DNA from: Flavobacteriaceae bacterium
GTDB lineage: Bacteria > Bacteroidota > Bacteroidia > Flavobacteriales > Flavobacteriaceae
Assembly (NCBI GenBank): GCA_016744415.1
Contig: JADGEL010000001.1
Coordinates: forward strand, 124,001-188,000
Length of the DNA: 64,000 bases
Reading direction: 5' to 3'
The notes under the pieces were generated by a model, which saw nothing but the letters and a program-made list of their open reading frames with translations, did no database searches and had not been told where the DNA came from. Position 1 is the stretch's first letter, and each line of letters starts with the position of its first letter. Shown here one piece after another: positions 1-64,000 of this stretch. The translations under genes were made by a program, and so were the position numbers.

Positions 1-687
1 ATGAACAACATGGCGCAAACCAGTTATGACTCTTATGTTGATTTTAAAAATCATCCGAAATTTTTACCGTATTTAGAGCAAATGAGTACGCTGAAATATT
101 ATGCAAAAACTAATATCGGAAGTCGCCCATCTAAAAGAGCTGGGGCAGACAAATTAGATTTTGCTGATTTAAGAGCTATTCCGTTTGTTGGATCTTGGAG
201 TCAATTAAAGCAAAATGTTCCTGGGTTTTTCGGAGTTGGTACAGCAATTAAAAAATATGAAGATACCGGTGAATTACAAAAAATTAAAGCCCTCTACCAC
301 AATTCTGATTTCTTTAAAACCTTATTAGAAAATAGTATGATGTCATTATCAAAATCATTTTTTGAGCTGACATCTTATATGGCAGATGACAAAGAATTTG
401 GAGATTTTTGGAGATTAATTTACAAGGAATACAAACTCACAAAACGACTAATTTTAGAAGTTGCAGGACATACACAGATGATGCAATCGAGTCCTGAAAA
501 CAAAGCATCTATTGATATTCGAGAAAATATTGTGTTGCCATTGTTGACAATTCAACAATACGCATTGCGTAAAATTCAGGAAATAAAAAATCAACCAAAA
601 GTTGATTTGGAACAATTAGAAATCTATGAAAAAATTGTAACTAGATCACTCTTTGGAAACATCAATGCGAGTCGAAATTCTGCTTAA
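1..687 (+). CDS. ppc: Phosphoenolpyruvate carboxylase, C-terminal part (gene cut by window edge)
   Basis: This is the C-terminal 228 residues of an enzyme that carboxylates phosphoenolpyruvate to oxaloacetate, an anaplerotic cytosolic reaction. The motif IGSRPSKR at about residues 40-47, the segment RAIPFVGSWSQ, and the tail with NIVLPLLTIQQYALR and a final N-A-S-R-N match the C-terminal third of bacterial PEP carboxylase, whose chain usually ends in RNTG. The family is normally about 850-900 residues, so the ATG at base 1 is almost certainly an internal methionine and the gene starts outside the window. A 131-bp gap separates it from the next gene on the same strand. Confidence 0.9.
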   Translation: MNNMAQTSYDSYVDFKNHPKFLPYLEQMSTLKYYAKTNIGSRPSKRAGADKLDFADLRAIPFVGSWSQLKQNVPGFFGVGTAIKKYEDTGELQKIKALYHNSDFFKTLLENSMMSLSKSFFELTSYMADDKEFGDFWRLIYKEYKLTKRLILEVAGHTQMMQSSPENKASIDIRENIVLPLLTIQQYALRKIQEIKNQPKVDLEQLEIYEKIVTRSLFGNINASRNSA

Positions 688-818
688 ATAGAATTCAAGC
701 TTTAAGAAAGAACAAAGGATTGGTATTGTATCAGTCCTCTGTTTTTTATGAAGAATTCTCAATTCAAATTGACAAATAATTTCAGTATATTTATGCTGAA
801 AAATAACACCCATTTCCC

Positions 819-3200
819 ATGAAAAAAGTTCTACTTAAAATCACCAAAATTCTTATTGTACTTTTCCTACTCATTATTGTTGGAGTCTATTTTTTTATCA
901 ATAGTTTAAAACCTACTTATGAAGGTTCTCAAAGTTTAGCTGGTTTAAAATCAGAAACAACTGTAAAATTTGATGACTACGGCATACCACATATATATGC
1001 CGAAAACCAAGAAGATGCTATGCGCTCCTTAGGATACGTCCATGCTCAAGATAGGCTTTGGCAAATGGAAATATTACGTCGAATTGCCCCTGGAAGGTTA
1101 TCAGAAATGTTTGGAGAAAAAACCTTGGAAAACGATCTATTCTTTGCAGGATTGGGTATTGAAGCTTATTCTAAAAAAGCAGTTGAAAACTTAGACAAAA
1201 ATGATATGGCCTACAAAATATCGATGGCATATTTAGACGGAGTTAATCAATTTATTGATGAAGGAGCTACCCCGATTGAGTTTCATATTTTAAGCTTGGA
1301 AAAGAAAAAATTCGACTTAGTTGATACCTATAACATTTTTGGATATATGGCATTTAGTTTTGCCATGGCACACAAAACAGATCCAGTTTTGAGTATGATT
1401 CAATCAAAATTGGGTGATGATTATTTGAATGAACTAGGAATAGAAATTCCAACAAATACCACACATATTAAAAATTTTAATCAAAATTCTGCAGAAATTT
1501 CTGTGGCTATAAATCAAATTTTAGAGCAATCTCCTTTTTCTGGTTTTATTGGCTCAAATAGCTGGGTAGTAGATAGTGAAAAAAGCAGTACAGGAGGAGT
1601 GTTATTTTCAAACGATCCACACATGGGGTTTTCATCACCTGGTGTTTGGTATGAGGCGCATATTAAAACTCCAAATTTTGAAAGTTATGGTTATTATTTA
1701 GGGGGTGTTCCGTTTCCGTTACTTTCACACAATCATGATTATGCATATGGCTTAACGATGTTTGAGAATGATGACATTTCTTTTTATCAAGAAACAAATG
1801 TAGAAAATGATGATTCAAAATATTTGTTTAAAGGAGAGCAAAAATCGTATCAGATAACAGAAAAAATAATTAAAGTAAAAGATGCTGAAGATGTAACTTT
1901 AACAGTAAAATCATCAATCCACGGTCCAGTCATGAATGATTTGATTGAAACTATTGATACAAAAAATCCTATCACAATGAATTGGATTTATACAAAAAAG
2001 TCCAATCAATTATTAAAAGCATTGTACAATATGTCAAGATCAGATGGTATTGATAATTTTAAAAAATATGCTTCTCTCATTCACGCACCTGGACTAAATA
2101 TAATGTACGGCGATGCAAAAGGAAATATAGGTTGGTGGGCAACCGCACAACTTTATAAATTTTCAGAAGGCACAAATTCTAAACTGATTTTAGATGGAGC
2201 AAGTGGTGAACATGAAATTGCAGAATATTTAGATTTTTCTGAAAATCCGCAGGCAATAAATCCACCTTGGCATTATGTGTATTCTGCCAATAATCAACCA
2301 GATTCTATTGCCAATATGTTATACCCAGGATATTATTTACCTGAGGATAGAGCCCGAAGAATCGTAGAGTTATTAGAGCCAAAAAATGATTGGTCTAAAG
2401 CAGATTTTAAAGAAATGTTGTTGGACACTAAATCATCAGTCGCTGAAGAATTGATTGAAATTATTGCCAAAAATGTGGAAGGGAGTTTAGCAACTGATAT
2501 TGAAAAGGCTGCATTAATTCTATTAAAACAATGGGATGGTGATTTTAATAAAGAAAGTGTTGCCGCTACTATTTATCAAAAATACACTTATACATTTTTA
2601 AATAACACTTTTGAAGATGAGATTGGAGAAACCTATTTTAAAGATTTTATAAACACCCATTTAATGGATCGTATGATAGCCGAACAACTTTATAAAGAAG
2701 AATCTATTTGGTGGGATGATGTGAATACTACATCCAAAGAGGATAAAAAAATAATTCTGATAAAATCATTTTCAGAAACCATTATTTCTTTAGAAAAGCA
2801 ATTGGGCTCAGACCTAAATACATGGACATGGAATAGAGTCCACACACTACAACATCCGCACCCATTAGGAACTGTTGCGCTTTTAGACAAATTGTTTAAA
2901 TTTAATGTTGGCACCTATGAGATTCATGGATCTAATGAAGTGATTAACAATTTAATGTTTACACACTCTAACGATGGTATTTATAAAGTTAAAGCAGGAC
3001 CATCGACACGTAGGATTGTAGATTTTTTTGATGTTGAAAATAGTATGAGTATTTTGCCAACAGGTAATTCTGGAAACCCTTTTAGTCCTCATTATAGAGA
3101 TCAAGCAGAAATGTATGTGAATGGAGAATACAGAAAAATGAAAATGAATACTGAAGAAATCGAGCGTGTTTCTACAAAGTTAATTTTTAACACGAAATAA
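819..3200 (+). CDS. Penicillin acylase family N-terminal nucleophile hydrolase
   Basis: A 793-residue amidohydrolase of the penicillin/cephalosporin/acyl-homoserine lactone acylase family. Residues about 7-27 form a hydrophobic signal or signal-anchor, so it is exported or membrane-tethered. The family matures by autocleavage to expose an N-terminal nucleophile. Here the site is Gly245-Ser246 in the segment GSNSWVV, with Ser246 as the predicted beta-chain nucleophile, followed by a NDPH motif. Length and layout fit the whole alpha-spacer-beta precursor. The substrate cannot be read from sequence: penicillins, acyl-homoserine lactones and other amides are all possible. It stands alone, convergent with the gldA-like gene. 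Confidence 0.88.
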   Translation: MKKVLLKITKILIVLFLLIIVGVYFFINSLKPTYEGSQSLAGLKSETTVKFDDYGIPHIYAENQEDAMRSLGYVHAQDRLWQMEILRRIAPGRLSEMFGEKTLENDLFFAGLGIEAYSKKAVENLDKNDMAYKISMAYLDGVNQFIDEGATPIEFHILSLEKKKFDLVDTYNIFGYMAFSFAMAHKTDPVLSMIQSKLGDDYLNELGIEIPTNTTHIKNFNQNSAEISVAINQILEQSPFSGFIGSNSWVVDSEKSSTGGVLFSNDPHMGFSSPGVWYEAHIKTPNFESYGYYLGGVPFPLLSHNHDYAYGLTMFENDDISFYQETNVENDDSKYLFKGEQKSYQITEKIIKVKDAEDVTLTVKSSIHGPVMNDLIETIDTKNPITMNWIYTKKSNQLLKALYNMSRSDGIDNFKKYASLIHAPGLNIMYGDAKGNIGWWATAQLYKFSEGTNSKLILDGASGEHEIAEYLDFSENPQAINPPWHYVYSANNQPDSIANMLYPGYYLPEDRARRIVELLEPKNDWSKADFKEMLLDTKSSVAEELIEIIAKNVEGSLATDIEKAALILLKQWDGDFNKESVAATIYQKYTYTFLNNTFEDEIGETYFKDFINTHLMDRMIAEQLYKEESIWWDDVNTTSKEDKKIILIKSFSETIISLEKQLGSDLNTWTWNRVHTLQHPHPLGTVALLDKLFKFNVGTYEIHGSNEVINNLMFTHSNDGIYKVKAGPSTRRIVDFFDVENSMSILPTGNSGNPFSPHYRDQAEMYVNGEYRKMKMNTEEIERVSTKLIFNTK

Positions 3201-3267
3201 ACATCATTCATTTTGATTTGTCATTCTCTAAAAATGAATTCCCGTTCACACAAGAAAGACCAGTAAA

Positions 3268-3957
3268 CTAATTAGTTAATGATCTAAATAAGGTTTCTAA
3301 ACTTTCGCCTTTTAACTCGCTTAATTGTTTGTCTGCAACGAGTTGTCCTTTGTTGATAATGATAACTCTATCGCAAATAGCTTCTACCTCTTGTAATACA
3401 TGTGTAGAAAACAACACGGTTTTATTAGCTCCAATTTCTTTAATCAAGCTCCTTATTTCTACCAATTGATTAGGGTCTAAACCTGTAGTAGGCTCATCTA
3501 AAATCAATACATCAGGATTGTGCAACATAGCGGCGGCTAAACCCACACGCTGACGATACCCTTTAGACAATTGCTTTATTTTTTTGTGAGACTCAGGGTT
3601 CAACCCAACTTTTTTAAGGATAATACTTACCGATTCTTTTGAAACTTGATGTACTTCAGCACAAAAATTGAGGTACTCTTTTACAAACATTTCTAAATAC
3701 AAAGGATTGTGTTCTGGCAAATACCCTATGTGTTTTTGAGCATCTAAACTATTTTCGGCAACATTAATGTTATTCACCAAAACTTCACCTTCTGTTGCTT
3801 TTAAAAACCCATTAATAATTTTCATCGTGGTTGATTTCCCTGCACCATTGGGTCCTAAAAAACCAACTATTTCACCTTTTTCTATTGAAAAACTAATAGA
3901 ATCAACCGCTCTCTGGGTTCCATAATTTTTAGAAATGTTTTTTACTGTAATTGACAT
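3268..3957 (-). CDS. ABC transporter ATP-binding protein, GldA-like
   Basis: A 229-residue ABC ATPase with Walker A GPNGAGKST (35-43), signature LSKGYRQR (about 130) and Walker B LILDEPTTGLD (about 152-162). The stretch IGYLPEHNPLYLEMFVKEYL strongly recalls GldA, the ATPase of the Gld transporter needed for Bacteroidetes gliding. From general knowledge GldA proteins are nearer 300 residues; this one stops shortly after the H-loop region and lacks about 70 C-terminal residues, so a generic GldA-like exporter ATPase is equally possible. No permease gene lies beside it. A TAnnTTTG box (3963-3970, minus) ends five bases before the ATG, implying a leaderless or nearly leaderless mRNA. Confidence 0.75.
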   Translation of the reverse strand: MSITVKNISKNYGTQRAVDSISFSIEKGEIVGFLGPNGAGKSTTMKIINGFLKATEGEVLVNNINVAENSLDAQKHIGYLPEHNPLYLEMFVKEYLNFCAEVHQVSKESVSIILKKVGLNPESHKKIKQLSKGYRQRVGLAAAMLHNPDVLILDEPTTGLDPNQLVEIRSLIKEIGANKTVLFSTHVLQEVEAICDRVIIINKGQLVADKQLSELKGESLETLFRSLTN

Positions 3958-3962
3958 AAGTA

Positions 3963-3970
3963 CAAATATA
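3963..3970 (-). promoter_or_regulatory. Bacteroidetes -7 box of the GldA-like gene
   Basis: On the minus strand this reads TATATTTG, an exact TAnnTTTG. It ends five bases before the start codon at 3957, so transcription should begin at or next to the ATG. No clear TTG -33 element lies 19 bp upstream. Confidence 0.55.
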
Positions 3971-4149
3971 ATTGTTCTTTAAAGATAACGAACAAAATAT
4001 TTTATTGGTATTAACGTAAACTTCATCTTTGAATTTAATTATAGTTGTTTCTTTTTTTTTACAGACCTTTGTAACATAAAAATAACTGAGTCGTTGAATG
4101 AGTAGAATCATGTTTTTTAAAATACTTTAAACAATAAAAAAATAAATTT

Positions 4150-4305
4150 ATGAGTTGTTTACGAGTATTAGCCGCCATCCTTTTTCCGCCTTTAGCAGTC
4201 TTTGACCGAGGGTGCGGTTCTATTATTATTGTTTTTTTACTTACACTCGCTGGATGGGTACCGGGAGTTATTGCCGCCTTAGTTATTCTAAATAAACAAG
4301 AATAA
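4150..4305 (+). CDS. YqaE/Pmp3 family small membrane protein
   Basis: A 51-residue protein starting MSCLRVLAAILFPPLAVF, with a second hydrophobic span ending GWVPGVIAALVIL and the tail NKQE. Two membrane segments, the FPPLAVF motif and the W-x-PG-x-IAA pattern are the hallmarks of the Pmp3/YqaE (UPF0057) proteolipid family, whose members are linked to salt, cold and membrane stress. The stop codon is three bases before lipB, so the two are probably co-transcribed. It is below the usual ORF length cut-off but the family match is clear. Confidence 0.85.
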   Translation: MSCLRVLAAILFPPLAVFDRGCGSIIIVFLLTLAGWVPGVIAALVILNKQE

Positions 4306-4308
4306 AGA

Positions 4309-5007
4309 ATGCAACAAATTATCTTAAAAGACTTAGGTTTTAAAGCGTATAAAGAAACTTGGGAATATCAAACTGAATTGCTAGACACCGCTGTAAAAGC
4401 AAAGTTTGACAACCGTCAAAACAATATTGACAACCCTCCGAAGCATCACTTCTTATTTGTAGAGCACCCACATGTTTATACCTTAGGAAAAAGTGGCGAC
4501 ATTAGTAATTTGTTATTAAATGAAAAGCAATTAGAAGAAAAAGGAATTACCTTTTTTAAGATAAATCGCGGTGGAGATATCACCTATCACGGACCTGGGC
4601 AAATTGTAGGATATCCTATTTTAGATTTAGAATATTTCTTTACCGATATACATAAATATTTACGTTTTTTAGAAGAAGTAATGATTCTAACACTTGCTGA
4701 ATACGGAATTATTGGAACTCGTAGCGAAGGTGAAACCGGAGTGTGGCTAGATGTTGGAACTCCATTTGCACGTAAAATTTGTGCCTTAGGCGTAAGATCT
4801 TCTCGATGGATTACCATGCATGGATTTGCTTTGAATGTAAACACCAACTTAGGCTATTTTGATCATATTATACCCTGTGGTATAAAAGGAAAAGCAGTAA
4901 CTTCGATGCAAGTAGAATTAGGAAAAGAGATTCCGATTGAAGAGGTAAAAGAAAAAATTAAAAAACATTTTTGCCAGTTGTTTGAGGCAGAATTTATTCC
5001 ATCCTAA
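4309..5007 (+). CDS. lipB: Octanoyl-[ACP]:protein N-octanoyltransferase
   Basis: A 232-residue LipB that moves octanoyl groups from acyl carrier protein to lipoyl domains of 2-oxoacid dehydrogenases and the glycine cleavage system, in the cytosol. Seen are the RGGDITYHGPGQ motif (about 86-97), the thioester-forming Cys190 in IIPCGI, and the paired catalytic Lys156 in KICALGV. Length is normal for the family. It lies three bases after the Pmp3-like gene. lipA is not in the window. Confidence 0.95.
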   Translation: MQQIILKDLGFKAYKETWEYQTELLDTAVKAKFDNRQNNIDNPPKHHFLFVEHPHVYTLGKSGDISNLLLNEKQLEEKGITFFKINRGGDITYHGPGQIVGYPILDLEYFFTDIHKYLRFLEEVMILTLAEYGIIGTRSEGETGVWLDVGTPFARKICALGVRSSRWITMHGFALNVNTNLGYFDHIIPCGIKGKAVTSMQVELGKEIPIEEVKEKIKKHFCQLFEAEFIPS

Positions 5008-5036
5008 TTTCTATATAAAAGTTTAATGTTTATATG

Positions 5037-5537
5037 TTATTCTAAAACTTTAAACGATTTAAAAAAGCGATTAGCAACTGTAGCATCATATGAATCATAA
5101 GCTGCATAAACCACTACTTGATACTGGTAAACATCGTGCATAAATACATAATACTCCAATTTAAATCCCATTTCTGTCATGTCCATTTCAGCATAAAGCC
5201 CTTTAGCATTTTCTAAAAAAACTTCTTTCCTATTACTAACTGCACCCTTTACTTGTTCGCTAAAAGTTGATATTGAAACGTCTAACAACTCATCAATATC
5301 TGATTCTAATTCAGTTTTATGCTCTGTACTTGAAATCAAATAATACATATTATTGGTGTCAAACGTAATTTTAAATGAGCTAGATTTTTCTTTATCTGCA
5401 CTCTGTTCAGAAATCGTACCTGTTATTGCAGCTTCAAATTTTCCAGTTTCAGATTTTAACGTATTCCAATTATCTTGAGCAAAAGTTGTAAAGGATATTA
5501 GTGATAAAACAACAAGAGTGAAAATTATTTTTTTCAT
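5037..5537 (-). CDS. Secreted hypothetical protein
   Basis: A 166-residue protein of unknown function. Residues 1-20 are a signal peptide (MKKIIFTLVVLSLISFTTFAQ), so the mature protein, beginning near QDNWNTL, is periplasmic or exposed. The body is acidic and lacks recognisable catalytic motifs or cysteines; it looks like a small alpha/beta domain. It is convergent with lipB (30-bp gap) and has its own upstream region. Confidence 0.6.
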   Translation of the reverse strand: MKKIIFTLVVLSLISFTTFAQDNWNTLKSETGKFEAAITGTISEQSADKEKSSSFKITFDTNNMYYLISSTEHKTELESDIDELLDVSISTFSEQVKGAVSNRKEVFLENAKGLYAEMDMTEMGFKLEYYVFMHDVYQYQVVVYAAYDSYDATVANRFFKSFKVLE

Positions 5538-5619
5538 AATATTAGGTTCTATGTTTTTTTGTAAAAATACATTTTTTGTTGTGATATTTATATACGATGA
5601 ATGACGTATTTAAAAGGAT

Positions 5620-6672
5620 CTAACTCTCTTCATTAAAATAAACTTTATAATATTTCATTTTCTTTTCTTCATCAAAACCTCTCTCAATATATTCTGATGC
5701 AGCATCTGGTGCATCTATATCTAGTTTTATTTGGATGTTAGTATCTAATTTAATTTCTGTTTTAATTTTTGCTTTTTGCTTTTTTAATACGATGTCAGAA
5801 ATATCAAATTGATTGCGGATTAAAACATCATTTAAATTTTCATAATGTTTTTTATAATCTTCGAACATTTCCTTTTTCTTGTCATCTTCCTCAAACAACT
5901 CCTCTTTAAAAGCTTCGATATTTACTTCTTCATTTTCTTTAAAAAAATCGACTGTATGCGCTAAAAACTTACTCTTTTCTTGGATTCCAAAATCCTCTTT
6001 TATAATCTCATCAGAAAAATCTTTACACATCTCAATATAATTCTGCGTGTGCTGGTTGCTATCATCTGCAAACTTGATATTCAAGAAATTCTTAATCCAA
6101 TATTGGGCATCATAATTATTATTATCAACACTCAAAACCACTTTACCCTCACCATCTGTATAATTAATAATCAAACATCCTTTGTCTAATTTTTTTGTAC
6201 TAATTCCCTTTTGAACAAAGACATCAAAATTATTATCTTCTAAATAAGTCTGAAAAAAATCGAGCTTATTTTCAATTTTAAAAATTCCGATTGCATTGGT
6301 CGTAACTTCTTTGAATTGAATTTCATCAAACAGTGCCACAATCACATCACCAGTTTTTATCTGTGCTGAATTTGATTGTTCAAACAAATGATTTACAATA
6401 TGTTTTGAGACTTCAACAAACTCTGTATCGTCTTTAAAAACCTTATCAGTGTAGCTATTTAACTCATTTAAATCAATATTTGCATGATGATTAAAACGAT
6501 AGCTCTCTGCTAAATTTGCAAAAGGCTTTAATAAAAAAGGAAACATCAAATCGTAACTTTCTTTGTCAAAAGTTACCGCTGAATCGGAAAAAACATTGGT
6601 GGCACTATTGAATTTATTTCCAACTTTATGGATGATGAATTTTGAAATTACGGCTTTAGTTCTTTTAATCAT
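5620..6672 (-). CDS. Nucleoid-associated protein, NdpA/YejK (NA37) family
   Basis: A 350-residue protein resembling the NdpA/NA37 family of nucleoid-associated proteins. The start (MIKRTKAVISKFIIHKVGNK), the repeated N-terminal half and the segment GDVIVALFDEI fit that family. E. coli YejK is of similar length and associates with the chromosome and topoisomerases. The gene is monocistronic. No enzymatic motif is visible, as expected for the family. Confidence 0.75.
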   Translation of the reverse strand: MIKRTKAVISKFIIHKVGNKFNSATNVFSDSAVTFDKESYDLMFPFLLKPFANLAESYRFNHHANIDLNELNSYTDKVFKDDTEFVEVSKHIVNHLFEQSNSAQIKTGDVIVALFDEIQFKEVTTNAIGIFKIENKLDFFQTYLEDNNFDVFVQKGISTKKLDKGCLIINYTDGEGKVVLSVDNNNYDAQYWIKNFLNIKFADDSNQHTQNYIEMCKDFSDEIIKEDFGIQEKSKFLAHTVDFFKENEEVNIEAFKEELFEEDDKKKEMFEDYKKHYENLNDVLIRNQFDISDIVLKKQKAKIKTEIKLDTNIQIKLDIDAPDAASEYIERGFDEEKKMKYYKVYFNEES

Positions 6673-6786
6673 TTTGACTTATTTTAAGGTGGGCTAAAAT
6701 ACAATGCTCATGAAGAAGCAACAAATTACATAAGACAAATAACCTATAAAAAATTCTAAAAAATAAGTTTCAAAAAAACAAACTAC

Positions 6787-7383
6787 CTAATCCAACTTCA
6801 ATTGCTCAGGTAATAAACGGAAGGATTTTCTATGATATTTTGTAGCTCCAAATTCTCTAATACTGTCACGGTGTTGTTTTGTTGGATAGCCTTTGTTTTT
6901 CTTCCAAAAATACTGAGGATATTCTGTATCAATATTTTCCATATAATCATCTCGATATGTTTTTGCCAAGACCGAAGCAGCTGCAATACTCATGAATTTT
7001 GCATCCCCTTTTACAATGGTTTTATGTGGAATATCTTTATATAAATTAAATTTATTTCCATCTACAATAATAAACTCAGGAGCAATTTTTAATTCACCTA
7101 TTGATTTGTGCATTGCCAAAATAGAAGCTTGTAAAATATTAATTTCATCAATTTTTTTTGGCGACACATAAGCCACTGCCCAAGCCAAAGCATGTTGTTC
7201 TATATATGGTTTCAAAAGCATCCGTTGCCTTTCAGTTAACTGTTTAGAATCGTTAAGTAGTGGATGTGAAAAATTGTCAGGTAAAATAACAGCAGCAGCA
7301 ACTACTGGCCCCGAGAGACAACCTCTACCCGCTTCGTCAGTTCCTACTTCTATTAGTTTTTTTTGGTATTGTAATTGCAGCAT
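6787..7383 (-). CDS. rnhB: Ribonuclease HII
   Basis: A 198-residue RNase HII that nicks DNA at embedded ribonucleotides and removes RNA from RNA/DNA hybrids. Catalytic acidic residues are seen in GTDEAGRG, in the later DSKQL segment, and in the VDGN and [17 protein letters not shown] regions. The frame is open up to an ATG at 7425, but the family begins near MLQLQYQKK, so I choose the ATG at 7383. The start faces the porin gene and shares a short intergenic region with it. Confidence 0.93.
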
Positions 7384-7459
7384 TCTATCAAAATAAATAA
7401 GCCTAAAAATAAGTATTTTTATCAAACAATTTCAATTTATTATTTCCGTTTAAATACTT

Positions 7460-7467
7460 TATCTTTG
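7460..7467 (+). promoter_or_regulatory. -7 box of the porin gene
   Basis: TATCTTTG, an exact TAnnTTTG, ending eight bases before the first ATG (7476). The untranslated leader would be only a few bases long. No good TTG element is seen at the expected distance. Confidence 0.5.
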
Positions 7468-7475
7468 CGCCACTA

Positions 7476-9443
7476 ATGACAATTATGAGAAACCTATTAC
7501 TATTCTTTTTTCTTACTTTTTTCACACTTATTTCTTTCGGACAAAAAACTAGTCTAGAAAAACAAACATTTCTAGATGAAAATTCTGATAGGTATGGGAG
7601 AGATTCAATAAATTATGGAAATAATAGTGAAATTACAGTAGAGCTTGATGGTGAAACTCATTATACAGATTACAAAATTATCACCTATTCTAGTGACACT
7701 CTAATTATAGACACTACCCTAACAATGAAAAAGGATTACAAATTCAACTACATTCGAAAGGATGATTTTGAGTTGATGGCTTTTCAAAATCAAGGGCAAA
7801 CTTATAACCGCTTAGGATATGATTTTAGTAACTCCTCCTTTATTCCAAAGATGGGAATGTCAGCAAAATTTTACAATTTTAAAAGAGCGGAGGATATAAG
7901 ATATTACGAAGTTCCTACACCAACTTCTGAATTAATGTGGAGATCTGGAATGGAACAAGGGCAAGCCCTCGATGCTTTTGTAACGATGAATAAATCGCCT
8001 CAATTTAATTTCTCATTTGCCTTTAATGGGCTCCGCTCTTTAGGAAAATATAGAGAAACGCTAGCAAGCCATGGCAATTTTAGAATGACAATGAGCTATC
8101 ATACTAAAAGTAAACGTTATTATATTAGAGGTCATTTAGCATCACATAAAATTAAAAATGAAGAAAACGGCGGGTTAACAGAACAGTCAGTAGAACTATT
8201 TGAAAGCGGCGATAGTGATTTTACAGATAGAGGTAGGTTAGACGTTAATTTTACGGATGCCGAAAATATATTAAAAGCAAAACGTTACCATATTGAACAT
8301 GATTATAAGTTTTTTAAAGTAAAAGACAGCGTATCAGAACCTACCAATTTAAAAATTGGACATATTTTTTCTTACGAAACTAAGCATTATCTATATACTC
8401 AAACTGCTGACACAACAAATGTTGGTCATGCCTATAACAATGAAATTAATGATGATACTGGGTTAAGAAGCATGAATAATACTGTTTATTTGGATGTAGA
8501 TTCTCCTTATGTACTTGGTAATTTAAGAGCTAAAACCAATTATTATACTTACAATCATTATTTTAATGGGCAAGTGAATTTGATTGATGGGACAGTAAAC
8601 CCTCTGCTAAAAGGAAATGCACTTTCTTTAGGTGCTGAGTGGAATGCCAATGTAAAAAACTTTTATTTAAAGGCAGATGCTTCGGCAATTATAACAGGCA
8701 ACATCAAAGGAAATAGTTTTGATGCAGCAGCAACCTATCAAACAGATAGTATTTTTAGTGTAACAGCTAGAATTAATAATGTTTCTAAAGCACCCGATTT
8801 TAATTACATCCATTTTCAAAGTGATTATATCGACTACAATTGGCAAAACACCAATTTTAAAAATGAAAAAATTAGCACTTTAGGATTTGATTTTAACTCT
8901 GATAAGTGGTTAGATGCTTCGGCGAGTATCACGCGTTTAGAAAATTACACCTATTTTGATTCGATTTCTAAACCTCAACAAGCCAATGAAACGGTAAGTT
9001 ATTTAAAAATAAAAGTTCATAAAGCATTTACCTTTAGAAAATTTACGTTAGATAATACAGTAATGTACCAAAATGTTTCTAGTGGGCAGGATTATTTAAG
9101 AGTTCCAGAATTTGTAACGAGAAATACTTTATACTATAGCAATTACTTATTTAAAAACAAGCCTTTATTGTTAGAAACAGGAATCACATTTAAGTATTTT
9201 ACAGAATATAAAATGAACGCTTACGATCCTGTATTATCTGAGTTTTATTTGCAAGAAGAACAATTTGGAGGTTTCCCTATGTTCGATTTCTTTGTAAATG
9301 CTCAAGTTCGTAGAACACGTTTGTTTTTTAAATTAGAAAATATCACCTCAAGTTTTACTGGCAGAAATTATTATAGCGCACCCTTGCATCCCTATCGTGA
9401 CTTTACCGTACGATTTGGTTTGGTGTGGAATTTCTTTATTTAA
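7476..9443 (+). CDS. Putative Bacteroidetes beta-barrel porin
   Basis: A 655-residue outer membrane protein with a signal peptide (MRNLLLFFFLTFFTLISFG after the second ATG at 7485; either start works). The rest consists of alternating hydrophobic/polar strands rich in aromatic residues and ends in TVRFGLVWNFFI, a typical barrel-closing C-terminal strand ending in a hydrophobic residue. Its profile fits the Bacteroidetes putative porin family, whose substrates are unknown. It is divergent from rnhB and followed 35 bp later by an FAD-dependent dehydrogenase gene. Confidence 0.75.
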   Translation: MTIMRNLLLFFFLTFFTLISFGQKTSLEKQTFLDENSDRYGRDSINYGNNSEITVELDGETHYTDYKIITYSSDTLIIDTTLTMKKDYKFNYIRKDDFELMAFQNQGQTYNRLGYDFSNSSFIPKMGMSAKFYNFKRAEDIRYYEVPTPTSELMWRSGMEQGQALDAFVTMNKSPQFNFSFAFNGLRSLGKYRETLASHGNFRMTMSYHTKSKRYYIRGHLASHKIKNEENGGLTEQSVELFESGDSDFTDRGRLDVNFTDAENILKAKRYHIEHDYKFFKVKDSVSEPTNLKIGHIFSYETKHYLYTQTADTTNVGHAYNNEINDDTGLRSMNNTVYLDVDSPYVLGNLRAKTNYYTYNHYFNGQVNLIDGTVNPLLKGNALSLGAEWNANVKNFYLKADASAIITGNIKGNSFDAAATYQTDSIFSVTARINNVSKAPDFNYIHFQSDYIDYNWQNTNFKNEKISTLGFDFNSDKWLDASASITRLENYTYFDSISKPQQANETVSYLKIKVHKAFTFRKFTLDNTVMYQNVSSGQDYLRVPEFVTRNTLYYSNYLFKNKPLLLETGITFKYFTEYKMNAYDPVLSEFYLQEEQFGGFPMFDFFVNAQVRRTRLFFKLENITSSFTGRNYYSAPLHPYRDFTVRFGLVWNFFI

Positions 9444-9478
9444 TTTAGCTATAAGACTTTAGTAGTTAGACTCACACC

Positions 9479-11032
9479 ATGCAACAAGAATTTCAAATTC
9501 AGGTTTCACCAAAAATTGCTCAAGATACTGAGCTGTTAAAAGTGTTTGTTGCAAAAAATAAACGACTCAATAAAAGAGATATTTCGCATGTCGAGATTTT
9601 AAAACGATCTATTGATGCACGACAAAAAAATGTAAAAATAAATCTGAAGATCCAAGTTTATTTGAATGAAGATTTTAAAGAGTTACCTGTCCAACTTCCA
9701 GATTATAAAGATGTTACCAACTCACAAGAAGTAATTGTAATTGGTGCAGGGCCTGCAGGATTGTTTGCTGCTTTAAAGCTGATAGAAAAAGGGTTAAAAC
9801 CAATAGTGCTTGAGCGTGGAAAAGATGTAAAAGAACGAAGACGCGACTTGGCAGCCATCACTAAATTTCATTTGGTAGATGAAGATTCTAACTACTGCTT
9901 TGGAGAAGGTGGTGCAGGAACTTATTCTGACGGAAAATTATATACCCGCTCCAAAAAACGTGGTGATGTCAATAAAATTTTAGAATTATTGATAGTTCAT
10001 GGAGCAACAAAAAATATTGGTATTGATGCGCATCCACATATTGGGACAAATAAATTACCAAAGATCATTAAGGCGATTCGTGAAACAATTATTCAATATG
10101 GTGGTGAAGTGTTATTCAATACGCGTGTCACAGATATCCTTATTAAAAATAATGAAGTGAATGGTATTTCAACTCAAAAAGGAACAACCATCAATGCAAA
10201 AAAAATCATTCTAGCAACAGGTCATTCTGCCAGAGATATTTTTGAATTATTGCATAAAAAAGGAATTTTAATTGAGGCAAAACCTTTTGCCTTGGGTGTA
10301 CGAGTAGAACATTCTCAGCAATTAATAGATTCTATTCAATACCATTGCGATGTTAGAGACGAATATTTACCTCCTGCTCCATACAGCATTGTAAAGCAAA
10401 TAAAACATCGTGGCGTGTATTCTTTTTGTATGTGCCCCGGTGGTGTTATTGCACCTTGTGCTACGGCTCCAGGTGAAGTTGTAACCAATGGATGGTCACC
10501 TTCAAAAAGAGATCAGCCAACTTCAAATTCAGGAATTGTTGTTGAATTAAAGTTAGAGGATTTTAAACCTTATAAAAAATTTGGACCATTGGCTGGAGTA
10601 GAATTTCAAAAACAAATAGAGCAAACTGCTTGGAGACTTGGTGGAGAAACTCAGAAAGTACCTGCGCAGCGATTGGTAGATTTTACAGAAAGCAAACTGT
10701 CTACCGATATTCCGAAAACCTCTTATATGCCTGGAACTACAACAACAGAATTGGGTGAGGTTTTACCAAAATTTATTCATCAAACTTTACAAGAAGGATT
10801 TAAGCAATTCGGAAAATCAATGCAAGGTTATTTAACCAATGAAGCGGTAGTGCATGCTCCGGAATCTAGAACTTCATCACCAGTTAGAATACCGAGAGAT
10901 TATAAAACCCTAGAGCATCCTCAAGTAAAGGGGTTATATCCTTGTGGTGAAGGCGCTGGTTATGCGGGTGGGATTATTTCTGCAGCCATTGATGGAGAAA
11001 AATGTGCTGAACAAATTTTTTATAGCCTGTAA
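9479..11032 (+). CDS. FAD-dependent dehydrogenase (COG2509-type)
   Basis: A 517-residue flavoprotein. The dinucleotide-binding motif VIGAGPAGLFAALKLIEKG is at about 88-106. Downstream come GEGGAGTYSDGKL, typical of the COG2509 group, and a C-terminal YPCGEGAGYAGGIISAAIDG that closes the FAD site. The N-terminal 80 residues form the small domain usual in this family. The reaction is not known; members are annotated only as NAD(P)/FAD-dependent oxidoreductases. It may be co-transcribed with the porin. Confidence 0.85.
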   Translation: MQQEFQIQVSPKIAQDTELLKVFVAKNKRLNKRDISHVEILKRSIDARQKNVKINLKIQVYLNEDFKELPVQLPDYKDVTNSQEVIVIGAGPAGLFAALKLIEKGLKPIVLERGKDVKERRRDLAAITKFHLVDEDSNYCFGEGGAGTYSDGKLYTRSKKRGDVNKILELLIVHGATKNIGIDAHPHIGTNKLPKIIKAIRETIIQYGGEVLFNTRVTDILIKNNEVNGISTQKGTTINAKKIILATGHSARDIFELLHKKGILIEAKPFALGVRVEHSQQLIDSIQYHCDVRDEYLPPAPYSIVKQIKHRGVYSFCMCPGGVIAPCATAPGEVVTNGWSPSKRDQPTSNSGIVVELKLEDFKPYKKFGPLAGVEFQKQIEQTAWRLGGETQKVPAQRLVDFTESKLSTDIPKTSYMPGTTTTELGEVLPKFIHQTLQEGFKQFGKSMQGYLTNEAVVHAPESRTSSPVRIPRDYKTLEHPQVKGLYPCGEGAGYAGGIISAAIDGEKCAEQIFYSL

Positions 11033-11119
11033 AAAAATCTTTTTATCTAACTTTCGTTTAAATAAAAAGACCCCTACTAACCAAAATTCTTCCTAAGGAT
11101 TTTTTTATGCAATTAATGA

Positions 11120-11153
11120 GGCGCAAACAACTAACACCAATAAGTTGTGCGCC
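11120..11153. terminator. Imperfect hairpin after the FAD dehydrogenase gene
   Basis: GGCGCA(AA)CAACT faces AGTTGTGCGCC, a GC-rich stem interrupted by a two-base bulge, in the gap between two convergent genes. There is no strong U tract on either strand, so its role as terminator is inferred from position. Confidence 0.4.
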
Positions 11154-11167
11154 CCAATCTTACTAAT

Positions 11168-11371
11168 TTATTCTTTGGAGCAAGTATTAATTCCAAAAAG
11201 GATATAAAATGGACAAAAGCTAATAAAACTTGTTAATACAAATACCGTTGCCAATACTACAAGTATAATTCCTAAAGTACCCGGAATCATGTCCATAAAA
11301 TAAAGCGCTGCAAAAACTATTGCAATAATAATTCTGATAATTTTATCTACACTTCCCATGTTTTTTTTCAT
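11168..11371 (-). CDS. DUF2892 (YgaP-type transmembrane) protein
   Basis: A 67-residue membrane protein with the start MKKNMGSVDKIIRIIIA and two hydrophobic helices (about 10-28 and 32-52). The N-terminal G-x-x-D-x-x-I-R pattern and the paired helices are typical of DUF2892 inner membrane proteins related to the YgaP membrane domain. No rhodanese domain is attached. Function is unknown. Confidence 0.8.
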   Translation of the reverse strand: MKKNMGSVDKIIRIIIAIVFAALYFMDMIPGTLGIILVVLATVFVLTSFISFCPFYILFGINTCSKE

Positions 11372-11510
11372 AATAAAAACGCTTAATAATTTAAAATATA
11401 ATTAAATATTTAAGGGGGCGGTTAAAGCAACTACATTTAAACCCTTAATTGGTTCAAAAATATTGAAGATATTATTGTTGTGCAGTAACCAGAGTCACCA
11501 ATGAATAAAA

Positions 11511-11541
11511 AAGTAGCCTTCATTTTAATTAAAAGCTACTT
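11511..11541 (-). terminator. Terminator of the surface-protein operon
   Basis: AAGTAGC pairs with GCTACTT across a 17-base loop; on the minus strand the hairpin is followed by a T-rich run. It lies 57 bases after the stop codon of the last gene of the minus-strand block. Confidence 0.6.
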
Positions 11542-11597
11542 ATAAAATTGAATTCAAACTATTTTATAATTAATTTTTCGGATTATCTATCATATAG

Positions 11598-12461
11598 CTA
11601 TTCATTTCTCATTCGCAACATTTTTTGCATCATGTTATAAGTTTCTTTTAATTCTTCTTCACTCATATTTCTCATTTCTTCATCATTTTCGGCAGCAAGT
11701 TTTTTCCATTCTTCGTAGGACATTTCTTTTAGCACCTCTATATTTTCATCCATATCCTCAATTTCTGAATCAAATTCTTCATTAGTCATAAAACTCTCTT
11801 GTTTGATAATTGGAAAATCTGGAAGTTTAAAATAAGCTTCGGAAACACGTGTGTCAAATTTAGCTGAAGTCGCTGTTTTTATGGTAGTAATTCCCATAAT
11901 ACTCATTTCACTTTTTAGAGATACCCCTTTGTAAATCCATTGTTTAACCCCCATTATTTCATAAATTTCACAGGGGTACCCTAAAAAGTTTTCTTTCCCA
12001 ATTATTTTACCTCCAACACCTTCAGCCATCTTTTTACCGATATCGCCAGCATCACTTTGTGGATGAAATGCATTGACCATATCCATAGCTATATCTCTAC
12101 CTGCATAAATTTCTTTTTTATCAAAATCTACATGATAGCTTTCTCCATTATCTAGTTTTGCAATTTTGTGAACCTTTTCAGTTTCAGTTTTTGCCTGCCC
12201 AAATATTTTCATTTTAGTGGTAGTTGTAGATTCTTCTTCAACTAACTCTATAGCCCCCCAATCTTTAAAATATAATTTCTCTGTTCCGGAGCCAGAAATG
12301 GTACTTCCCATTACTTTACCATTTATAGTAATTTCATAAATTATAATTCCAGATTCGACTTTATATCTTTTAATTTGTTGTTGATCTTCATTATTAGCTT
12401 CACTTCCTTTACAGCTAGTTATAGCAATAAGAAGAGCTATTAAAACACTTGATTTTTTCAT
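11598..12461 (-). CDS. Putative lipoprotein of unknown function
   Basis: A 287-residue protein with a lipoprotein signal (hydrophobic h-region, then ITSCKGS, the lipobox Cys at about residue 17). The mature region has an N-terminal beta-rich part with YEITINGKVMGS and a conserved-looking block around YPCEIYEIMGVKQWIYKGV, then a highly acidic, methionine-rich C-terminal helix region. The layout (a measured protein with a C-terminal linker) resembles the GLPGLI-like secreted proteins, but I cannot confirm the family. Its ATG overlaps the stop of the upstream T9SS-sorted gene by four bases, so they are translationally coupled. Confidence 0.6.
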   Translation of the reverse strand: MKKSSVLIALLIAITSCKGSEANNEDQQQIKRYKVESGIIIYEITINGKVMGSTISGSGTEKLYFKDWGAIELVEEESTTTTKMKIFGQAKTETEKVHKIAKLDNGESYHVDFDKKEIYAGRDIAMDMVNAFHPQSDAGDIGKKMAEGVGGKIIGKENFLGYPCEIYEIMGVKQWIYKGVSLKSEMSIMGITTIKTATSAKFDTRVSEAYFKLPDFPIIKQESFMTNEEFDSEIEDMDENIEVLKEMSYEEWKKLAAENDEEMRNMSEEELKETYNMMQKMLRMRNE

Positions 12462-12937
12462 GATTTTATAAGTTTAAATGTTTTATATAATTGTTTTTCG
12501 GAGTTCTTAATCAATATGATATAAACTCCGGTTGCATAATTTTCAAAACTTACTTGCTCTTTATCTTTATTAGTTTTTATGGTTTTTAATTCTTCTCCCA
12601 AATTGTTAAATATGGAAATAGTATACGTATCAAATTCTCCAAAATTTATATTTACAAAATCTATTGTTGGGTTTGGATAAATTTGTATATTTTCTAATAA
12701 AGAATAGTTAATAACTCCAAGTGTATTAAGTATTTTGGAGCTAATAAATCCTTCTGAAATATGAATGTTTCCAGATGAAATTTCATTTACAGCAACTTCT
12801 CCTATGGAGTAAATCATAGACACTGTTCCGTTGCTACTAGAAGTACCTCCACTACTAATACTGCTTTGCTCAATAGCTATTTGGCTAAAGCCAATTACCG
12901 ATATAAAGAATGCTATTATTGTGAATGCTTTATTCAT
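12458..12937 (-). CDS. Small protein with type IX secretion (T9SS type A) sorting domain
   Basis: A 159-residue secreted protein. Signal peptide at 1-18 (ends FSQ). A short, Ser/Gly-rich N-terminal region contains GEVAVNEISSG. The C-terminal 80 residues form a T9SS sorting domain: IYPNPTIDFVNI, then LGEELKTI, then the GVYIILIK pattern close to the end. This domain directs cargo through the Bacteroidetes type IX system to the cell surface. There is little passenger beyond it. It sits three bases after the repeat-rich protein gene and overlaps the next gene, so co-expression is likely. Confidence 0.85.
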   Translation of the reverse strand: MNKAFTIIAFFISVIGFSQIAIEQSSISSGGTSSSNGTVSMIYSIGEVAVNEISSGNIHISEGFISSKILNTLGVINYSLLENIQIYPNPTIDFVNINFGEFDTYTISIFNNLGEELKTIKTNKDKEQVSFENYATGVYIILIKNSEKQLYKTFKLIKS

Positions 12938-12940
12938 AAT

Positions 12941-14776
12941 TTATCTTTTAAAAACTATAAAATCAAACCCTCTATCTTCTGCTACACCTGTAATATTGTA
13001 TGTTTGGACATGAAAACTATCCGCAAATTTTTGAACAGTAATAAATCCTATAAAACCATAACGCATTGTTGCAGTTACTGTATAGACGTTTAAACCAGTA
13101 GAAGAAATTCTGTAATGCCCCGTACCTATTTGGGTAGATGTAAATCCGTCTGAAGATGATGTTACAAAAGTAACTCCATCAAGTGCTACAGATCCAAACA
13201 AATATGCTTTCATATCTGCATCACCTGAGTTTACTGCAGTTATTTTACCTAAAACATTACCTGCAAGATTACCAGTTACATCTCCAGTTACATTGCCTAT
13301 AACATCACCTGTAATATTGCCTGTAACATTTAGTGTTCCATTTATAGTTACTTCATCGGTACTAAAATCTCCTCCAATAAGTGGTGTGGCACTATCCGAA
13401 TTTTCTATATAGAGTTTGTTATCTCCTGTTTCATTATAACCTGAACTATTACCTAGAAAAACATTTCCTGTTCCTGTTGCGTTATAACCTGCTCGATATC
13501 CAATTACGGTATTACTAGAACCTGTAATGTTGTTTTGAAGTGAATTATATCCATATGCAGTATTAGAACCACCAATAGTATTATTTTGGAGTGATCGATC
13601 TCCATAGGCAACATTAAAACTACCTGTAGTATTATCACGAAGTGACCGATTTCCATTTGCAACATTCTCACCACCCGTAGTGTTTCTATAAAGTGCATAA
13701 ACTCCATTTGCAACATTATTATAGCCCGTAGTATTAGTATGTAGTGCCTCATATCCAATTCCTGTATTATCATTACCTGTACCGTCATCATCAACACCTG
13801 CTCCATACCCTATAAATGTAGAATAGCCACCTGTTTTGGCATCTGTAAGGTCGTTTAATCTTGTTACTCCTGTAGCTGATGTTTGCCATGAGGCTTTTCC
13901 GTTAGCATCAGAGGTTAAAACTTTATCAACACCTTCGGTGCCATCAATAATTGCTAAAAAACCATTTATTGTAACTTCGTCTGTACTAAAATCTCCTCCA
14001 ATTAATGGGGTTGCTGAGTTTGAGTTTTCAATGTATAGTTTGTCACTTCCTGTTTCATTTAAACCAGATTGAAATCCTAAAAAAACATTTCCATCTCCTG
14101 TACTGCTTTGTCCAGATTGATATCCTAAAACTGTGTTTTTACTTCCTGTAATATTACTTGCAAGAGAACTTTCGCCAATTGCAGTATTAAAGTCTCCTGT
14201 TTCATGAAATACTAAGGAGCTTGTTCCTAAAGAGCTATTTCCATAACCTGTTTGATTATAACGCATAGCAAAATGACCAACTGCTGTATTGCTTAAATTA
14301 AAATCTGTTTCTGAACTTCCAGATTCTTTACCTAAATATAAAGATAATATATCACTATTTACATCTGCTAACTGACCTAATCTTCTAGCTCCATTACCAT
14401 TTTCGGCATATATAGCATACGGAACGGTTTTAAATTCTGTAGTTCCAAAATCTACATAACCACTCCCAGTATCTATTTCAACTTTTAAATAATGCGAAGC
14501 TGGCCAATCCCAATGTATGCTATTGTACAAACCACTTACAGCTGTACCTTCTCCAATGTTTAAAATAATAAGACCATTAGCATCTGTTGTCGTGCTTTGA
14601 GTTTCTTGATATTCTAGCGTAATACCATCATATAATATGCTAAATTGTACCTGAACTGCTTGGTTTTGCAATACAGCTCCGTTGTCAGAAATAATTGCTT
14701 TGTAATTTATTCCTTGTTGTGCGTATGTTGCTACTATTGTAAAAAATATAGCAACTAGTAGTAGTATTTTTTTCAT
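12941..14776 (-). CDS. Repeat-rich secreted, adhesin-like protein
   Basis: A 611-residue protein with signal peptide (1-19, ending ATYAQ). An N-terminal domain of about 120 residues is followed by two long arrays of short repeats with the recurrent pattern N-T-A-x-G-x-x-[SA]-L-x-x-N-T-T-G, reminiscent of YadA-like head repeats and tail-fibre-like proteins common in Flavobacteriia. A block ending with LYIENS-x-SATPLIGGDFSTDEVTING occurs twice (about 245-275 and 455-485). A run of NVTGDVTGN-like repeats follows at about 485-515, then a small C-terminal domain. Function unknown; surface filament or adhesin is an inference. No T9SS tail on this protein itself. Confidence 0.65.
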   Translation of the reverse strand: MKKILLLVAIFFTIVATYAQQGINYKAIISDNGAVLQNQAVQVQFSILYDGITLEYQETQSTTTDANGLIILNIGEGTAVSGLYNSIHWDWPASHYLKVEIDTGSGYVDFGTTEFKTVPYAIYAENGNGARRLGQLADVNSDILSLYLGKESGSSETDFNLSNTAVGHFAMRYNQTGYGNSSLGTSSLVFHETGDFNTAIGESSLASNITGSKNTVLGYQSGQSSTGDGNVFLGFQSGLNETGSDKLYIENSNSATPLIGGDFSTDEVTINGFLAIIDGTEGVDKVLTSDANGKASWQTSATGVTRLNDLTDAKTGGYSTFIGYGAGVDDDGTGNDNTGIGYEALHTNTTGYNNVANGVYALYRNTTGGENVANGNRSLRDNTTGSFNVAYGDRSLQNNTIGGSNTAYGYNSLQNNITGSSNTVIGYRAGYNATGTGNVFLGNSSGYNETGDNKLYIENSDSATPLIGGDFSTDEVTINGTLNVTGNITGDVIGNVTGDVTGNLAGNVLGKITAVNSGDADMKAYLFGSVALDGVTFVTSSSDGFTSTQIGTGHYRISSTGLNVYTVTATMRYGFIGFITVQKFADSFHVQTYNITGVAEDRGFDFIVFKR

Positions 14777-14777
14777 T

Positions 14778-15311
14778 TTATAAAGGGTTTGCTGTTAATT
14801 TAAAATATATTGTTACTGTTATTTCTGCTGCTGCAGGTGATAAGCTTTGGTAATCTCCTTTTAGTTTAAATGTAACTTCTTTGTTACTTAACAATGTTGT
14901 TGAAATTGTTTCTAAAATAGACGCATCGGTTATTTCATATTCAACACCTGTTTCGTTATATAAATTATATTCCTTTGGAATAACAATAGCGTTTTCATCC
15001 ATATAAAAACCAACATTCATATCTACATAATGATCTCCTGTAAACGATGTTATTTCATAAGTGATTTTTGTGATTTTAATCTTTTCTAATTGGTTTAAGT
15101 ATTCTGAAATAGTTGTATCATCAGCTAAATTAATAGTCATTGATTCTTCAATAGCTTCTTCAGATTCCGCATTAAAATTTAGATTATAATTTTCTGTTAA
15201 GGATGATTCAACTGTAATATCTGCAAACGATTTAAGATCATCTTCATCACATGAAGTGAATATAAAACTACATACTATTAATACTGTTAAAAATTTGATT
15301 CTGTTTTTCAT
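14778..15311 (-). CDS. Putative lipoprotein, 177 residues
   Basis: A hydrophobic signal (about 5-19) leads to FTSCDEDD, a lipobox with the Cys near residue 20 and acidic residues after it, a common Bacteroidetes surface-lipoprotein export signal. The body is beta-rich, with no known motif. It starts one base after the stop of the following gene's neighbour and belongs to the same minus-strand run. Unknown function. Confidence 0.6.
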   Translation of the reverse strand: MKNRIKFLTVLIVCSFIFTSCDEDDLKSFADITVESSLTENYNLNFNAESEEAIEESMTINLADDTTISEYLNQLEKIKITKITYEITSFTGDHYVDMNVGFYMDENAIVIPKEYNLYNETGVEYEITDASILETISTTLLSNKEVTFKLKGDYQSLSPAAAEITVTIYFKLTANPL

Positions 15312-15332
15312 GATTTTATTATTTAGTTTTTA

Positions 15333-16418
15333 TTAATTCGTTTTTACAAGAAATAGACTGATATTATTTTGAGGGATAAGCATTGATTCCTCACCCTTTT
15401 CCCATATAAAATCTGTGTTTGATGTCAGTTCTTTTTCAAAGGAAGCATCCGTAATATTTAATTTAGAATTACTTTTTATTTTGAAAATTTCTCGATTTGT
15501 CTCTAAGCCATAATTTGTATTATACAGTTTGAAACGAATGATTAAGTTTTCTTCTTCGTCTATTTTTAGTACCTGAAGTTTTCCAACAAACAAATTGGTT
15601 GTTACAAATAATAGAATGTCATCTTCTTTAATCTGTATTCCTTTTTTGTGATGAGCTTGTTTTAAATCTTTTGCATTTACATCTATCATCCCAATGATTG
15701 TTGAACCATCTAACTCTTGATATTTAAGCTGATTTAGATACCATTTTGGTCTGAAAATAATTGGGTCAATTTTAGTGTCAATATCTATAGCAACAGCAAC
15801 TTTAGCTGTTTCAATCGTATTTCTAGGGCCTTTAAAACCACTGGTAGAAAAGCGTTCGTCTTTTAAAACCAACCCTTTCCAAGCATGTATATCATGATAA
15901 TTATCTATTCTATAATACGTAGCTTCTTTTTCTAACAAAATGTTAGTTCCTGATTTTTCAGAACCCATATAAAGGGTTTCAATCCAAGAACCTTTAATTT
16001 GATAGTATTGAAAATTTTCTTTACATTTTAATCTCAAGTGGAAGGGATTATCATAAACTTGATTTGTTTTGAAATTGATAAAAAAATGCTTTTCTCCTAT
16101 CCAAAGGTTTTCTGAAATTTTAATCGGACTCTCGAGTAGCTCTCCTCCAAATTTGGATATTTGGAAGGTTTCTTCAAAAGCAATATCCCCAAAATCATCC
16201 CAATAATAAATTGCTTTCTCTGAAACATAGGGTATTTGCTCACTAAAACCAGATTCTACACCATTTACAAATTTGTAAACTGAATGAGTTGAATATTTTA
16301 GTTTCTCATATTCAATTTTTCCAGACTTTACTTGATAGGGTTTAAAATCTTGTCCTTGTAATAGATTACTATTAACAATTATCAGGAGTACTACAATTTT
16401 TTTTATAGCATTATTCAT
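15333..16418 (-). CDS. Secreted hypothetical protein, 361 residues
   Basis: A signal peptide at 1-22 (ends LLQGQ). The mature chain contains repeated aromatic-rich beta strands, for instance YYWDDFGDIAFEETF and WIGEKHFFINF, the same kind of pattern as in the 287-residue lipoprotein of this block (KDWGAIELVEEE). The two may therefore be distant relatives. No catalytic motif was recognised. Member of the minus-strand surface operon. Confidence 0.55.
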   Translation of the reverse strand: MNNAIKKIVVLLIIVNSNLLQGQDFKPYQVKSGKIEYEKLKYSTHSVYKFVNGVESGFSEQIPYVSEKAIYYWDDFGDIAFEETFQISKFGGELLESPIKISENLWIGEKHFFINFKTNQVYDNPFHLRLKCKENFQYYQIKGSWIETLYMGSEKSGTNILLEKEATYYRIDNYHDIHAWKGLVLKDERFSTSGFKGPRNTIETAKVAVAIDIDTKIDPIIFRPKWYLNQLKYQELDGSTIIGMIDVNAKDLKQAHHKKGIQIKEDDILLFVTTNLFVGKLQVLKIDEEENLIIRFKLYNTNYGLETNREIFKIKSNSKLNITDASFEKELTSNTDFIWEKGEESMLIPQNNISLFLVKTN

Positions 16419-16436
16419 TATAGTAATTTTTATAAG

Positions 16437-17393
16437 CTATTTAATTCCTCTTATTTCATATATATTATTGTGCCCAAATGGAGGTTCTTGATCTTGTACT
16501 ATTATTATTTTAGCAAATACACCTGGCTTATCATTTATCATCCAATACTTTACTTTTTTATCAAAATCACCAATCCCTTCAACTACGGTACACTCAAAAT
16601 TTCCTAATACAGTTGTTATCATTTCTGTACCAACAACCTTAAAGTGATCTAATTTTTCTTTTGGAAAGAAATATAAATATTCTTGATTATCTTCTGAATC
16701 ATTTATTGAAATTGGGTTTTCACCCATCTCGATATAATCATTTTGAAAAAATGAATATTCACGAACGTCAATAGTTTGTTCTTGATCATTATATATTATT
16801 CTTGAACTCACTAAAAAGCTGTCTGGCTCTTCATCATCACTAAAATTTGAAGCTGTATAAATAATATCTTTGTAATCTTTTAAAAAGGTTAAGACCTCTT
16901 TTATTTTCCAAGGTAATTTTGTAGTTTCCTCTTCATAATAAAATTCACCTTCCTCATTTAAAAGATCATCATAGGTAAAATCAAGTGTTGGTTTTATAGT
17001 AGTTACATGTTCAATTTTTGGAGGTAAATCAAGTTTTGCTATTTTGGCGAATTTTAAAATTGCTCCTTCTTTTTTATAGACTAAATTTTTTTTATCTACT
17101 TTAATAACTGCTGCTGCTCCATTAAAATCTTTATCTAAATCACTTGTCATTACAATTGTCTTTTGTTTTTTATTGTATTTCCAAGTTCCAACCTCTATAG
17201 GATTAGAGGTTGGGCTTCTGGCTGCATTAAGAACTCCATTTTCTGAGAAAATAAAAACGGTTTTAAAGTCATCCATTGTTTTACCATCTTGAACTACTGT
17301 TTCTAATTGCCAGTTTCCAATTATTTTTTTTTCTTGTGCTTTTACTGTAAATGCAACAAATAATATTGCTGATATTATTACTATTCTCTTCAT
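16437..17393 (-). CDS. Secreted lipocalin-like protein
   Basis: A 318-residue protein with a signal peptide at 1-19 (ends VKAQ). Residues about 24-115 start IIGNWQLETVVQDGK and continue with FSENGVLNA and GTWKYNKKQKTIVM, the layout of a lipocalin-like domain that may bind a small hydrophobic ligand. The C-terminal 190 residues have no recognised family but include strand-rich segments such as YWMINDKPGVFAKIIIV. It lies between the OmpA-like and the 361-residue genes. Confidence 0.55.
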   Translation of the reverse strand: MKRIVIISAILFVAFTVKAQEKKIIGNWQLETVVQDGKTMDDFKTVFIFSENGVLNAARSPTSNPIEVGTWKYNKKQKTIVMTSDLDKDFNGAAAVIKVDKKNLVYKKEGAILKFAKIAKLDLPPKIEHVTTIKPTLDFTYDDLLNEEGEFYYEEETTKLPWKIKEVLTFLKDYKDIIYTASNFSDDEEPDSFLVSSRIIYNDQEQTIDVREYSFFQNDYIEMGENPISINDSEDNQEYLYFFPKEKLDHFKVVGTEMITTVLGNFECTVVEGIGDFDKKVKYWMINDKPGVFAKIIIVQDQEPPFGHNNIYEIRGIK

Positions 17394-17435
17394 AACTATT
17401 GTTTTTTTTACTTTAATTTATTTTTACTAAAGGTT

Positions 17436-18695
17436 TTAAAACTTAACAAATTCTACTCTACGATTATTTGCTTTTCCTTCAGCAGTTGAATTATTATCTA
17501 ATGGTTTACCTTCTCCAAAGCCAGTAGATTTTAATCTTGACGCATCAATACCTAATTCAATAAGTTTGTTCATTACTACTTTTCCACGAGCTTTAGACAA
17601 GGTCATATTGGTTTCGGTATTGCCATCACTATCGGTATGTCCTTCTACACTAAAGTTGATGTCAGTATTTTTTATCATAAGCTTATAAATTTTATTAATT
17701 GGACCCATGCTTTCTGGTTTAAGTGTAGCTTTATTTATATCGAATTTTATTCCGCTTACAATTATTTTCCCTTCAGAAAGTACACGGTCATAATATTTTA
17801 CACCTCCTTTGGCAATACGGAAATTTTTAAGGTACATTTTATCATTTATCCCACTAAATGTAAGTCCTGTAGGATTTTTTTCTAAATGTGGTATATTGAT
17901 TAATCGTGTATCGTTCATATACACCTTAAATTTTCCTTTGGTATATGCAATAGAAATATGTCTCCATTGGCCAATAGGCTCTTCAGACCAACCATTGGTT
18001 TCTGTACCAGGATATCTTTTATCTGTATTAATAAACTCTAGACCGTTAGGATAAACCACCAAACGCTCATTAAAATCAGAGCTCCTTTGCTGATTCTTTG
18101 TATCCTTAAAAGAAATGAAATATCTATTGGCTGTACTCTGCCTTTTCTCAAACCAAACATCAAATTCTATGGTAAAAATTTCAGGTAAATAATCTTCACT
18201 AGCATTTTTTAAATAAGGGATTATTTTCCCTCCATCAATAAACATTATAACAAGCTCTCCATCTACTTCGGCAATTTCTGCACTTCCGCCAACTAAATCC
18301 CATCGGCTTGGAAATTCTCCATTTTCTTCATCATCACTTGGTATGTCTTCAAAAATAACCGTGTCTCCAGGAATAAAATCAAATTTATTCCATACTACTG
18401 TAGGTTGATTATTTTCTTCTAAAGCTACCTTATTATTAATGTTTTTTTGGGAGGAACTATCTTGATTAACAGCAGTGGAATCCTTTTCTTTTTCAGAAGA
18501 TTTCTTGTTCTTTCCATCAATCTCATCTTCTACTCCATCAAAGACTTTATCTATTCTTTTCTCAGTTCTAACTTCAGCTTCTTTTTCTATTTTTTTATTA
18601 GTTTTTTCTACTAGTTTTTTAAAAAATTGCGCATTACTATTTTGAGAAAATGCAAAAAAGAGTATTAATATTAAAAATTTTACTAAAGATTTCAT
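17436..18695 (-). CDS. OmpA-family protein with LamG-like domain
   Basis: A 419-residue envelope protein. Signal peptide 1-22 (ends SNAQ). A charged, coiled-coil-prone segment (about 25-85) is followed by a concanavalin/LamG-like region (about 105-295: FTIEFDVWFEKR, GQWRHISIAYTKGKFKVYMND). The C-terminal OmpA domain (about 305-419) contains FSVEGHTDSDGN and the RRVEF end, which binds peptidoglycan. It would anchor a carbohydrate- or surface-binding domain to the cell wall. It is the first gene of the seven-gene minus-strand block and is preceded by a -7 box and inverted repeats. Confidence 0.85.
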   Translation of the reverse strand: MKSLVKFLILILFFAFSQNSNAQFFKKLVEKTNKKIEKEAEVRTEKRIDKVFDGVEDEIDGKNKKSSEKEKDSTAVNQDSSSQKNINNKVALEENNQPTVVWNKFDFIPGDTVIFEDIPSDDEENGEFPSRWDLVGGSAEIAEVDGELVIMFIDGGKIIPYLKNASEDYLPEIFTIEFDVWFEKRQSTANRYFISFKDTKNQQRSSDFNERLVVYPNGLEFINTDKRYPGTETNGWSEEPIGQWRHISIAYTKGKFKVYMNDTRLINIPHLEKNPTGLTFSGINDKMYLKNFRIAKGGVKYYDRVLSEGKIIVSGIKFDINKATLKPESMGPINKIYKLMIKNTDINFSVEGHTDSDGNTETNMTLSKARGKVVMNKLIELGIDASRLKSTGFGEGKPLDNNSTAEGKANNRRVEFVKF

Positions 18696-18730
18696 TGTGC
18701 TATTTGTTAATTATTAATAGCACAAATTTA
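18695..18730 (-). promoter_or_regulatory. Promoter and inverted-repeat operator of the surface operon
   Basis: TAAATTTG on the minus strand (18723-18730) is an exact TAnnTTTG. A 10-bp perfect inverted repeat, TTGTGCTATT (18695-18704) and AATAGCACAA (18716-18725), separated by 11 bp, overlaps both the -7 box and the start codon. A DNA-binding protein sitting there would block transcription initiation. Confidence 0.5.
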
Positions 18731-18774
18731 ATATGGAGAATGAAATTTTATTTCATCAAAAAGTATGAAATGTT

Positions 18775-18792
18775 TTCACCCTAAAGGGTGAA
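18775..18792. terminator. Short hairpin after the TPR-LuxR gene
   Basis: TTCACCC TAAA GGGTGAA is a perfect 7-bp stem with a four-base loop, 43 bases after the stop codon at 18835. On the minus strand it is followed by AAAACATTT, so it lacks a U tract. It could be a terminator or a regulatory site of the surface operon. Confidence 0.4.
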
Positions 18793-18834
18793 TTTTAATG
18801 AATATTTGTTGATAATGAAAGTGTTGCTGTTTTG

Positions 18835-20421
18835 CTAACTGTTTATTTTTTTCATAGCCTGAATTCTATTTCTTACATCAAGCTTAGAATAAAGGTTTTT
18901 AATATGTGTTTTTACAGTGTTTTTTGAAACAAACATTTTTTCTGCAATTTCTTCGTTACTAAAACCATTAGTTATTAGTTCTAATACTTCTATTTCTCTT
19001 TTTGAAAGATCATAAATTTTAATTTTTTCAGAATCTACATTCAATGAAATATTAGTATTATTTTTAACCAAGCTCTCTAATTCACTAATTTGAAGAATAT
19101 GTTTTTGTATTTCATTATTTTGTTTTTCTAACTCTAACATTTTGTTTTTACGAAGTAAGTATAAAGAAAATATTAAAATAGCAATTAATAACAAACTAAA
19201 TAATGAACCCCATAATAGCACTTTCAAATTTGTTTTAGCTTTTTCAGTACTTCTTTCATTTTTTCTAGCTAACTCTTTTAATTGTTCATCTTTCTTCAAT
19301 GTTTCATATTCTATTTGGGTACTAATGATACTTTTTTGTGATGAAACATTTACAATGCTATCATGATATTTTGTTGCTTTTTTATAAGATTCTAGCGCAT
19401 GTTTAAATTGATTAGTTTGAGTGTAATACTGAGTTAACGCAGTATAGCCCAACACAATATTTTCTTTAGACTTTATATTTAAAGCAGTTTGTAATCCTTG
19501 GTTTATATTATCTAAAGCCTCTTTATACTTATTAGTATGAATTTGATTAACACCAATATTTATAAGAGTATTACTTAGATATCGTAAACTATTGTATTTA
19601 ACCAATTGAGGAATCGCTTTTTGATAGTATATAATAGATTCTGTATAGTTTCCTTCTTTTTGAAATAACAACCCCAACAAGTTATATTTAATTGCAACCC
19701 CTTCTTTTCTAGGATTTTTCTTAGCTAGAATCAATGATTTTTTAAAATAATAATGAGCTGAATCATATTGTTTCTTACTTAAATATACTTCCCCAATATT
19801 TGCAAAACCATATTCTTGTCCTCTTTCATTTTGACTCTTTGCTTCTACTTCAACTCCTTTTTTAAAATATTTTAAAGCTTTATCATATTCTTCTGTATTT
19901 ATAAATACATTTCCTATTCCGTTTAAAGCAATTGCAATACTTCTCTGACTATTTATTCTTTCAGCAAGATTAAGGGCTTGAAAATAATGAACAAAAGCTT
20001 CTTTTTCAAGATTGAGCTTTCGATAGGTTACTCCTAAACTATTTAGGCATTTTACTTTTGAAAGCGTATCTGTACTTTTTTCATAATACGTAAGTGCTCT
20101 TTTATGGTAATTTACAGATAGTGTGTAATCGTTATCATAACGCGCTGTAATTCCCATCCGATTATAACTTTTTGCTATCCCGTCTATATAATAAATCATT
20201 TCTGAGACCAATAAAGCTTCTTCAATAATCTCATTGTTGCCTTCTCGTTGTTTAATAGATTGCCTATAAAGATTTATTAATTTTTCAGCTTTTAAAGAAT
20301 CGTTTTTTGTAATTTTTAATTCGGAAAAAGTTTTACTGATATCAATTTCTTCTTTTTTGTCTTGCCCAAAAGTAGAAATTGAAAGTAGAAATAGTAATAC
20401 GTAGATTAATCTTATGGGCAT
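18835..20421 (-). CDS. TPR-containing LuxR-type transcriptional regulator
   Basis: A 528-residue regulator with a signal peptide (1-19). A large array of tetratricopeptide repeats (about 60-370) contains, for example, [27 protein letters not shown] and [14 protein letters not shown]. One membrane helix (about 397-418) and a short coiled coil follow. The C-terminal LuxR helix-turn-helix (about 465-528) carries [21 protein letters not shown] and [15 protein letters not shown]. The TPR domain faces the periplasm and the HTH the cytoplasm, an arrangement common in Bacteroidetes. It lies directly upstream of the surface operon in the same direction, so it is the obvious candidate regulator of that operon, but this is inferred. 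Confidence 0.85.
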
Positions 20422-20582
20422 TTTTAATAAATTGAGGATAGCATTTATACAAATTTACAAAATATTAGGACTAAATGGTATTTATATTCCTTAAATATTA
20501 CTCCCCAATTAAACCAAAGTTAGATATATAATTTAGCTAACTTTACTAAGCAAAAACTGTTGAAAATAATATCTATAATTTT

Positions 20583-20606
20583 AATTAGTTGCGGGTGCAA
20601 CTAATT
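20583..20606. promoter_or_regulatory. Palindromic MarR-type operator
   Basis: AATTAGTTGC GGGT GCAACTAATT, a perfect 10-bp inverted repeat around four bases. It lies just upstream of the -7 box of the marR-like gene. The size and the core TTGC-N4-GCAA agree with operators of MarR-family repressors, so autoregulation of the efflux operon is likely. Confidence 0.7.
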
Positions 20607-20616
20607 TCAAATAGTG

Positions 20617-20624
20617 TATCTTTG
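20617..20624 (+). promoter_or_regulatory. -7 box of the marR-RND operon
   Basis: TATCTTTG, exact TAnnTTTG. The ATG at 20629 begins after only four further bases, so the mRNA is probably leaderless. This also argues against the GTG at 20614 as start, since it lies upstream of and inside the promoter. Confidence 0.6.
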
Positions 20625-20628
20625 CACA

Positions 20629-21093
20629 ATGAAATCTAAAAAAAATACAATTGATTTTGAAAACTCTATAGGCCCTTGGCTAGGTAAGACGGTAAAAATA
20701 ATAGAATATTATTTACAGGAAGCTTTAGATAGAAACGGGATAGACTTATCCAAAGAACAAATGATCGTTTTAAAAAAACTTCATGAACAGGATGGATTGA
20801 ACCAAAACGAGCTTGCATTTTTAACCTTACGTAATAAATCTTCATTAACACGCTTATTGCGCAAAATGGAAAACAAAAAATACATTTCTAGAGAACAATG
20901 CAAAAAGGACAAACGGATTAATCATGTTTTTTTAACAGATTTGGGAAAAATAGTTTTTAACACAACTGAACCAGTAATCAATAATATTATCCAAACCATG
21001 GAGCTGAATATTTCGAATACTGAAAAACAACAAATCATCGAGGTGTTAAAAAAAATACAACAAAATTTCAACGTTAAAACAGAGCCTATTTAA
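20629..21093 (+). CDS. MarR family transcriptional regulator
   Basis: A 154-residue winged-helix regulator. The HTH region includes LSKEQMIVLKKLHEQDGLNQNELAFLTLRNKSSLTRLLRKM (given here in two overlapping parts: LSKEQMIVLKKLHEQ and NKSSLTRLLRKMENK) and the wing has EQCKKDKRINHVFLTDLG, the usual MarR D-x-R wing tip. It is the first gene of an RND efflux operon with ten bases before the adaptor gene. It probably represses the operon until bound by an efflux substrate. The ATG at 20629 is chosen because a TAnnTTTG box ends four bases before it. Confidence 0.88.
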   Translation: MKSKKNTIDFENSIGPWLGKTVKIIEYYLQEALDRNGIDLSKEQMIVLKKLHEQDGLNQNELAFLTLRNKSSLTRLLRKMENKKYISREQCKKDKRINHVFLTDLGKIVFNTTEPVINNIIQTMELNISNTEKQQIIEVLKKIQQNFNVKTEPI

Positions 21094-21102
21094 TTAAACG
21101 AT

Positions 21103-22218
21103 ATGAGAAAAATACTATCTATAATTTTCGGAGTACTATTATTAGCAGGAGCAATTTATGTTTCTAAAAAGTTTATTGAAAACAAGAACAAGCCAAAACC
21201 CAAATTCGATAAAATTGTAAAAACAGTTTTTGTCAATACCGTTAAAAATAAAGATATTCCTATTGTTATAACGGCTAGTGGAAATTTAATTGCAAAACAT
21301 AAAATTGAACTATTTGCTGAGGTACAGGGAGTATTAAAACACAATATAAAAGAGTTTAAGGCTGGGACAACCTATAAGAGAGGTGAACTAATTTTGAGTA
21401 TTAATAACGATGAGTTCTATGCAAATCTACAATCACAAAAAAGTAATTTCTATACTAGCATTACTGGAATCATGCCTGATATTCGTTTTGATTATCCAGA
21501 AGAATATGAAAAATGGCAAAGCTATTTAAATAGTTTTGACATCAATAAAACGACTCCTAAACTCCCTCAAATAAATACTGAGAAAGAAAAATATTTTATT
21601 TCTGGAAGAGGAATTAATACGGCTTACTATAATGTTAAAAACCTAGAAGTTAAATTAGGAAAATACAATTTATATGCTCCTTATAAAGGCGTTCTAACCG
21701 AGGCTTTAGTAACTCCAGGAACCCTCGTTAGAGTTGGGCAAAAATTGGGGGAATTTATTGACCCGAGTATTTATGAAATGGAAGTAGCAGTAAATGCTGA
21801 ATTTGCAAATTTATTGAAAAAGGGCAATAGAGTCAAATTACAAAACCTCGAAAAAACCAAAGAATTTGAAGGAGAGGTAATTAGAATTAACGGCAGGGTA
21901 AATATAGCTTCTCAAACTATTAAGGCATATATTCAAGTGGCACATGAAGATCTAAAAGAAGGTATGTATTTAGAAGCTGATTTAAACGCAAGATCTGAAG
22001 CAAATGCCATTGAAATTTCTAGAAAATTATTAATTGATAATAAACAACTATTCGTTGTAAGAGATTCTGTTTTAGATCTTATTGATGTAACTCCGGTTTA
22101 TTTTTCAGCAGAAAGTGTTGTTTTAAAAGGAATTGAAGATGGCACCCTCCTTTTATCAAAAACAGTACCTGGAGCGTATGATGGGATGAAGGTTAAAATA
22201 TTTCAAGAAGAGAACTAA
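21103..22218 (+). CDS. RND efflux periplasmic adaptor (HlyD/MFP family)
   Basis: A 371-residue membrane fusion protein linking an RND pump to an outer membrane channel. One N-terminal membrane helix (about 4-22), lipoyl-like half-motifs (KHKIELFAEVQG and YNLYAPYKGVLTEALVTPGTLVRVGQ) and a beta-barrel region (LKEGMYLEADLNA) are seen. The helical hairpin between the lipoyl halves is short. The gene lies between the marR-like and permease genes with gaps of nine and five bases, so all are one operon. Confidence 0.9.
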   Translation: MRKILSIIFGVLLLAGAIYVSKKFIENKNKPKPKFDKIVKTVFVNTVKNKDIPIVITASGNLIAKHKIELFAEVQGVLKHNIKEFKAGTTYKRGELILSINNDEFYANLQSQKSNFYTSITGIMPDIRFDYPEEYEKWQSYLNSFDINKTTPKLPQINTEKEKYFISGRGINTAYYNVKNLEVKLGKYNLYAPYKGVLTEALVTPGTLVRVGQKLGEFIDPSIYEMEVAVNAEFANLLKKGNRVKLQNLEKTKEFEGEVIRINGRVNIASQTIKAYIQVAHEDLKEGMYLEADLNARSEANAIEISRKLLIDNKQLFVVRDSVLDLIDVTPVYFSAESVVLKGIEDGTLLLSKTVPGAYDGMKVKIFQEEN

Positions 22219-22223
22219 ACACT

Positions 22224-25200
22224 ATGAAGAAAGTAATAAGTTATTTTATAAAGTTTCCGGTAGCTGTTAATGTAATAATACTTGCATTTTTAGCATTTGG
22301 GATAATAGGAATATTTTCTATTAAATCTTCATTTTTCCCTTTAACAGATTCTAAATTAATTAGGATAGACCTTTTTTATCCAGGTGCTTCACCTGCCGAA
22401 ATGGAGGAGGGCGTTGTGCTTAAGATTGAAGACAATTTAAAAGGAACTGTTGGTATAGATCGTATTACTTCTGTGTCAAGAGAAAATTCTGCTAGTATAA
22501 GCGTTGAAATTGAACGAGGTAAAAATATAGATGTCGTATTAGCAGATGTTAAAAATGCAGTAGATAGAGTACCTTCTTTTCCAACAGGAATGGAACCTGC
22601 AGTTATTGCAAAGGTCGAAACGATGCGTCCAACCATTAGCTTTACATTAAGTGGTGAGAATATTCCGTTAGTTACCTTAAAGCAATATGCTAGAACTGTT
22701 GAAAATGATTTGCGTGGTATTGACGGGATTTCGCAAGTGGTTTTATCTGGATTTCCAGAAGAAGAAATTGCTATTTCTGTTCGCGAAAATGATTTAAGAG
22801 CCTACAACTTATCATTTCAAGATGTTGCAAATGCTGTAAGCAATTCTAATATTTTAATTACTGGAGGTAATATTAAAACAAATGCAGAAGATTACTTAAT
22901 TAGAGCAAGTAATCGGTCTTATTATGGAATTGAATTATTAAATACAATTGTTAGGGCTGAATCTAATGGAAATATAATCCGATTAAAAGATGTTGCTGAT
23001 GTAAGAGATACTTGGTCTGAGACACCCGATAGAGTTTTTTATAATGGAAATACAGCCATCAACATTACAGTGAGTAATACCAATAATGAAGATTTAATTT
23101 CTTCAGCTGTAAAAGTAAAAGAATACATTCATAAATTTAACCAACAATACGATAATGTACATCTAGATATTTCTAGTGATTCTTCTTTAACATTAGTAGG
23201 AAGAACAGAATTATTAACAGAAAATGGAATCATAGGGATTCTATTAGTATTGTTGCTTTTAGCAGTGTTTTTAAATGTACGTTTAGCATTTTGGGTAGCT
23301 GCTGGATTACCCATTGCCTTTTTGGGAATGTTTGTTTTTGCTGCTCAACTTGGAGTTACTATTAATGTATTATCCCTTTTCGGGATGATCATAGTTATTG
23401 GTATTTTGGTAGATGATGGAATTGTAATTGGCGAAAATATATTTCATCATTACGAATTAGGCAAGTCACCCATTAGAGCTGCTATAGATGGCACAATTGA
23501 GGTTTTACCTCCTGTAGTTTCGGCTTTATTAACAACTATGATTGCATTTTCTACCTTCTTCTTTTTAGATGGCAGAATGGGTGATTTTTTTAGTGAAGTA
23601 TCAACTGTTGTAATATTAACGCTTTTGGTATCTATGGTAGAAGCTTTGATTATTTTACCTGCACATATTGCACACTCTAAAGCACTACATAGAAAAGATA
23701 AAGAGCTAAATCGTATTGATAGCTTCTTTGAAAAAGTAAATCGTTTTGCTGATAAATGGTTAATGAAATTAAGAGATGTTGCTTATGTACCTTACTTACG
23801 TTTCTTTCTAAAAAATAAATTCTTAGGATTTGCTATTCCAATTGCATTGTTGATTTTTAGCATTGGAGCAATTGGTGGTGGAATTGTAGGAACATCATTT
23901 TTTCCAAGAATTGCAAGTGACAGAATTTCTGTAAACCTAAAAATGCCACAAGGCACTAATGAGATGATTACTGATTCAATCATCTCAAGCATAGAAGAGA
24001 AAGTTTGGTTGGTTAATGAAGAATTTACCAATCGACAAACAGACAATAAACAAGTTGTTCAAAATATTATAAAGCGTATTGGCCCTGGAACTTCTAATGC
24101 AACTTTAACAATAAATTTATTACCCGGTGAATCTCGCGATTTTGCATCTTCAGAAATTAATGAATCTCTTCGTCAAAAAGTAGGGAAAGTCAACGGAGTA
24201 GAGAGTTTGACCTTTGGATCTAATTCTAATTTTGGAGGCAGCCCCGTTGCTGTTGCTTTACTAGGGAATAATATTACTGAACTTAAAGCTGCAAAGAAAG
24301 AATTAAAAGAAGCAATGTCTCGAAACCCTTTATTGAAGGATATTTCAGATAATGATCCTGAAGGGATAAAAGAAATTCAAATTCAATTAAAAGACAAAGC
24401 AAATATTTTGGGCTTGAACTTAAGAAGTATTATGAGTCAAGTCCGTTCTGGATTTTTCGGATTTCAAGCACAGCGTTTTCAACGTGGGCAAGATGAAATT
24501 AGAGTTTGGGTACGCTATCAAAAAGAAGATAGATCCTCAATCAAACATTTGGATGATATGTGGATTAATACTCCTTCGGGGAGTAAGGTTCCTTTTTCTG
24601 AAATCGTAACCTATGTTATTACTCGAGGAGAGGTAGCAATAAATCATTTAGATGGAAAACGCGAAATACAGATTACTGCAGATTTAAAATCTGTAGATGA
24701 TAGTGCATCAGATATAGTTGGTGAAATTAAAACGCAAATAATGCCTGAAATCATTTCAAAATATCCAACGGTTTCAGCCTTATATGAAGGGCAAAATAGG
24801 GAAAAAGACAAAACAATGGTCTCCGTAATAAAAGTAGCGCCCATAATTCTTATACTGATATATATTGTCATCGCATTTACTTTTAGAACCTATAGTCAGC
24901 CCTTATTATTAATGTTATTAATTCCATTCAGTATGATAGGAGTGGTATGGGGTCATTATATTCATGATTTCCAAATCAATATCTTATCTTGGCTAGGTAT
25001 CATTGCCTTAATTGGTATTATGGTGAATGATGGATTGGTATTAATTGGAAAATTTAATCTATACTTAAAAGAAGGAATGAAATATGACGAAGCTTTAGTA
25101 CAAGCAGGAAAATCACGTTTTAGAGCTATTTTTCTAACATCATTAACCACTATTGCAGGTCTTGCACCACTAATGCTAGAAACAAGTAGGCAAGCACAAT

Positions 25201-25403
25201 TTTTAATACCAATGGCAATTTCAATTGCTTATGGAATAGGGATTGCAACAGTATTAACCTTGGTGATGTTGCCATTATTACTGTCGGTTTCAAATTCTAT
25301 AAAAGTATTTATTAAATGGATGAGAACAGGAAAAAAAATATCGAAAGAAGAAGTAGAAAGAGCGATCGTAGAACTAAATTATGAACATGATGAATTACAT
25401 TAA
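22224..25403 (+). CDS. RND efflux transporter permease (AcrB/MexB-like)
   Basis: A 1059-residue inner membrane pump. It starts KKVISYFIKFPVAVNVIILAF, has twelve expected membrane helices in two halves and two large periplasmic loops. The proton-relay pair in TM4 is present as Asp397-Asp398 in GILVDDGIVIGEN, equivalent to AcrB D407/D408. Only the drug/lipid-type RND family carries this pair. The substrate is unknown. Adaptor upstream and TolC-like channel downstream make it a complete tripartite system. Confidence 0.93.
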   Translation: MKKVISYFIKFPVAVNVIILAFLAFGIIGIFSIKSSFFPLTDSKLIRIDLFYPGASPAEMEEGVVLKIEDNLKGTVGIDRITSVSRENSASISVEIERGKNIDVVLADVKNAVDRVPSFPTGMEPAVIAKVETMRPTISFTLSGENIPLVTLKQYARTVENDLRGIDGISQVVLSGFPEEEIAISVRENDLRAYNLSFQDVANAVSNSNILITGGNIKTNAEDYLIRASNRSYYGIELLNTIVRAESNGNIIRLKDVADVRDTWSETPDRVFYNGNTAINITVSNTNNEDLISSAVKVKEYIHKFNQQYDNVHLDISSDSSLTLVGRTELLTENGIIGILLVLLLLAVFLNVRLAFWVAAGLPIAFLGMFVFAAQLGVTINVLSLFGMIIVIGILVDDGIVIGENIFHHYELGKSPIRAAIDGTIEVLPPVVSALLTTMIAFSTFFFLDGRMGDFFSEVSTVVILTLLVSMVEALIILPAHIAHSKALHRKDKELNRIDSFFEKVNRFADKWLMKLRDVAYVPYLRFFLKNKFLGFAIPIALLIFSIGAIGGGIVGTSFFPRIASDRISVNLKMPQGTNEMITDSIISSIEEKVWLVNEEFTNRQTDNKQVVQNIIKRIGPGTSNATLTINLLPGESRDFASSEINESLRQKVGKVNGVESLTFGSNSNFGGSPVAVALLGNNITELKAAKKELKEAMSRNPLLKDISDNDPEGIKEIQIQLKDKANILGLNLRSIMSQVRSGFFGFQAQRFQRGQDEIRVWVRYQKEDRSSIKHLDDMWINTPSGSKVPFSEIVTYVITRGEVAINHLDGKREIQITADLKSVDDSASDIVGEIKTQIMPEIISKYPTVSALYEGQNREKDKTMVSVIKVAPIILILIYIVIAFTFRTYSQPLLLMLLIPFSMIGVVWGHYIHDFQINILSWLGIIALIGIMVNDGLVLIGKFNLYLKEGMKYDEALVQAGKSRFRAIFLTSLTTIAGLAPLMLETSRQAQFLIPMAISIAYGIGIATVLTLVMLPLLLSVSNSIKVFIKWMRTGKKISKEEVERAIVELNYEHDELH

Positions 25404-26709
25404 AACCGTTATAGGCTTAGTTATAATTTTGCTTTCAGTTGAGGTAAGCGCACAACGATTATTGACCAAAAAAGAAGCAATTCAGATTACTTTAGAAAAT
25501 AATTACGGAATTAAATTAGCTGAAAATAATGTTAATATAGCAAAGAATAACTCAAGCATTTACAATTCGGGGTTTTTACCAACCCTTTCTGCAAATGGAG
25601 GTGCTAATTATGATATTAGTGATCAGGATATTGAACAACAAGATGGTACAAACTCTACAATTACTGGTGCAGAAACCAAAACTTATAACGCTTCACTAGA
25701 TCTTAACTATACTATTTTTGATGGATTGGGTAGAAAGTACGACTATAAGCTACTTCAAGAAACTTCTAATTTAACTGAATTACAAGCAAGAGAAACTATA
25801 GAAAATACCTATTTACAATTGTTTACGGTATATTTTCAAATTGCTCGTTTATCTAAGAATACTGATAATTTAAAAGAAACTTTAGAAATTTCAAAACTGC
25901 GATTGGAAAGAATACAATATCAAAATGATTACGGGCAGTCCACAAAGCTAGAGTTATTAAATGCAGAAGTCGATGTTAATAATGACAGTATTAATTATAT
26001 AAATACAAGGCAGCAATTTATAAATGCAAAACGCGATTTAAATATTATTTTAGGTGTTCAGTTAGATGAAAATTATGTGGTAGAAACTGAAGTTGATTTT
26101 CTTACATTATTGTCTTTTGACGAACTACTTTCTATATCGCTAGAAAACAATGTTATTTTGATGCAACAAGAAAAGAGCATCACAATAAGTGAATATAATA
26201 TTAGAGCAAATAAAGGAAATTATCTGCCTCGAGTTGGTCTCACCGGGTCTTATGGATGGAATGAAAGTGATAACCCATCAACCTCCTTTTTTGCAGGAAG
26301 TACGGTTACTGGATTTAGAGCAGGATTAAATGTTTCTTGGAATGTGTTTGATGGAGGAACAACTAAAACCAGAGTAGCCAATGCAAAAATTGCAATGGAC
26401 AGTCAAGAGATATTACAAGTTCAACAATTTGAGACTTTAGAAAATGTGTTAAAAAATACTAGTGAAGAGTACACCAATAATCTATTTATCCTCAAAGCAC
26501 AAGAACAGAATGTTATTACTAACCAAAATAATTTTGATAGATCAGTAGAGAAGTATAAACTTGGTCAAATAAATTCAATAGATTTTCGATTAGCTCAAGT
26601 TAATTTACTCAATTCACAAACTGATTTAACAAATACTAAATATGAAACTAAACTCATTGAATTAAGGTTATTACAATTGAGTGGTCAGATTTTAAACGTA
26701 GAGTTTTAG
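25381..26709 (+). CDS. TolC family outer membrane efflux protein
   Basis: A 442-residue outer membrane factor. Signal peptide about 1-24 (ends VSAQ). Two homologous halves begin KEAIQITLENNYGIKLAENNV and FDELLSISLENNVILMQQEKS, typical of TolC-type proteins. Its start lies inside the last 23 bases of the permease gene, so the two are translationally coupled. Three in-frame ATGs (25381, 25387, 25390) are close together; any may be used. Confidence 0.9.
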   Translation: MNMMNYIKTVIGLVIILLSVEVSAQRLLTKKEAIQITLENNYGIKLAENNVNIAKNNSSIYNSGFLPTLSANGGANYDISDQDIEQQDGTNSTITGAETKTYNASLDLNYTIFDGLGRKYDYKLLQETSNLTELQARETIENTYLQLFTVYFQIARLSKNTDNLKETLEISKLRLERIQYQNDYGQSTKLELLNAEVDVNNDSINYINTRQQFINAKRDLNIILGVQLDENYVVETEVDFLTLLSFDELLSISLENNVILMQQEKSITISEYNIRANKGNYLPRVGLTGSYGWNESDNPSTSFFAGSTVTGFRAGLNVSWNVFDGGTTKTRVANAKIAMDSQEILQVQQFETLENVLKNTSEEYTNNLFILKAQEQNVITNQNNFDRSVEKYKLGQINSIDFRLAQVNLLNSQTDLTNTKYETKLIELRLLQLSGQILNVEF

Positions 26710-26768
26710 AGTACTTTTTCAAAAATAGACTCATCTCATTTACTATAGATTAAAATTACATTTGCCTT

Positions 26769-27683
26769 ATGAAAATATCTAATTCGGTAAAAGGATTGTT
26801 GCTAGCTTTTGTTTCAGTAATTGCTGTTTCAAACGTTTATATATTTAGTAAAGTAGCTTTAAAAGAAGTAAGCTTACCTCAGTTTGGTGTGTATTGGTTT
26901 GCTTTTGGTCTTTTATGGATTTTACTATATGCTTGGTATAAAAAATCTTTTACGCTCTTTAAAAAATTATCTGGCAAGTGTTATTTTGTTTTAATCTTTC
27001 TTGGATCAATAGAAGTTATAAGTACGTACTTTTTCTTTAAGGCTATTTATACTATCTCTAACCCCGCAATTGTTTCGTTTATTGGTAACATTGCTCCTGC
27101 TTTAATTATTACGTTAAGTTTTTTCATACTCAAAGAACGTTTTAACTCTTTAGAGTTTTGGGGGATATTATTAGCTATTAGCGGAGCTTTCATTATTAGT
27201 TATAAAGGAAATAGCAGTATAGATGACATGTTTATTGATGGTGCACAATATGTGTTGTATTCAAGTTTATTAAATGCGGTTAATGCTGTTATTATTAAAA
27301 AGAAGATTGAAAAAATTCACCCTACAGTTTTAACAATTAATAGAAGTATGTTTTTACTCGTATTTTCAATTATTGCACTTATCGTTTTTAAAGAATCACT
27401 TACAATTCCAGCTGATGCGTTAAAAAATATTTTTATCGGCTCACTTTTAGGTCCATTTTTAACAGTTATAGCGGGTTATTTAGCTTTACAATATATTCCG
27501 TTATCTCGTAAAGCCATTATAACTAGTACAAGAGGGTTGTTTGTGTTGGCAGGTTCTTACTTTTATTTTAGCGAATTTCCAGACTTCATTGCCTTAGCAG
27601 GAGGAGGAGTTACTATTTTAGGCGTTTTATTAATTGCTTTTGGAAAAATCCGCTTTCAAAAAAATAATATAAATAAAGCATAG
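26769..27683 (+). CDS. EamA/DMT family permease
   Basis: A 304-residue inner membrane protein with about ten hydrophobic helices in two EamA repeats. ISNPAIVSFIGNIAPALIIT and the later GPFLTVIAGYLALQYIPLSR mark the ends of the two halves. The family exports metabolites and amino acids or imports sugars and nucleotides; the substrate is unknown. It follows the efflux operon by 59 bp and could be read through from it. Confidence 0.85.
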   Translation: MKISNSVKGLLLAFVSVIAVSNVYIFSKVALKEVSLPQFGVYWFAFGLLWILLYAWYKKSFTLFKKLSGKCYFVLIFLGSIEVISTYFFFKAIYTISNPAIVSFIGNIAPALIITLSFFILKERFNSLEFWGILLAISGAFIISYKGNSSIDDMFIDGAQYVLYSSLLNAVNAVIIKKKIEKIHPTVLTINRSMFLLVFSIIALIVFKESLTIPADALKNIFIGSLLGPFLTVIAGYLALQYIPLSRKAIITSTRGLFVLAGSYFYFSEFPDFIALAGGGVTILGVLLIAFGKIRFQKNNINKA

Positions 27684-27783
27684 ATAGCTAATAATATTTT
27701 ATTCCTTGAACGTATTATTATACTAACTTAATTAAAGTTGGTTCGTCATACATTTTACCAAGAAACTGAAATTTGATTTACAA

Positions 27784-27821
27784 ATTGTTTTAATTAAACA
27801 GCAGTGTTTAATTAAAACAAT
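27784..27821. terminator. Strong bidirectional terminator
   Basis: A perfect 17-bp stem, ATTGTTTTAATTAAACA and its complement, around the loop GCAG. It lies between two convergent genes. A/T-rich flanks on both sides suit termination in both directions. Confidence 0.8.
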
Positions 27822-27846
27822 CTGATATTATATTTTTTATTTTGTG

Positions 27847-30800
27847 TTAATCCTTTGATCCTCGCCCTGGTGTATACGGTGCTCCAGAATTTACAAGTTT
27901 TTCTTCTAATTGTTTTAAATCAACATTATAAATAGCTTCAACCTTTTGTTTGATTGCAGTAATTTTAACTTTGGCAATTGAATAGCTATCTCTATGTGTT
28001 TGTGTAGGTGTTGAAGTAGAATATTTTTGCTCGTAACTTATGTTTCCAATTCTTGCCGCTGGGCTTCGAGGTTGACTAATGTCTAATTTCTTTTTTAAAC
28101 GGTCTCCATAAAGAGATATGCTAATATTCTTAAGCTTATTTTCAATATCTAACACATCTTTAGATAGCTCTTCAAAAGGAAGTTCAGATCGTTTAATCGC
28201 AGATTTTATATATTTTAATTTAGTATTTGTTTCGCTAATAATCTCCTGACATGCCTGTAAATTAGCTTCAAGTTGCGATACCTGTTTTTGGAATGCAACT
28301 TTCTCTGCTCTGTCTTCAGCTGGCATCACAGTATTTTCTAAACCAATTACATTGAATGAAACTGGACTTACCAATGCACTTAGCTCTCCATCCTTATATA
28401 ATCCCATTTCAACTGTATACTTTCCTGGTTGTGCCAATGTTCCTTCATCAATTGTGCTCCAAGGATTATAAAACGAAGCAGTACTTAAATCTATAGGAGT
28501 TTGAAGCGTGTATCTTAAATCCCAATGAAAACGTTGTAAACCTTCTATTGGTTTTTTAAACTCTTTTTTGACAACTTCTCCTTTATCATTTTTAATTGTA
28601 AACACTAATGTTTGCTCATTCTCTTCCCTTTCTGCTTTTAAACTTTCATAATCTGGATAAACAGCGTCTTCTCTATTTTTAATGAGTTCTTTTTCTTTAT
28701 CTGTTCTGTTTTCTTTTAAAGATTTGTAAGTTTCATTATAATAATAAGTAATCATTGCCTCTGGTCCAAGGTTTGGTGCTGTATAAAAATTATCTCCTTG
28801 AAAAGATTTTCCAGGTAGCCCTAATGGAAGACTCTTTTCCCAAGATAGAGCATCACGAATTGGGTAGATTTTAGCTACTTCTACAGGTTTTTTATTTTCA
28901 ACAACTCTCAATGAAGAGTAATCATCCAATACATAAAACCCTCTTCCAAAAGTACCAAGAACTAAGTCATTCTCTCTTTCCTGAATAGCAATATCTCTTA
29001 CTGCTATTGTTGGCACTCCATTGGATAGTTGTTTCCAACGTTGCCCTTTATTTGGAGAAAAGAAAACTCCAAATTCTGTCCCGCAAAATAGTAATCCACT
29101 ATCAATATGATCTTCTTCAATCGAATATATACTTCCTCTTTCTGGTAAGTTGCTACTTATTGAAGTCCATGATTTACCTTTATCATTTGATTTGAATATG
29201 TAAGGTTTAAAATCACCATATTTATGATGATTAAATGCTACATACATAACATTTACATCGTGTTTAGAAAGGTATACACTATTAACATATGATTGATTTG
29301 GAGCACCTGAAATAGACTTTACTTTTCGCCAAGTATTTCCTCCGTCTTCAGTGATTTGAATTAGCCCATCATCTGTACCAATTGCAATTAGATTTTCGTC
29401 AATAGGAGATTCGGACAATGCCACAATACTCCCATAAAGTGATGTTGATCCATTTTTGGCAACAGCATCAATACTAACAATACGATCATAAACTTTTAGT
29501 GTATTTCTGTCTATTTGTTGTGTTAGGTCATCACTAATAACCTCCCAGCTATTACCATAATCATTGGAACGGAATACTTTGTTTCCTGCAAAATAAAGTC
29601 GCCCTGAAGCATGTTTACTAATTGCTAGAGGAGAGTCCCAGTTAAATCGATAGGTGTTTTCATTTTCTCTTTCACTAGGCTGAATCCCTATAATTTCTCC
29701 ACTCTTTTTGTCGTAACGAACTAAAAATCCATTTTGTGATTGAGCATATACAATGTTAGGATTTTCAGGGTCAATTTGAGATTCAAATCCGTCACCTCCA
29801 TTTGTAATAAACCAATCAAAGTTAGTTATTCCGTGCCCTGTAAGAACTCTTGATGGTCCGCCAAGACTAAAATTATCTTGAGTACCACCATAGACATTGT
29901 AAAATGGATAGTCATTATCAACAGCCACTTTATAAAACTGAGTTACAGGAATATTTTCTTTAAAGTCCCAGTTTTTTGCCGCATCAAATGTTTCATACAT
30001 TCCACCATCACATCCTACCAACCAATGCTTGTTATTATTTGGGTTAATCCACATACAATGATTATCAACATGCTTATAGTCTTCACCAACTTTAGTAAAT
30101 GTTTTTCCTCCATCATGACTAACAGACATCCATGTATCCATTGAGTAAACTGTATTTTCTTCAACAGGATCAGCAATTATTTCTTGATAGTAATTTCCAC
30201 TAGTTTTATGACTTCCTCTTTTTTCCCAACTAGCACCTCTGTTTGTAGATGCAAAAAACCCTCCTTTACCATCAGCAGCTTCTACAATTGCATAAATTAT
30301 TTCAGGATTTACAGGTGAAATAGCTAAACCTATTCGCCCCAATTCTGTAGTTGGTAATCCTGTATTAATTTTAGTCCATGTATTTCCTCCATCTGTACTT
30401 TTGTGCATTCCAGATCCTGGACCACCACCTACATAAGTAAATACATGCCTTCTTCTTTGAAAAGTTGATGCATATAATACATCAGGGTTTCTTGGATCCA
30501 TCTGTACATCATTAACTCCCGTATGTTCATCAACAGTTAAAACAGCTTCCCAAGTTTTACCACCGTCAGTTGTTTTATATAACCCTCTATCTCCACCTTT
30601 ACTCCATAATGGGCCAATAGCAGCAACATAAACAACATCAGAGTTTTCAGGATGAACAATAATTCGCCCTATATGTTCTGACATTTTCAAGCCCATATTG
30701 TTCCATGTCTTTCCTCCATCAATAGATTTGTAAATTCCATCACCATAAGATACAGAACGCTGATTGTTATTTTCACCAGTACCTACCCAAACCACATTAG

Positions 30801-31122
30801 AATTGTTTGGATCTATAGTGATACATCCAATAGAGTAAGATCCTTCATTATCAAACACAGGAATAAATTCTAAACCAGAATTGATTGTTTTCCACACACC
30901 ACCAGCTGATGATGCCACATAATATTCAAATGGATTATTAGGATTTACAGCAACATCTGAAATTCTACCAGAAGTTAATGAAGGGCCAATACTTCTCCAT
31001 GAGAGTCCTTCAATTTTAATTTCGTCGAGTGGTTGTTTAGTCTCTTTTTTAGATTTTTGAGCTTGAATAAATTGTGTGCTTAATAGTAAGATTATAAAAG
31101 CGAAACTGATTGATTTTTTCAT
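27847..31122 (-). CDS. Secreted BNR/VPS10-like beta-propeller protein
   Basis: A 1091-residue exported protein with signal peptide 1-21. Residues about 40-760 hold many Asp-box/BNR repeats of the form S-x-D-x-G-x-x-W (KSIDGGKTWNN, KTTDGGKTWEA, KSTDGGNTWTK, ITEDGGNTWRK), which fold into large sortilin/VPS10-type beta-propellers. The remaining 330 residues are helical and of unknown role. Databases usually label such proteins as glycosyl hydrolase or sialidase-like, but no catalytic residues are evident. Possibly a large extracellular binding or scaffold protein. Transcribed alone. Confidence 0.8.
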   Translation of the reverse strand: MKKSISFAFIILLLSTQFIQAQKSKKETKQPLDEIKIEGLSWRSIGPSLTSGRISDVAVNPNNPFEYYVASSAGGVWKTINSGLEFIPVFDNEGSYSIGCITIDPNNSNVVWVGTGENNNQRSVSYGDGIYKSIDGGKTWNNMGLKMSEHIGRIIVHPENSDVVYVAAIGPLWSKGGDRGLYKTTDGGKTWEAVLTVDEHTGVNDVQMDPRNPDVLYASTFQRRRHVFTYVGGGPGSGMHKSTDGGNTWTKINTGLPTTELGRIGLAISPVNPEIIYAIVEAADGKGGFFASTNRGASWEKRGSHKTSGNYYQEIIADPVEENTVYSMDTWMSVSHDGGKTFTKVGEDYKHVDNHCMWINPNNNKHWLVGCDGGMYETFDAAKNWDFKENIPVTQFYKVAVDNDYPFYNVYGGTQDNFSLGGPSRVLTGHGITNFDWFITNGGDGFESQIDPENPNIVYAQSQNGFLVRYDKKSGEIIGIQPSERENENTYRFNWDSPLAISKHASGRLYFAGNKVFRSNDYGNSWEVISDDLTQQIDRNTLKVYDRIVSIDAVAKNGSTSLYGSIVALSESPIDENLIAIGTDDGLIQITEDGGNTWRKVKSISGAPNQSYVNSVYLSKHDVNVMYVAFNHHKYGDFKPYIFKSNDKGKSWTSISSNLPERGSIYSIEEDHIDSGLLFCGTEFGVFFSPNKGQRWKQLSNGVPTIAVRDIAIQERENDLVLGTFGRGFYVLDDYSSLRVVENKKPVEVAKIYPIRDALSWEKSLPLGLPGKSFQGDNFYTAPNLGPEAMITYYYNETYKSLKENRTDKEKELIKNREDAVYPDYESLKAEREENEQTLVFTIKNDKGEVVKKEFKKPIEGLQRFHWDLRYTLQTPIDLSTASFYNPWSTIDEGTLAQPGKYTVEMGLYKDGELSALVSPVSFNVIGLENTVMPAEDRAEKVAFQKQVSQLEANLQACQEIISETNTKLKYIKSAIKRSELPFEELSKDVLDIENKLKNISISLYGDRLKKKLDISQPRSPAARIGNISYEQKYSTSTPTQTHRDSYSIAKVKITAIKQKVEAIYNVDLKQLEEKLVNSGAPYTPGRGSKD

Positions 31123-31417
31123 GATGAAGATATTTATTTTCAGACGAAAGGTACTGCTTTTTATGATATAAAATACTCAATGTTATATTAGAAATAAATC
31201 AAAATTAAAGAGTTTTTAATACACTAACAAAAAGGATATTAGCTCTTTTTCTAACATAAGAATAATAACACAAATGATTAAATTTTAAGGTAAATAGCAC
31301 TTCCGAATGATAATCATATTCTTTAAACAATAGTAATTGAGAAAAAGCATTTAGAAATTTCTAAGTATTGAAGAAATCATAAATTTACTTGAATTAGATT
31401 TGCTTAAATTTATAATG
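31123..31417. other. Intergenic region between BNR protein and Crp regulator genes
   Basis: A stretch of 295 bases between two minus-strand genes. I see a near-match -7 box (TACCTTTC, minus, about 31146-31153) for the BNR gene but no convincing gene, repeat or terminator. Confidence 0.3.
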
Positions 31418-32035
31418 TTAATATATTTCTATATTTTGAGAATGTTGTTTAATCTTACCTTCATTCTCCAGTTTTTTCATCACTCTGCTAATTACTTCTC
31501 TTGCTGTTCCCAATTCATTGGCAATTTGCCGATGAGATATTTTAATAGGATTTTGTTGTGTAACTTTTTTCTTTTCAAGCAAGAAATCATACAATCGTTT
31601 ATCCATTTTATTAAACAGCACATGGTTGATAGTTTCTAACAATTCTGAATAACGCAAATTGTATTGTTGATAAAAAAGTTGATTAATACTAGGAAATTGA
31701 TCTATCCATTTAATCACTTTATCAACAGGCATCAATAAAATTTTAGAATCTTCTTCGGTTATTGCATACACTTTACTTGGGTCATTTTTTAAACTCGAAG
31801 CAAAAGACATCACACAACTTTCATTGGGTTGGATGTAATAAAGCAATAAATCTTTTTCATTAAAGTTTGAAAACACTTTCACCAAACCTTCCAAAACAAT
31901 CGGGATTACTTTTACATATTGACCTTCTCTTAAAATTTCTGTGTCTTTCGGAATATCTATTACTTGAGAAGATGCCATAACTTTTTCTCTTAATTCTGGA
32001 CTTAAAAATGAAAGTGATTTTTCTAAATCTGACAT
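31418..32035 (-). CDS. Crp/Fnr family transcriptional regulator
   Basis: A 205-residue regulator with an N-terminal cyclic-nucleotide-binding-like beta roll (about 20-120: DTEILREGQYVKVIPIVLEG) and a C-terminal winged helix (about 150-200: ISHRQIANELGTAREVISRVM). No four-cysteine FNR cluster is visible. It lies downstream of two YeeE/YedE sulfur-transport-like genes transcribed the same way, so it may control sulfur or redox functions; that link is contextual. A TAnnTTTG box lies 30 bases upstream. Confidence 0.85.
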   Translation of the reverse strand: MSDLEKSLSFLSPELREKVMASSQVIDIPKDTEILREGQYVKVIPIVLEGLVKVFSNFNEKDLLLYYIQPNESCVMSFASSLKNDPSKVYAITEEDSKILLMPVDKVIKWIDQFPSINQLFYQQYNLRYSELLETINHVLFNKMDKRLYDFLLEKKKVTQQNPIKISHRQIANELGTAREVISRVMKKLENEGKIKQHSQNIEIY

Positions 32036-32064
32036 ATCAAATGACTTAGGTTTTATGATGTAAA

Positions 32065-32072
32065 CAAATATA
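32065..32072 (-). promoter_or_regulatory. -7 box of the Crp/Fnr gene
   Basis: TATATTTG on the minus strand, exact TAnnTTTG, 29 bases before the start codon. This gives the regulator its own promoter downstream of the YeeE terminator. Confidence 0.5.
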
Positions 32073-32158
32073 GCAAATCCTATCTAGATCTTGCTTATCA
32101 ATTGGTCAGGTTCATTATGGATGATTGATACTTCTCATCGCAAAGTCAGAAACAAAAA

Positions 32159-32184
32159 AACATCCAATAAAAATATTGGATGTT
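32159..32184 (-). terminator. Terminator after the YeeE/YedE pair
   Basis: AACATCCAAT and ATTGGATGTT pair perfectly over a six-base loop; on the minus strand the stem is followed by TTTTT. It lies 30 bases after the stop of the second YeeE-type gene. Confidence 0.8.
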
Positions 32185-32213
32185 CTTGATTAAAATTATT
32201 GTACTGTCTATTT

Positions 32214-32627
32214 TTAATGAGGCAATGATTTTCTAAAAACTCCATAAGCAAAAGTTCCTAACAAGGCTGCACCAATAAATACAATAAAAATGGTATATCC
32301 TGAGCCCACCAATACAAACATCATCCCTGAGCAAACACCTGTAAGTGCCCAACCCATTCCGAAGATGATTCCACCTAAAATATAACGCCACCACTCGTGG
32401 CTTTTGTCATTAAACTTTACAGTTTCGCCATGAACTGCTTTAATTTTTCCTTTTTTAAATAATTGGGTAATAATAATACCTGTAATAACTCCAGTTATTA
32501 TAATTCCGTACATATGAAATGACTGAAAATGGAACATTTCAATAATTCTAAATGTTGATACTGCTTCTAGTTTCCACATACCGAAACCAAATAAAAAGCC
32601 AATGATTATATATTTGAATAATTTCAT
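32214..32627 (-). CDS. YeeE/YedE-type membrane protein (DUF6691-like half)
   Basis: A 137-residue integral membrane protein with four predicted helices. GMGWALTGVCSGMMFVLVGSG contains the Cys-containing GxCxG motif of sulfur-transport YeeE/YedE proteins. It follows the larger partner by 11 bases. The pair together equals one full-length YeeE (thiosulfate/sulfur carrier permease). Function inferred from family and pairing. Confidence 0.8.
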   Translation of the reverse strand: MKLFKYIIIGFLFGFGMWKLEAVSTFRIIEMFHFQSFHMYGIIITGVITGIIITQLFKKGKIKAVHGETVKFNDKSHEWWRYILGGIIFGMGWALTGVCSGMMFVLVGSGYTIFIVFIGAALLGTFAYGVFRKSLPH

Positions 32628-32638
32628 TTTTTAAAATT

Positions 32639-33283
32639 TTAAATAGTGATTCGTAAAATACAGGGAAGTATGAGCCATGTCATTATTAAACCACCTACAA
32701 AAAATCCGACAACTGCTACAAGTGATGGTAATTGCATATTTGCAATTCCAGAAATAGCATGACCTGATGTACACCCACCAGCATATCTTGCTCCAAATCC
32801 TACTAAGAAACCACCACCAACAATAATAATTAATCCTCTTACAGAAAATAGTGAGCCCCATGAATAAAGATCCCAGAATTCTGGTATTCCCGAACCTAAA
32901 ACTAAATCTTTTCCGGGTACAATATGAACATTATCTTGGGTAAGTAACTGCTCTCCAGAAATATCGTTCAAAGTGTTGATTGCTGCTTGTGATATATGAG
33001 CCAACCCGTCTCCTCCAAAGTAGTTTGCTGCAATATAACCGCCAAACATAGCGCCAAGAGCAACCATTAAATTCCATCCTTGTTTTCCCCAATCAAATTC
33101 AAAAAAATCTGAATATTTACCAGCACCATCAGCGGCACACATAGTTCTTAAATTGGCTGATAAACCAAAGTCTTTATTAAACTTTAACAGTAAAAAAAGG
33201 GTTGTACCTATGGTAACCCCTCCCATCCACCATGGCCAAGGTTGGCTGATGAATTCTTGTACTTGCACTAAGGTTTCATTCAT
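32639..33283 (-). CDS. YeeE/YedE family sulfur transport protein
   Basis: A 214-residue membrane protein with about five helices. The motif GARYAGGCTSGHAISG (about 164-179) has the conserved Cys that handles sulfur species in YeeE/YedE permeases. A second motif with Cys lies near residue 49 (MCAADG). First gene of the pair; an exact TAATTTTG box (33300-33307, minus) lies 16 bases upstream of its ATG. The ligand is unproven; thiosulfate is the best precedent. Confidence 0.85.
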   Translation of the reverse strand: MNETLVQVQEFISQPWPWWMGGVTIGTTLFLLLKFNKDFGLSANLRTMCAADGAGKYSDFFEFDWGKQGWNLMVALGAMFGGYIAANYFGGDGLAHISQAAINTLNDISGEQLLTQDNVHIVPGKDLVLGSGIPEFWDLYSWGSLFSVRGLIIIVGGGFLVGFGARYAGGCTSGHAISGIANMQLPSLVAVVGFFVGGLIMTWLILPCILRITI

Positions 33284-33299
33284 GATATTTATTTGTTAG

Positions 33300-33307
33300 C
33301 AAAATTA
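33300..33307 (-). promoter_or_regulatory. -7 box of the YeeE/YedE pair
   Basis: TAATTTTG on the minus strand matches TAnnTTTG and lies 16 bases upstream of the start codon of the first YeeE-type gene. Confidence 0.5.
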
Positions 33308-33339
33308 GTGGTTATTAATCCTTTATAAAATGATTTTTG

Positions 33340-34845
33340 TCATTTCTTATTTTTTAATTGTTTTATTTTGATGTTGAACGCTGCAAAGATTAAAGTCATA
33401 AATGGACTTAACCAATTGAATATTGCAAAAACTGCATAGTCTGCAACCGATACGCCTAAGACTCCTGATTGGTATGCTCCACAGGTATTCCACGGCACCA
33501 GTACCGAAGTTACTGTACCTGAATCTTCTAAGGTTCTACTTAAATTTTCTGGTGCTAATCCTTTATCTTGAAATGCTTTTGCATACATTTTACCTGGAAC
33601 TACAATTGCTAAATATTGGTCTGATGCTGTAAAGTTTAATCCTATACAGGTAAAAACGGTACTTGCAAACAATCCGAAAACAGAATGAAATAAGTTTAGC
33701 ATAAATGCAGAAATTCTTGCCAAGGCACCGATAGCATCCATTACTCCTCCAAAAACCATGGCACAAATAATCAGCCAAATAGTACCCAACATACTGCTCA
33801 TACCTCCAGCTGTAAATAAATCTACTAAAGCTTCGTTTTCTGTTGCTATGGCAACATCAACCGTTAATGCATTCATAACTCCTTTATAAGCAGGTTTAAA
33901 TGTTAATGCATCAACTCCTGCAACTTGAGCAACAACTTCTGGTTGAAAAACCAATGCAAAAACACCTCCTAATAGAGCGCCTATTAAAAGAGCAATAAGA
34001 GGAGAAGTCTTTTTTATAATTAAAGCAATTACAGTAATTGGCACTAAAAATAACCACCAATTAATATTAAAAGTTAATTTAATATCAGCTAACATTTGTG
34101 AAGTATCTGCAGAGCCCGTTGTGTCTAATGTGAATCCAAGAATTATAAAAAAAAGCAATGAGATTAATATTGTTGGTACCGTCGTAAATGCCATATACTT
34201 AATGTGTGTAAACAACTCAGCTCCTGCCATTGCTGGCGCTAAATTTGTAGTGTCAGACATTGGCGACATTTTATCTCCAAAATATGCTCCAGATAAAACT
34301 GCTCCTGCAGTCATCCCCATCGGGATTCCGAGTACGTTTCCAATTCCGATTAAAGCAATTCCTACGGTTGCCGAAGTGGTCCAAGAACTTCCTGTTGCAA
34401 TTGATATAATTGCACAAATCACTAAAGTGGCTGGTAAAAATATGGTGGGGTTCAAAATTTCTAATCCGTAATAAATCATTGCTGGAATAACACCACTGAT
34501 TAACCAAGTTCCTGCCAAAGCACCAACCATTAATAATATTAAAATGGCTCCGGTGGTAGATTTTACATTTTCGGCAACCTCTTCTATCATCGTTTCATAA
34601 GATACATTATTTCTAAATCCTACGATAGCTGCAACAGCGGCTCCCATTAATAACATGAATTGGTTTGAGCCGCTCAGCGCATCATCACCAAAAACAAAAA
34701 CATTGTATGCCAACATCGCCACTAAGGCTATTACAGGAATCATAGCTTCCCACATGCTTAATTCTTTATTTACAAGAATTGTTTGATCGGGGTGATTATC
34801 GTCTGTATGAATTTTAATTTCTTCGAGATTGTCTTTATTTGACAT
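33340..34845 (-). CDS. nhaC: Na+/H+ antiporter, NhaC family
   Basis: A 501-residue antiporter with about twelve membrane helices. Segments such as ATGSSWTTSATVGIALIGIG, SGAYFGDKMSPMSDTTNLAPA and the C-terminal LNFTASDQYLAIVVPGKMY are typical of NhaC. The frame is open back to an upstream ATG at 34914, but the segment before MSNKDN carries no family similarity and part of it lies in the terminator region of yceI, so the start at 34845 is preferred. It exchanges cytoplasmic sodium for protons, consistent with a marine or saline habitat. Confidence 0.88.
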   Translation of the reverse strand: MSNKDNLEEIKIHTDDNHPDQTILVNKELSMWEAMIPVIALVAMLAYNVFVFGDDALSGSNQFMLLMGAAVAAIVGFRNNVSYETMIEEVAENVKSTTGAILILLMVGALAGTWLISGVIPAMIYYGLEILNPTIFLPATLVICAIISIATGSSWTTSATVGIALIGIGNVLGIPMGMTAGAVLSGAYFGDKMSPMSDTTNLAPAMAGAELFTHIKYMAFTTVPTILISLLFFIILGFTLDTTGSADTSQMLADIKLTFNINWWLFLVPITVIALIIKKTSPLIALLIGALLGGVFALVFQPEVVAQVAGVDALTFKPAYKGVMNALTVDVAIATENEALVDLFTAGGMSSMLGTIWLIICAMVFGGVMDAIGALARISAFMLNLFHSVFGLFASTVFTCIGLNFTASDQYLAIVVPGKMYAKAFQDKGLAPENLSRTLEDSGTVTSVLVPWNTCGAYQSGVLGVSVADYAVFAIFNWLSPFMTLIFAAFNIKIKQLKNKK

Positions 34846-34904
34846 AGTGTAGTTTGGTTGGTTTTTTAAACGCAACAATTTACAGCTTTTTTGAAAACAA
34901 AAAA

Positions 34905-34932
34905 AAGTCTGCAACTTTTCAGCTACAGACTT
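34905..34932 (-). terminator. Terminator of the YceI gene
   Basis: AAGTCTG and CAGACTT form a 7-bp stem; on the minus strand it runs into a T tract of about eight bases. It is 51 bases after the yceI stop and before the antiporter start. Confidence 0.75.
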
Positions 34933-34982
34933 CCATTTGGGGTTACTCTTCTATTTTAAAAATGAAGATAAAACAGCCGCCT

Positions 34983-35621
34983 TTATTTCTTAGTTTTAAC
35001 TACAAAAGAAATTTCAAAATCATCATTAATGAATTTATCTTTTAAATCGTTAAAGAAAGATTTAGAGCCATATTTTACATTAAAATCTGCTCTATTAATA
35101 GTAAAGACTTCACTCGTAAAAATTGTTGCTCCTTTATCTGAAGATAAACTTGCAGGAAATGTTATATTCTTTGTCGCATCTTTGATGGTTAAATTACCAC
35201 TTACATTCAATTTTCCTGCTACTTCTTTAACCTCAGTTATTTTGAATTTTGCTGTTGGATATTTTTCTACATCAAAAAAATCAGCTGATTTTAAATGTCC
35301 TACTAATTTTGCATTGTATTCACTATCAGCTTCCATATCTGTATTTACAATTGCGTCCATATCAAAAGTAAAAGAACCTCCAACTAATTTTCCTTCTTCT
35401 AAACTAATTGCTCCTTCTGAGATTCCAATAGTACCTGAATGCTCTCCGGTTGGCTTAAAACCTCTCCAGTTTACAATTGAGTTTTCAACATCAACTGTTA
35501 ATGGTTTTACTAGTGTTCTATTTACTGCCATAACTTCTGACACTTCTACCTTGTTGTTAACTTCTTTTTTACATGATACCGTTGCAAAAACAACAGCTAC
35601 TACTAATATTATTTTTTTCAT
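34983..35621 (-). CDS. YceI family periplasmic lipoprotein
   Basis: A 212-residue protein with a lipoprotein signal (FATVSCKKE, Cys near 17). The YceI fold, a lipocalin-like barrel that binds isoprenoid-type lipids in other bacteria, is shown by VNWRGFKPTGEHSGTIG, FTFDMDAI, VGHLKSADFFDVEKYPTAKF and the final DFEISFVVKTKK. An exact TACATTTG box at 35648-35655 (minus) starts transcription about 20 bases upstream of the ATG. Confidence 0.88.
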   Translation of the reverse strand: MKKIILVVAVVFATVSCKKEVNNKVEVSEVMAVNRTLVKPLTVDVENSIVNWRGFKPTGEHSGTIGISEGAISLEEGKLVGGSFTFDMDAIVNTDMEADSEYNAKLVGHLKSADFFDVEKYPTAKFKITEVKEVAGKLNVSGNLTIKDATKNITFPASLSSDKGATIFTSEVFTINRADFNVKYGSKSFFNDLKDKFINDDFEISFVVKTKK

Positions 35622-35647
35622 TGTGTATATTTTAATTAATTATGGTG

Positions 35648-35655
35648 CAAATGTA
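35648..35655 (-). promoter_or_regulatory. -7 box of the YceI gene
   Basis: TACATTTG on the minus strand, an exact TAnnTTTG, 26 bases before the start codon. Confidence 0.5.
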
Positions 35656-35745
35656 AATAGAATGTTTTTATTTACCTAGGAAATTAATTTTTATTTTCCA
35701 TGGAATATATTTTGAAGGTATACTAAAATTTTAAAACAAGATTAA

Positions 35746-37791
35746 TTATTCTTCTGATCGAATCAATACAATCTTTTCAGTTTGTTTGGCAACTAATTCT
35801 TTAAACAGCCCTTTTAATTCTGAATAGTAAGTTGCAGATACAACGCCAGAATTAATTTCAAATAACGAAGTCACTTGTATTTTATTTCCAGACATTTTAA
35901 CTGAATAAATAAATTTTCCTAAATCATCTCTTAAACCAATTGCGACTTCTTCTGGAACAGATTCTACATTATAGCCATCTGGAATGGTAATAGATGTAAC
36001 AATTTTATCTTGCCATGGTGTGCCGAAATCAACAGGGTATTCTCTACTCTCTAATTTAAATGGGTTTTCATCTGTTGCTAAAAATAATAGCGGAGTTATA
36101 TACATTTTATCAGCAATCAATTCAACCCCATCCTCTTTTTCAAATTTATACATCTCTACAACTGGCTTTAATAAATTATCAACATTTGATGCTCGAAAAT
36201 TTAAAATTTCAATGTCATCATTTTCAGCCTCAATATCACTTATCAAATCATCTTCATCTTTATCTCCTTTTTTATTACGATAGTTTATAGCCATTAAATT
36301 ACTATATTTAGTTCTATTCATTCCCTCAATTAATCCTTCTGCATCAATTTTATAAGATAAATTAGAATCTTGACTGGCAACAGTAAGAGAACTTAAGTCT
36401 ACAAAATCAATGGTTTTATCTTCTCTAATTATTGCACCATTCCAATTAATTGTACGAAGTGGTAAAACATTGGGCATACTATATTTTTCTGATGCATCTA
36501 GCAACACTTTTCCTTGAGCAGTCTCAACCACAGCTATCACATAATTAAACCCAGAACGCGTTGGGAAAGTTGGCACACCGTTAGATCGTGTACTTACCAA
36601 AACTGGGTTTGCATTTAAACCCAATTCGCGTAATACAGCCACCAAGGTTAAATTGATATCGCCAATATTACCAGACCCTTCTTTAAATGCTTTCCGTAAT
36701 CCTTTTTCTGGATACTTACCGTAATAGTCATTCCATTTAATTTTACTTTTTACATAATCCAGCGCTCCATAAATTTTAGCATTTGGTGTTGTTAAATTGG
36801 CTTTCATTATTGCCATATCATCTTTTAAATGACTTGTCTTTTGTAGCTCTGCCCCAAAATTTGGGTTGTCATAAATTGTTTCTGCAACATCTTCCCAAGT
36901 TTGCGCATAATATTGAGGTATCTCATTAGGCCACTCTACAGATGCTAATTCATAGTCAATTGCTGCCTTGTAATTACCTGCGTAATTAATAAATGGTTCT
37001 TTTACAAATGCAGGGATATTTTCTTCACTTATTGTAGTAATATTAATAGTATAATCTACCTTGCTAGTTGAATAATTAGCTTTGGATCTATAATCTCGTA
37101 TACCATCTACATTATATGATTTTGATTTATTTAAAAAGTTAATACTCTTACGTTTTTTACTATTTGCTGAATTAATATTTAAATACCCTATATGCTTTAC
37201 AGCATACTTAAAGTATTCAGGAACCTCAATACTTATCTCTAATTTTCTTATAGGGATATCATATTGCAACACTACATTATCTATACTTCTATAGGGTGAT
37301 GTCAAAATATATTTCCATTCAATAACACATCCTTCTACAAGATTTGGCATGGTGAATTTCTTTTGACTCCAATACTTGTTTTTTTCCTCTTTAAAAACAT
37401 CTTTTTTACCTAAATCAAAAGATTTCACTTTCCCCGCTACTAAATGATATGTTTGTGCATCTTTAATTTTTACCGATTCTGAATCTCCAGAATCTGGATC
37501 ATAATATGCAATCATTTTAGTTGCCCATTCATATCCCTCTTTATCATATATTTTAATTCGTTCATGAACTTCTGTTTCTAACATAAAGCCCTTGCCTTGA
37601 ACATAGTTAAAACTGGTTTTTCTTTTTTTATACAAAACCGCTGCATGCGCTGATGAATCTAAAGGATATATTTTCTCAGCTAATTCTTCTTTTGATACTT
37701 TTCCGAATTTGTAGTTTTGAGAAAATCCTGTTTGCAAAAACAAAAGCGTGACAAATACTACTAGGGCTGTTTTAATCTGATTGTGTTTCAT
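35746..37791 (-). CDS. DUF3857 / transglutaminase-like protein lacking the catalytic Cys
   Basis: A 681-residue exported protein (signal peptide 1-24, ends GFSQ). DUF3857 covers about 55-235, the transglutaminase-like core about 325-425, then a beta-rich C-terminal domain. In the core the expected G-D-C is replaced: the segment reads GSGNIGDINLTLVAVLREL, with no Cys, and the position of the active-site His reads SGFNYVIAVVE. It is therefore probably not an active enzyme. It lies directly after a paralogue that keeps both residues. Confidence 0.8.
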   Translation of the reverse strand: MKHNQIKTALVVFVTLLFLQTGFSQNYKFGKVSKEELAEKIYPLDSSAHAAVLYKKRKTSFNYVQGKGFMLETEVHERIKIYDKEGYEWATKMIAYYDPDSGDSESVKIKDAQTYHLVAGKVKSFDLGKKDVFKEEKNKYWSQKKFTMPNLVEGCVIEWKYILTSPYRSIDNVVLQYDIPIRKLEISIEVPEYFKYAVKHIGYLNINSANSKKRKSINFLNKSKSYNVDGIRDYRSKANYSTSKVDYTINITTISEENIPAFVKEPFINYAGNYKAAIDYELASVEWPNEIPQYYAQTWEDVAETIYDNPNFGAELQKTSHLKDDMAIMKANLTTPNAKIYGALDYVKSKIKWNDYYGKYPEKGLRKAFKEGSGNIGDINLTLVAVLRELGLNANPVLVSTRSNGVPTFPTRSGFNYVIAVVETAQGKVLLDASEKYSMPNVLPLRTINWNGAIIREDKTIDFVDLSSLTVASQDSNLSYKIDAEGLIEGMNRTKYSNLMAINYRNKKGDKDEDDLISDIEAENDDIEILNFRASNVDNLLKPVVEMYKFEKEDGVELIADKMYITPLLFLATDENPFKLESREYPVDFGTPWQDKIVTSITIPDGYNVESVPEEVAIGLRDDLGKFIYSVKMSGNKIQVTSLFEINSGVVSATYYSELKGLFKELVAKQTEKIVLIRSEE

Positions 37792-37853
37792 CGAATTTGG
37801 TTGTTAATTAATGGTTTTTTGGTTTTGGGTCCTTTATACTTGAGAAGAGCTAT

Positions 37854-39758
37854 TTATTTTTTTACTAATACAATTTTAGACTTATCACCTTTTACAACTT
37901 TACGTCTAAAATTTCGGTAATGTTCATATTCCTCTTTTGGGTAATCGCCAGCTTTTAATAAAAACTTTCGTGTAAATTTTAAGCTGTGTTCATCTATTTT
38001 TTCGACTGTCATTGTATAAGTACCATATTTTGTGTCAACAGACACATCATCAGCAATGGCTTCTATTGAGTAGTCTGATGGTAGTTTAATGGTAATCTCA
38101 TCGGTATCATAATAACCTCGAGCTACCTCAACAGGCAACTTTCTATTCCGCACTCGTTTTGGAGCACGTTTAATTACATTAAATGCATTTAACGGAATAA
38201 TCATTCTATTACCACTAACTGTTCCGTAGTTGGCGGCTGTAAATGAAATATTTTCTTCAAACTGTCCTTCTTTTTTATTGTTTTTCATATCAATTCTGCC
38301 AAGTGTCATATTATTGATATTGTCCCAAAATTCTTTATATAGCTTTTCTTTGTCCTTGTTATTACTGGTTTCAAAACCTAAATGAGTATCAAATTGATTC
38401 CCTCTATAAATTACTTCAACTTCAGCCTCCATATTTCCATTTGATTCAATACTATAACTTCCTTTTATACTTTGTGTATTCTCCTTAGCATCATAAACTC
38501 TTGTATGAACTATTTTACCACCTTTCGGAGTAATCACCAAAACATCTCTATCATCAGTAAAACCTGCAATTTCTCCAAATGGAACATTCTGCGATGTACA
38601 CTCTAACCAAATATTTTCGGTGCCATTAGGGATGTTTAAAATAACATGATTTCCTTGCATTGAAAACACTTCTTTTTCAATATCAATTTTTTCATCACCT
38701 CCCCATAAAACGGTATAATTAGAGGGCACATCTACAACTTTCAATAATGCCTGTGTATAGTTTGTTAATCCTTTACAATCTCCATAACTAGTACTATGAA
38801 CCTCATCAGCTGTGATTGGTTTCCATCCACCGATTCCTACTTGTACACTAATATATCGTACTTTGTTTTGCACAAATTCATAAACAATTTTAGCTCTTTC
38901 AATCGGGTCATCAACTCCAATAACAAGCCTTTTTATTTGATTAACTATTGGACCATGTATTTCACCGGATCCATTATTTAAATTTTGATAACTCCACAGT
39001 CCAAACTCACTCCAATTTTCAGCTTCACCATCAATACCCTCTAAATTAAATTTATTAACTCCCAATCTTACATTCGGAGCTATTTTAGAAAATGATGGTG
39101 CACTAGGTTCCCATCCTATGGCCTTAATATTTTCTGTTGTATAACTAATATGGTGCAGACCTTTATCAACCTTAATATTGAATCCGTCAAAATTTTTCTC
39201 TAAGCTGTGTATATTTATATCAGGAGGACACACAAACCTAAAACTCGCTCTTTCTACACTTTGATAATAGCCGCCAACCGCATACCACCTAGGTATAAAT
39301 GCTGTATTTGAAGTTTGCACTTCGTATTTATAATAAATAGTATATGGATATGTTGTTGGTGTATAATCAAAATTATAAAACTTATTATCTGTATATAAGC
39401 TACTTCCTGACCCGCTATACTCATCAAAATCACTTTTCTTTATTTTTTCAATTTGATTCCCCATGGCATCATAAACATATCCTTTAAAAGATCTTAAATG
39501 CCTGTTTTTATCAAAAGAAACTGAAATGTCAGAGTAATGATCAGCACGTTTATTGAAAACAGTAATTGCCATTTCTGTTACAATAGTCATATTACTTTGC
39601 GAAATCATTTCAATACTCATATTATCCATGCGTATAACCGCATTGGCATCTTCTTTTAATTCATCTGGAATTAAAAAAGTTGCAAACTCTAGTTTTTGGG
39701 AAAATATGGTTGTTGATATAAGACAGCAACATACAATGAGGAAAGAAAATTTTAACAT
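37854..39758 (-). CDS. DUF3857 / transglutaminase-like protein with intact catalytic residues
   Basis: A 634-residue exported protein (signal peptide about 1-20). DUF3857 at about 50-220 and a transglutaminase-like core at about 290-390. The active-site Cys is Cys328 in SYGDCKGLTNYTQALL and the His is His371 in QGNHVILNI. The C-terminal 240 residues form a second beta-rich domain. These proteins are widespread in Bacteroidetes and uncharacterised; peptidase or crosslinking activity in the periplasm is possible. It is separated from its catalytically altered paralogue by 62 bases. Confidence 0.82.
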   Translation of the reverse strand: MLKFSFLIVCCCLISTTIFSQKLEFATFLIPDELKEDANAVIRMDNMSIEMISQSNMTIVTEMAITVFNKRADHYSDISVSFDKNRHLRSFKGYVYDAMGNQIEKIKKSDFDEYSGSGSSLYTDNKFYNFDYTPTTYPYTIYYKYEVQTSNTAFIPRWYAVGGYYQSVERASFRFVCPPDINIHSLEKNFDGFNIKVDKGLHHISYTTENIKAIGWEPSAPSFSKIAPNVRLGVNKFNLEGIDGEAENWSEFGLWSYQNLNNGSGEIHGPIVNQIKRLVIGVDDPIERAKIVYEFVQNKVRYISVQVGIGGWKPITADEVHSTSYGDCKGLTNYTQALLKVVDVPSNYTVLWGGDEKIDIEKEVFSMQGNHVILNIPNGTENIWLECTSQNVPFGEIAGFTDDRDVLVITPKGGKIVHTRVYDAKENTQSIKGSYSIESNGNMEAEVEVIYRGNQFDTHLGFETSNNKDKEKLYKEFWDNINNMTLGRIDMKNNKKEGQFEENISFTAANYGTVSGNRMIIPLNAFNVIKRAPKRVRNRKLPVEVARGYYDTDEITIKLPSDYSIEAIADDVSVDTKYGTYTMTVEKIDEHSLKFTRKFLLKAGDYPKEEYEHYRNFRRKVVKGDKSKIVLVKK

Positions 39759-39813
39759 AGCATTTAAAATAATTCCACTAATTTATTGAAAATAATGCTA
39801 AAAAAGGACTTTT

Positions 39814-40266
39814 TTATATTCTATTTTTTGAGTCCATTATGATCGTAACTGGACCGTCATTTATTAAAGATACTTTCATATCTTCACCAAACTCTCCTGT
39901 ACCTACTTTTTTTCCCAAATCACTTTCAAATTGACTTACAAAACTTTCGTATAAAAGAATTGCTAATTCAGGTCTCGCAGCTTTAATATAAGATGGTCTG
40001 TTTCCTTTTTTGGTGCTAGCTTGTAATGTAAATTGACTCACTACAATAGCTTCGCCAACGACATCAATCAATGATTTATTCATGACTTCGTTTTCATCAT
40101 TAAAAACTCTGAGATTGGCTACTTTTTTTGATAACCATAAGATGTCTTCTTGAGTATCATCAGCTTCGATTCCTAGAAGGATTAATAATCCTGAATTTAT
40201 TTTACTCACTGTTTTTTGATTGATTGTAACCGATGCTTCAGAAACTCTTTGAATTACTACTTTCAT
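39814..40266 (-). CDS. dtd: D-aminoacyl-tRNA deacylase
   Basis: A 150-residue DTD that hydrolyses D-aminoacyl-tRNAs. Family motifs are complete: the N-terminal MKVVIQRVSEASV, SQFTLQASTKKGNRPSY (about 77-93) and the cross-subunit GPVTIIMDS near the C-terminus. Length is typical. It follows rsgA by 75 bp. Confidence 0.95.
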   Translation of the reverse strand: MKVVIQRVSEASVTINQKTVSKINSGLLILLGIEADDTQEDILWLSKKVANLRVFNDENEVMNKSLIDVVGEAIVVSQFTLQASTKKGNRPSYIKAARPELAILLYESFVSQFESDLGKKVGTGEFGEDMKVSLINDGPVTIIMDSKNRI

Positions 40267-40290
40267 TTATTTTAGATAAATTTTATTTCT

Positions 40291-40315
40291 GTCTTTCCGC
40301 GAAAGCTGGAAAGAC
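40291..40315. repeat. Small palindrome between rsgA and dtd
   Basis: GTCTTTCC and GGAAAGAC form an 8-bp stem around GCGAAAGCT. The sequence resembles the CGTCATTCC..GCGAAAGC..GGAAT type of short interspersed palindromes common in bacterial intergenic regions. It may also terminate rsgA transcription. Confidence 0.45.
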
Positions 40316-40341
40316 AACCTAATTAGCCCTTATTAAACAAA

Positions 40342-41286
40342 TTACATTTCACTTCTAGTATTTAAACGGTAATGTTCTTCATCACCACTGAGCATTTGGA
40401 TATAACTAAAATAACGAGAAGGCGCTATTTTATCATTTTCTAAAGCTTTTTTTACCGCACAATTCGGCTCTTTTTGATGTAAACAATTATTGAATTTACA
40501 ATCCTTTTTTAAAGCAAACAATTCTGGAAAATAATCTGTAATTTCATGTGATTCAAAATTTACCACACCAAATCCTTTTATCCCAGGAGTGTCAATAATA
40601 AATCCTCCAAAAGAGAGTTCGTACATTTCGGCAAAAGTGGTGGTATGCTGCCCTTGTTTGTGCTGCTCAGAAATAGCCGCAGTTTTAATATTTAATGTAG
40701 GTTCAATAGCATTTATTAATGTGCTTTTCCCCACACCAGAATGACCAGAAAACATGGTCACTTTATCTTGCATCAATTCTTTGACTAGATCAATATTAAA
40801 ATTTTCTGTCGCTGAAATTTCAATACACATATACCCTATATCTGTATAAATCTGAAATAACTCTTCAACCATTTCTAGCTGAGCATCACCATATGAATCT
40901 ATCTTGTTAAAAAGTAAAACAGCAGGAATGTTATAAGCCTCGGCAGTTGCTAAAAAACGGTCGATAAACCCCGGAAATGTTGGTGGATTATCCGCCGTAA
41001 TCAATAGAAACGCAACATCAATATTAGCTGCTATAATGTGTGTTTGCTTAGACAAGTTTACAGACTTACGAACTATAAAATTCTTACGCTCGTGAATATT
41101 GTTTATGACTCCTGTTTCTTTAGAGGCCTCTAACTCAAAATCAACATAATCGCCTACAGAAATTGGATTGGTGCTTTTAATCCCTTTCATTCGAAATTTA
41201 CCTCTGATGCGACACTCATAATAAGTACCATCTTCGGTTCTAACGAAATACCAACTTCCTGTTGATTTTGTAACGAGTCCTGTCAT
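40342..41286 (-). CDS. rsgA: Ribosome small-subunit-dependent GTPase A
   Basis: A 314-residue circularly permuted GTPase that helps mature the 30S subunit. An N-terminal OB fold (about 1-70) is followed by G4 (NKID, about 126), G1 GHSGVGKST (about 181-189) and G3 DTPGIKGF (about 225). The C-terminal zinc site is CKFNNCLHQKEPNC with the ligands Cys, Cys, His and Cys. All order and spacing are as in the family. Confidence 0.95.
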   Translation of the reverse strand: MTGLVTKSTGSWYFVRTEDGTYYECRIRGKFRMKGIKSTNPISVGDYVDFELEASKETGVINNIHERKNFIVRKSVNLSKQTHIIAANIDVAFLLITADNPPTFPGFIDRFLATAEAYNIPAVLLFNKIDSYGDAQLEMVEELFQIYTDIGYMCIEISATENFNIDLVKELMQDKVTMFSGHSGVGKSTLINAIEPTLNIKTAAISEQHKQGQHTTTFAEMYELSFGGFIIDTPGIKGFGVVNFESHEITDYFPELFALKKDCKFNNCLHQKEPNCAVKKALENDKIAPSRYFSYIQMLSGDEEHYRLNTRSEM

Positions 41287-41313
41287 TTTTAATTTAAAAT
41301 TCTTCCTATTTAA

Positions 41314-41356
41314 AAGTGCGCTAAAGTTAGTAAATAAGACAAACTTTGGCGCACTT
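41314..41356 (-). terminator. Long hairpin after the aromatic amino acid operon
   Basis: AAGTGCGCTAAAGTT and AACTTTGGCGCACTT pair over 14 of 15 positions around a 13-base loop. It sits between the last gene of the aromatic operon and rsgA. The U tract is modest (TTTTAAAT on the minus strand). Termination is inferred from position. Confidence 0.5.
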
Positions 41357-41385
41357 AAATTTTTATTCTTGAATGATGTTTATTT

Positions 41386-41462
41386 CGTCATTGTAAACGT
41401 AGTGTGGCAACCTTTTTATTGTTATCTAAACAGATTACTTCGTGGCACCTCTTCGTGATGAC
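41386..41462. repeat. Degenerate interspersed palindromic repeat
   Basis: The stretch starts CGTCATTGTAAACG and ends CTCTTCGTGATGAC, with GGCAACC and GATTACTTCGTGGCACC between. This layout resembles the CGTCATTGCGAGC...GCAATGACG element of about 80 bases that is scattered through Flavobacteriia intergenic regions. Here it is eroded. Confidence 0.4.
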
Positions 41463-41478
41463 AGTAAAAATATATAAA

Positions 41479-42561
41479 TTAATTCTTTAAAATTTTTTCT
41501 TGATGGTTGATTGATTCTTGGTGAATGGCTTTAAACATTCTTAAAACAAATTCTTCACTCAAGCCTTTTTGCTCACCTTCTAGAATCATTTTTCCTAAAA
41601 TTTCATTCCAACGAGATGTTTGTAAAACAGAAACATTTCCTGTTTTCTTTAACTTACCAATACCATCAGAAACCTTCATCCTTTTCCCTAAGGCTTCAAT
41701 TAAGCTATTATCAATAACGTCTATTTGGGCACGTAATAGATTTAACTCATTATTATAAGCTGCCTCTTTACTACTTTCTTTTCTGATTTTTAAATCATTC
41801 ATAATCTGTACTAAGGCTGCTGGAGTTACCTGTTGGGCAGCATCAGACCAAGCATTTTCTGGATCAAAATGTGTTTCTATCATCAAGCCATCAAAATTTA
41901 AATCTAGTGCTGTTTGTGACACATCTAAAATCATATCACGCTTACCTGTAATATGAGATGGGTCGCAAATCAATGGTAAATCTGGAAATTTATTTTGTAA
42001 TTCAATTGCCAATTGCCACTCTGGAATATTACGGTATTTTGTTTTTTCGTAAGTAGAGAACCCTCTGTGAATAACTCCTAAATTTTTGATGTTTGCGGTG
42101 TACAATCTTTCAACGCCTCCTAACCATAAGGCCAAATCTGGGTTTACAGGGTTTTTAACTAATACAATTTTATCAGTTCCATCTAGTGCATCTGCAATTT
42201 CCTGAACAATAAATGGACTTACAGTAGAGCGTGCTCCAATCCACAATAAATCAATATCATGCTCCAAAGCTAACTTAACATGTGCTGCATTTGCAACTTC
42301 CGTAGCGGTTTTCATCCCTGTTTCTTCTTTTACTTTTTGCAACCATTTTAAGCCTAATGCTCCAACACCTTCAAACATTCCTGGTCGGGTTCTAGGCTTC
42401 CAAATTCCTGCTCTAAAATAATTGACGTCTGTGTCTTTTAATTCGTGTGCAATTTTTAGTACTTGCTCTTCAGTTTCGGCACTACATGGTCCTGCTACGA
42501 CGAGTGGATGATCCAAGTTCATATCATCCAACCATGTTCTCATTTCTTTTTGATTTTTCAT
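41479..42561 (-). CDS. Fused DAHP synthase / chorismate mutase
   Basis: A 360-residue bifunctional enzyme of the shikimate pathway. Residues 1-255 are a DAHP synthase of the KDPG-aldolase-like type, with VVAGPCSAET, FRAGIWKPRTRPG, IGARSTVSPF and CDPSHITGKR. Residues about 272-360 form an AroQ-type chorismate mutase (RAQIDVIDNSLIEALGKRM). The fusion is typical of Bacteroidetes and makes the first and branch-point steps of Phe/Tyr synthesis sit on one chain. It is the last gene of the operon headed by pheA. Confidence 0.92.
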   Translation of the reverse strand: MKNQKEMRTWLDDMNLDHPLVVAGPCSAETEEQVLKIAHELKDTDVNYFRAGIWKPRTRPGMFEGVGALGLKWLQKVKEETGMKTATEVANAAHVKLALEHDIDLLWIGARSTVSPFIVQEIADALDGTDKIVLVKNPVNPDLALWLGGVERLYTANIKNLGVIHRGFSTYEKTKYRNIPEWQLAIELQNKFPDLPLICDPSHITGKRDMILDVSQTALDLNFDGLMIETHFDPENAWSDAAQQVTPAALVQIMNDLKIRKESSKEAAYNNELNLLRAQIDVIDNSLIEALGKRMKVSDGIGKLKKTGNVSVLQTSRWNEILGKMILEGEQKGLSEEFVLRMFKAIHQESINHQEKILKN

Positions 42562-42593
42562 TTCTTTTACTTTTACTTGTTATTATTGTGTTG

Positions 42594-43442
42594 CTATTTT
42601 ATTCCTTTTAATACTTTTCTTAGATGATTAGTTTCCTCCATTATTTGATGAATTTTATCTACCTCATTATCTTTTAACAAATTTTTAAATTCAATTAAAT
42701 TTTTGATATAGCTTTCCAAAGCTGTTAATAAATTCTGTTTATTTTGCGTAAAAATTGGAGTCCAAGTATTTGGCGAACTTTTTGCCAAACGCACTGTCGA
42801 TTCAAAACCAGAACCAGCCATGTCAAAAATATTTTGCTCATTTTTTTCGATACCTAATACTGTTTTTCCCAACATAAAAGAGCTTACATGCGATAGATGC
42901 GAAACATATGCAATGTGCCGATCATGCTCTACAGGGCTCATATATTTGTACTCCATTTTTAACTTATCAAAAATATCAAATGCTTTATTTGCAATTTGCC
43001 TTTTGGTTTTTTCTAGCTCACAAATGATATTTACATTTCCACAAAATAGATTTGAAATTGCGGCATTTGGTCCTGAAAATTCTGTTCCTGCAATTGGATG
43101 TGCAGCCAAAAAATTTTTCCTCTTTGGATGATTTGCCAAGGTTGCACAAATTTCTACTTTTACTGAACCTACATCAAAAACTAAAGTGTCATCAGCTACT
43201 ATATTTAACACATCGATAGCTATTTTTGAAATTGTATCAACAGGTGTAGCGATAATAACCATATCAACATCAGTCAATTTATCAATGGTAGCAATACTAT
43301 CAATAAAACCTAGCTCCAATGCTTTTTTAGCATTTTCAGGATTCGCATCTATCCCAATAATGGAACTTTCAAATTCTCTTTTGATGTCGACTGCGAGAGA
43401 GCCTCCAATTAATCCTAATCCTATTACTGCAACTTTTTTCAT
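42594..43442 (-). CDS. tyrA: Prephenate dehydrogenase
   Basis: A 282-residue NAD(P)-dependent enzyme converting prephenate to 4-hydroxyphenylpyruvate. The Rossmann motif is VIGLGLIGGSLA (5-16) and the family motif AAHPIAGTEFSGP carries the catalytic His near residue 115. No chorismate mutase or ACT domain is attached; the mutase sits in the neighbouring gene. It follows the aminotransferase by 15 bases. Confidence 0.93.
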   Translation of the reverse strand: MKKVAVIGLGLIGGSLAVDIKREFESSIIGIDANPENAKKALELGFIDSIATIDKLTDVDMVIIATPVDTISKIAIDVLNIVADDTLVFDVGSVKVEICATLANHPKRKNFLAAHPIAGTEFSGPNAAISNLFCGNVNIICELEKTKRQIANKAFDIFDKLKMEYKYMSPVEHDRHIAYVSHLSHVSSFMLGKTVLGIEKNEQNIFDMAGSGFESTVRLAKSSPNTWTPIFTQNKQNLLTALESYIKNLIEFKNLLKDNEVDKIHQIMEETNHLRKVLKGIK

Positions 43443-43457
43443 TCTTTTTTCTTTTTT

Positions 43458-44600
43458 CTACAATCTTGACAATGCTTCTTTTAATTGTTGCTCATCTACA
43501 CATAATGACAAACGAATATATCCTCCTCCGTTCGTTCCAAAAACTGTCCCAGGTGTAATGAAAATGTCTTTGTTATACAACAAATCATCTACCATTTCAT
43601 CTGTCGTAACACCTTTGGGTAATTTTGCCCAAACAAACATTCCTACACTGTATTTATCGTAACTACAATTTAGCTTGTCTAAAATTTTCCAAACTATTTT
43701 CCTACGACTTTCATAGATTGCATTGTTCTTTTTAAACCAATCATCTGTTTCATTTAATGCTGTAATTGCTCCTTGCTGTATGCCATAAAACATACCCGAA
43801 TCAAAGTTACTTTTTACTTGTAACACTGTTTTAATCAATTCTGAATTTCCGAGTAACATCCCAACTCTCCATCCTGCCATATTAAAAGTTTTACTCAATG
43901 AGTTTAATTCTAATACGTGTCCGTCAGCAGCATCAACTTCTAACATACTCAGCGGATTGTCATTCAAAATAAAACTATACGGATTGTCATTCACCAACAA
44001 AATATCATGTGCTTTTGCAAAAGCTACTAATTTTTGATACAGTTTTTTGGTGGCTGGTGCACCTGTTGGCATGTGTGGATAATTTGTCCACATAATTTTA
44101 ACTTTTGATAGATCTTGTTTTGCTAACAAATCAAAATCTGGCTCCCAGTTATTTGCTTCCATCAAATTGTAAAAAACGGGTTTTGCACCTACCAAATTTG
44201 TGACCGATGTATATGTTGGATATCCAGGGTTTGGTATCAAAACTTGATCTCCTTCATTTAAAAAAGCCATTGAAATATGCATGATTCCTTCTTTGGACCC
44301 CATCAATGGCAAGACCTCATTTTCAGGATTCAATGTAACATTATAATTTCGTTGATAAAAATTACTAATAGCAGTTCTAAATTCTAATAAACCTTGGTAA
44401 CTCTGATAACCGTGTGCTTGAGGATGTTGAACAGCATCGACAATTACATCCAACACTTTTTGTGACGGTACTAAATCTGGACTTCCAATAGCTATACTTA
44501 TGATTGGCTTACCAGAAGCGCGTAATACAGCGACTTCTCTCAATTTAATTGAGAAGTAATATTCCGTAACGTCTTGTAATCGCTTTGCTTTTGCTATCAT
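43458..44600 (-). CDS. Class I/II PLP-dependent aminotransferase (aromatic operon)
   Basis: A 380-residue fold-type I aminotransferase. The PLP-binding Lys lies in LNSLSKTFNMAGWRVGM; SIGSPDLVPS and the C-terminal GGGYIRLSL, which binds substrate carboxylate, are present. Its place between pheA and tyrA implies that it makes phenylalanine and tyrosine from phenylpyruvate and hydroxyphenylpyruvate, or arogenate if it acts earlier. The start codon overlaps the pheA stop by one base. Confidence 0.88.
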   Translation of the reverse strand: MIAKAKRLQDVTEYYFSIKLREVAVLRASGKPIISIAIGSPDLVPSQKVLDVIVDAVQHPQAHGYQSYQGLLEFRTAISNFYQRNYNVTLNPENEVLPLMGSKEGIMHISMAFLNEGDQVLIPNPGYPTYTSVTNLVGAKPVFYNLMEANNWEPDFDLLAKQDLSKVKIMWTNYPHMPTGAPATKKLYQKLVAFAKAHDILLVNDNPYSFILNDNPLSMLEVDAADGHVLELNSLSKTFNMAGWRVGMLLGNSELIKTVLQVKSNFDSGMFYGIQQGAITALNETDDWFKKNNAIYESRRKIVWKILDKLNCSYDKYSVGMFVWAKLPKGVTTDEMVDDLLYNKDIFITPGTVFGTNGGGYIRLSLCVDEQQLKEALSRL

Positions 44601-45418
44601 TATCGCTTACTCTTTTTGTATTCTCCCAATATTTTTATCGACTCTACTTGCAATGCTATCTCATTCAAACTATTCTCATAATCTTCATACTTATCAAAAA
44701 TTAAATCGGCAAAAAAAGCATACCTCCACGGAGTTTCTACAATTGGCATGGATTGAATTTTAGATAAACTCACATTATTTTTACCGAATGAAGTTAAAAT
44801 AGAACCCAAGCTTCCTGCTTTATGTGAAGCTGTGAATCTGATAGAAGCTTTATTACCTTCTTCAAATTTCACTTCTTCATTTCTATCTAAAATAAAAAAT
44901 CTAGTTGCGTTGTTTTTAATCGTTTGTATTGTTGACGCAATAATTACTAACTCGTAAATATCCGCAGCTTTTTCACTTGCAATTGCCGCAACTCCTTTTA
45001 ATTGATTCTTCTGAATTCTTCTTGCTGACTCGGCAGTATCTTTATCTTCAATCAATTTAATATGAGGGTAGTTTTCGAAAAAATTAGCGCATTGTAACAG
45101 TGCCATTGGGTGTGAATACACTTCTTTGATATCTTCAATTTTTTGTCCTTTTAAACACATCAAATTTTGATGAACTCCTAAATGATATTCTCCAATAATG
45201 TTTAATTGATATTTATCTATCAAGGCGTAATTTGGCAAAATAGAAGCTGCAATAGAATTTTCAATCGCCATCACCAAAGCATCTACTTTACCATCGACCA
45301 ATAATTTTGGCATTTCAGAAAAAGTCATACATTCTGTTAATTCATAACCATCAGCAAAATAATTATCTGCTACAATATGATGAAAAGATCCTTTAACTCC
45401 TTGTATTGCTACTCTCAT
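44600..45418 (-). CDS. pheA: Prephenate dehydratase
   Basis: A 272-residue enzyme converting prephenate to phenylpyruvate. The PDT domain (1-175) has the IENSIAAS motif and the catalytic Thr in NNATRFFIL. An ACT regulatory domain follows (about 190-272), but the usual Phe-binding ESRP is QSMP in KIQSMPI. The frame runs on upstream to an ATG at 45469, but that extension is the terminator hairpin, and MRVAIQGVKGSF at 45418 is the normal family start. It opens the aromatic operon; expression is predicted to be set by transcriptional attenuation. Confidence 0.93.
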   Translation of the reverse strand: MRVAIQGVKGSFHHIVADNYFADGYELTECMTFSEMPKLLVDGKVDALVMAIENSIAASILPNYALIDKYQLNIIGEYHLGVHQNLMCLKGQKIEDIKEVYSHPMALLQCANFFENYPHIKLIEDKDTAESARRIQKNQLKGVAAIASEKAADIYELVIIASTIQTIKNNATRFFILDRNEEVKFEEGNKASIRFTASHKAGSLGSILTSFGKNNVSLSKIQSMPIVETPWRYAFFADLIFDKYEDYENSLNEIALQVESIKILGEYKKSKR

Positions 45419-45427
45419 ATTTATTAT

Positions 45428-45464
45428 AAAAAAATAGGTCTCGATTTTATATTCGAGACCTATT
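45428..45464 (-). terminator. Attenuator terminator just upstream of pheA
   Basis: On the minus strand AATAGGTCTCGA, an eight-base loop, and TCGAGACCTATT form a perfect 12-bp stem. The 3' arm ends inside a run of seven T residues. The hairpin ends about nine bases before the pheA ATG, so it must be prevented from forming, at least part of the time, for the operon to be expressed. Confidence 0.85.
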
Positions 45465-45493
45465 GTCATTTAATTTTATTTTTAAACACACAC

Positions 45494-45498
45494 GTCTC
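45494..45498 (-). promoter_or_regulatory. Candidate antiterminator arm overlapping the leader stop codon
   Basis: GAGAC on the minus strand, sharing a G with the leader stop codon TAG, is complementary to GTCTC (45455-45459) in the 5' arm of the terminator. A ribosome stalled earlier would leave it free to pair; a ribosome at the stop codon would cover it. Only five pairs are seen, so this is tentative. Confidence 0.4.
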
Positions 45499-45560
45499 TA
45501 TTTCTTATTGTAAAAATAAAAATAGAAAAAGTTAAAAAACCAAGTGCGTTGAACTGTCAT
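45498..45560 (-). CDS. Aromatic leader peptide of the pheA operon
   Basis: A 20-codon reading frame starting ATG at 45560 and ending TAG at 45498. It encodes MTVQRTWFFNFFYFYFYNKK: one Trp, six Phe and three Tyr, so half of the residues are aromatic and nearly all form one block. It lies 18 bases after an exact TAnnTTTG promoter box and 33 bases before the terminator stem. This is the organisation of classic amino acid operon attenuation, in which ribosome stalling at scarce Phe/Tyr-tRNA prevents termination. The peptide itself probably has no other role. Confidence 0.85.
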   Translation of the reverse strand: MTVQRTWFFNFFYFYFYNKK

Positions 45561-45578
45561 TGTTTCGTAATTATGGGA

Positions 45579-45608
45579 CAAATCTAAAAAGAAAAATTAA
45601 ATACACAA
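45579..45608 (-). promoter_or_regulatory. Promoter of the aromatic operon
   Basis: On the minus strand TTG (45606-45608) is followed after exactly 19 bases by TAGATTTG (45579-45586), matching the Bacteroidetes consensus TTG-N19-TAnnTTTG. Transcription should start near 45573, giving a leader of about 145 bases up to the terminator. Confidence 0.75.
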
Positions 45609-45742
45609 CACAATCCTAAAAGAAATATGAAATAATTCTTTTAAATCCTATTTAATTAATTGGTTAACATAAAAACTATTGAACTTTTATGTATTCATCA
45701 AAAAATTATTAAAAAATGGTTATTAATTTATCAAATTAAAAA

Positions 45743-48700
45743 TTAGCCATTCTTTCTTAAATATTTACCTATTATCTTATTTAAGACATCTTTATTTATT
45801 GGTTTTGTTATAAATTCATCACAACCTGCATCTTTTGCTTTTTTCATATCCTCTCTAGTTGAATATGCCGTTTGCGCAACAATTGGCAAATCTGGGCTAA
45901 TTTTTTTTATCTCTATAGTTGCATCATAACCATTCATTTTAGGCATTTTTATATCCATTAGCACCAAATCTATACCTGGGTTATCTTTACACATTTCTAC
46001 AGCTTCTACCCCATCTATGGCGTGTAGGATTTTACATGGCACTCTTAATTTATCTATCAATAATATTTCTAGAAATAGAAAATTAACTTCCTCATCTTCT
46101 GCAATTAAAATAGTGCACTTTGGTATTTCTTTTTTTAAGCTTCCTCCTCTTTTTTTAGCTGTATTCTTTTTTACAACGGGCTTATATGGTATGGTTACGG
46201 TAAATGTAGCTCCATCCGTTGTTTTTGATTCTACTGAAATCTCTCCATCTAATAATTCTGCATTCTCTTTTGCTATAGATAGTCCTAATCCTAAACCTCC
46301 AGCTTTTCTTGATATTTTCTTTTCGGCTTGCGAGAATCTTTCAAAAATAATTTTTTGCTTTTCTGGTTCAATTCCTATTCCGGTATCTTTAACATAAATC
46401 TCTAAAAGGGTATTGTTTTTCTTAAGACTATATCCAAATGCAACATATCCTCTTGTAGTAAATTTTAAAGCATTTTCTAATAAATTGCTAAGAATTTTAT
46501 TCAACTTTACTTTATCAGTATAAATAGTACTTTCTGCATCTAATAATCCCTTTTTAAAATAAAGCGATATTCCTTGTTCTTTTGCTTTAATATCAAAAAT
46601 TGAGAATAACTCAAAAAATGAATCGTTTATACACACCTCACTTTCAACAACACTTACCTGCTTTGTTTCTAATTTAGAAATTTCAAGAATATCATCAATA
46701 ATATGTAACAATTCCCTACCACTATTTTGAATTATATTAACAAAATGCGTCCTTTTCTTATCTGTTAAATAAGCATCGTCTAACAACTGTGTAAATCCAA
46801 GAATACCATTCATTGGCGTTCTAATTTCATGTGACATATTGTGAAGAAATTCTGTTTTTAAACGATTACTTTCTTCTGCTTTATCTTTGGATTTAATAAG
46901 TTCAGATTCTATTTTTTTTCGTTCAGTTATATCTCTAAACTCAACACTTCTTACTTTCTTACCCTTATACGGAACCTCTTTTCCCTCTAACCGAAGCGGA
47001 TATAACTCTTTGTTTTTACGAACACCTACAGCTTTATATGGTTTTTCATAACCAGCTAAAATGTTTTCCATCACCAACTCCCTAAAGGATTCTTCTATTA
47101 ACAACAAGCCATCCATTCCAATTAACTCATCGAATGTATAACCTGTTATGTCAGATAAACCCTGATTGCAATCTAATATTACACCCTTATCATGTACTGC
47201 AATACCACCAAAAGAGGCGTTGTGTAACGCTTTATAGCGAATTTCGTTTTCTTGGGCTATTTTTTTTGAATCTTTTAGTTCTTTCTCTTTCTCTTTACGC
47301 TCTGTGATATCTGTCATATGGCTTGAATATGCTATAATGGTGTTCCGCTCATCTCGAATTGGAAAAACCTGTAACTCACAAGGAAAAACAGTGCCATCTT
47401 TTTTCTTGTTTAAGATTTCAGTTTTATACTTATTACCAACTGATATTGTGTCGTATATTTCAGTCTGAATTTCTTCAGATAAAAAGTCTGCGTTAAACAT
47501 TATTGGAGATTTACCTTGAACTTCTTCCAATGTATATTCATAAAGTTTTTTAAAGGATTCATTTATCCAAGTAATTTCGAAATCGAGATTCGTAGTTAAA
47601 ACAGCACTTTTTGCTTGCTGTGTGATTTCACTTAGAAACTTGATTTTTTCCTCTGCTTTTTTACGCTGATCAATGTTGGTAATAAGCCCATGCCACAAGG
47701 TAGAACCGTCATCTAATCTTTGAGGGATTGAATATCCTTCTATCCATGTAGGCTCTTTATTACCTGGTAAAATAACACGATATTCATCTCTCCATGGTGA
47801 TAAATTATCCGCAGATTTCTGAATACTTTCACCAACACGTTCTAGGTCATCTGGATGTATCATTTCAAATACAAGCTCAGCACTTTCGACAACCTGTTCT
47901 GGAGTTAAACCATAAATATCTTTGATTCCAATACTTGAATATGGGAAACATGAGGTGCCATCAGGTCTTAGTAAAAACTGATAAATAACTCCAGGAATTT
48001 GTGCAGATAAGTTTCTTAACAACTCATTTTTTTCTCTAAATGCTTCTCTTATGGTTTTTGCCTCGGTAATGTCTTGGATTATTCCTTTCATTTTCAATAA
48101 GTTTCCTTTATCGTCAAATACTAGAGCTCCCATTCCATATACCCAATGTGTTTCTTTTGTTTTTTTATTAATAATGCGATATTCTTTATTAAAAAACTCA
48201 TGATTAAGCATCACATTTGTTTCCAAATATTTTATCATCATTTCCTTATCATCTGGATGAATTACATTTAACCAAGAAACCACACCCTTTCTTTTTTTGC
48301 TTTTTATTCCAAAAATCATATCTAGCTCTAAAGAACTTTTCCACATCCCTGTTTCAAAATTTAAAATATAAGAGCCCATTTTAGCGACTTGTTGCGTTTC
48401 TATCAACATGTTTTCACTATCTGATATGGTTTTTATCATTAGTTTACGTTCAGTAAAATCTCTAAAAGTTCCTGTAATTTTAATTCTTACTCCGCCTTCA
48501 TCATATTCTTTCCTAATATTAGCAATAAGCCAAACTACTTTTTTATCAATGGGGCGAATAACTCTAAACTCTATAGCTTCATTTTTTACACCAATATCAT
48601 CGATAAATTGTTGTACTCCCATAAAATCTTCGGGATGTATTAAATTTGCCCAACCTTCAACATTTCTTTTATACAATTTATCAATTCCCAAAATTTCATC

Positions 48701-49759
48701 ACCAATCACTGAAGTTTCAAATAAATCTGTATTATCATAAAAAACAAAACTTCCTAAGTTTGCTATACTAAGCACTTCATTTAGTTTATCTTGATTCTTT
48801 ATTAAATTTAATTGTGTTTTCTTAAGACTAGAAATATCTTGAATAGATATATATACTTTCTTAAAATCGGCTTCATATCCTGGCGCGACAACAAATCTTA
48901 GGTGGACCTGTTTTATATTTCCGCTTTTAGTTTTTACTACAGTTTCTACTTCACATTTATTTTTACCAGTAATAAGTGAAACAAGTTGTTTTTTAAATGC
49001 TTCAAAAGATTCTGGCGTAAAAAAATTAGTAATGTTATCAAGTAAATCTTCTTTTGACAATGCCTCATGTAATAATACCGCTTCTTTATTCACATCAATA
49101 ACTATTGCTAAATCAGCACACTCTTTAACAAATTCTGGATGTTCATCAAAATATTTCTTAAAATGCTTTACTCCTTTTTTCTTTAAAGTATCAAGCAGTA
49201 TTTTTACTTCAGAAAAATCTTCTTCCCATAATGCAATTGGTGTTGCTTCAAAAATAGAACGATACCTTTTTTCATTACTCTTTATTTTTTCTTCTGCTAG
49301 TTTTCGTGAAGTAATATCACGTATCGTTCCCAAAACTAATTTTTCATTACCAACAGTAATAATATTCCCAATTATTTCTGCAAAATAATTTGTTCTGTCT
49401 TTTTTTTGAAGTTGAACATACATTGGTGTTCCTTCTTTTTCATTTTTACTTTCAGCAAATCTCTCATGACTCTCTTTTTTTGATTTCATATCAAAAACCG
49501 TCAAATCCAGTAATTCTTCTTCAGAGTATCCAGACATTTTACAGAATCCTGGATTAACATAAACATAATTCCCATCAAGGTCTGCTACTGTAACCCCCTC
49601 AGTAGTCTGATTTGCAAATGCTTTGAACTGCTTTTCACTTTCTTCAATAAGTTTAGCATATTCTTTGAGCTTAAAATTAGATTTTTGCAATGATGCTATT
49701 TTAGATTTCAAAGATTCATTCTCTTCTAAAAGTTCTTTTTGCGATTTGATTTTATCCAT
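45743..49759 (-). CDS. Multi-PAS hybrid sensor histidine kinase with receiver domain
   Basis: A 1338-residue soluble signalling protein with no membrane helix. A coiled coil (about 5-45) is followed by seven PAS/PAC units (about 45-155, 165-318, 325-445, 455-575, 585-710, 715-832, 840-958), each ending in a variant of D-I-T-E-R-K. The HisKA domain has FLHNMSHEIRTP with the phosphorylated His near residue 977. The ATPase domain has DTGIGIEPEKQ and GLGLGLSIAKE. The receiver domain has its Asp near 1268 in LVLMDIKMPKMNG. It integrates several cytosolic signals, but no output gene is adjacent. It lies 59 bases after a smaller kinase gene, probably in one operon. Confidence 0.9.
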   Translation of the reverse strand: MDKIKSQKELLEENESLKSKIASLQKSNFKLKEYAKLIEESEKQFKAFANQTTEGVTVADLDGNYVYVNPGFCKMSGYSEEELLDLTVFDMKSKKESHERFAESKNEKEGTPMYVQLQKKDRTNYFAEIIGNIITVGNEKLVLGTIRDITSRKLAEEKIKSNEKRYRSIFEATPIALWEEDFSEVKILLDTLKKKGVKHFKKYFDEHPEFVKECADLAIVIDVNKEAVLLHEALSKEDLLDNITNFFTPESFEAFKKQLVSLITGKNKCEVETVVKTKSGNIKQVHLRFVVAPGYEADFKKVYISIQDISSLKKTQLNLIKNQDKLNEVLSIANLGSFVFYDNTDLFETSVIGDEILGIDKLYKRNVEGWANLIHPEDFMGVQQFIDDIGVKNEAIEFRVIRPIDKKVVWLIANIRKEYDEGGVRIKITGTFRDFTERKLMIKTISDSENMLIETQQVAKMGSYILNFETGMWKSSLELDMIFGIKSKKRKGVVSWLNVIHPDDKEMMIKYLETNVMLNHEFFNKEYRIINKKTKETHWVYGMGALVFDDKGNLLKMKGIIQDITEAKTIREAFREKNELLRNLSAQIPGVIYQFLLRPDGTSCFPYSSIGIKDIYGLTPEQVVESAELVFEMIHPDDLERVGESIQKSADNLSPWRDEYRVILPGNKEPTWIEGYSIPQRLDDGSTLWHGLITNIDQRKKAEEKIKFLSEITQQAKSAVLTTNLDFEITWINESFKKLYEYTLEEVQGKSPIMFNADFLSEEIQTEIYDTISVGNKYKTEILNKKKDGTVFPCELQVFPIRDERNTIIAYSSHMTDITERKEKEKELKDSKKIAQENEIRYKALHNASFGGIAVHDKGVILDCNQGLSDITGYTFDELIGMDGLLLIEESFRELVMENILAGYEKPYKAVGVRKNKELYPLRLEGKEVPYKGKKVRSVEFRDITERKKIESELIKSKDKAEESNRLKTEFLHNMSHEIRTPMNGILGFTQLLDDAYLTDKKRTHFVNIIQNSGRELLHIIDDILEISKLETKQVSVVESEVCINDSFFELFSIFDIKAKEQGISLYFKKGLLDAESTIYTDKVKLNKILSNLLENALKFTTRGYVAFGYSLKKNNTLLEIYVKDTGIGIEPEKQKIIFERFSQAEKKISRKAGGLGLGLSIAKENAELLDGEISVESKTTDGATFTVTIPYKPVVKKNTAKKRGGSLKKEIPKCTILIAEDEEVNFLFLEILLIDKLRVPCKILHAIDGVEAVEMCKDNPGIDLVLMDIKMPKMNGYDATIEIKKISPDLPIVAQTAYSTREDMKKAKDAGCDEFITKPINKDVLNKIIGKYLRKNG

Positions 49760-49818
49760 AACTCAAGTATTGAATTTACTAGTTAGTTGTTAGTTAGAAA
49801 ACCTGTTTGTTGCTCACA

Positions 49819-50631
49819 TCAACTCATTCTTGGAAGTGTAATTTTAACCTCTGCCCCTTTATCTAATTCACTCTTAAAATAAATTTTTCCTTGGTGTTGC
49901 TCAATAATTATTTTAGACATAGTTAAACCCAATCCTACACATTTTTCTTTATCATTAGAGTATGTATTTACAACAAAATACTCATCAAAGACCTTCGCTA
50001 TATTTTCTTTACAAACTCCAACTCCATCATCGGTAATTAATGTCTCTACCGTATTTTTTGTGATAGTAACAGAAATAGTAATTGTAGTGTTTTCATTAGA
50101 ATATCTAATTGCATTTTCAACAATATTTGATATTGTTTTATCCATTTCTTCACTGTCAATCATTAGTATTTCTGAGGTAGTTTCTGATTTTGAAATGATA
50201 TTGATTCCTTTATCTAAAGCAAGCGGTATATGCCTATCAACAACTTGATTCAATAAATCTATATAATCTAGTTTACTGAATAAGTAAGCCATTTTTGGAG
50301 ATTTTAATCTTAAAAACTTTGAGGTTCTGTTTAAAAAGAGAATAGAATAATCAGCTGCTTTTTTAATAATTCCAATATGCTTTTTGAGTTTATCGGCATC
50401 GTAAAAATCAATATCTTCAAGTATCATTTCAGAAAATGAAGTAACTACACCAGCAGGGTTTTTCAAATCATGAATTAATCTAGCAACTAATTTATTATGA
50501 GATTCATTAATTAAATCAATCGATTTTTTTTCACTTTTCAGTTGAATCCTTAGATCAATTATTTTCTCTTCTAACTCTTCAATATACTTATCTGATTTTG
50601 TCTTATTCTTTTTCATTAACTTATTTTTCAA
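49819..50631 (-). CDS. Soluble sensor histidine kinase
   Basis: A 270-residue kinase without membrane helices or sensor domain. A short coiled coil (about 12-45) leads into the dimerisation helix with VARLIHDLKNPAG (His about 55). Then come the N box NAIRYSN, the G1 box DDGVGVCKENI and GLGLTMSKIIIEQH. The input probably comes by protein contact. It precedes the large hybrid kinase in the same direction and the two may form one signalling module. An exact TACATTTG box lies at 50690-50697 (minus). Confidence 0.88.
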   Translation of the reverse strand: MKNKLMKKNKTKSDKYIEELEEKIIDLRIQLKSEKKSIDLINESHNKLVARLIHDLKNPAGVVTSFSEMILEDIDFYDADKLKKHIGIIKKAADYSILFLNRTSKFLRLKSPKMAYLFSKLDYIDLLNQVVDRHIPLALDKGINIISKSETTSEILMIDSEEMDKTISNIVENAIRYSNENTTITISVTITKNTVETLITDDGVGVCKENIAKVFDEYFVVNTYSNDKEKCVGLGLTMSKIIIEQHQGKIYFKSELDKGAEVKITLPRMS

Positions 50632-50981
50632 CTAAAAAACAACCCTTACCATATATCGTGTAAACTTATAATATGGGGTTAGACAATACCAAATGTAAAC
50701 TCTTATAAGTTAATATCATATGATATTTGTCAGTCTTAAAGAATCAATATAAAACTCTTAAGTAATAAAAAACAGTTTGTTTTTACTGCATAATATACAA
50801 ACCCAACATACATTTGCTGAACATTCAACAATAAACAAATCTAATCTCTATTAAGAAAAATATCTATAATCAGTTTTAAACATCAATAAGTATAGGGTTA
50901 GAACATGATTTTAATCATACTAAATCCTAAAACACTTTCATAATTTTACCTCATTATAAAACACAATCAAATTAGACTTTT
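50632..50981. other. Divergent intergenic region, kinases versus indolepyruvate operon
   Basis: A 350-base AT-rich gap between divergent operons. The minus side has an exact -7 box TACATTTG (50690-50697), about 58 bases before the kinase ATG. The plus side has a near match TAATTTTA (50941-50948) about 33 bases before the iorA start. No gene, strong hairpin or repeat array was seen. Confidence 0.45.
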
Positions 50982-52598
50982 ATGAAGAAACTTCTTTTAG
51001 GTAATGAAGCCTTAGCACAAGGAGCAATTGATGCTGGTATATCTGGTGTTTATGCATACCCTGGAACTCCTTCAACAGAAATTACTGAATACATACAAAA
51101 ATCAAAAACTGCTAAAGAATTAAACATTCATTCACAGTGGTCTGTCAATGAAAAAACAGCAATGGAGGCCGCTCTTGGAATGTCATATGCAGGAAAAAGA
51201 TCTATGACAGTAATGAAACATGTTGGTTTAAATGTTGCTGCAGATGTGTTTATGAATATGTCAGTATCAGGTATTAATGGAGGGCTCGTTGTAGTTGTTG
51301 CCGATGACCCTTCAATGCACTCATCACAAAACGAGCAAGACTCTAGATACTATGGCAGGTTTGCAATGATTCCAATTTTAGAGCCTTCAACACAACAAGA
51401 GTGTTATGAAATAACAAAATATGCCTTTGATTTGTCTGAAAAAATGGAGCTACCAATAATGATTCGTTTAGTAACTCGCCTATCACACTCAAGAGCAGGT
51501 ATTAAAACTGGCGATAGAACAGCGCAAAACAAAATTAAATTACCAACAAATCAAACGCAATTTCAGTTAATTCCGATGCATGCTCGCGGTAGGTATCAAC
51601 ACTTAGTAGATATTCAGGGAGGCAATCGAAAAAGTTCTGAAAAAAGTCCATACAACACATTCATCAATGGTGATGACACCTCAATGGGAATCATAGCATC
51701 AGGTATTGCTTATAATTATTTAATGGAAAATTATGAAGATGGAGAGTGCCCATATCCTGTATTAAAAATATCGCAATACCCGCTTCCAAAAACACGAATT
51801 AAAAGTTTATTTGACAACTGTGATAAAATATTGGTTTTAGAGGATGGCTACCCTTTTATTGAAGAAATAATTTCTGATTTCTTAGATGAGAAGAGAGCCG
51901 TTATTGGTCGTCTAAGTGGTCATGTAAATCGTGTTGGCGAATTAGATCCTGATTCTATAAAAAAAGCGTTGGGTTTTGAAGTGGAAAAAACAGAACCTAT
52001 TCCAGAAGTTGTCTCTGGTAGACCTCCTGAATTATGTGTTGGATGTGCTCATAGAGATTTATTTGACGCTATAAATATTTTAGGAAAAGAAAATAGCTCT
52101 CAAAAAGTATTTGGGGATATTGGTTGCTATGCCTTAGGCGTATTAGATCCTTTTGCAAGTATTGACACGCTAATTGATATGGGAGCTTCTATTACGATGG
52201 CTAAAGGTGCTGCAGATGCCGGAATACACCCAGCAATTGCTATTATTGGAGATTCTACATTTACACATTCAGGGATGACAGGCTTGTTAGAAGCTGTTAT
52301 TGAAGATACACCAATTACGGTTATAATTTCTGACAATTCAGCAATCGCTATGACAGGTGCTCAAGATTCTGCCGCATCGGGTAGGATAGTAGATATTTGT
52401 AAGGGAATTGGAGTAAATAAAGACCATTTAATTTTAATTACTCCGCTTCATAAGAACCTTCAAAACAACATCGATTTAATCAGAAATGAAATTAATCATC
52501 CAGGGGTATCTGTAATTATCGCTCAGCGCCCTTGTGTGCAATTACCAAAAGAGAAAAAAGATTTATTACGAAAAATCAAAAACATCTCATTAAACTAA
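50982..52598 (+). CDS. iorA: Indolepyruvate oxidoreductase alpha subunit lacking the ferredoxin domain
   Basis: A 538-residue subunit of an enzyme that oxidatively decarboxylates aryl-pyruvates (indole-, phenyl- or hydroxyphenylpyruvate) to aryl-acetyl-CoA. The pyrimidine domain has YPGTPSTEIT and ADDPSMHSSQNEQDSR. The TPP-binding domain has ELCVGCAHRDLF (about 355) and GDSTFTHSG with N-S-A-I-A-M-T-G (about 423-460). Archaeal and most bacterial IorA are over 600 residues and end in two 4Fe-4S clusters with C-x-x-C-x-x-C motifs. This chain stops just before that domain and no separate ferredoxin gene follows within ten bases. Confidence 0.85.
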   Translation: MKKLLLGNEALAQGAIDAGISGVYAYPGTPSTEITEYIQKSKTAKELNIHSQWSVNEKTAMEAALGMSYAGKRSMTVMKHVGLNVAADVFMNMSVSGINGGLVVVVADDPSMHSSQNEQDSRYYGRFAMIPILEPSTQQECYEITKYAFDLSEKMELPIMIRLVTRLSHSRAGIKTGDRTAQNKIKLPTNQTQFQLIPMHARGRYQHLVDIQGGNRKSSEKSPYNTFINGDDTSMGIIASGIAYNYLMENYEDGECPYPVLKISQYPLPKTRIKSLFDNCDKILVLEDGYPFIEEIISDFLDEKRAVIGRLSGHVNRVGELDPDSIKKALGFEVEKTEPIPEVVSGRPPELCVGCAHRDLFDAINILGKENSSQKVFGDIGCYALGVLDPFASIDTLIDMGASITMAKGAADAGIHPAIAIIGDSTFTHSGMTGLLEAVIEDTPITVIISDNSAIAMTGAQDSAASGRIVDICKGIGVNKDHLILITPLHKNLQNNIDLIRNEINHPGVSVIIAQRPCVQLPKEKKDLLRKIKNISLN

Positions 52599-52607
52599 GT
52601 CAATAAA

Positions 52608-53189
52608 ATGAAAACAAATATAATATTAGCAGGAGTTGGTGGGCAAGGGATTCTAACCATAGCAGCCGTTTTAGATACAGCAGCATTGGCCAGTGATTTT
52701 CATATAAAACAATCTGAAGTTCATGGTATGAGTCAAAGAGGAGGTGCTGTACAATCACATGTTAGAATTTCTGATAAAGAAATTTATTCAGATTTAATTC
52801 CCAAAGGGAAAGCAGATATGATTATATCTGTTGAGCCAATGGAATTATTACGCTATTTGCCTTATCTAAAAAAAGGAGGATTATTGGTTACAGATGCAAA
52901 TCCATTTGTAAATATTACCAATTATCCTGAATTAGAAAAACTATATACTGAAATAAAATCACACACGAATACTATCTTAATAGATGCAAAAAAAATTGCT
53001 AAAAACTTAGGAAATTCTAGAGCAACAAATATTGTTTTATTAGGAGCATCAGCTTCTCAATTACCGCTTAGCGATGACAGTTTAAAAAATGCAATCCAAA
53101 TGCTGTTTCAACGAAAAGGAGAACGCATAGTGAATAAAAATCTTGAAGCATATAATAAAGGGAAAGAAATAGCAATTGCTACAATTTGA
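52608..53189 (+). CDS. iorB: Indolepyruvate oxidoreductase beta subunit
   Basis: A 193-residue gamma-type domain protein (pyruvate ferredoxin/flavodoxin oxidoreductase family). ILAGVGGQGILT (about 5-16) and SEVHGMSQRGGAVQSHVR (about 37-54) are the family signatures; it supplies the CoA-binding part of the enzyme. It lies nine bases after iorA and three before the CoA ligase, so the three genes form one operon. Confidence 0.9.
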   Translation: MKTNIILAGVGGQGILTIAAVLDTAALASDFHIKQSEVHGMSQRGGAVQSHVRISDKEIYSDLIPKGKADMIISVEPMELLRYLPYLKKGGLLVTDANPFVNITNYPELEKLYTEIKSHTNTILIDAKKIAKNLGNSRATNIVLLGASASQLPLSDDSLKNAIQMLFQRKGERIVNKNLEAYNKGKEIAIATI

Positions 53190-53192
53190 TAC

Positions 53193-55253
53193 ATGCTAAA
53201 CGAAAAATTAATAAATCCAAAAAGTATTGTTGTTGTTGGTGCATCTAACAACACCCAGACTCCCGGAGGGAGTGTGCTTAAAAATCTAATTGACAATAAT
53301 TTTATTGGAAATTTATTTGCTGTTAATCCTAAGGAAACTGAAGTTCAAGGAATAAAATGTTACCAAAATATTGCTGATGTACCTAAAGTTGATTTGGCTA
53401 TTATTGCAATAGCGGCAAGATTTACTTTAGAGACAGTTAAAACATTAGCACAACAAAAAAATACCAAAGGGTTTATTATTTTTTCTGCTGGGTTTAGCGA
53501 AAAAGACGAAGAAGGAGAAAAATTAGAACAACAAATAGTTGAAGAAATTAGTGCAGTTGATGGCACTTTGTTAGGACCAAATAATATTGGATTAATTAAT
53601 CAAAATTATGCTGGAGTTTTTACAAGTCCAATTCCGACTTTAACACCTCAAGGGGTAGATTTCATTTCTGGCTCTGGTGCCACAGCAGTATTTATTATTG
53701 AAGCCGCAATAGAAACAGGCTTGTCTTTTAACAGTGTTTACTCCGTTGGCAATTCTGCTCAAATTGCTGTTGAAGATGTATTAGAACACTTTGATATCAC
53801 TTTTGACATCAATACAAGTTCAAAGGTAAAACTGCTCTATATTGAAAGTATTGACAATCCACAAAAATTATTAAAACACGCATCATCACTAATTAATAAA
53901 GGATGTAAAATTGCAGCTATAAAGGCTGGAAGCTCATCTGCAGGTAGTAGGGCAGCAAGCTCACATACTGGTGCTTTAGCAAACTCTGATGTTGCCGTAG
54001 ATGCTTTGTTTAAAAAAGCTGGAATCGTGAGATGTTACGGGAGAAATGAATTAATTACAGTTGCTTCCATTTTTATACATCCTGAGCTAAAAGGGAAAAA
54101 CATTGCAATTATTACGCATGCAGGTGGGCCTGCAGTAATGCTGACTGATGCACTATCTAAAAACGGATTGAATGTACCAGAAATTAATGGTGCTAAAAGT
54201 GAAGAACTGCTAACAAAATTATATCTAGGTTCCTCCGTCTCAAACCCGATAGATTTTTTAGCAACCGGTAATGCCGAACAGTTAGAAACAATTATTGATT
54301 ATTGCGAACATGATTTCTCTAATATTGATGCAATGGTTGTCATTTTTGGAAGTCCTGGTTTGTTTAAAGTATATGACGTTTATGATGTGCTTCACAAAAA
54401 AATGCGTGACTGCAAAAAACCCATTTTCCCAATTTTACCTTCTGTGGTCAATGTGAAAAAGGAAATTGAGTATTTTATTTCGAAAGGAAACATTAATTTT
54501 CCTGATGAAGTTTTATTCGGAAATGCCTTAAAAAAAACGCTTAAAGCCTCAAGATTAACTGCTAATAACACAACGCCAATTTCAGCTGATTCCAAAACTA
54601 TTAGAGCAATCATTGACAATGCAAACAATGGATATTTACATCCTAAACAAGTAAAAGAACTTCTGATATCTGCTCAAATCCCCATTGCACAAGAAATTGT
54701 CTGTGAAACAAAAGATAATTGTATTTCAGCAGTTCAAGAACTCGGATTCCCTATTGTTATGAAAGTAATAGGTCCAGTTCATAAATCAGATGTTGGTGGT
54801 ATTGTCTTAAATATCACTACCAACGAAAAACTAATCGATTCATTCAATAAAATAATGAAAATCGATGGAGCTACTTCGGTCTTAATTCAACCTATGAAAA
54901 AAGGAATTGAATTATTTATTGGAGCAAAAAAAGAAGGAAACTTCGGGCATCTAGTGCTTTGCGGATTAGGTGGCATATATATAGAAATTTTAAAAGATGT
55001 AAATTCAGCATTAGCACCAGTTACTTTTTCAGAAGCAACAGAAATGATTCAGAATTTAAAGTCATATAAGATTTTACAAGGAATTAGAAATCAAGAAGGT
55101 GTTGATGAAGTTGAATTTGCAGAGATTATTACAAAGGTTTCAAACTTAGTGAGTATAGCTCCAGAAATAGCTGAATTAGATTTGAATCCCCTTTTAGGAA
55201 ACTCTAAAGAAATAATTGCTGTTGATGCAAGAGTTAGAATTGAGAAGAGCTAA
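53193..55253 (+). CDS. ADP-forming acyl-CoA synthetase (fused alpha and beta)
   Basis: A 686-residue acetate-CoA ligase (ADP-forming). The order is a CoA-binding Rossmann domain (about 1-125, GASNNTQTPGGSVLKNL), a succinyl-CoA-ligase-like domain with the phosphorylated His258 in ASSHTGALA, and a C-terminal ATP-grasp domain (about 475-686, VMKVIGPVHKSDVGGIVL). It would convert aryl-acetyl-CoA from IorAB plus ADP and phosphate to the aryl acid, CoA and ATP, conserving energy from aromatic amino acid breakdown. The acyl specificity is inferred from the operon. Confidence 0.88.
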   Translation: MLNEKLINPKSIVVVGASNNTQTPGGSVLKNLIDNNFIGNLFAVNPKETEVQGIKCYQNIADVPKVDLAIIAIAARFTLETVKTLAQQKNTKGFIIFSAGFSEKDEEGEKLEQQIVEEISAVDGTLLGPNNIGLINQNYAGVFTSPIPTLTPQGVDFISGSGATAVFIIEAAIETGLSFNSVYSVGNSAQIAVEDVLEHFDITFDINTSSKVKLLYIESIDNPQKLLKHASSLINKGCKIAAIKAGSSSAGSRAASSHTGALANSDVAVDALFKKAGIVRCYGRNELITVASIFIHPELKGKNIAIITHAGGPAVMLTDALSKNGLNVPEINGAKSEELLTKLYLGSSVSNPIDFLATGNAEQLETIIDYCEHDFSNIDAMVVIFGSPGLFKVYDVYDVLHKKMRDCKKPIFPILPSVVNVKKEIEYFISKGNINFPDEVLFGNALKKTLKASRLTANNTTPISADSKTIRAIIDNANNGYLHPKQVKELLISAQIPIAQEIVCETKDNCISAVQELGFPIVMKVIGPVHKSDVGGIVLNITTNEKLIDSFNKIMKIDGATSVLIQPMKKGIELFIGAKKEGNFGHLVLCGLGGIYIEILKDVNSALAPVTFSEATEMIQNLKSYKILQGIRNQEGVDEVEFAEIITKVSNLVSIAPEIAELDLNPLLGNSKEIIAVDARVRIEKS

Positions 55254-55291
55254 TTTATAAAAAATCATTAACCTATTTTTATGCATAAAAA

Positions 55292-55325
55292 AAACACCTG
55301 AAAATCAATAGATTAACAAGTGTTT
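55292..55325 (-). terminator. Displaced tRNA terminator copy at the left end of the element
   Basis: AAACACCTG pairs with CAAGTGTTT (one wobble pair) and is followed by T residues on the minus strand. It is 30 or so bases of near-identical sequence to the terminator at 63939-63972 and marks the original downstream flank of the tRNA gene. Confidence 0.75.
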
Positions 55326-55328
55326 AAT

Positions 55329-55344
55329 CGGTCTGGACGGGACT
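55329..55344. repeat. attL core: 3' end fragment of a tRNA gene
   Basis: CGGTCTGGACGGGACT, exactly repeated at 63976-63991. On the minus strand it is the acceptor 3' strand, discriminator base and part of the T stem of the tRNA. To its right the sequence no longer fits a tRNA (TTAAAAC instead of CGAACCC). It is the remnant left by site-specific integration. Confidence 0.85.
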
Positions 55345-55480
55345 TAAAACTATCAATACTGAATAGTTTGCAAAACCCATCAAACTCATACTATTATTAA
55401 TAAAATCAACATAACTACCGTAAATAAAGGGGTTCAGACAATTTAATAAAATGGTATGATATTGCAATAAATTGAATTTC

Positions 55481-55500
55481 ACCGTACAACTACCGTACAT
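55481..55500. repeat. Integrase arm-type site pair, left end
   Basis: ACCGTACAA (55481-55489) and ACCGTACAT (55492-55500), start-to-start distance 11 bp. A weaker copy, ACCGTAAAT, is at 55417-55425. The same pair with the same spacing occurs at the right end of the element. They also sit just upstream of the int promoter. Confidence 0.65.
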
Positions 55501-55506
55501 ATTTGT

Positions 55507-55514
55507 TATATTTG
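55507..55514 (+). promoter_or_regulatory. -7 box of the integrase gene
   Basis: TATATTTG, exact TAnnTTTG, 20 bases before the ATG at 55535. It is seven bases from the arm-like sites, so integrase binding there may repress its own gene. Confidence 0.55.
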
Positions 55515-55534
55515 TATTGTTCAAATGTTTATTT

Positions 55535-56866
55535 ATGGCTACAATCAATTTTTTATATCGTTCTACATTAGAAAAAGCACCTTTGACCTTACGTCTTTTA
55601 TTTAGGGATAAAGGTATAGATTTTGTCTACAGTACAAAAACAAAATACCGTATCGAAAAAGAATATTGGATCAAAAAACACTCTTCTAAATCCAAAGATG
55701 CTGAAATAAAAAATAAACAAATTCAGGTCAAATCTGATTTGCAAAAAATTGAAAACTGTATTATGGATGCTTTTAATAGCACAGAAACAAATTCCATTTC
55801 TAAAGAATGGCTTACCAATCAAATAAAATTATACTACAATCCACTAACTGAAAAGAAACAAAGTGAATTAGTTACCGATGCTATCCAAAAAACTATTGAT
55901 GAAGCTCCTTTTAGAGAAAATGGAAAAGGAGGAGTAGGCTTAGGTCAATGTAGAATTAACTCCTATAAAAGACTAAAAGCATTATTTATCAAATTTCAAG
56001 GAAAACAGAATTACGAAGTTAAACAGCTTGACAAAAATATATTTGACAAATTCAAAAAATGGATGTTGGACAAGAATGGGTACTCACCTACTTACTCTTT
56101 TAAAAAATTATCAGATTTAAAAACTGTCTGTAAAGATGCCAGGAGTAATGGTATAGAAACCTCAACAGAATTAAACGACATCAAAACAAAACAAGTTTCT
56201 GCTTATGATGACGATATGGATGTAATTATTTTAACTCCAAATGAATTAGAAAAAATTGAAAAAGTTAAACTAACAAGTGAAGCATTAATAAATGCACGTA
56301 AATGGTTAATTCTAGGATGCTATACAGGGCAAAGAGGTACTGCATTAACAACACGAATAAAAAAAGAAAATTTTGAAAAATACGGTTCAGATTTAGTAAT
56401 AAAAATTCGACAAAAAAAAGGAAATAAATCGGTTATTATTCCTGTACTTCCCAAGGTAAAGGAGATATATGATAACGGAATGCCCTACACTATCTCACTA
56501 ACTAAACTAAACAAACACTTTAAAGATATTGGTGAACTTGCCAAACTTAATGATCCAGTAATGGGTCGAATTATTGAAGCTGAAACCAAAGGAAAAAAAA
56601 GAGGAATTAAAAAACTACGCCCAAAATTCAAATACATAAGCACACATATTGGAAGACGTACTTTTGCATCAAATCATTACGGAAAAATACCAACTCCAAT
56701 AATAATGAAAGTTACTGGGCATAGTAAAGAATCTACATTCTTAACCTATATTCAACAAACTGATGATAGCCATATTGACACGTTCCTAGAATATTACAAA
56801 ACAAAGGAGCGCAAAGCACAAAAGGAACCTCAACTAACAATAGTAAAAAAAACAAGTAATCAATAA
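55535..56866 (+). CDS. int: Tyrosine recombinase / integrase
   Basis: A 443-residue Bacteroidetes-type phage/element integrase. An N-terminal arm-binding region (about 1-110) and a SAM-like core-binding domain (about 125-215) precede the catalytic domain. Catalytic residues are Arg267 in TGQRGTAL, His371 and Arg374 in HIGRR, His396 in TGHSKEST and the nucleophile Tyr405 in FLTYIQ. The frame is open to 55472, but those codons lie upstream of the -7 box, so the ATG at 55535 is chosen. It sits next to attL as expected. Confidence 0.92.
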   Translation: MATINFLYRSTLEKAPLTLRLLFRDKGIDFVYSTKTKYRIEKEYWIKKHSSKSKDAEIKNKQIQVKSDLQKIENCIMDAFNSTETNSISKEWLTNQIKLYYNPLTEKKQSELVTDAIQKTIDEAPFRENGKGGVGLGQCRINSYKRLKALFIKFQGKQNYEVKQLDKNIFDKFKKWMLDKNGYSPTYSFKKLSDLKTVCKDARSNGIETSTELNDIKTKQVSAYDDDMDVIILTPNELEKIEKVKLTSEALINARKWLILGCYTGQRGTALTTRIKKENFEKYGSDLVIKIRQKKGNKSVIIPVLPKVKEIYDNGMPYTISLTKLNKHFKDIGELAKLNDPVMGRIIEAETKGKKRGIKKLRPKFKYISTHIGRRTFASNHYGKIPTPIIMKVTGHSKESTFLTYIQQTDDSHIDTFLEYYKTKERKAQKEPQLTIVKKTSNQ

Positions 56867-56901
56867 GGTATCACGAATTGCGACCTCAAAGAAATTAATA
56901 A

Positions 56902-57414
56902 ATGGAATTACAAGTAATACAAAACAGAATACACGAAATAAGAGGACATAAAGTGATGTTAGACTTTGACCTTGCAGAATTGTACCAAGTAGAAACAAGA
57001 ACTTTAAAGCAGGCTGTAAAAAGGAATGCTGATCGTTTCCCTAAAGATTTTATGTTCATTCTTAGTAATGACGAAATTGAAAAGATGGTATCACAATCTG
57101 TGATACCATCTAAAAGCAAACTTGGAGGAGCAAAACCTTTTGTCTTTACTGAGCAAGGAGTTTCAATGTTATCTAGTGTATTAAAAAGTAAGAAAGCCAT
57201 ACAAGTAAACATTGCAATTATTAGAGCCTTTGTAACATTTAGACAATATCTTTCTGACTATAAAGAATTAAAAGAGGAAGTTGCTAAAATAGAAGTAAAA
57301 ATGAATACACAATTTAAAAATATAAATCAAGCATTAAACTACCTTCTAAAAAAAGACTCAAAAGAACAGGAGCAAAAAGAACGTAAACAAATTGGATATA
57401 AAAACAATAACTAA
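56902..57414 (+). CDS. ORF6N (KilA-N-like) domain protein
   Basis: A 170-residue DNA-binding protein of phages and mobile elements. The ORF6N domain covers about 1-90: HEIRGHKVMLDFDLAELYQVETRTLKQAVKRN (key parts VMLDFDLAELY and LKQAVKRN), FPKDFMFIL and the FTEQGVSMLSSVL motif. A C-terminal coiled coil follows (about 115-170). Members act as regulators or anti-repressors in prophages. It lies 35 bases after int on the same strand. Confidence 0.88.
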   Translation: MELQVIQNRIHEIRGHKVMLDFDLAELYQVETRTLKQAVKRNADRFPKDFMFILSNDEIEKMVSQSVIPSKSKLGGAKPFVFTEQGVSMLSSVLKSKKAIQVNIAIIRAFVTFRQYLSDYKELKEEVAKIEVKMNTQFKNINQALNYLLKKDSKEQEQKERKQIGYKNNN

Positions 57415-57425
57415 AATTTAAAATT

Positions 57426-57605
57426 ATGACAGATTCAGACCGCATGGAACGGCTAAAGAAAAGTATCAAAAAAAGTGAAGCCTTAATTAATAAATTCCAA
57501 GCCTTAGATAAAAAAATGTTTGATTATATGTATTCAAAATTAAATGATTTTGACAAAAAGCATATTGATAAGTTAACGATAGAAAGAAGGAATATTTTAA
57601 TTTAA
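57426..57605 (+). CDS. Small charged protein, 59 residues
   Basis: An ATG-to-TAA frame starting 11 bases after the ORF6N stop. The product starts MTDSDRMERLKKSIKKSE, is strongly charged and helical, and ends ERRNILI. It is too short for confident assignment but its spacing and codon use fit a real co-transcribed gene. No known family was recognised. Confidence 0.5.
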   Translation: MTDSDRMERLKKSIKKSEALINKFQALDKKMFDYMYSKLNDFDKKHIDKLTIERRNILI

Positions 57606-57642
57606 TAGCAAAATAGATTCTACAAACTTCTACTTAATTCTG

Positions 57643-57659
57643 ATAGAATTCTATATTTG
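57643..57659 (+). promoter_or_regulatory. Promoter with overlapping palindrome before the 101-residue gene
   Basis: The exact -7 box TATATTTG (57652-57659) overlaps a 12-bp perfect palindrome ATAGAATTCTAT (57643-57654). Related half sites ATAGATTCTA (57613-57622) and ATAGAATAG (57667-57675) flank it. This suggests a repressible internal promoter of the element. Confidence 0.5.
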
Positions 57660-57678
57660 AGTAAAAAATAGAATAGTT

Positions 57679-57984
57679 ATGAAAAATAAATCTACAGTTG
57701 TAATAGGGTATCTTATATTAATCCCTTTGATTTTAGGAACTATTTTTTCTGTTTTCGTACTTATACAGGATTATGATAGTAGATATCCTTATGATTTTGA
57801 ATATTATTTCTTTCTTGCATTAGCCTATATTTATGTTTATTTAATGTTGATATATTTAATTAAAACAAGATTTTGGAAAGAAAACGTATCAGGATTTTAT
57901 AAATTAGAACAAGAGAATAAGATAATTAAGAAGCAAATTGAAAAGAGAGAATTGGAAATTAAGTTATCAGAATTAAATAAGTAA
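57679..57984 (+). CDS. Small membrane protein with two helices
   Basis: A 101-residue protein with two hydrophobic helices (about 7-28 and 40-61) and a charged C-terminal coiled coil (EQENKIIKKQIEKRELE). It has its own promoter and overlaps nothing. The stop is two bases before the next gene, so the two are coupled. Function unknown; it could anchor the next product to the membrane. Confidence 0.6.
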   Translation: MKNKSTVVIGYLILIPLILGTIFSVFVLIQDYDSRYPYDFEYYFFLALAYIYVYLMLIYLIKTRFWKENVSGFYKLEQENKIIKKQIEKRELEIKLSELNK

Positions 57985-57986
57985 GA

Positions 57987-58637
57987 ATGATAAAATCAAT
58001 AATACAAACTCTATTTATAGGCTTAAAAAAGTACGTCCCTAAAGGAAAACTTACAGAATACGAAAATGAATTTTGGAGCAGAAAAACTTATAATAATAAG
58101 TTTGCAGTTAAATTTTTTCCAAAATATATAGCCTTTGAGAAATGGGCAAAAAAACCTAAAAATAAAATTGACATTCTTTTATTAAACTATTGGATATATG
58201 ACGTTCAAGAGGTAGGACTAAAAAACACCAGGTTATTAAAAACTTATATTAAAGAGTATGACAAAATAATTCACAAGCACGCAATGGTGAAATTGCAAGC
58301 ATTCAAGAATGTACTGGAGAGAAAGACGTACCTAACCGAAGCCCACAAGAAGAACTCGGAAGCAGCAATGAAGCAGATAGCCGAGTGGAAGAAAACTCCG
58401 ACACCTTTGAACGAGATTTTAGGGAAGCAAAAAATTAGAGAGCAACAGGCAAAGGAACTAGAACATGAATATCTAAACGACTATCACAAGAAGAACTCGG
58501 AAGCAGCTACTAAACAGCTAGACGAGTGGCAAAAATCACCCCTAGACTTTGAAATGGCTACGAAAAGGCAAAAGGCAAGGGAAGTTGAGGCAAAGAGATT
58601 GGAATCTTTAGATATAAATCCAGGGGGTTACGAATAG
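57987..58637 (+). CDS. Unknown basic protein with a C-terminal duplicated motif
   Basis: A 216-residue lysine-rich protein. The N-terminal 90 residues contain several Trp/aromatic clusters (ENEFWSRKTYNN, AFEKWAKKP). The C-terminal half carries two copies of HKKNSEAA-x-KQ-x-x-EW-x-K-[TS]-P (about 118-137 and 170-189), whose DNA (58348-58387 and 58486-58525 roughly) is also strongly alike, so the duplication is recent. No known family. Coupled to the preceding membrane protein. Confidence 0.55.
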   Translation: MIKSIIQTLFIGLKKYVPKGKLTEYENEFWSRKTYNNKFAVKFFPKYIAFEKWAKKPKNKIDILLLNYWIYDVQEVGLKNTRLLKTYIKEYDKIIHKHAMVKLQAFKNVLERKTYLTEAHKKNSEAAMKQIAEWKKTPTPLNEILGKQKIREQQAKELEHEYLNDYHKKNSEAATKQLDEWQKSPLDFEMATKRQKAREVEAKRLESLDINPGGYE

Positions 58638-59194
58638 TCAATTCGCAAAAATATAAAACTCACCGTGTACAAGCAGACTGTTTTAAAATCTAAATCAATC
58701 AGCAATAGCATACTTAAATGATAGGGTAATAATTTTAAGGGTTTTAGTGGTTAAAATTTCACTGACACGAATATTAGAGTTAGTGAATATATTGATCCTA
58801 AAAAAAATGGAAGACTCTTGGGTGAATTTAGGTCAGGGAAATTTTTCCCTCATCTCTTACATTGATAAATAAAATTAGCTATACGGGTGGGTGTGGTTCT
58901 GTTAGGGTGTTACAGGTCAATTCTATCAAAAGGGAAACTAAATATATATGGGGTATGGGGTCTTAAATATGCTTTACATTTTTTATCTTTTGGCTTTTTC
59001 TCCTGTCCGATTACAGAGGTGTTTTAAGTAGGTCAATGACTAGAATTATTAAGACAAAACATATAGATATTTATTTAATCATATCAACTAAATAAAACAA
59101 CTTGATATATAAATATATATCATTATAAAGGTATAATTATACATTTACTCAAATCTGATAAAACAAACTACCTAATGTATATTTGTACATTAAG
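58638..59194. other. 557-bp non-coding region inside the element
   Basis: The gap between the rightward and leftward gene groups of the element, AT-rich with several G-rich tracts (GGGTGGGTGTGG, GGGGTATGGGG near 58885-58960). A near-palindrome AGGGAAATTTTTCCCT lies at 58835-58850. No convincing gene was found. It is a plausible place for an origin of replication because the Rep operon ends here, but that is inference. Confidence 0.4.
59173..59192 (-). terminator. Terminator of the Rep operon
   Basis: TAATGTA and TACATTA pair around a six-base loop three bases after the last stop codon of the leftward operon; T-rich sequence (TTTGTTTT) follows on the minus strand. Confidence 0.45.
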
Positions 59195-59434
59195 TCATCT
59201 AACAATATTTAGCATACACTTATTAAAACTATCCATATCCTTAACTAACTTAAAAACCTCTTCTAAAGCATCTTGAAATTTCTCTATTTCATCCGTATAT
59301 TGTAGTTGCTGAATGTTGGTATCTAGATAATGTGTTATAATAAAAGCATCCAATACCCAAAATGCAAATTCGCTTTCATTGAAAGGTATTCCTTTAAGGA
59401 TTTTACAATAAACTAATCTATCTGATTCTTTCAC
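59195..59434 (-). CDS. Small acidic protein, last gene of the Rep operon
   Basis: A 79-residue acidic, helical protein (MKESDRLVYCKILKGIPF...). Its start overlaps the Rep stop by four bases, so translation is coupled. No family recognised. In plasmid and phage replication operons small proteins here may be copy control or single-strand binding proteins, but nothing in this sequence decides that. Confidence 0.5.
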   Translation of the reverse strand: MKESDRLVYCKILKGIPFNESEFAFWVLDAFIITHYLDTNIQQLQYTDEIEKFQDALEEVFKLVKDMDSFNKCMLNIVR

Positions 59435-60675
59435 AATTGTAATTTTTCAATGTTAAATAATCTTTCTTGATGTCGAGGATATAATCTGCTTTGCCTATCT
59501 CTTCGAGTTCTTATTGTATCTCTTATGTTATGCGCAATCTCTCTAATCTCAGTAATAAAATCTGATCCTATCCACTTTCCGGTTAAATGACTTCTTTTAA
59601 CCTCATCATATTTTTTCCTATTAGTAACATAAAGATGTTTTAACCCAGTATGCGAAAGCAAAAAGCTGTCCTCTTTTTGAATAGAAATATCAACTCCTGT
59701 TATTGGGCAATTTCTAAGATGTAATTGTGTAATATTTAACCCTATACTTGAAGGGTATTTTATTACACACTTTGTACTTTCAGAAAGTTGGTTATTTATT
59801 ACACACTTTTCAATTATTTCTTGCCTTATTTTTAGGTGTAAATTTTTAGATTTTTCTTCTATAATTTTTTTTAATCTTGATTTATGCCGGCCCCTCCTAT
59901 TTGATTGCGTTTCATCAATCCAAAATATCTGACGTGAATAATCCTTAATTAATCTTTTTTGATTGGTTGACAAACCTTTGTTGTCAATTGTATAATCATA
60001 ATACACTACTTCATTAAAACGTTTTAAAAGCAATTCTTTTGAGCTGTTAAGAGTTGTTACGTTAATATCTTCAAATGTTTTTATTCCTAATGAATTAACT
60101 TCTGCCATTTTCTTAGACTTGTATTCCACTCTCAAAATATTTCCTCTCATTTTGTAATGATTAGACTTGTTATATATTTTGATAATAAAAAACTTATGCT
60201 CTACAGTTCCAAAATTATTGCCATGTCTGAACTCAAAAGAAATACCACGATGATAGAGTAGCCCTTTTATATAAAGGTATGGAGTGAAAGGCACAATTGT
60301 ATTTATCCCTAATTCAATACTTCTAAATACCATTTGTTGAGGTGTGCAATCAAATAATTTTGTTAGATGCTTCCTAACTTCTAAAATATTATTGATGTTA
60401 AATTGATTCCCGTTAAATCCTTTGTAGTGTTTTACTCCTTTATAGTTAGGTGCTTTTATACCTTTGAGAGAATTATACATCTTATGAATACTTCCTGTAA
60501 AATATACATTACCACTATCATATATAGTTATTTTGCAGAAATGATATTTTGCTGTTCTTTTTGTAGAAAATTCGCCTGTACTTTCTGAAACCTCAGTTTT
60601 AAAATCTAAATAAGGTAAGCCCAGTAGCCTTTTAATATTTACATCTCTAAATAATATTTTGACGTAATCAATCAC
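59431..60675 (-). CDS. rep: Rolling-circle replication initiator, gene II/X-like
   Basis: A 414-residue protein starting MIDYVKILF. GNVYFTGSIHKMYN (about 55-68) matches the conserved G-S-[IL]-H-K strand seen in filamentous phage gene II/X and related plasmid Reps. KIYNK with Tyr168 and the following NILRVEYKSKK look like the catalytic Tyr strand and the L-R-x-E block. Such proteins nick one strand and start rolling-circle replication. The assignment rests on motif resemblance by eye. It overlaps both neighbouring genes, in a compact four-gene operon (HTH protein, 137-residue protein, Rep, 79-residue protein). Confidence 0.62.
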   Translation of the reverse strand: MIDYVKILFRDVNIKRLLGLPYLDFKTEVSESTGEFSTKRTAKYHFCKITIYDSGNVYFTGSIHKMYNSLKGIKAPNYKGVKHYKGFNGNQFNINNILEVRKHLTKLFDCTPQQMVFRSIELGINTIVPFTPYLYIKGLLYHRGISFEFRHGNNFGTVEHKFFIIKIYNKSNHYKMRGNILRVEYKSKKMAEVNSLGIKTFEDINVTTLNSSKELLLKRFNEVVYYDYTIDNKGLSTNQKRLIKDYSRQIFWIDETQSNRRGRHKSRLKKIIEEKSKNLHLKIRQEIIEKCVINNQLSESTKCVIKYPSSIGLNITQLHLRNCPITGVDISIQKEDSFLLSHTGLKHLYVTNRKKYDEVKRSHLTGKWIGSDFITEIREIAHNIRDTIRTRRDRQSRLYPRHQERLFNIEKLQL

Positions 60676-61081
60676 TATAATAGTTAGATATTATTTGTTG
60701 TAAATCGTATTCCGTTTTAGGATAATAGTCTTTATACAGGTAAATAATCAATTCAGAACCTCCTGGATTAAAAACAAAAACCAATAAGTGAATAGACTTA
60801 TAATAACCATTACAATTAATTGCCAAATCCCCTAAGTAAATAAGTGGATCTCTTGTCTTGAGAAGACCACTAGTATTCTTTTTAGCCCAGAAATCACCCT
60901 CTTTGATTTTTAAAAAGTAATATGCATCTTTAGAATTATTAAAATACCTATTCTTACTAATGTGAATTGATGAGGTTACTAATTCGGTATTACTCAAGCC
61001 TTCTAAACATTGGTAATGCCTAACTTGTTTGAATTTTTTGCTAACCTTATATCTGTATTCTATAGGTTTTTGTGGTGCCAT
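60668..61081 (-). CDS. Unknown protein upstream of Rep, 137 residues
   Basis: A basic N-terminus (MAPQKPIEYRYKVSKKFKQVR) is followed by beta-rich sequence (YKSIHLLVFVFNPGGSELIIYLY). It starts four bases after the HTH gene and overlaps the Rep start by eight bases. Conserved position next to Rep suggests a role in replication, but no family was recognised. Confidence 0.5.
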   Translation of the reverse strand: MAPQKPIEYRYKVSKKFKQVRHYQCLEGLSNTELVTSSIHISKNRYFNNSKDAYYFLKIKEGDFWAKKNTSGLLKTRDPLIYLGDLAINCNGYYKSIHLLVFVFNPGGSELIIYLYKDYYPKTEYDLQQIISNYYSD

Positions 61082-61085
61082 TACA

Positions 61086-61367
61086 TTAACCTCTGAGTTC
61101 TACAATAGCACTCTCAACCTCAGCACGTTTATATAAGACACGTCCACCTATGCCGTATTTAATCAAAACCCCACGTACAGTAAGGTTATGAACCGTACTT
61201 ATATTACAATGCAACATTTCATTTGCTACATAATTTCTTGTAACAAATTCCGTAGGCTCCTTTGGGGCAAAGGTTTTCTTAAGTTCGTCTAATTGTATTT
61301 TCACACCTTTAATTATGGAGTCCTGAAGTTGCTCCGGTGTAATTGAAATAAATTGGATTGTTTGCAT
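61086..61367 (-). CDS. Excisionase-like helix-turn-helix protein
   Basis: A 93-residue protein. The C-terminal half (about 42-90) is a helix-turn-helix of the MerR/excisionase (HTH_17) type: FVTRNYVANEMLHCNISTVHNL with G-I-G-G-R-V-L-Y-K-R at the wing, typical of Bacteroidetes element proteins of this kind. It heads the Rep operon, and a repeat-rich region lies immediately upstream. It may work as excisionase, replication control protein or operon regulator. Confidence 0.78.
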   Translation of the reverse strand: MQTIQFISITPEQLQDSIIKGVKIQLDELKKTFAPKEPTEFVTRNYVANEMLHCNISTVHNLTVRGVLIKYGIGGRVLYKRAEVESAIVELRG

Positions 61368-61450
61368 GATCGAAATATTTTATTGTTAATACTTCGACAA
61401 AACTGCAACATATTAAAGGTTATTTATATGACAAAATTATTTACCACAAC

Positions 61451-61541
61451 ATACACTAATATGACATAATTCTGAACAATTTTCCTCTCTATATCATATT
61501 AGTGTACATGTAGTGTATAGTTAGTGTACATTAGTGTACAT
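61451..61541. repeat. Iteron-like repeats upstream of the HTH-Rep operon
   Basis: TTAGTGTACA occurs at 61499-61508, 61521-61530 and 61531-61540, with a variant TAGTGTATA at 61511-61519 and an inverted copy ATACACTAAT at 61451-61460. TACACTAATATGA (61452-61464) and TCATATTAGTGTA (61494-61506) form a perfect 13-bp inverted repeat 29 bp apart. The set lies 84-174 bases upstream of the first ATG of the Rep operon. Confidence 0.65.
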
Positions 61542-61590
61542 AAACCTCGATATACTAAAACAAATCATCGAAGTTTTTATTAAGCCTATT

Positions 61591-62073
61591 TCAATCTGAA
61601 AATTTTCTTTCGTTATAATAATTTCTTATAGTATTTTTTGTAAATCCAATAATAAAATTATCATCAATAAATGAAAAGTACTCTTCATTGTTCATGTCAA
61701 GATACCTCTCTCTTAAAACACTTAATTCTCTTAAAAAAGATTTTGAATCACCTTTAATACTAATTTTCAAAGACTCATTTTCCTTGTCAGTTTTATTTAG
61801 TTTTTCAATCCTTTTTACAAATGAAATAAATCCTTTACTCCCAACTGTATTAATTATAAAATTTGATTCTGAAAATTCCTTTAATACTGCATAAGTTACA
61901 TTATAATTTAGATTATTAGATACTATATACTCTTTATACAACCCAACTTTCCATTTACTTCTACCAAAATCAAAAAACTCCTCTTTTATATATCTATAAA
62001 AATTATGCTTTTTACTTAATATTTTAATATTTCCTTTTCCCCTGAGATATGAGGAATAATAATTCTTCAACAT
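61591..62073 (-). CDS. Unknown protein, 160 residues
   Basis: A charged, mixed alpha/beta protein (MLKNYYSSYLRGKGNIKIL...). It contains SLKISIKGDSKSFLRELSVLRERYLD and an acidic segment DMNNEEYFSFIDDNF. No recognised family or motif. It lies 70 bases after the Fic gene in the same direction. Strongly A/T-biased codons are like those of the rest of the element. Confidence 0.45.
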   Translation of the reverse strand: MLKNYYSSYLRGKGNIKILSKKHNFYRYIKEEFFDFGRSKWKVGLYKEYIVSNNLNYNVTYAVLKEFSESNFIINTVGSKGFISFVKRIEKLNKTDKENESLKISIKGDSKSFLRELSVLRERYLDMNNEEYFSFIDDNFIIGFTKNTIRNYYNERKFSD

Positions 62074-62143
62074 TTTAATAAAAATTAAAAATAATGTATG
62101 ATTTTATTTTTCTATTAGTGGTTGATTTTTAGAAATTTCAAAT

Positions 62144-63235
62144 CTATTCATTAATTATATCGTATAAATCTTGAAATACAAAAAGTGAAGGCCTTCTTCC
62201 AGAACCTCTACTTGCACATCTAATAATCCCACAACCCTCTAGAGTCTTTAATAACCTAGCTGCACTAGCCCTAGGTATATCAGATTCTCTTTTAAATCTA
62301 CCTGTATTAAAAATCGGATTAGTAAAAATAAAGTCCAGACATTTAATTGCAAATTGAGAATGTGTTTCTAAAACAATTTTCGCTTTCATATTCTCATAAA
62401 GTTCAATGATGCTCCTAGTTTTATTAATATTTTGCTCAGATTGGTATATTACTCCCTCTAAAAAGAATCGTATCCAATTAGTCCAATTATTATTATCTGT
62501 AATATCCTTTAAAGCATCATAATAATCACGTCTATTACTTTCAAGATATTCACTCATATAGAAAACAGGCTCGTGAATTATCTTTTTATGGTATAAAAAT
62601 AATGGAATCAATATTCGACCAATTCTTCCATTTCCATCTAAAAAAGGATGAATTATTTCAAATTGTGCATGAACGATAGCCAACTGAATAATAACATCTT
62701 TATCATCGATATGTATATATTTTTCCCAATTATGCAATGACTCCTTCATCGTCAGAATATTCGGCGGAACAAAACGAGCTGTATCCATTGTACTTCCCGT
62801 AGGCCCAATCCAATTCTGTATTCGTCTAAACTCTCCAGGGTCTTTATTTTCTCCTCTTACTCCTAGCATTAATAATTTATGAAGCTTTCTAATCATATTA
62901 AGAGTAAGTGGAGAATTTTTCATTTCTTCTCTCCCAGTATTTAATGAAACTCTATAATTTATAATTTCATAAATATCACCTTTTCTTCTATCATCAATTT
63001 CTTGATCAGCCTCGTACTCTAACACCTCTTGTAATGTTGCTTGCGTACCTTCTATCTTAGATGATAAAACTGCCTCTTTTGTTCTAAGCGGAGACAATAA
63101 CACATCAGGATTAACAATTGATTGTAATAATCCATCATAACGTGCTAAATACCTATTAGCCTTCCCCATTAGATCAATAAAACTTGCCCAATCTAAATTT
63201 TCTATTGGTAATTTTTCAGGTATAAAAGGACTCAT
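62144..63235 (-). CDS. Fic family protein with N-terminal inhibitory helix and winged HTH
   Basis: A 363-residue Fic enzyme. The active site is HPFLDGNGRIGR, with the catalytic His196, for transfer of AMP or another nucleotide moiety onto a target protein. The N-terminal domain has the inhibitory motif [ST]xxxE[GN] as Ser58..Glu62-Gly63, so it is a class II Fic that is self-inhibited and needs no separate antitoxin. The C-terminal 70 residues form a winged helix (DIPRASAARLLKTLEGCGII). Three 31-bp tandem repeats lie upstream. The target is unknown; toxin or defence roles are possible. Confidence 0.9.
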   Translation of the reverse strand: MSPFIPEKLPIENLDWASFIDLMGKANRYLARYDGLLQSIVNPDVLLSPLRTKEAVLSSKIEGTQATLQEVLEYEADQEIDDRRKGDIYEIINYRVSLNTGREEMKNSPLTLNMIRKLHKLLMLGVRGENKDPGEFRRIQNWIGPTGSTMDTARFVPPNILTMKESLHNWEKYIHIDDKDVIIQLAIVHAQFEIIHPFLDGNGRIGRILIPLFLYHKKIIHEPVFYMSEYLESNRRDYYDALKDITDNNNWTNWIRFFLEGVIYQSEQNINKTRSIIELYENMKAKIVLETHSQFAIKCLDFIFTNPIFNTGRFKRESDIPRASAARLLKTLEGCGIIRCASRGSGRRPSLFVFQDLYDIINE

Positions 63236-63275
63236 ATTTGTATTTTATATATTAGCTACTAACTACTTTGTGTTG

Positions 63276-63283
63276 CAAAAATA
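63276..63283 (-). promoter_or_regulatory. -7 box of the Fic gene
   Basis: TATTTTTG on the minus strand, exact TAnnTTTG, 40 bases before the start codon and immediately downstream of the tandem repeats. Confidence 0.5.
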
Positions 63284-63285
63284 TG

Positions 63286-63380
63286 AAAAAATGAGACGCA
63301 ATGTGCTTTTGTGTGGCAAAAATGAGACACAATGTACTTTTGTGTTGCAAAAATGAGACACAATGTGCTTTTGTGTTTCG
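63286..63380. repeat. Three 31-bp tandem repeats in front of the Fic gene
   Basis: ATGAGAC starts at 63291, 63322 and 63353, exactly 31 bp apart, and the units are nearly identical (ATGAGAC[AG]CAATGT[GA]CTTTTGTGT). A partial copy, CTTTGTGTTGCAAAAAT, precedes them at 63266. Each unit contains ACACAA facing TTGTGT. They sit right upstream of the promoter box, three helical turns apart, as expected for cooperative operators. Confidence 0.75.
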
Positions 63381-63473
63381 CGAGTAAGGTAAAAAAGTAG
63401 TTGGCTTTTTATTGTCCTTTTTTTTGACTCATTAATAATTGTTCTTTGACCTTATCAATTTAAATCATGAACA

Positions 63474-63743
63474 ATGAAAAGAATAATTTTAAAATTATCC
63501 AAAGCAAAGAATAATACATCTAACTTCAAGATAGCTCTCTATGCTTCTAAAAGTATCATCTCAGCACTAAAAAATAAACAAGTAAAAGCAAATAAAAAGA
63601 TGAGAATCAATCTTTGGGGTTTTCAAGAAAGATTAGCAAAGTTTATAGTGACTAAAAAAAATAATCAGTATAATCCAAAAGATAGAAAAGCCATAATAGA
63701 AATTATAGATAAAACAATAACCATGATTAAGGAAATAAATTAA
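63474..63743 (+). CDS. Unknown small basic protein, 89 residues
   Basis: A lysine- and isoleucine-rich helical protein (MKRIILKLSKAKNNTSNF...) with WGFQERLAKFIV in the middle. No family recognised. It is the last gene before the right end of the element, divergent from Fic. Its length and composition leave some doubt that it is expressed. Confidence 0.45.
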   Translation: MKRIILKLSKAKNNTSNFKIALYASKSIISALKNKQVKANKKMRINLWGFQERLAKFIVTKKNNQYNPKDRKAIIEIIDKTITMIKEIN

Positions 63744-63897
63744 AGTAAGAATCAAGAATTATTCTTATAAAAGTTTTAAATGAATTCTATTACATTTTAA
63801 CTAATGATATCTTGGAAAATAATTAAACAATAAATATGAAAATTTATTCAATTTAATCATTGTGTTTTTCTTCGAATAAAAGGGAGTAACCTAATTT

Positions 63898-63917
63898 ACC
63901 GTACAAAAATCGTACAA
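63898..63917. repeat. Integrase arm-type site pair, right end
   Basis: ACCGTACAA (63898-63906) and ATCGTACAA (63909-63917), start-to-start 11 bp, the same motif, orientation and spacing as at the left end. This supports the two ends belonging to one integrase system. Confidence 0.65.
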
Positions 63918-63938
63918 AATAAGGTTCTTAAAAAAGAA

Positions 63939-63972
63939 AAACACTTGAAAATCAGAAGATTAACAAGTGTTT
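63939..63972 (-). terminator. Terminator of the tRNA gene
   Basis: AAACACTTG and CAAGTGTTT form a perfect 9-bp stem; on the minus strand it is followed by TTTTTCTTTTTT. It begins four bases after the tRNA 3' end and is brought in by the element, replacing the displaced native copy at 55292-55325. Confidence 0.85.
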
Positions 63973-63975
63973 AAG

Positions 63976-64000
63976 CGGTCTGGACGGGACTCGAACCCGC
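63976..64000 (-). tRNA. tRNA gene, 3' part, probably tRNA-Asp (cut by window edge)
   Basis: On the minus strand the sequence GCGGG-TTCGAGT-CCCGT forms the T arm and is followed by the acceptor strand CCAGACC and discriminator G at 63976. No CCA is encoded. The rest of the gene lies beyond the right edge, so the anticodon is not visible. The acceptor strand with discriminator G and the T arm are as I recall for flavobacterial tRNA-Asp, but other isotypes are possible. Confidence 0.75.

Follow-up and report, generated by a model that had tools for sequence, protein, structure and literature searches.

This study examined a 64,000-nucleotide stretch of a Flavobacteriaceae genome (the window, to whose numbering all coordinates refer) and identifies the region ahead of its pheA operon as, with a probability of about 0.92, a ribosome-mediated transcription attenuator responding to the charging of tRNA-Phe and tRNA-Tyr and, by way of a single codon, of tRNA-Trp. 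The reading is drawn from sequence and its comparison between genomes, which support a leader ORF, a terminator, a promoter box, a matched alternative pairing, a fixed spacing and a codon content that follows the pathway. It would provide a concrete element for the control of aromatic amino-acid synthesis in a bacterial group that is large and little studied, and working attenuation, if true, would be evidence of close coupling between transcription and translation in Bacteroidota.

The genes of the operon follow one another on the minus strand:

44600-45418, minus strand: pheA, prephenate dehydratase (PF00800, 1.7e-54)
43458-44600, minus strand: class I/II aminotransferase (PF00155)
42594-43442, minus strand: tyrA, prephenate dehydrogenase (PF02153, PF20463)
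41479-42561, minus strand: DAHP synthase fused to chorismate mutase (PF00793, PF01817)

The operon serves phenylalanine and tyrosine, and its DAHP synthase extends this to all three aromatic amino acids; pheA, aminotransferase, tyrA and aroG-CM follow in this order at 77 of 80 family loci (L052-L131). A mechanical in-frame pheA ORF begins at 45469, inside the leader region; homology to PheA starts at MRVAIQG (45418), and locus L003 has no in-frame ATG upstream of that point. An annotation extending pheA to the ATG at 45469 (window 45416-45469, minus strand) would hide the attenuator, whose parts are the following:

45579-45608, minus strand: promoter-like box, consisting of TTG (45608-45606), a 19-nt spacer and TAGATTTG (45586-45579), read from the sequence
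45498-45560, minus strand: leader ORF MTVQRTWFFNFFYFYFYNKK, 20 codons from the ATG at 45560 plus TAG (45500-45498), from the sequence, a frame test and the leaders of relatives
within 45498-45560, minus strand: segment 1, the aromatic run of the leader, with Tyr17 as its last codon
45494-45498, minus strand: segment 2, GAGAC, the putative left arm of the antiterminator, from pairing and comparison
45455-45459, minus strand: core of segment 3, GTCTC, in the 5' arm of the terminator, with segment 2 or segment 4 as its partner
45433-45464, minus strand: intrinsic terminator hairpin (segments 3:4), 12 pairs and an 8-nt loop, from the predicted fold
45428-45434, minus strand: U-tail, seven T, the first two bases shared with the stem, read from the sequence

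The first-pass annotation of this DNA had described a promoter, a 20-codon ORF with ten aromatic residues, a 12-bp hairpin and seven T before pheA, all of which are present on the minus strand, and had pointed out that GAGAC at the stop codon is complementary to GTCTC in the 5' arm of the terminator, as is indeed the case (45498-45494 against 45455-45459). The leader ORF starts 18 nt past TAGATTTG, and 10 of its 20 residues are aromatic (six F, three Y and one W); eight consecutive F/Y codons were sought in the window and none were found, the run being broken up by other codons. With genes for Phe and Tyr synthesis downstream and aromatic leaders in relatives, MTVQRTWFFNFFYFYFYNKK has the character of a short ORF carrying a codon run for the amino acids of its operon. 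Between this ORF and the first structural gene, sequence and comparison point to an intrinsic terminator, the hairpin of which is predicted at -16.9 kcal/mol; the stretch from segment 2 to segment 3 in the window is predicted at -12.2 kcal/mol, and its 2:3 core has five pairs only. The left arm of the antiterminator lies just past the cognate codons, GAGAC sharing one base with the leader stop codon and beginning 11 nt past the last aromatic codon, and the main column of this pairing has few independent changes. The leader region as a whole (158 nt) folds at -30.9 kcal/mol (z = -3.55). Terminator-like sites between 38000 and 50000 number 6, barely above the shuffle mean of 4.1, and the hairpin of the pheA leader ranks first.

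From this anatomy we infer leader translation, ribosome stalling and the direction of the response, with the footprint distance of the ribosome taken as general background. RNA polymerase would start about 10-15 nt before the leader ATG, judging from the promoter box, and a ribosome would translate the leader close behind it. With Phe, Tyr or Trp scarce, the ribosome would wait in the aromatic run; with Tyr17 or an earlier aromatic codon in the A site, its leading edge would come no further than GAGAC, which begins 11 nt on, and the free GAGAC could capture GUCUC as it emerges, so that the 12-bp terminator could not form and the pheA operon would be transcribed. With amino acids plentiful, the ribosome would reach the stop codon and cover GAGAC, GUCUC would pair with its other partner, and transcription would terminate at about 45428. 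Without translation, the aromatic codons would pair with the GAGAC segment, also favouring termination. A simple two-state switch had originally been proposed; its alternative pairing of GAGAC and GTCTC stands, and the scheme is refined in that the aromatic codons can also pair with GAGAC, as in the usual four-segment switch, this 1:2 pairing having a mean probability of 0.76 over 121 loci versus 0.58 with the segment shuffled, a modest excess in a predicted fold.

Conservation within the family was assessed at 125 pheA loci, comprising 12 same-genus loci (12 of 14 genomes matched), 28 further loci, another 80 and 5 named ones; PheA matches exist in 186 family genomes, of which these loci, chosen among the better matches, represent 110. 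Duplicates (L042-L045), a fragment (L013) and a non-relative (L051) were left out. An automated search for an aromatic-rich ORF and a U-tailed hairpin upstream of pheA found both at 121 of the 125 loci; applied to controls, the same search was positive in 3 of 484 shuffles that preserve dinucleotides, in 1 of 121 reverse-complemented sequences and in 8 of 432 windows from the flanks of other loci. Together with L128, recognized by eye, and an added family locus, L151, leader and terminator are present at 123 of 126 family loci and absent from three (L095, L104 and L116); at L114 the element lies 343 nt upstream of pheA. Repeated stretches with AGGTCT or GACCT occur upstream of pheA at L095, a locus without the attenuator.

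A tally of 113 leaders excluded the eight of 125 loci that the first automated pass had missed, five of which (L110, L114, L121, L127 and L128) do carry the element, as well as L012, L061 and L088 (wrong ORF) and L080 (shortened hairpin). All 113 leaders contain both Phe and Tyr and 39 are without Trp; their length runs from 16 to 29 codons, bar one 41-codon start choice. Over the ten codons to the last aromatic codon (121 loci), the leader frame holds 7.94 aromatic codons and the two remaining frames hold 2.25 and 2.97, a difference that is partly by construction since the leader frame was picked for its aromatic run. The first-pass annotation had made its proposal depend on an alignment of Flavobacteriaceae pheA upstream regions; the comparison found the aromatic run, the hairpin and the GAGAC/GTCTC pairing kept, with matching changes, in the family and beyond it, and the attenuation reading is supported by this conservation.

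The region ahead of the leader contains a conserved promoter-like box. In the form present in the window, TAnnTTTG, it occurs in the 70 nt that precede the leader ATG at 31 of 121 family loci versus 1 of 121 control stretches, and in the relaxed form TAnnTT[TA]G within the same 70 nt at 115 versus 5; TTG stands 17-23 nt ahead of the box at 88 of the 121 loci. We take TTG with TAnnTTTG to be the promoter consensus of Bacteroidota. For most relaxed boxes the end is 15-23 nt away from the ATG; for about a quarter it is near 10 nt, a position that would imply a very short 5' end. A scan for sigma-70 promoters, whose consensus is the wrong one for this phylum, gave 66 sites in 38000-50000 (shuffles: mean 57.3, sd 6.3) and 100 sites in 1-20000 (shuffles: 103.4).

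Directly upstream on the same strand lies a gene for a 1338-aa protein (45743-49759) whose sequence looks like that of a multi-PAS hybrid sensor kinase. As about 180 nt lie between the end of this gene (45743) and the leader, the hairpin might be its ordinary terminator, with a meaningless U-rich ORF in between and the pheA promoter located downstream. Such an arrangement is very improbable given the promoter-like box that precedes the leader at nearly all family loci, the 9 nt that separate the U-tail from the pheA ATG (45418) in the window, and the joint changes of leader, segment 2 and terminator even though the sequences further upstream differ.

The most regular feature of the proposed attenuator is the position of segment 2. 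At 121 family loci, the best helix between segments 2 and 3 within 40 nt past the last aromatic codon has its centre 13.6 nt (sd 1.3) beyond that codon, between 10 and 17 nt in 120 of 121 cases, and starts 8-11 nt past it in 106. Relative to the stop codon the centre falls within -18 to +14 at 118 of 121 loci with an sd of 7.3, a spread that is large because segment 2 lies inside the leader in many species and at or after the stop in others. The overlap of GAGAC with the stop codon, which the first-pass annotation pointed out, is present in the window but is not the constant feature; what stays constant is how far segment 2 lies beyond the last aromatic codon. A ribosome with this codon in its A site should reach about 11-12 nt beyond it. 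Given this footprint, waiting at any aromatic codon would leave segment 2 largely free, and a ribosome that has arrived at the stop codon would cover the centre of the segment at 118 of 121 loci.

Segment 2 changes together with the arm to which it would pair. GAGAC in the window goes with GTCTC, relatives with GTCCC arms mostly have GGGAC, and those with GTCCTG arms have CAGGAC or CGGGAC; family f8 has GCGGTC with the arm GACCGC, and L206 has GGAGGCGGGA with TCCCGCCTCC. The pairing score of segment 2 against its own arm averages 17.1 (117 loci), that of shuffled segments 10.9. Among 113 family loci, segments of the GTCTC class drop from 16.3 on their own class to 10.5 on GTCCC arms, and those of the GTCCC class from 18.4 to 14.8 on GTCTC arms, where G-U pairs help. 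When segments were swapped among 23 divergent loci (22 outside the family; the weak class loci L213 and L221 excluded, L206 and L211 entered by hand), the mean was 19.8 with the own segment versus 13.2 with a swapped one, a result reached in 0 of 2000 permutations; the own segment was strictly best at 5 of the 23 loci, and at the others 1 to 7 of the 22 foreign segments, partly those of near relatives, were equal or better.

Pair counts were taken from a MAFFT alignment of 142 rows (L206, L213 and L221 left out), an earlier alignment, A1, having been rejected for this purpose as segment 2 was one base out of register in part of its rows. At 2:3, standard pairs make up 93.4% of cells, where 500 shuffles average 87.9 and do not exceed 89.2; at 3:4, in the terminator, they make up 98.1%. 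A double change is seen in 65 of the 2:3 cells against a shuffle maximum of 35. The T/C change in segment 3 corresponds to 7 events on the PheA tree; because only 4 independent pairs fall on well-supported branches, a test on independent pairs cannot reach significance.

R1, a covariance model built for the pheA element, has a single match at E <= 0.05 in the genome of the window, at pheA. At the same threshold, matches occur in 55 of 60 family genomes, a count that is partly by construction as the model was built from loci partly in the searched genomes; three best matches (G024, G062 and G070) are not the element. Ten fetched matches with E from 1e-6 to 0.007 comprise six at pheA, two at other aromatic genes and two unrelated hairpins (E 0.002 and 0.005), false matches starting at about E 0.002. 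Among 17 weaker matches, one lies at pheA and 16 are not the element, with a U-tailed hairpin detected by scan at 13 of these 16.

Matches at E 0.002 and 0.005 were obtained in two PheA-less family genomes (G043 and G052), each with a matching anatomy of its own. Both carry a re-coded leader:

L310:269-322: WW-containing leader
L311:297-359: Tyr-only leader

In G043, the leader MTNNNTWWSNSKFYLKR, with two Trp (WW), one Phe and one Tyr, precedes a gene for DAHP synthase-chorismate mutase; in G052, the Tyr-only leader MKNLNNTYYYYPILTRRIGQ precedes a gene for a biopterin-dependent aromatic hydroxylase (phenylalanine hydroxylase), which would make Tyr from Phe. In the 13 PheA-less family genomes, PF00800 was found in 0 of 13 and PF02153 in 0 of 13, the latter meaning that prephenate dehydrogenase is missing as well. 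These two cases are suggestive of a codon content that follows pathway loss in genomes without PheA and TyrA, and would offer a natural experiment on sensors that change what they sense. They also bear on the idea that the product of the ORF is a small membrane peptide with a function of its own, made from the same transcript as pheA. The ORF is hydrophobic, short and widespread, as such a peptide would be; nevertheless, little is fixed in it beyond composition, its length is as variable as tallied above, and the two re-coded versions match other downstream genes, all of which renders a membrane peptide exceedingly unlikely.

Leaders with other codon runs precede other amino-acid genes. In the same and related genomes, a leader with a His run and a hairpin stand before hisG at 20 of 22 loci and Trp pairs or triplets before trpE at 21 of 23, and Ile/Val-rich leaders stand before ilvD at 8 of 12, all three being raw counts; at the three loci of a second ilvD-like gene the hairpin was not found. 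The genome of the window has leaders with terminators of each type, namely MNFNLTHRHHFFPYCSGEFVML (L157, hisG), MTIIQNNIWWWNSLK (L192, trpE) and MRNINLNIISIIVLFVIIIT (L228, ilvD). In seven trpE leaders (L187, L188, L190-L192, L194 and L195), a GTGAGA-like segment 18-19 nt past the last Trp codon pairs best with the loop of the terminator, not with a stem arm; this is a different switch design, without the spacing of pheA. On the trpE locus L187, positions 2851-2961 match the Flavo-1 RNA at 49.5 bits. Additionally, L270 of the same genome as the window has a Thr/Met/Ile-rich ORF, MSSIKGNITTTFETRTLGTISMMTMMTL, before a gene for aspartokinase-homoserine dehydrogenase, and similar ORFs occur in some relatives. 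The thrA leaders, L270 among them, showed no U-tailed hairpin of the pheA type; at L270 a small hairpin overlaps the end of the ORF, and control at this leader may work differently.

The range of these leaders is relevant to whether the peptide or the RNA does the sensing. In nascent-peptide arrest, of which TnaC is an example, the aromatic peptide itself would block the ribosome and respond to a free small molecule instead of to tRNA charging, and a conserved, aromatic-rich leader would be expected, just as in an RNA switch. The leader peptides, however, diverge widely (e.g., MTVQRTWFFNFFYFYFYNKK, MLQNVWQGFYFYFYFFNKG and MNRLENTFNSFYFIYDR), and what is kept is their composition, along with the spacing counted from the last aromatic codon; moreover, the His, Trp, Ile/Val and Tyr-only leaders precede genes for those very amino acids. 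Peptide arrest is accordingly a quite improbable account of the pheA leader, for which attenuation through tRNA charging is preferred.

Beyond the family, the element was found in other families of the order at 9 of 19 pheA loci read (48 genomes with a PheA match), belonging to families f2, f3, f8 and f14. Among the same 19 loci, it is absent from the one read in f11, from five in f4, where PheA is about 30% identical, and from four in 0.6-Mb genomes of f15 (L142-L145), which have kept pheA and in which it looks as if the attenuator had been lost with genome reduction. In other orders of the class, 15 of 20 loci read (28 genomes with a match) have the element, 14 by the automated search, L213 and L221 being weak among them, and L211 by eye.

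Combined, these observations lead us to favour slightly a broader view, namely that Bacteroidota use a class-wide, codon-programmable attenuator chassis in which the last cognate codon is the reference point of the switch (about 11 nt, the reach of the ribosome) and different codon runs are installed to match the product of the downstream gene: Phe and Tyr, with or without Trp, for the joint operon, Tyr for phenylalanine hydroxylase, and a Trp-led run for DAHP synthase in lineages without PheA and TyrA. Bacteroidota mostly do without Shine-Dalgarno sequences. Such a chassis, if true, implies tight coupling of ribosome and polymerase on leaders with very short 5' ends.

In the literature, a 2021 paper on Flavobacterium psychrophilum (PMC9723704) reports, in its accessible parts, a structured 5' element upstream of pheA and strong indications of attenuation by leader peptides ahead of amino-acid operons; unlike the present analysis, those parts give no anatomy or covariation for the element. 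The first-pass remark that attenuators of aromatic operons are little studied in this group is thus fair as a general statement, but it overlooks this precedent. The accessible parts of a Bacteroides thetaiotaomicron study (PMC7366714) mention leader-peptide-like sORFs and not pheA, those of PMC4833913 discuss leader genes in Bacteroidetes and do not mention phenylalanine, and none of the subject terms sought occurs in PMC2965389. No other description of this pheA element was found in texts that were mostly open-access and available in part; the attenuation survey of Lopatovskaya et al. 2010, cited in PMC4833913, may cover cases.

Comparison with catalogued RNA families also addresses whether the leader could instead bind a protein or a metabolite, as a T-box, a riboswitch or a target of an RNA-binding protein would, with the ORF incidental. 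Terminator/antiterminator logic is common to all such types. An Rfam scan of the window, however, returned no family at its gathering score, and the conserved element is an in-frame codon run at a fixed spacing to segment 2; a binding leader is therefore most unlikely. The best score under threshold, from a snoRNA family (31.5 bits), was dismissed as chance. The second-best, at 24.1 bits (E 0.087), came from Phe_leader (RF01859), an element of the same kind as the attenuator proposed here; with a gathering score of 55, the window element is far below it and is not a member of that family by the Rfam test. Bacteroid-trp (RF01692), a Bacteroidota leader element listed in Table 1 of Weinberg 2010 (PMC2864571), matches the WWW leader upstream of trpE at the same-genus locus L187 with 55.7 bits (gathering score 49); neither the window nor any of 10 pheA loci scanned gave a match to it.

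The closest known counterpart is pheL of Escherichia coli, read from NC_000913.3. Like the window, it has a Phe-rich leader and a U-tailed terminator just before pheA, and its segment TGGGAGGC after the last Phe codon likewise pairs with the terminator arm GCCTCCCA through an 8-bp match. The run in pheL is Phe only, whereas that of the window mixes Phe and Tyr with Trp; the pairing segment of pheL begins 7 nt past the last Phe codon, compared to the 8-11 nt found at most family loci; and, unlike pheL-pheA, the operon of the window also includes tyrA and a DAHP synthase. The R1 model does not match E. coli pheL-pheA. Overall, the principle of attenuation is classical and the kind of element is known, and the spread, the spacing rule, the matched pairing and the two re-coded variants are described here in detail beyond that given in the accessible parts of PMC9723704.
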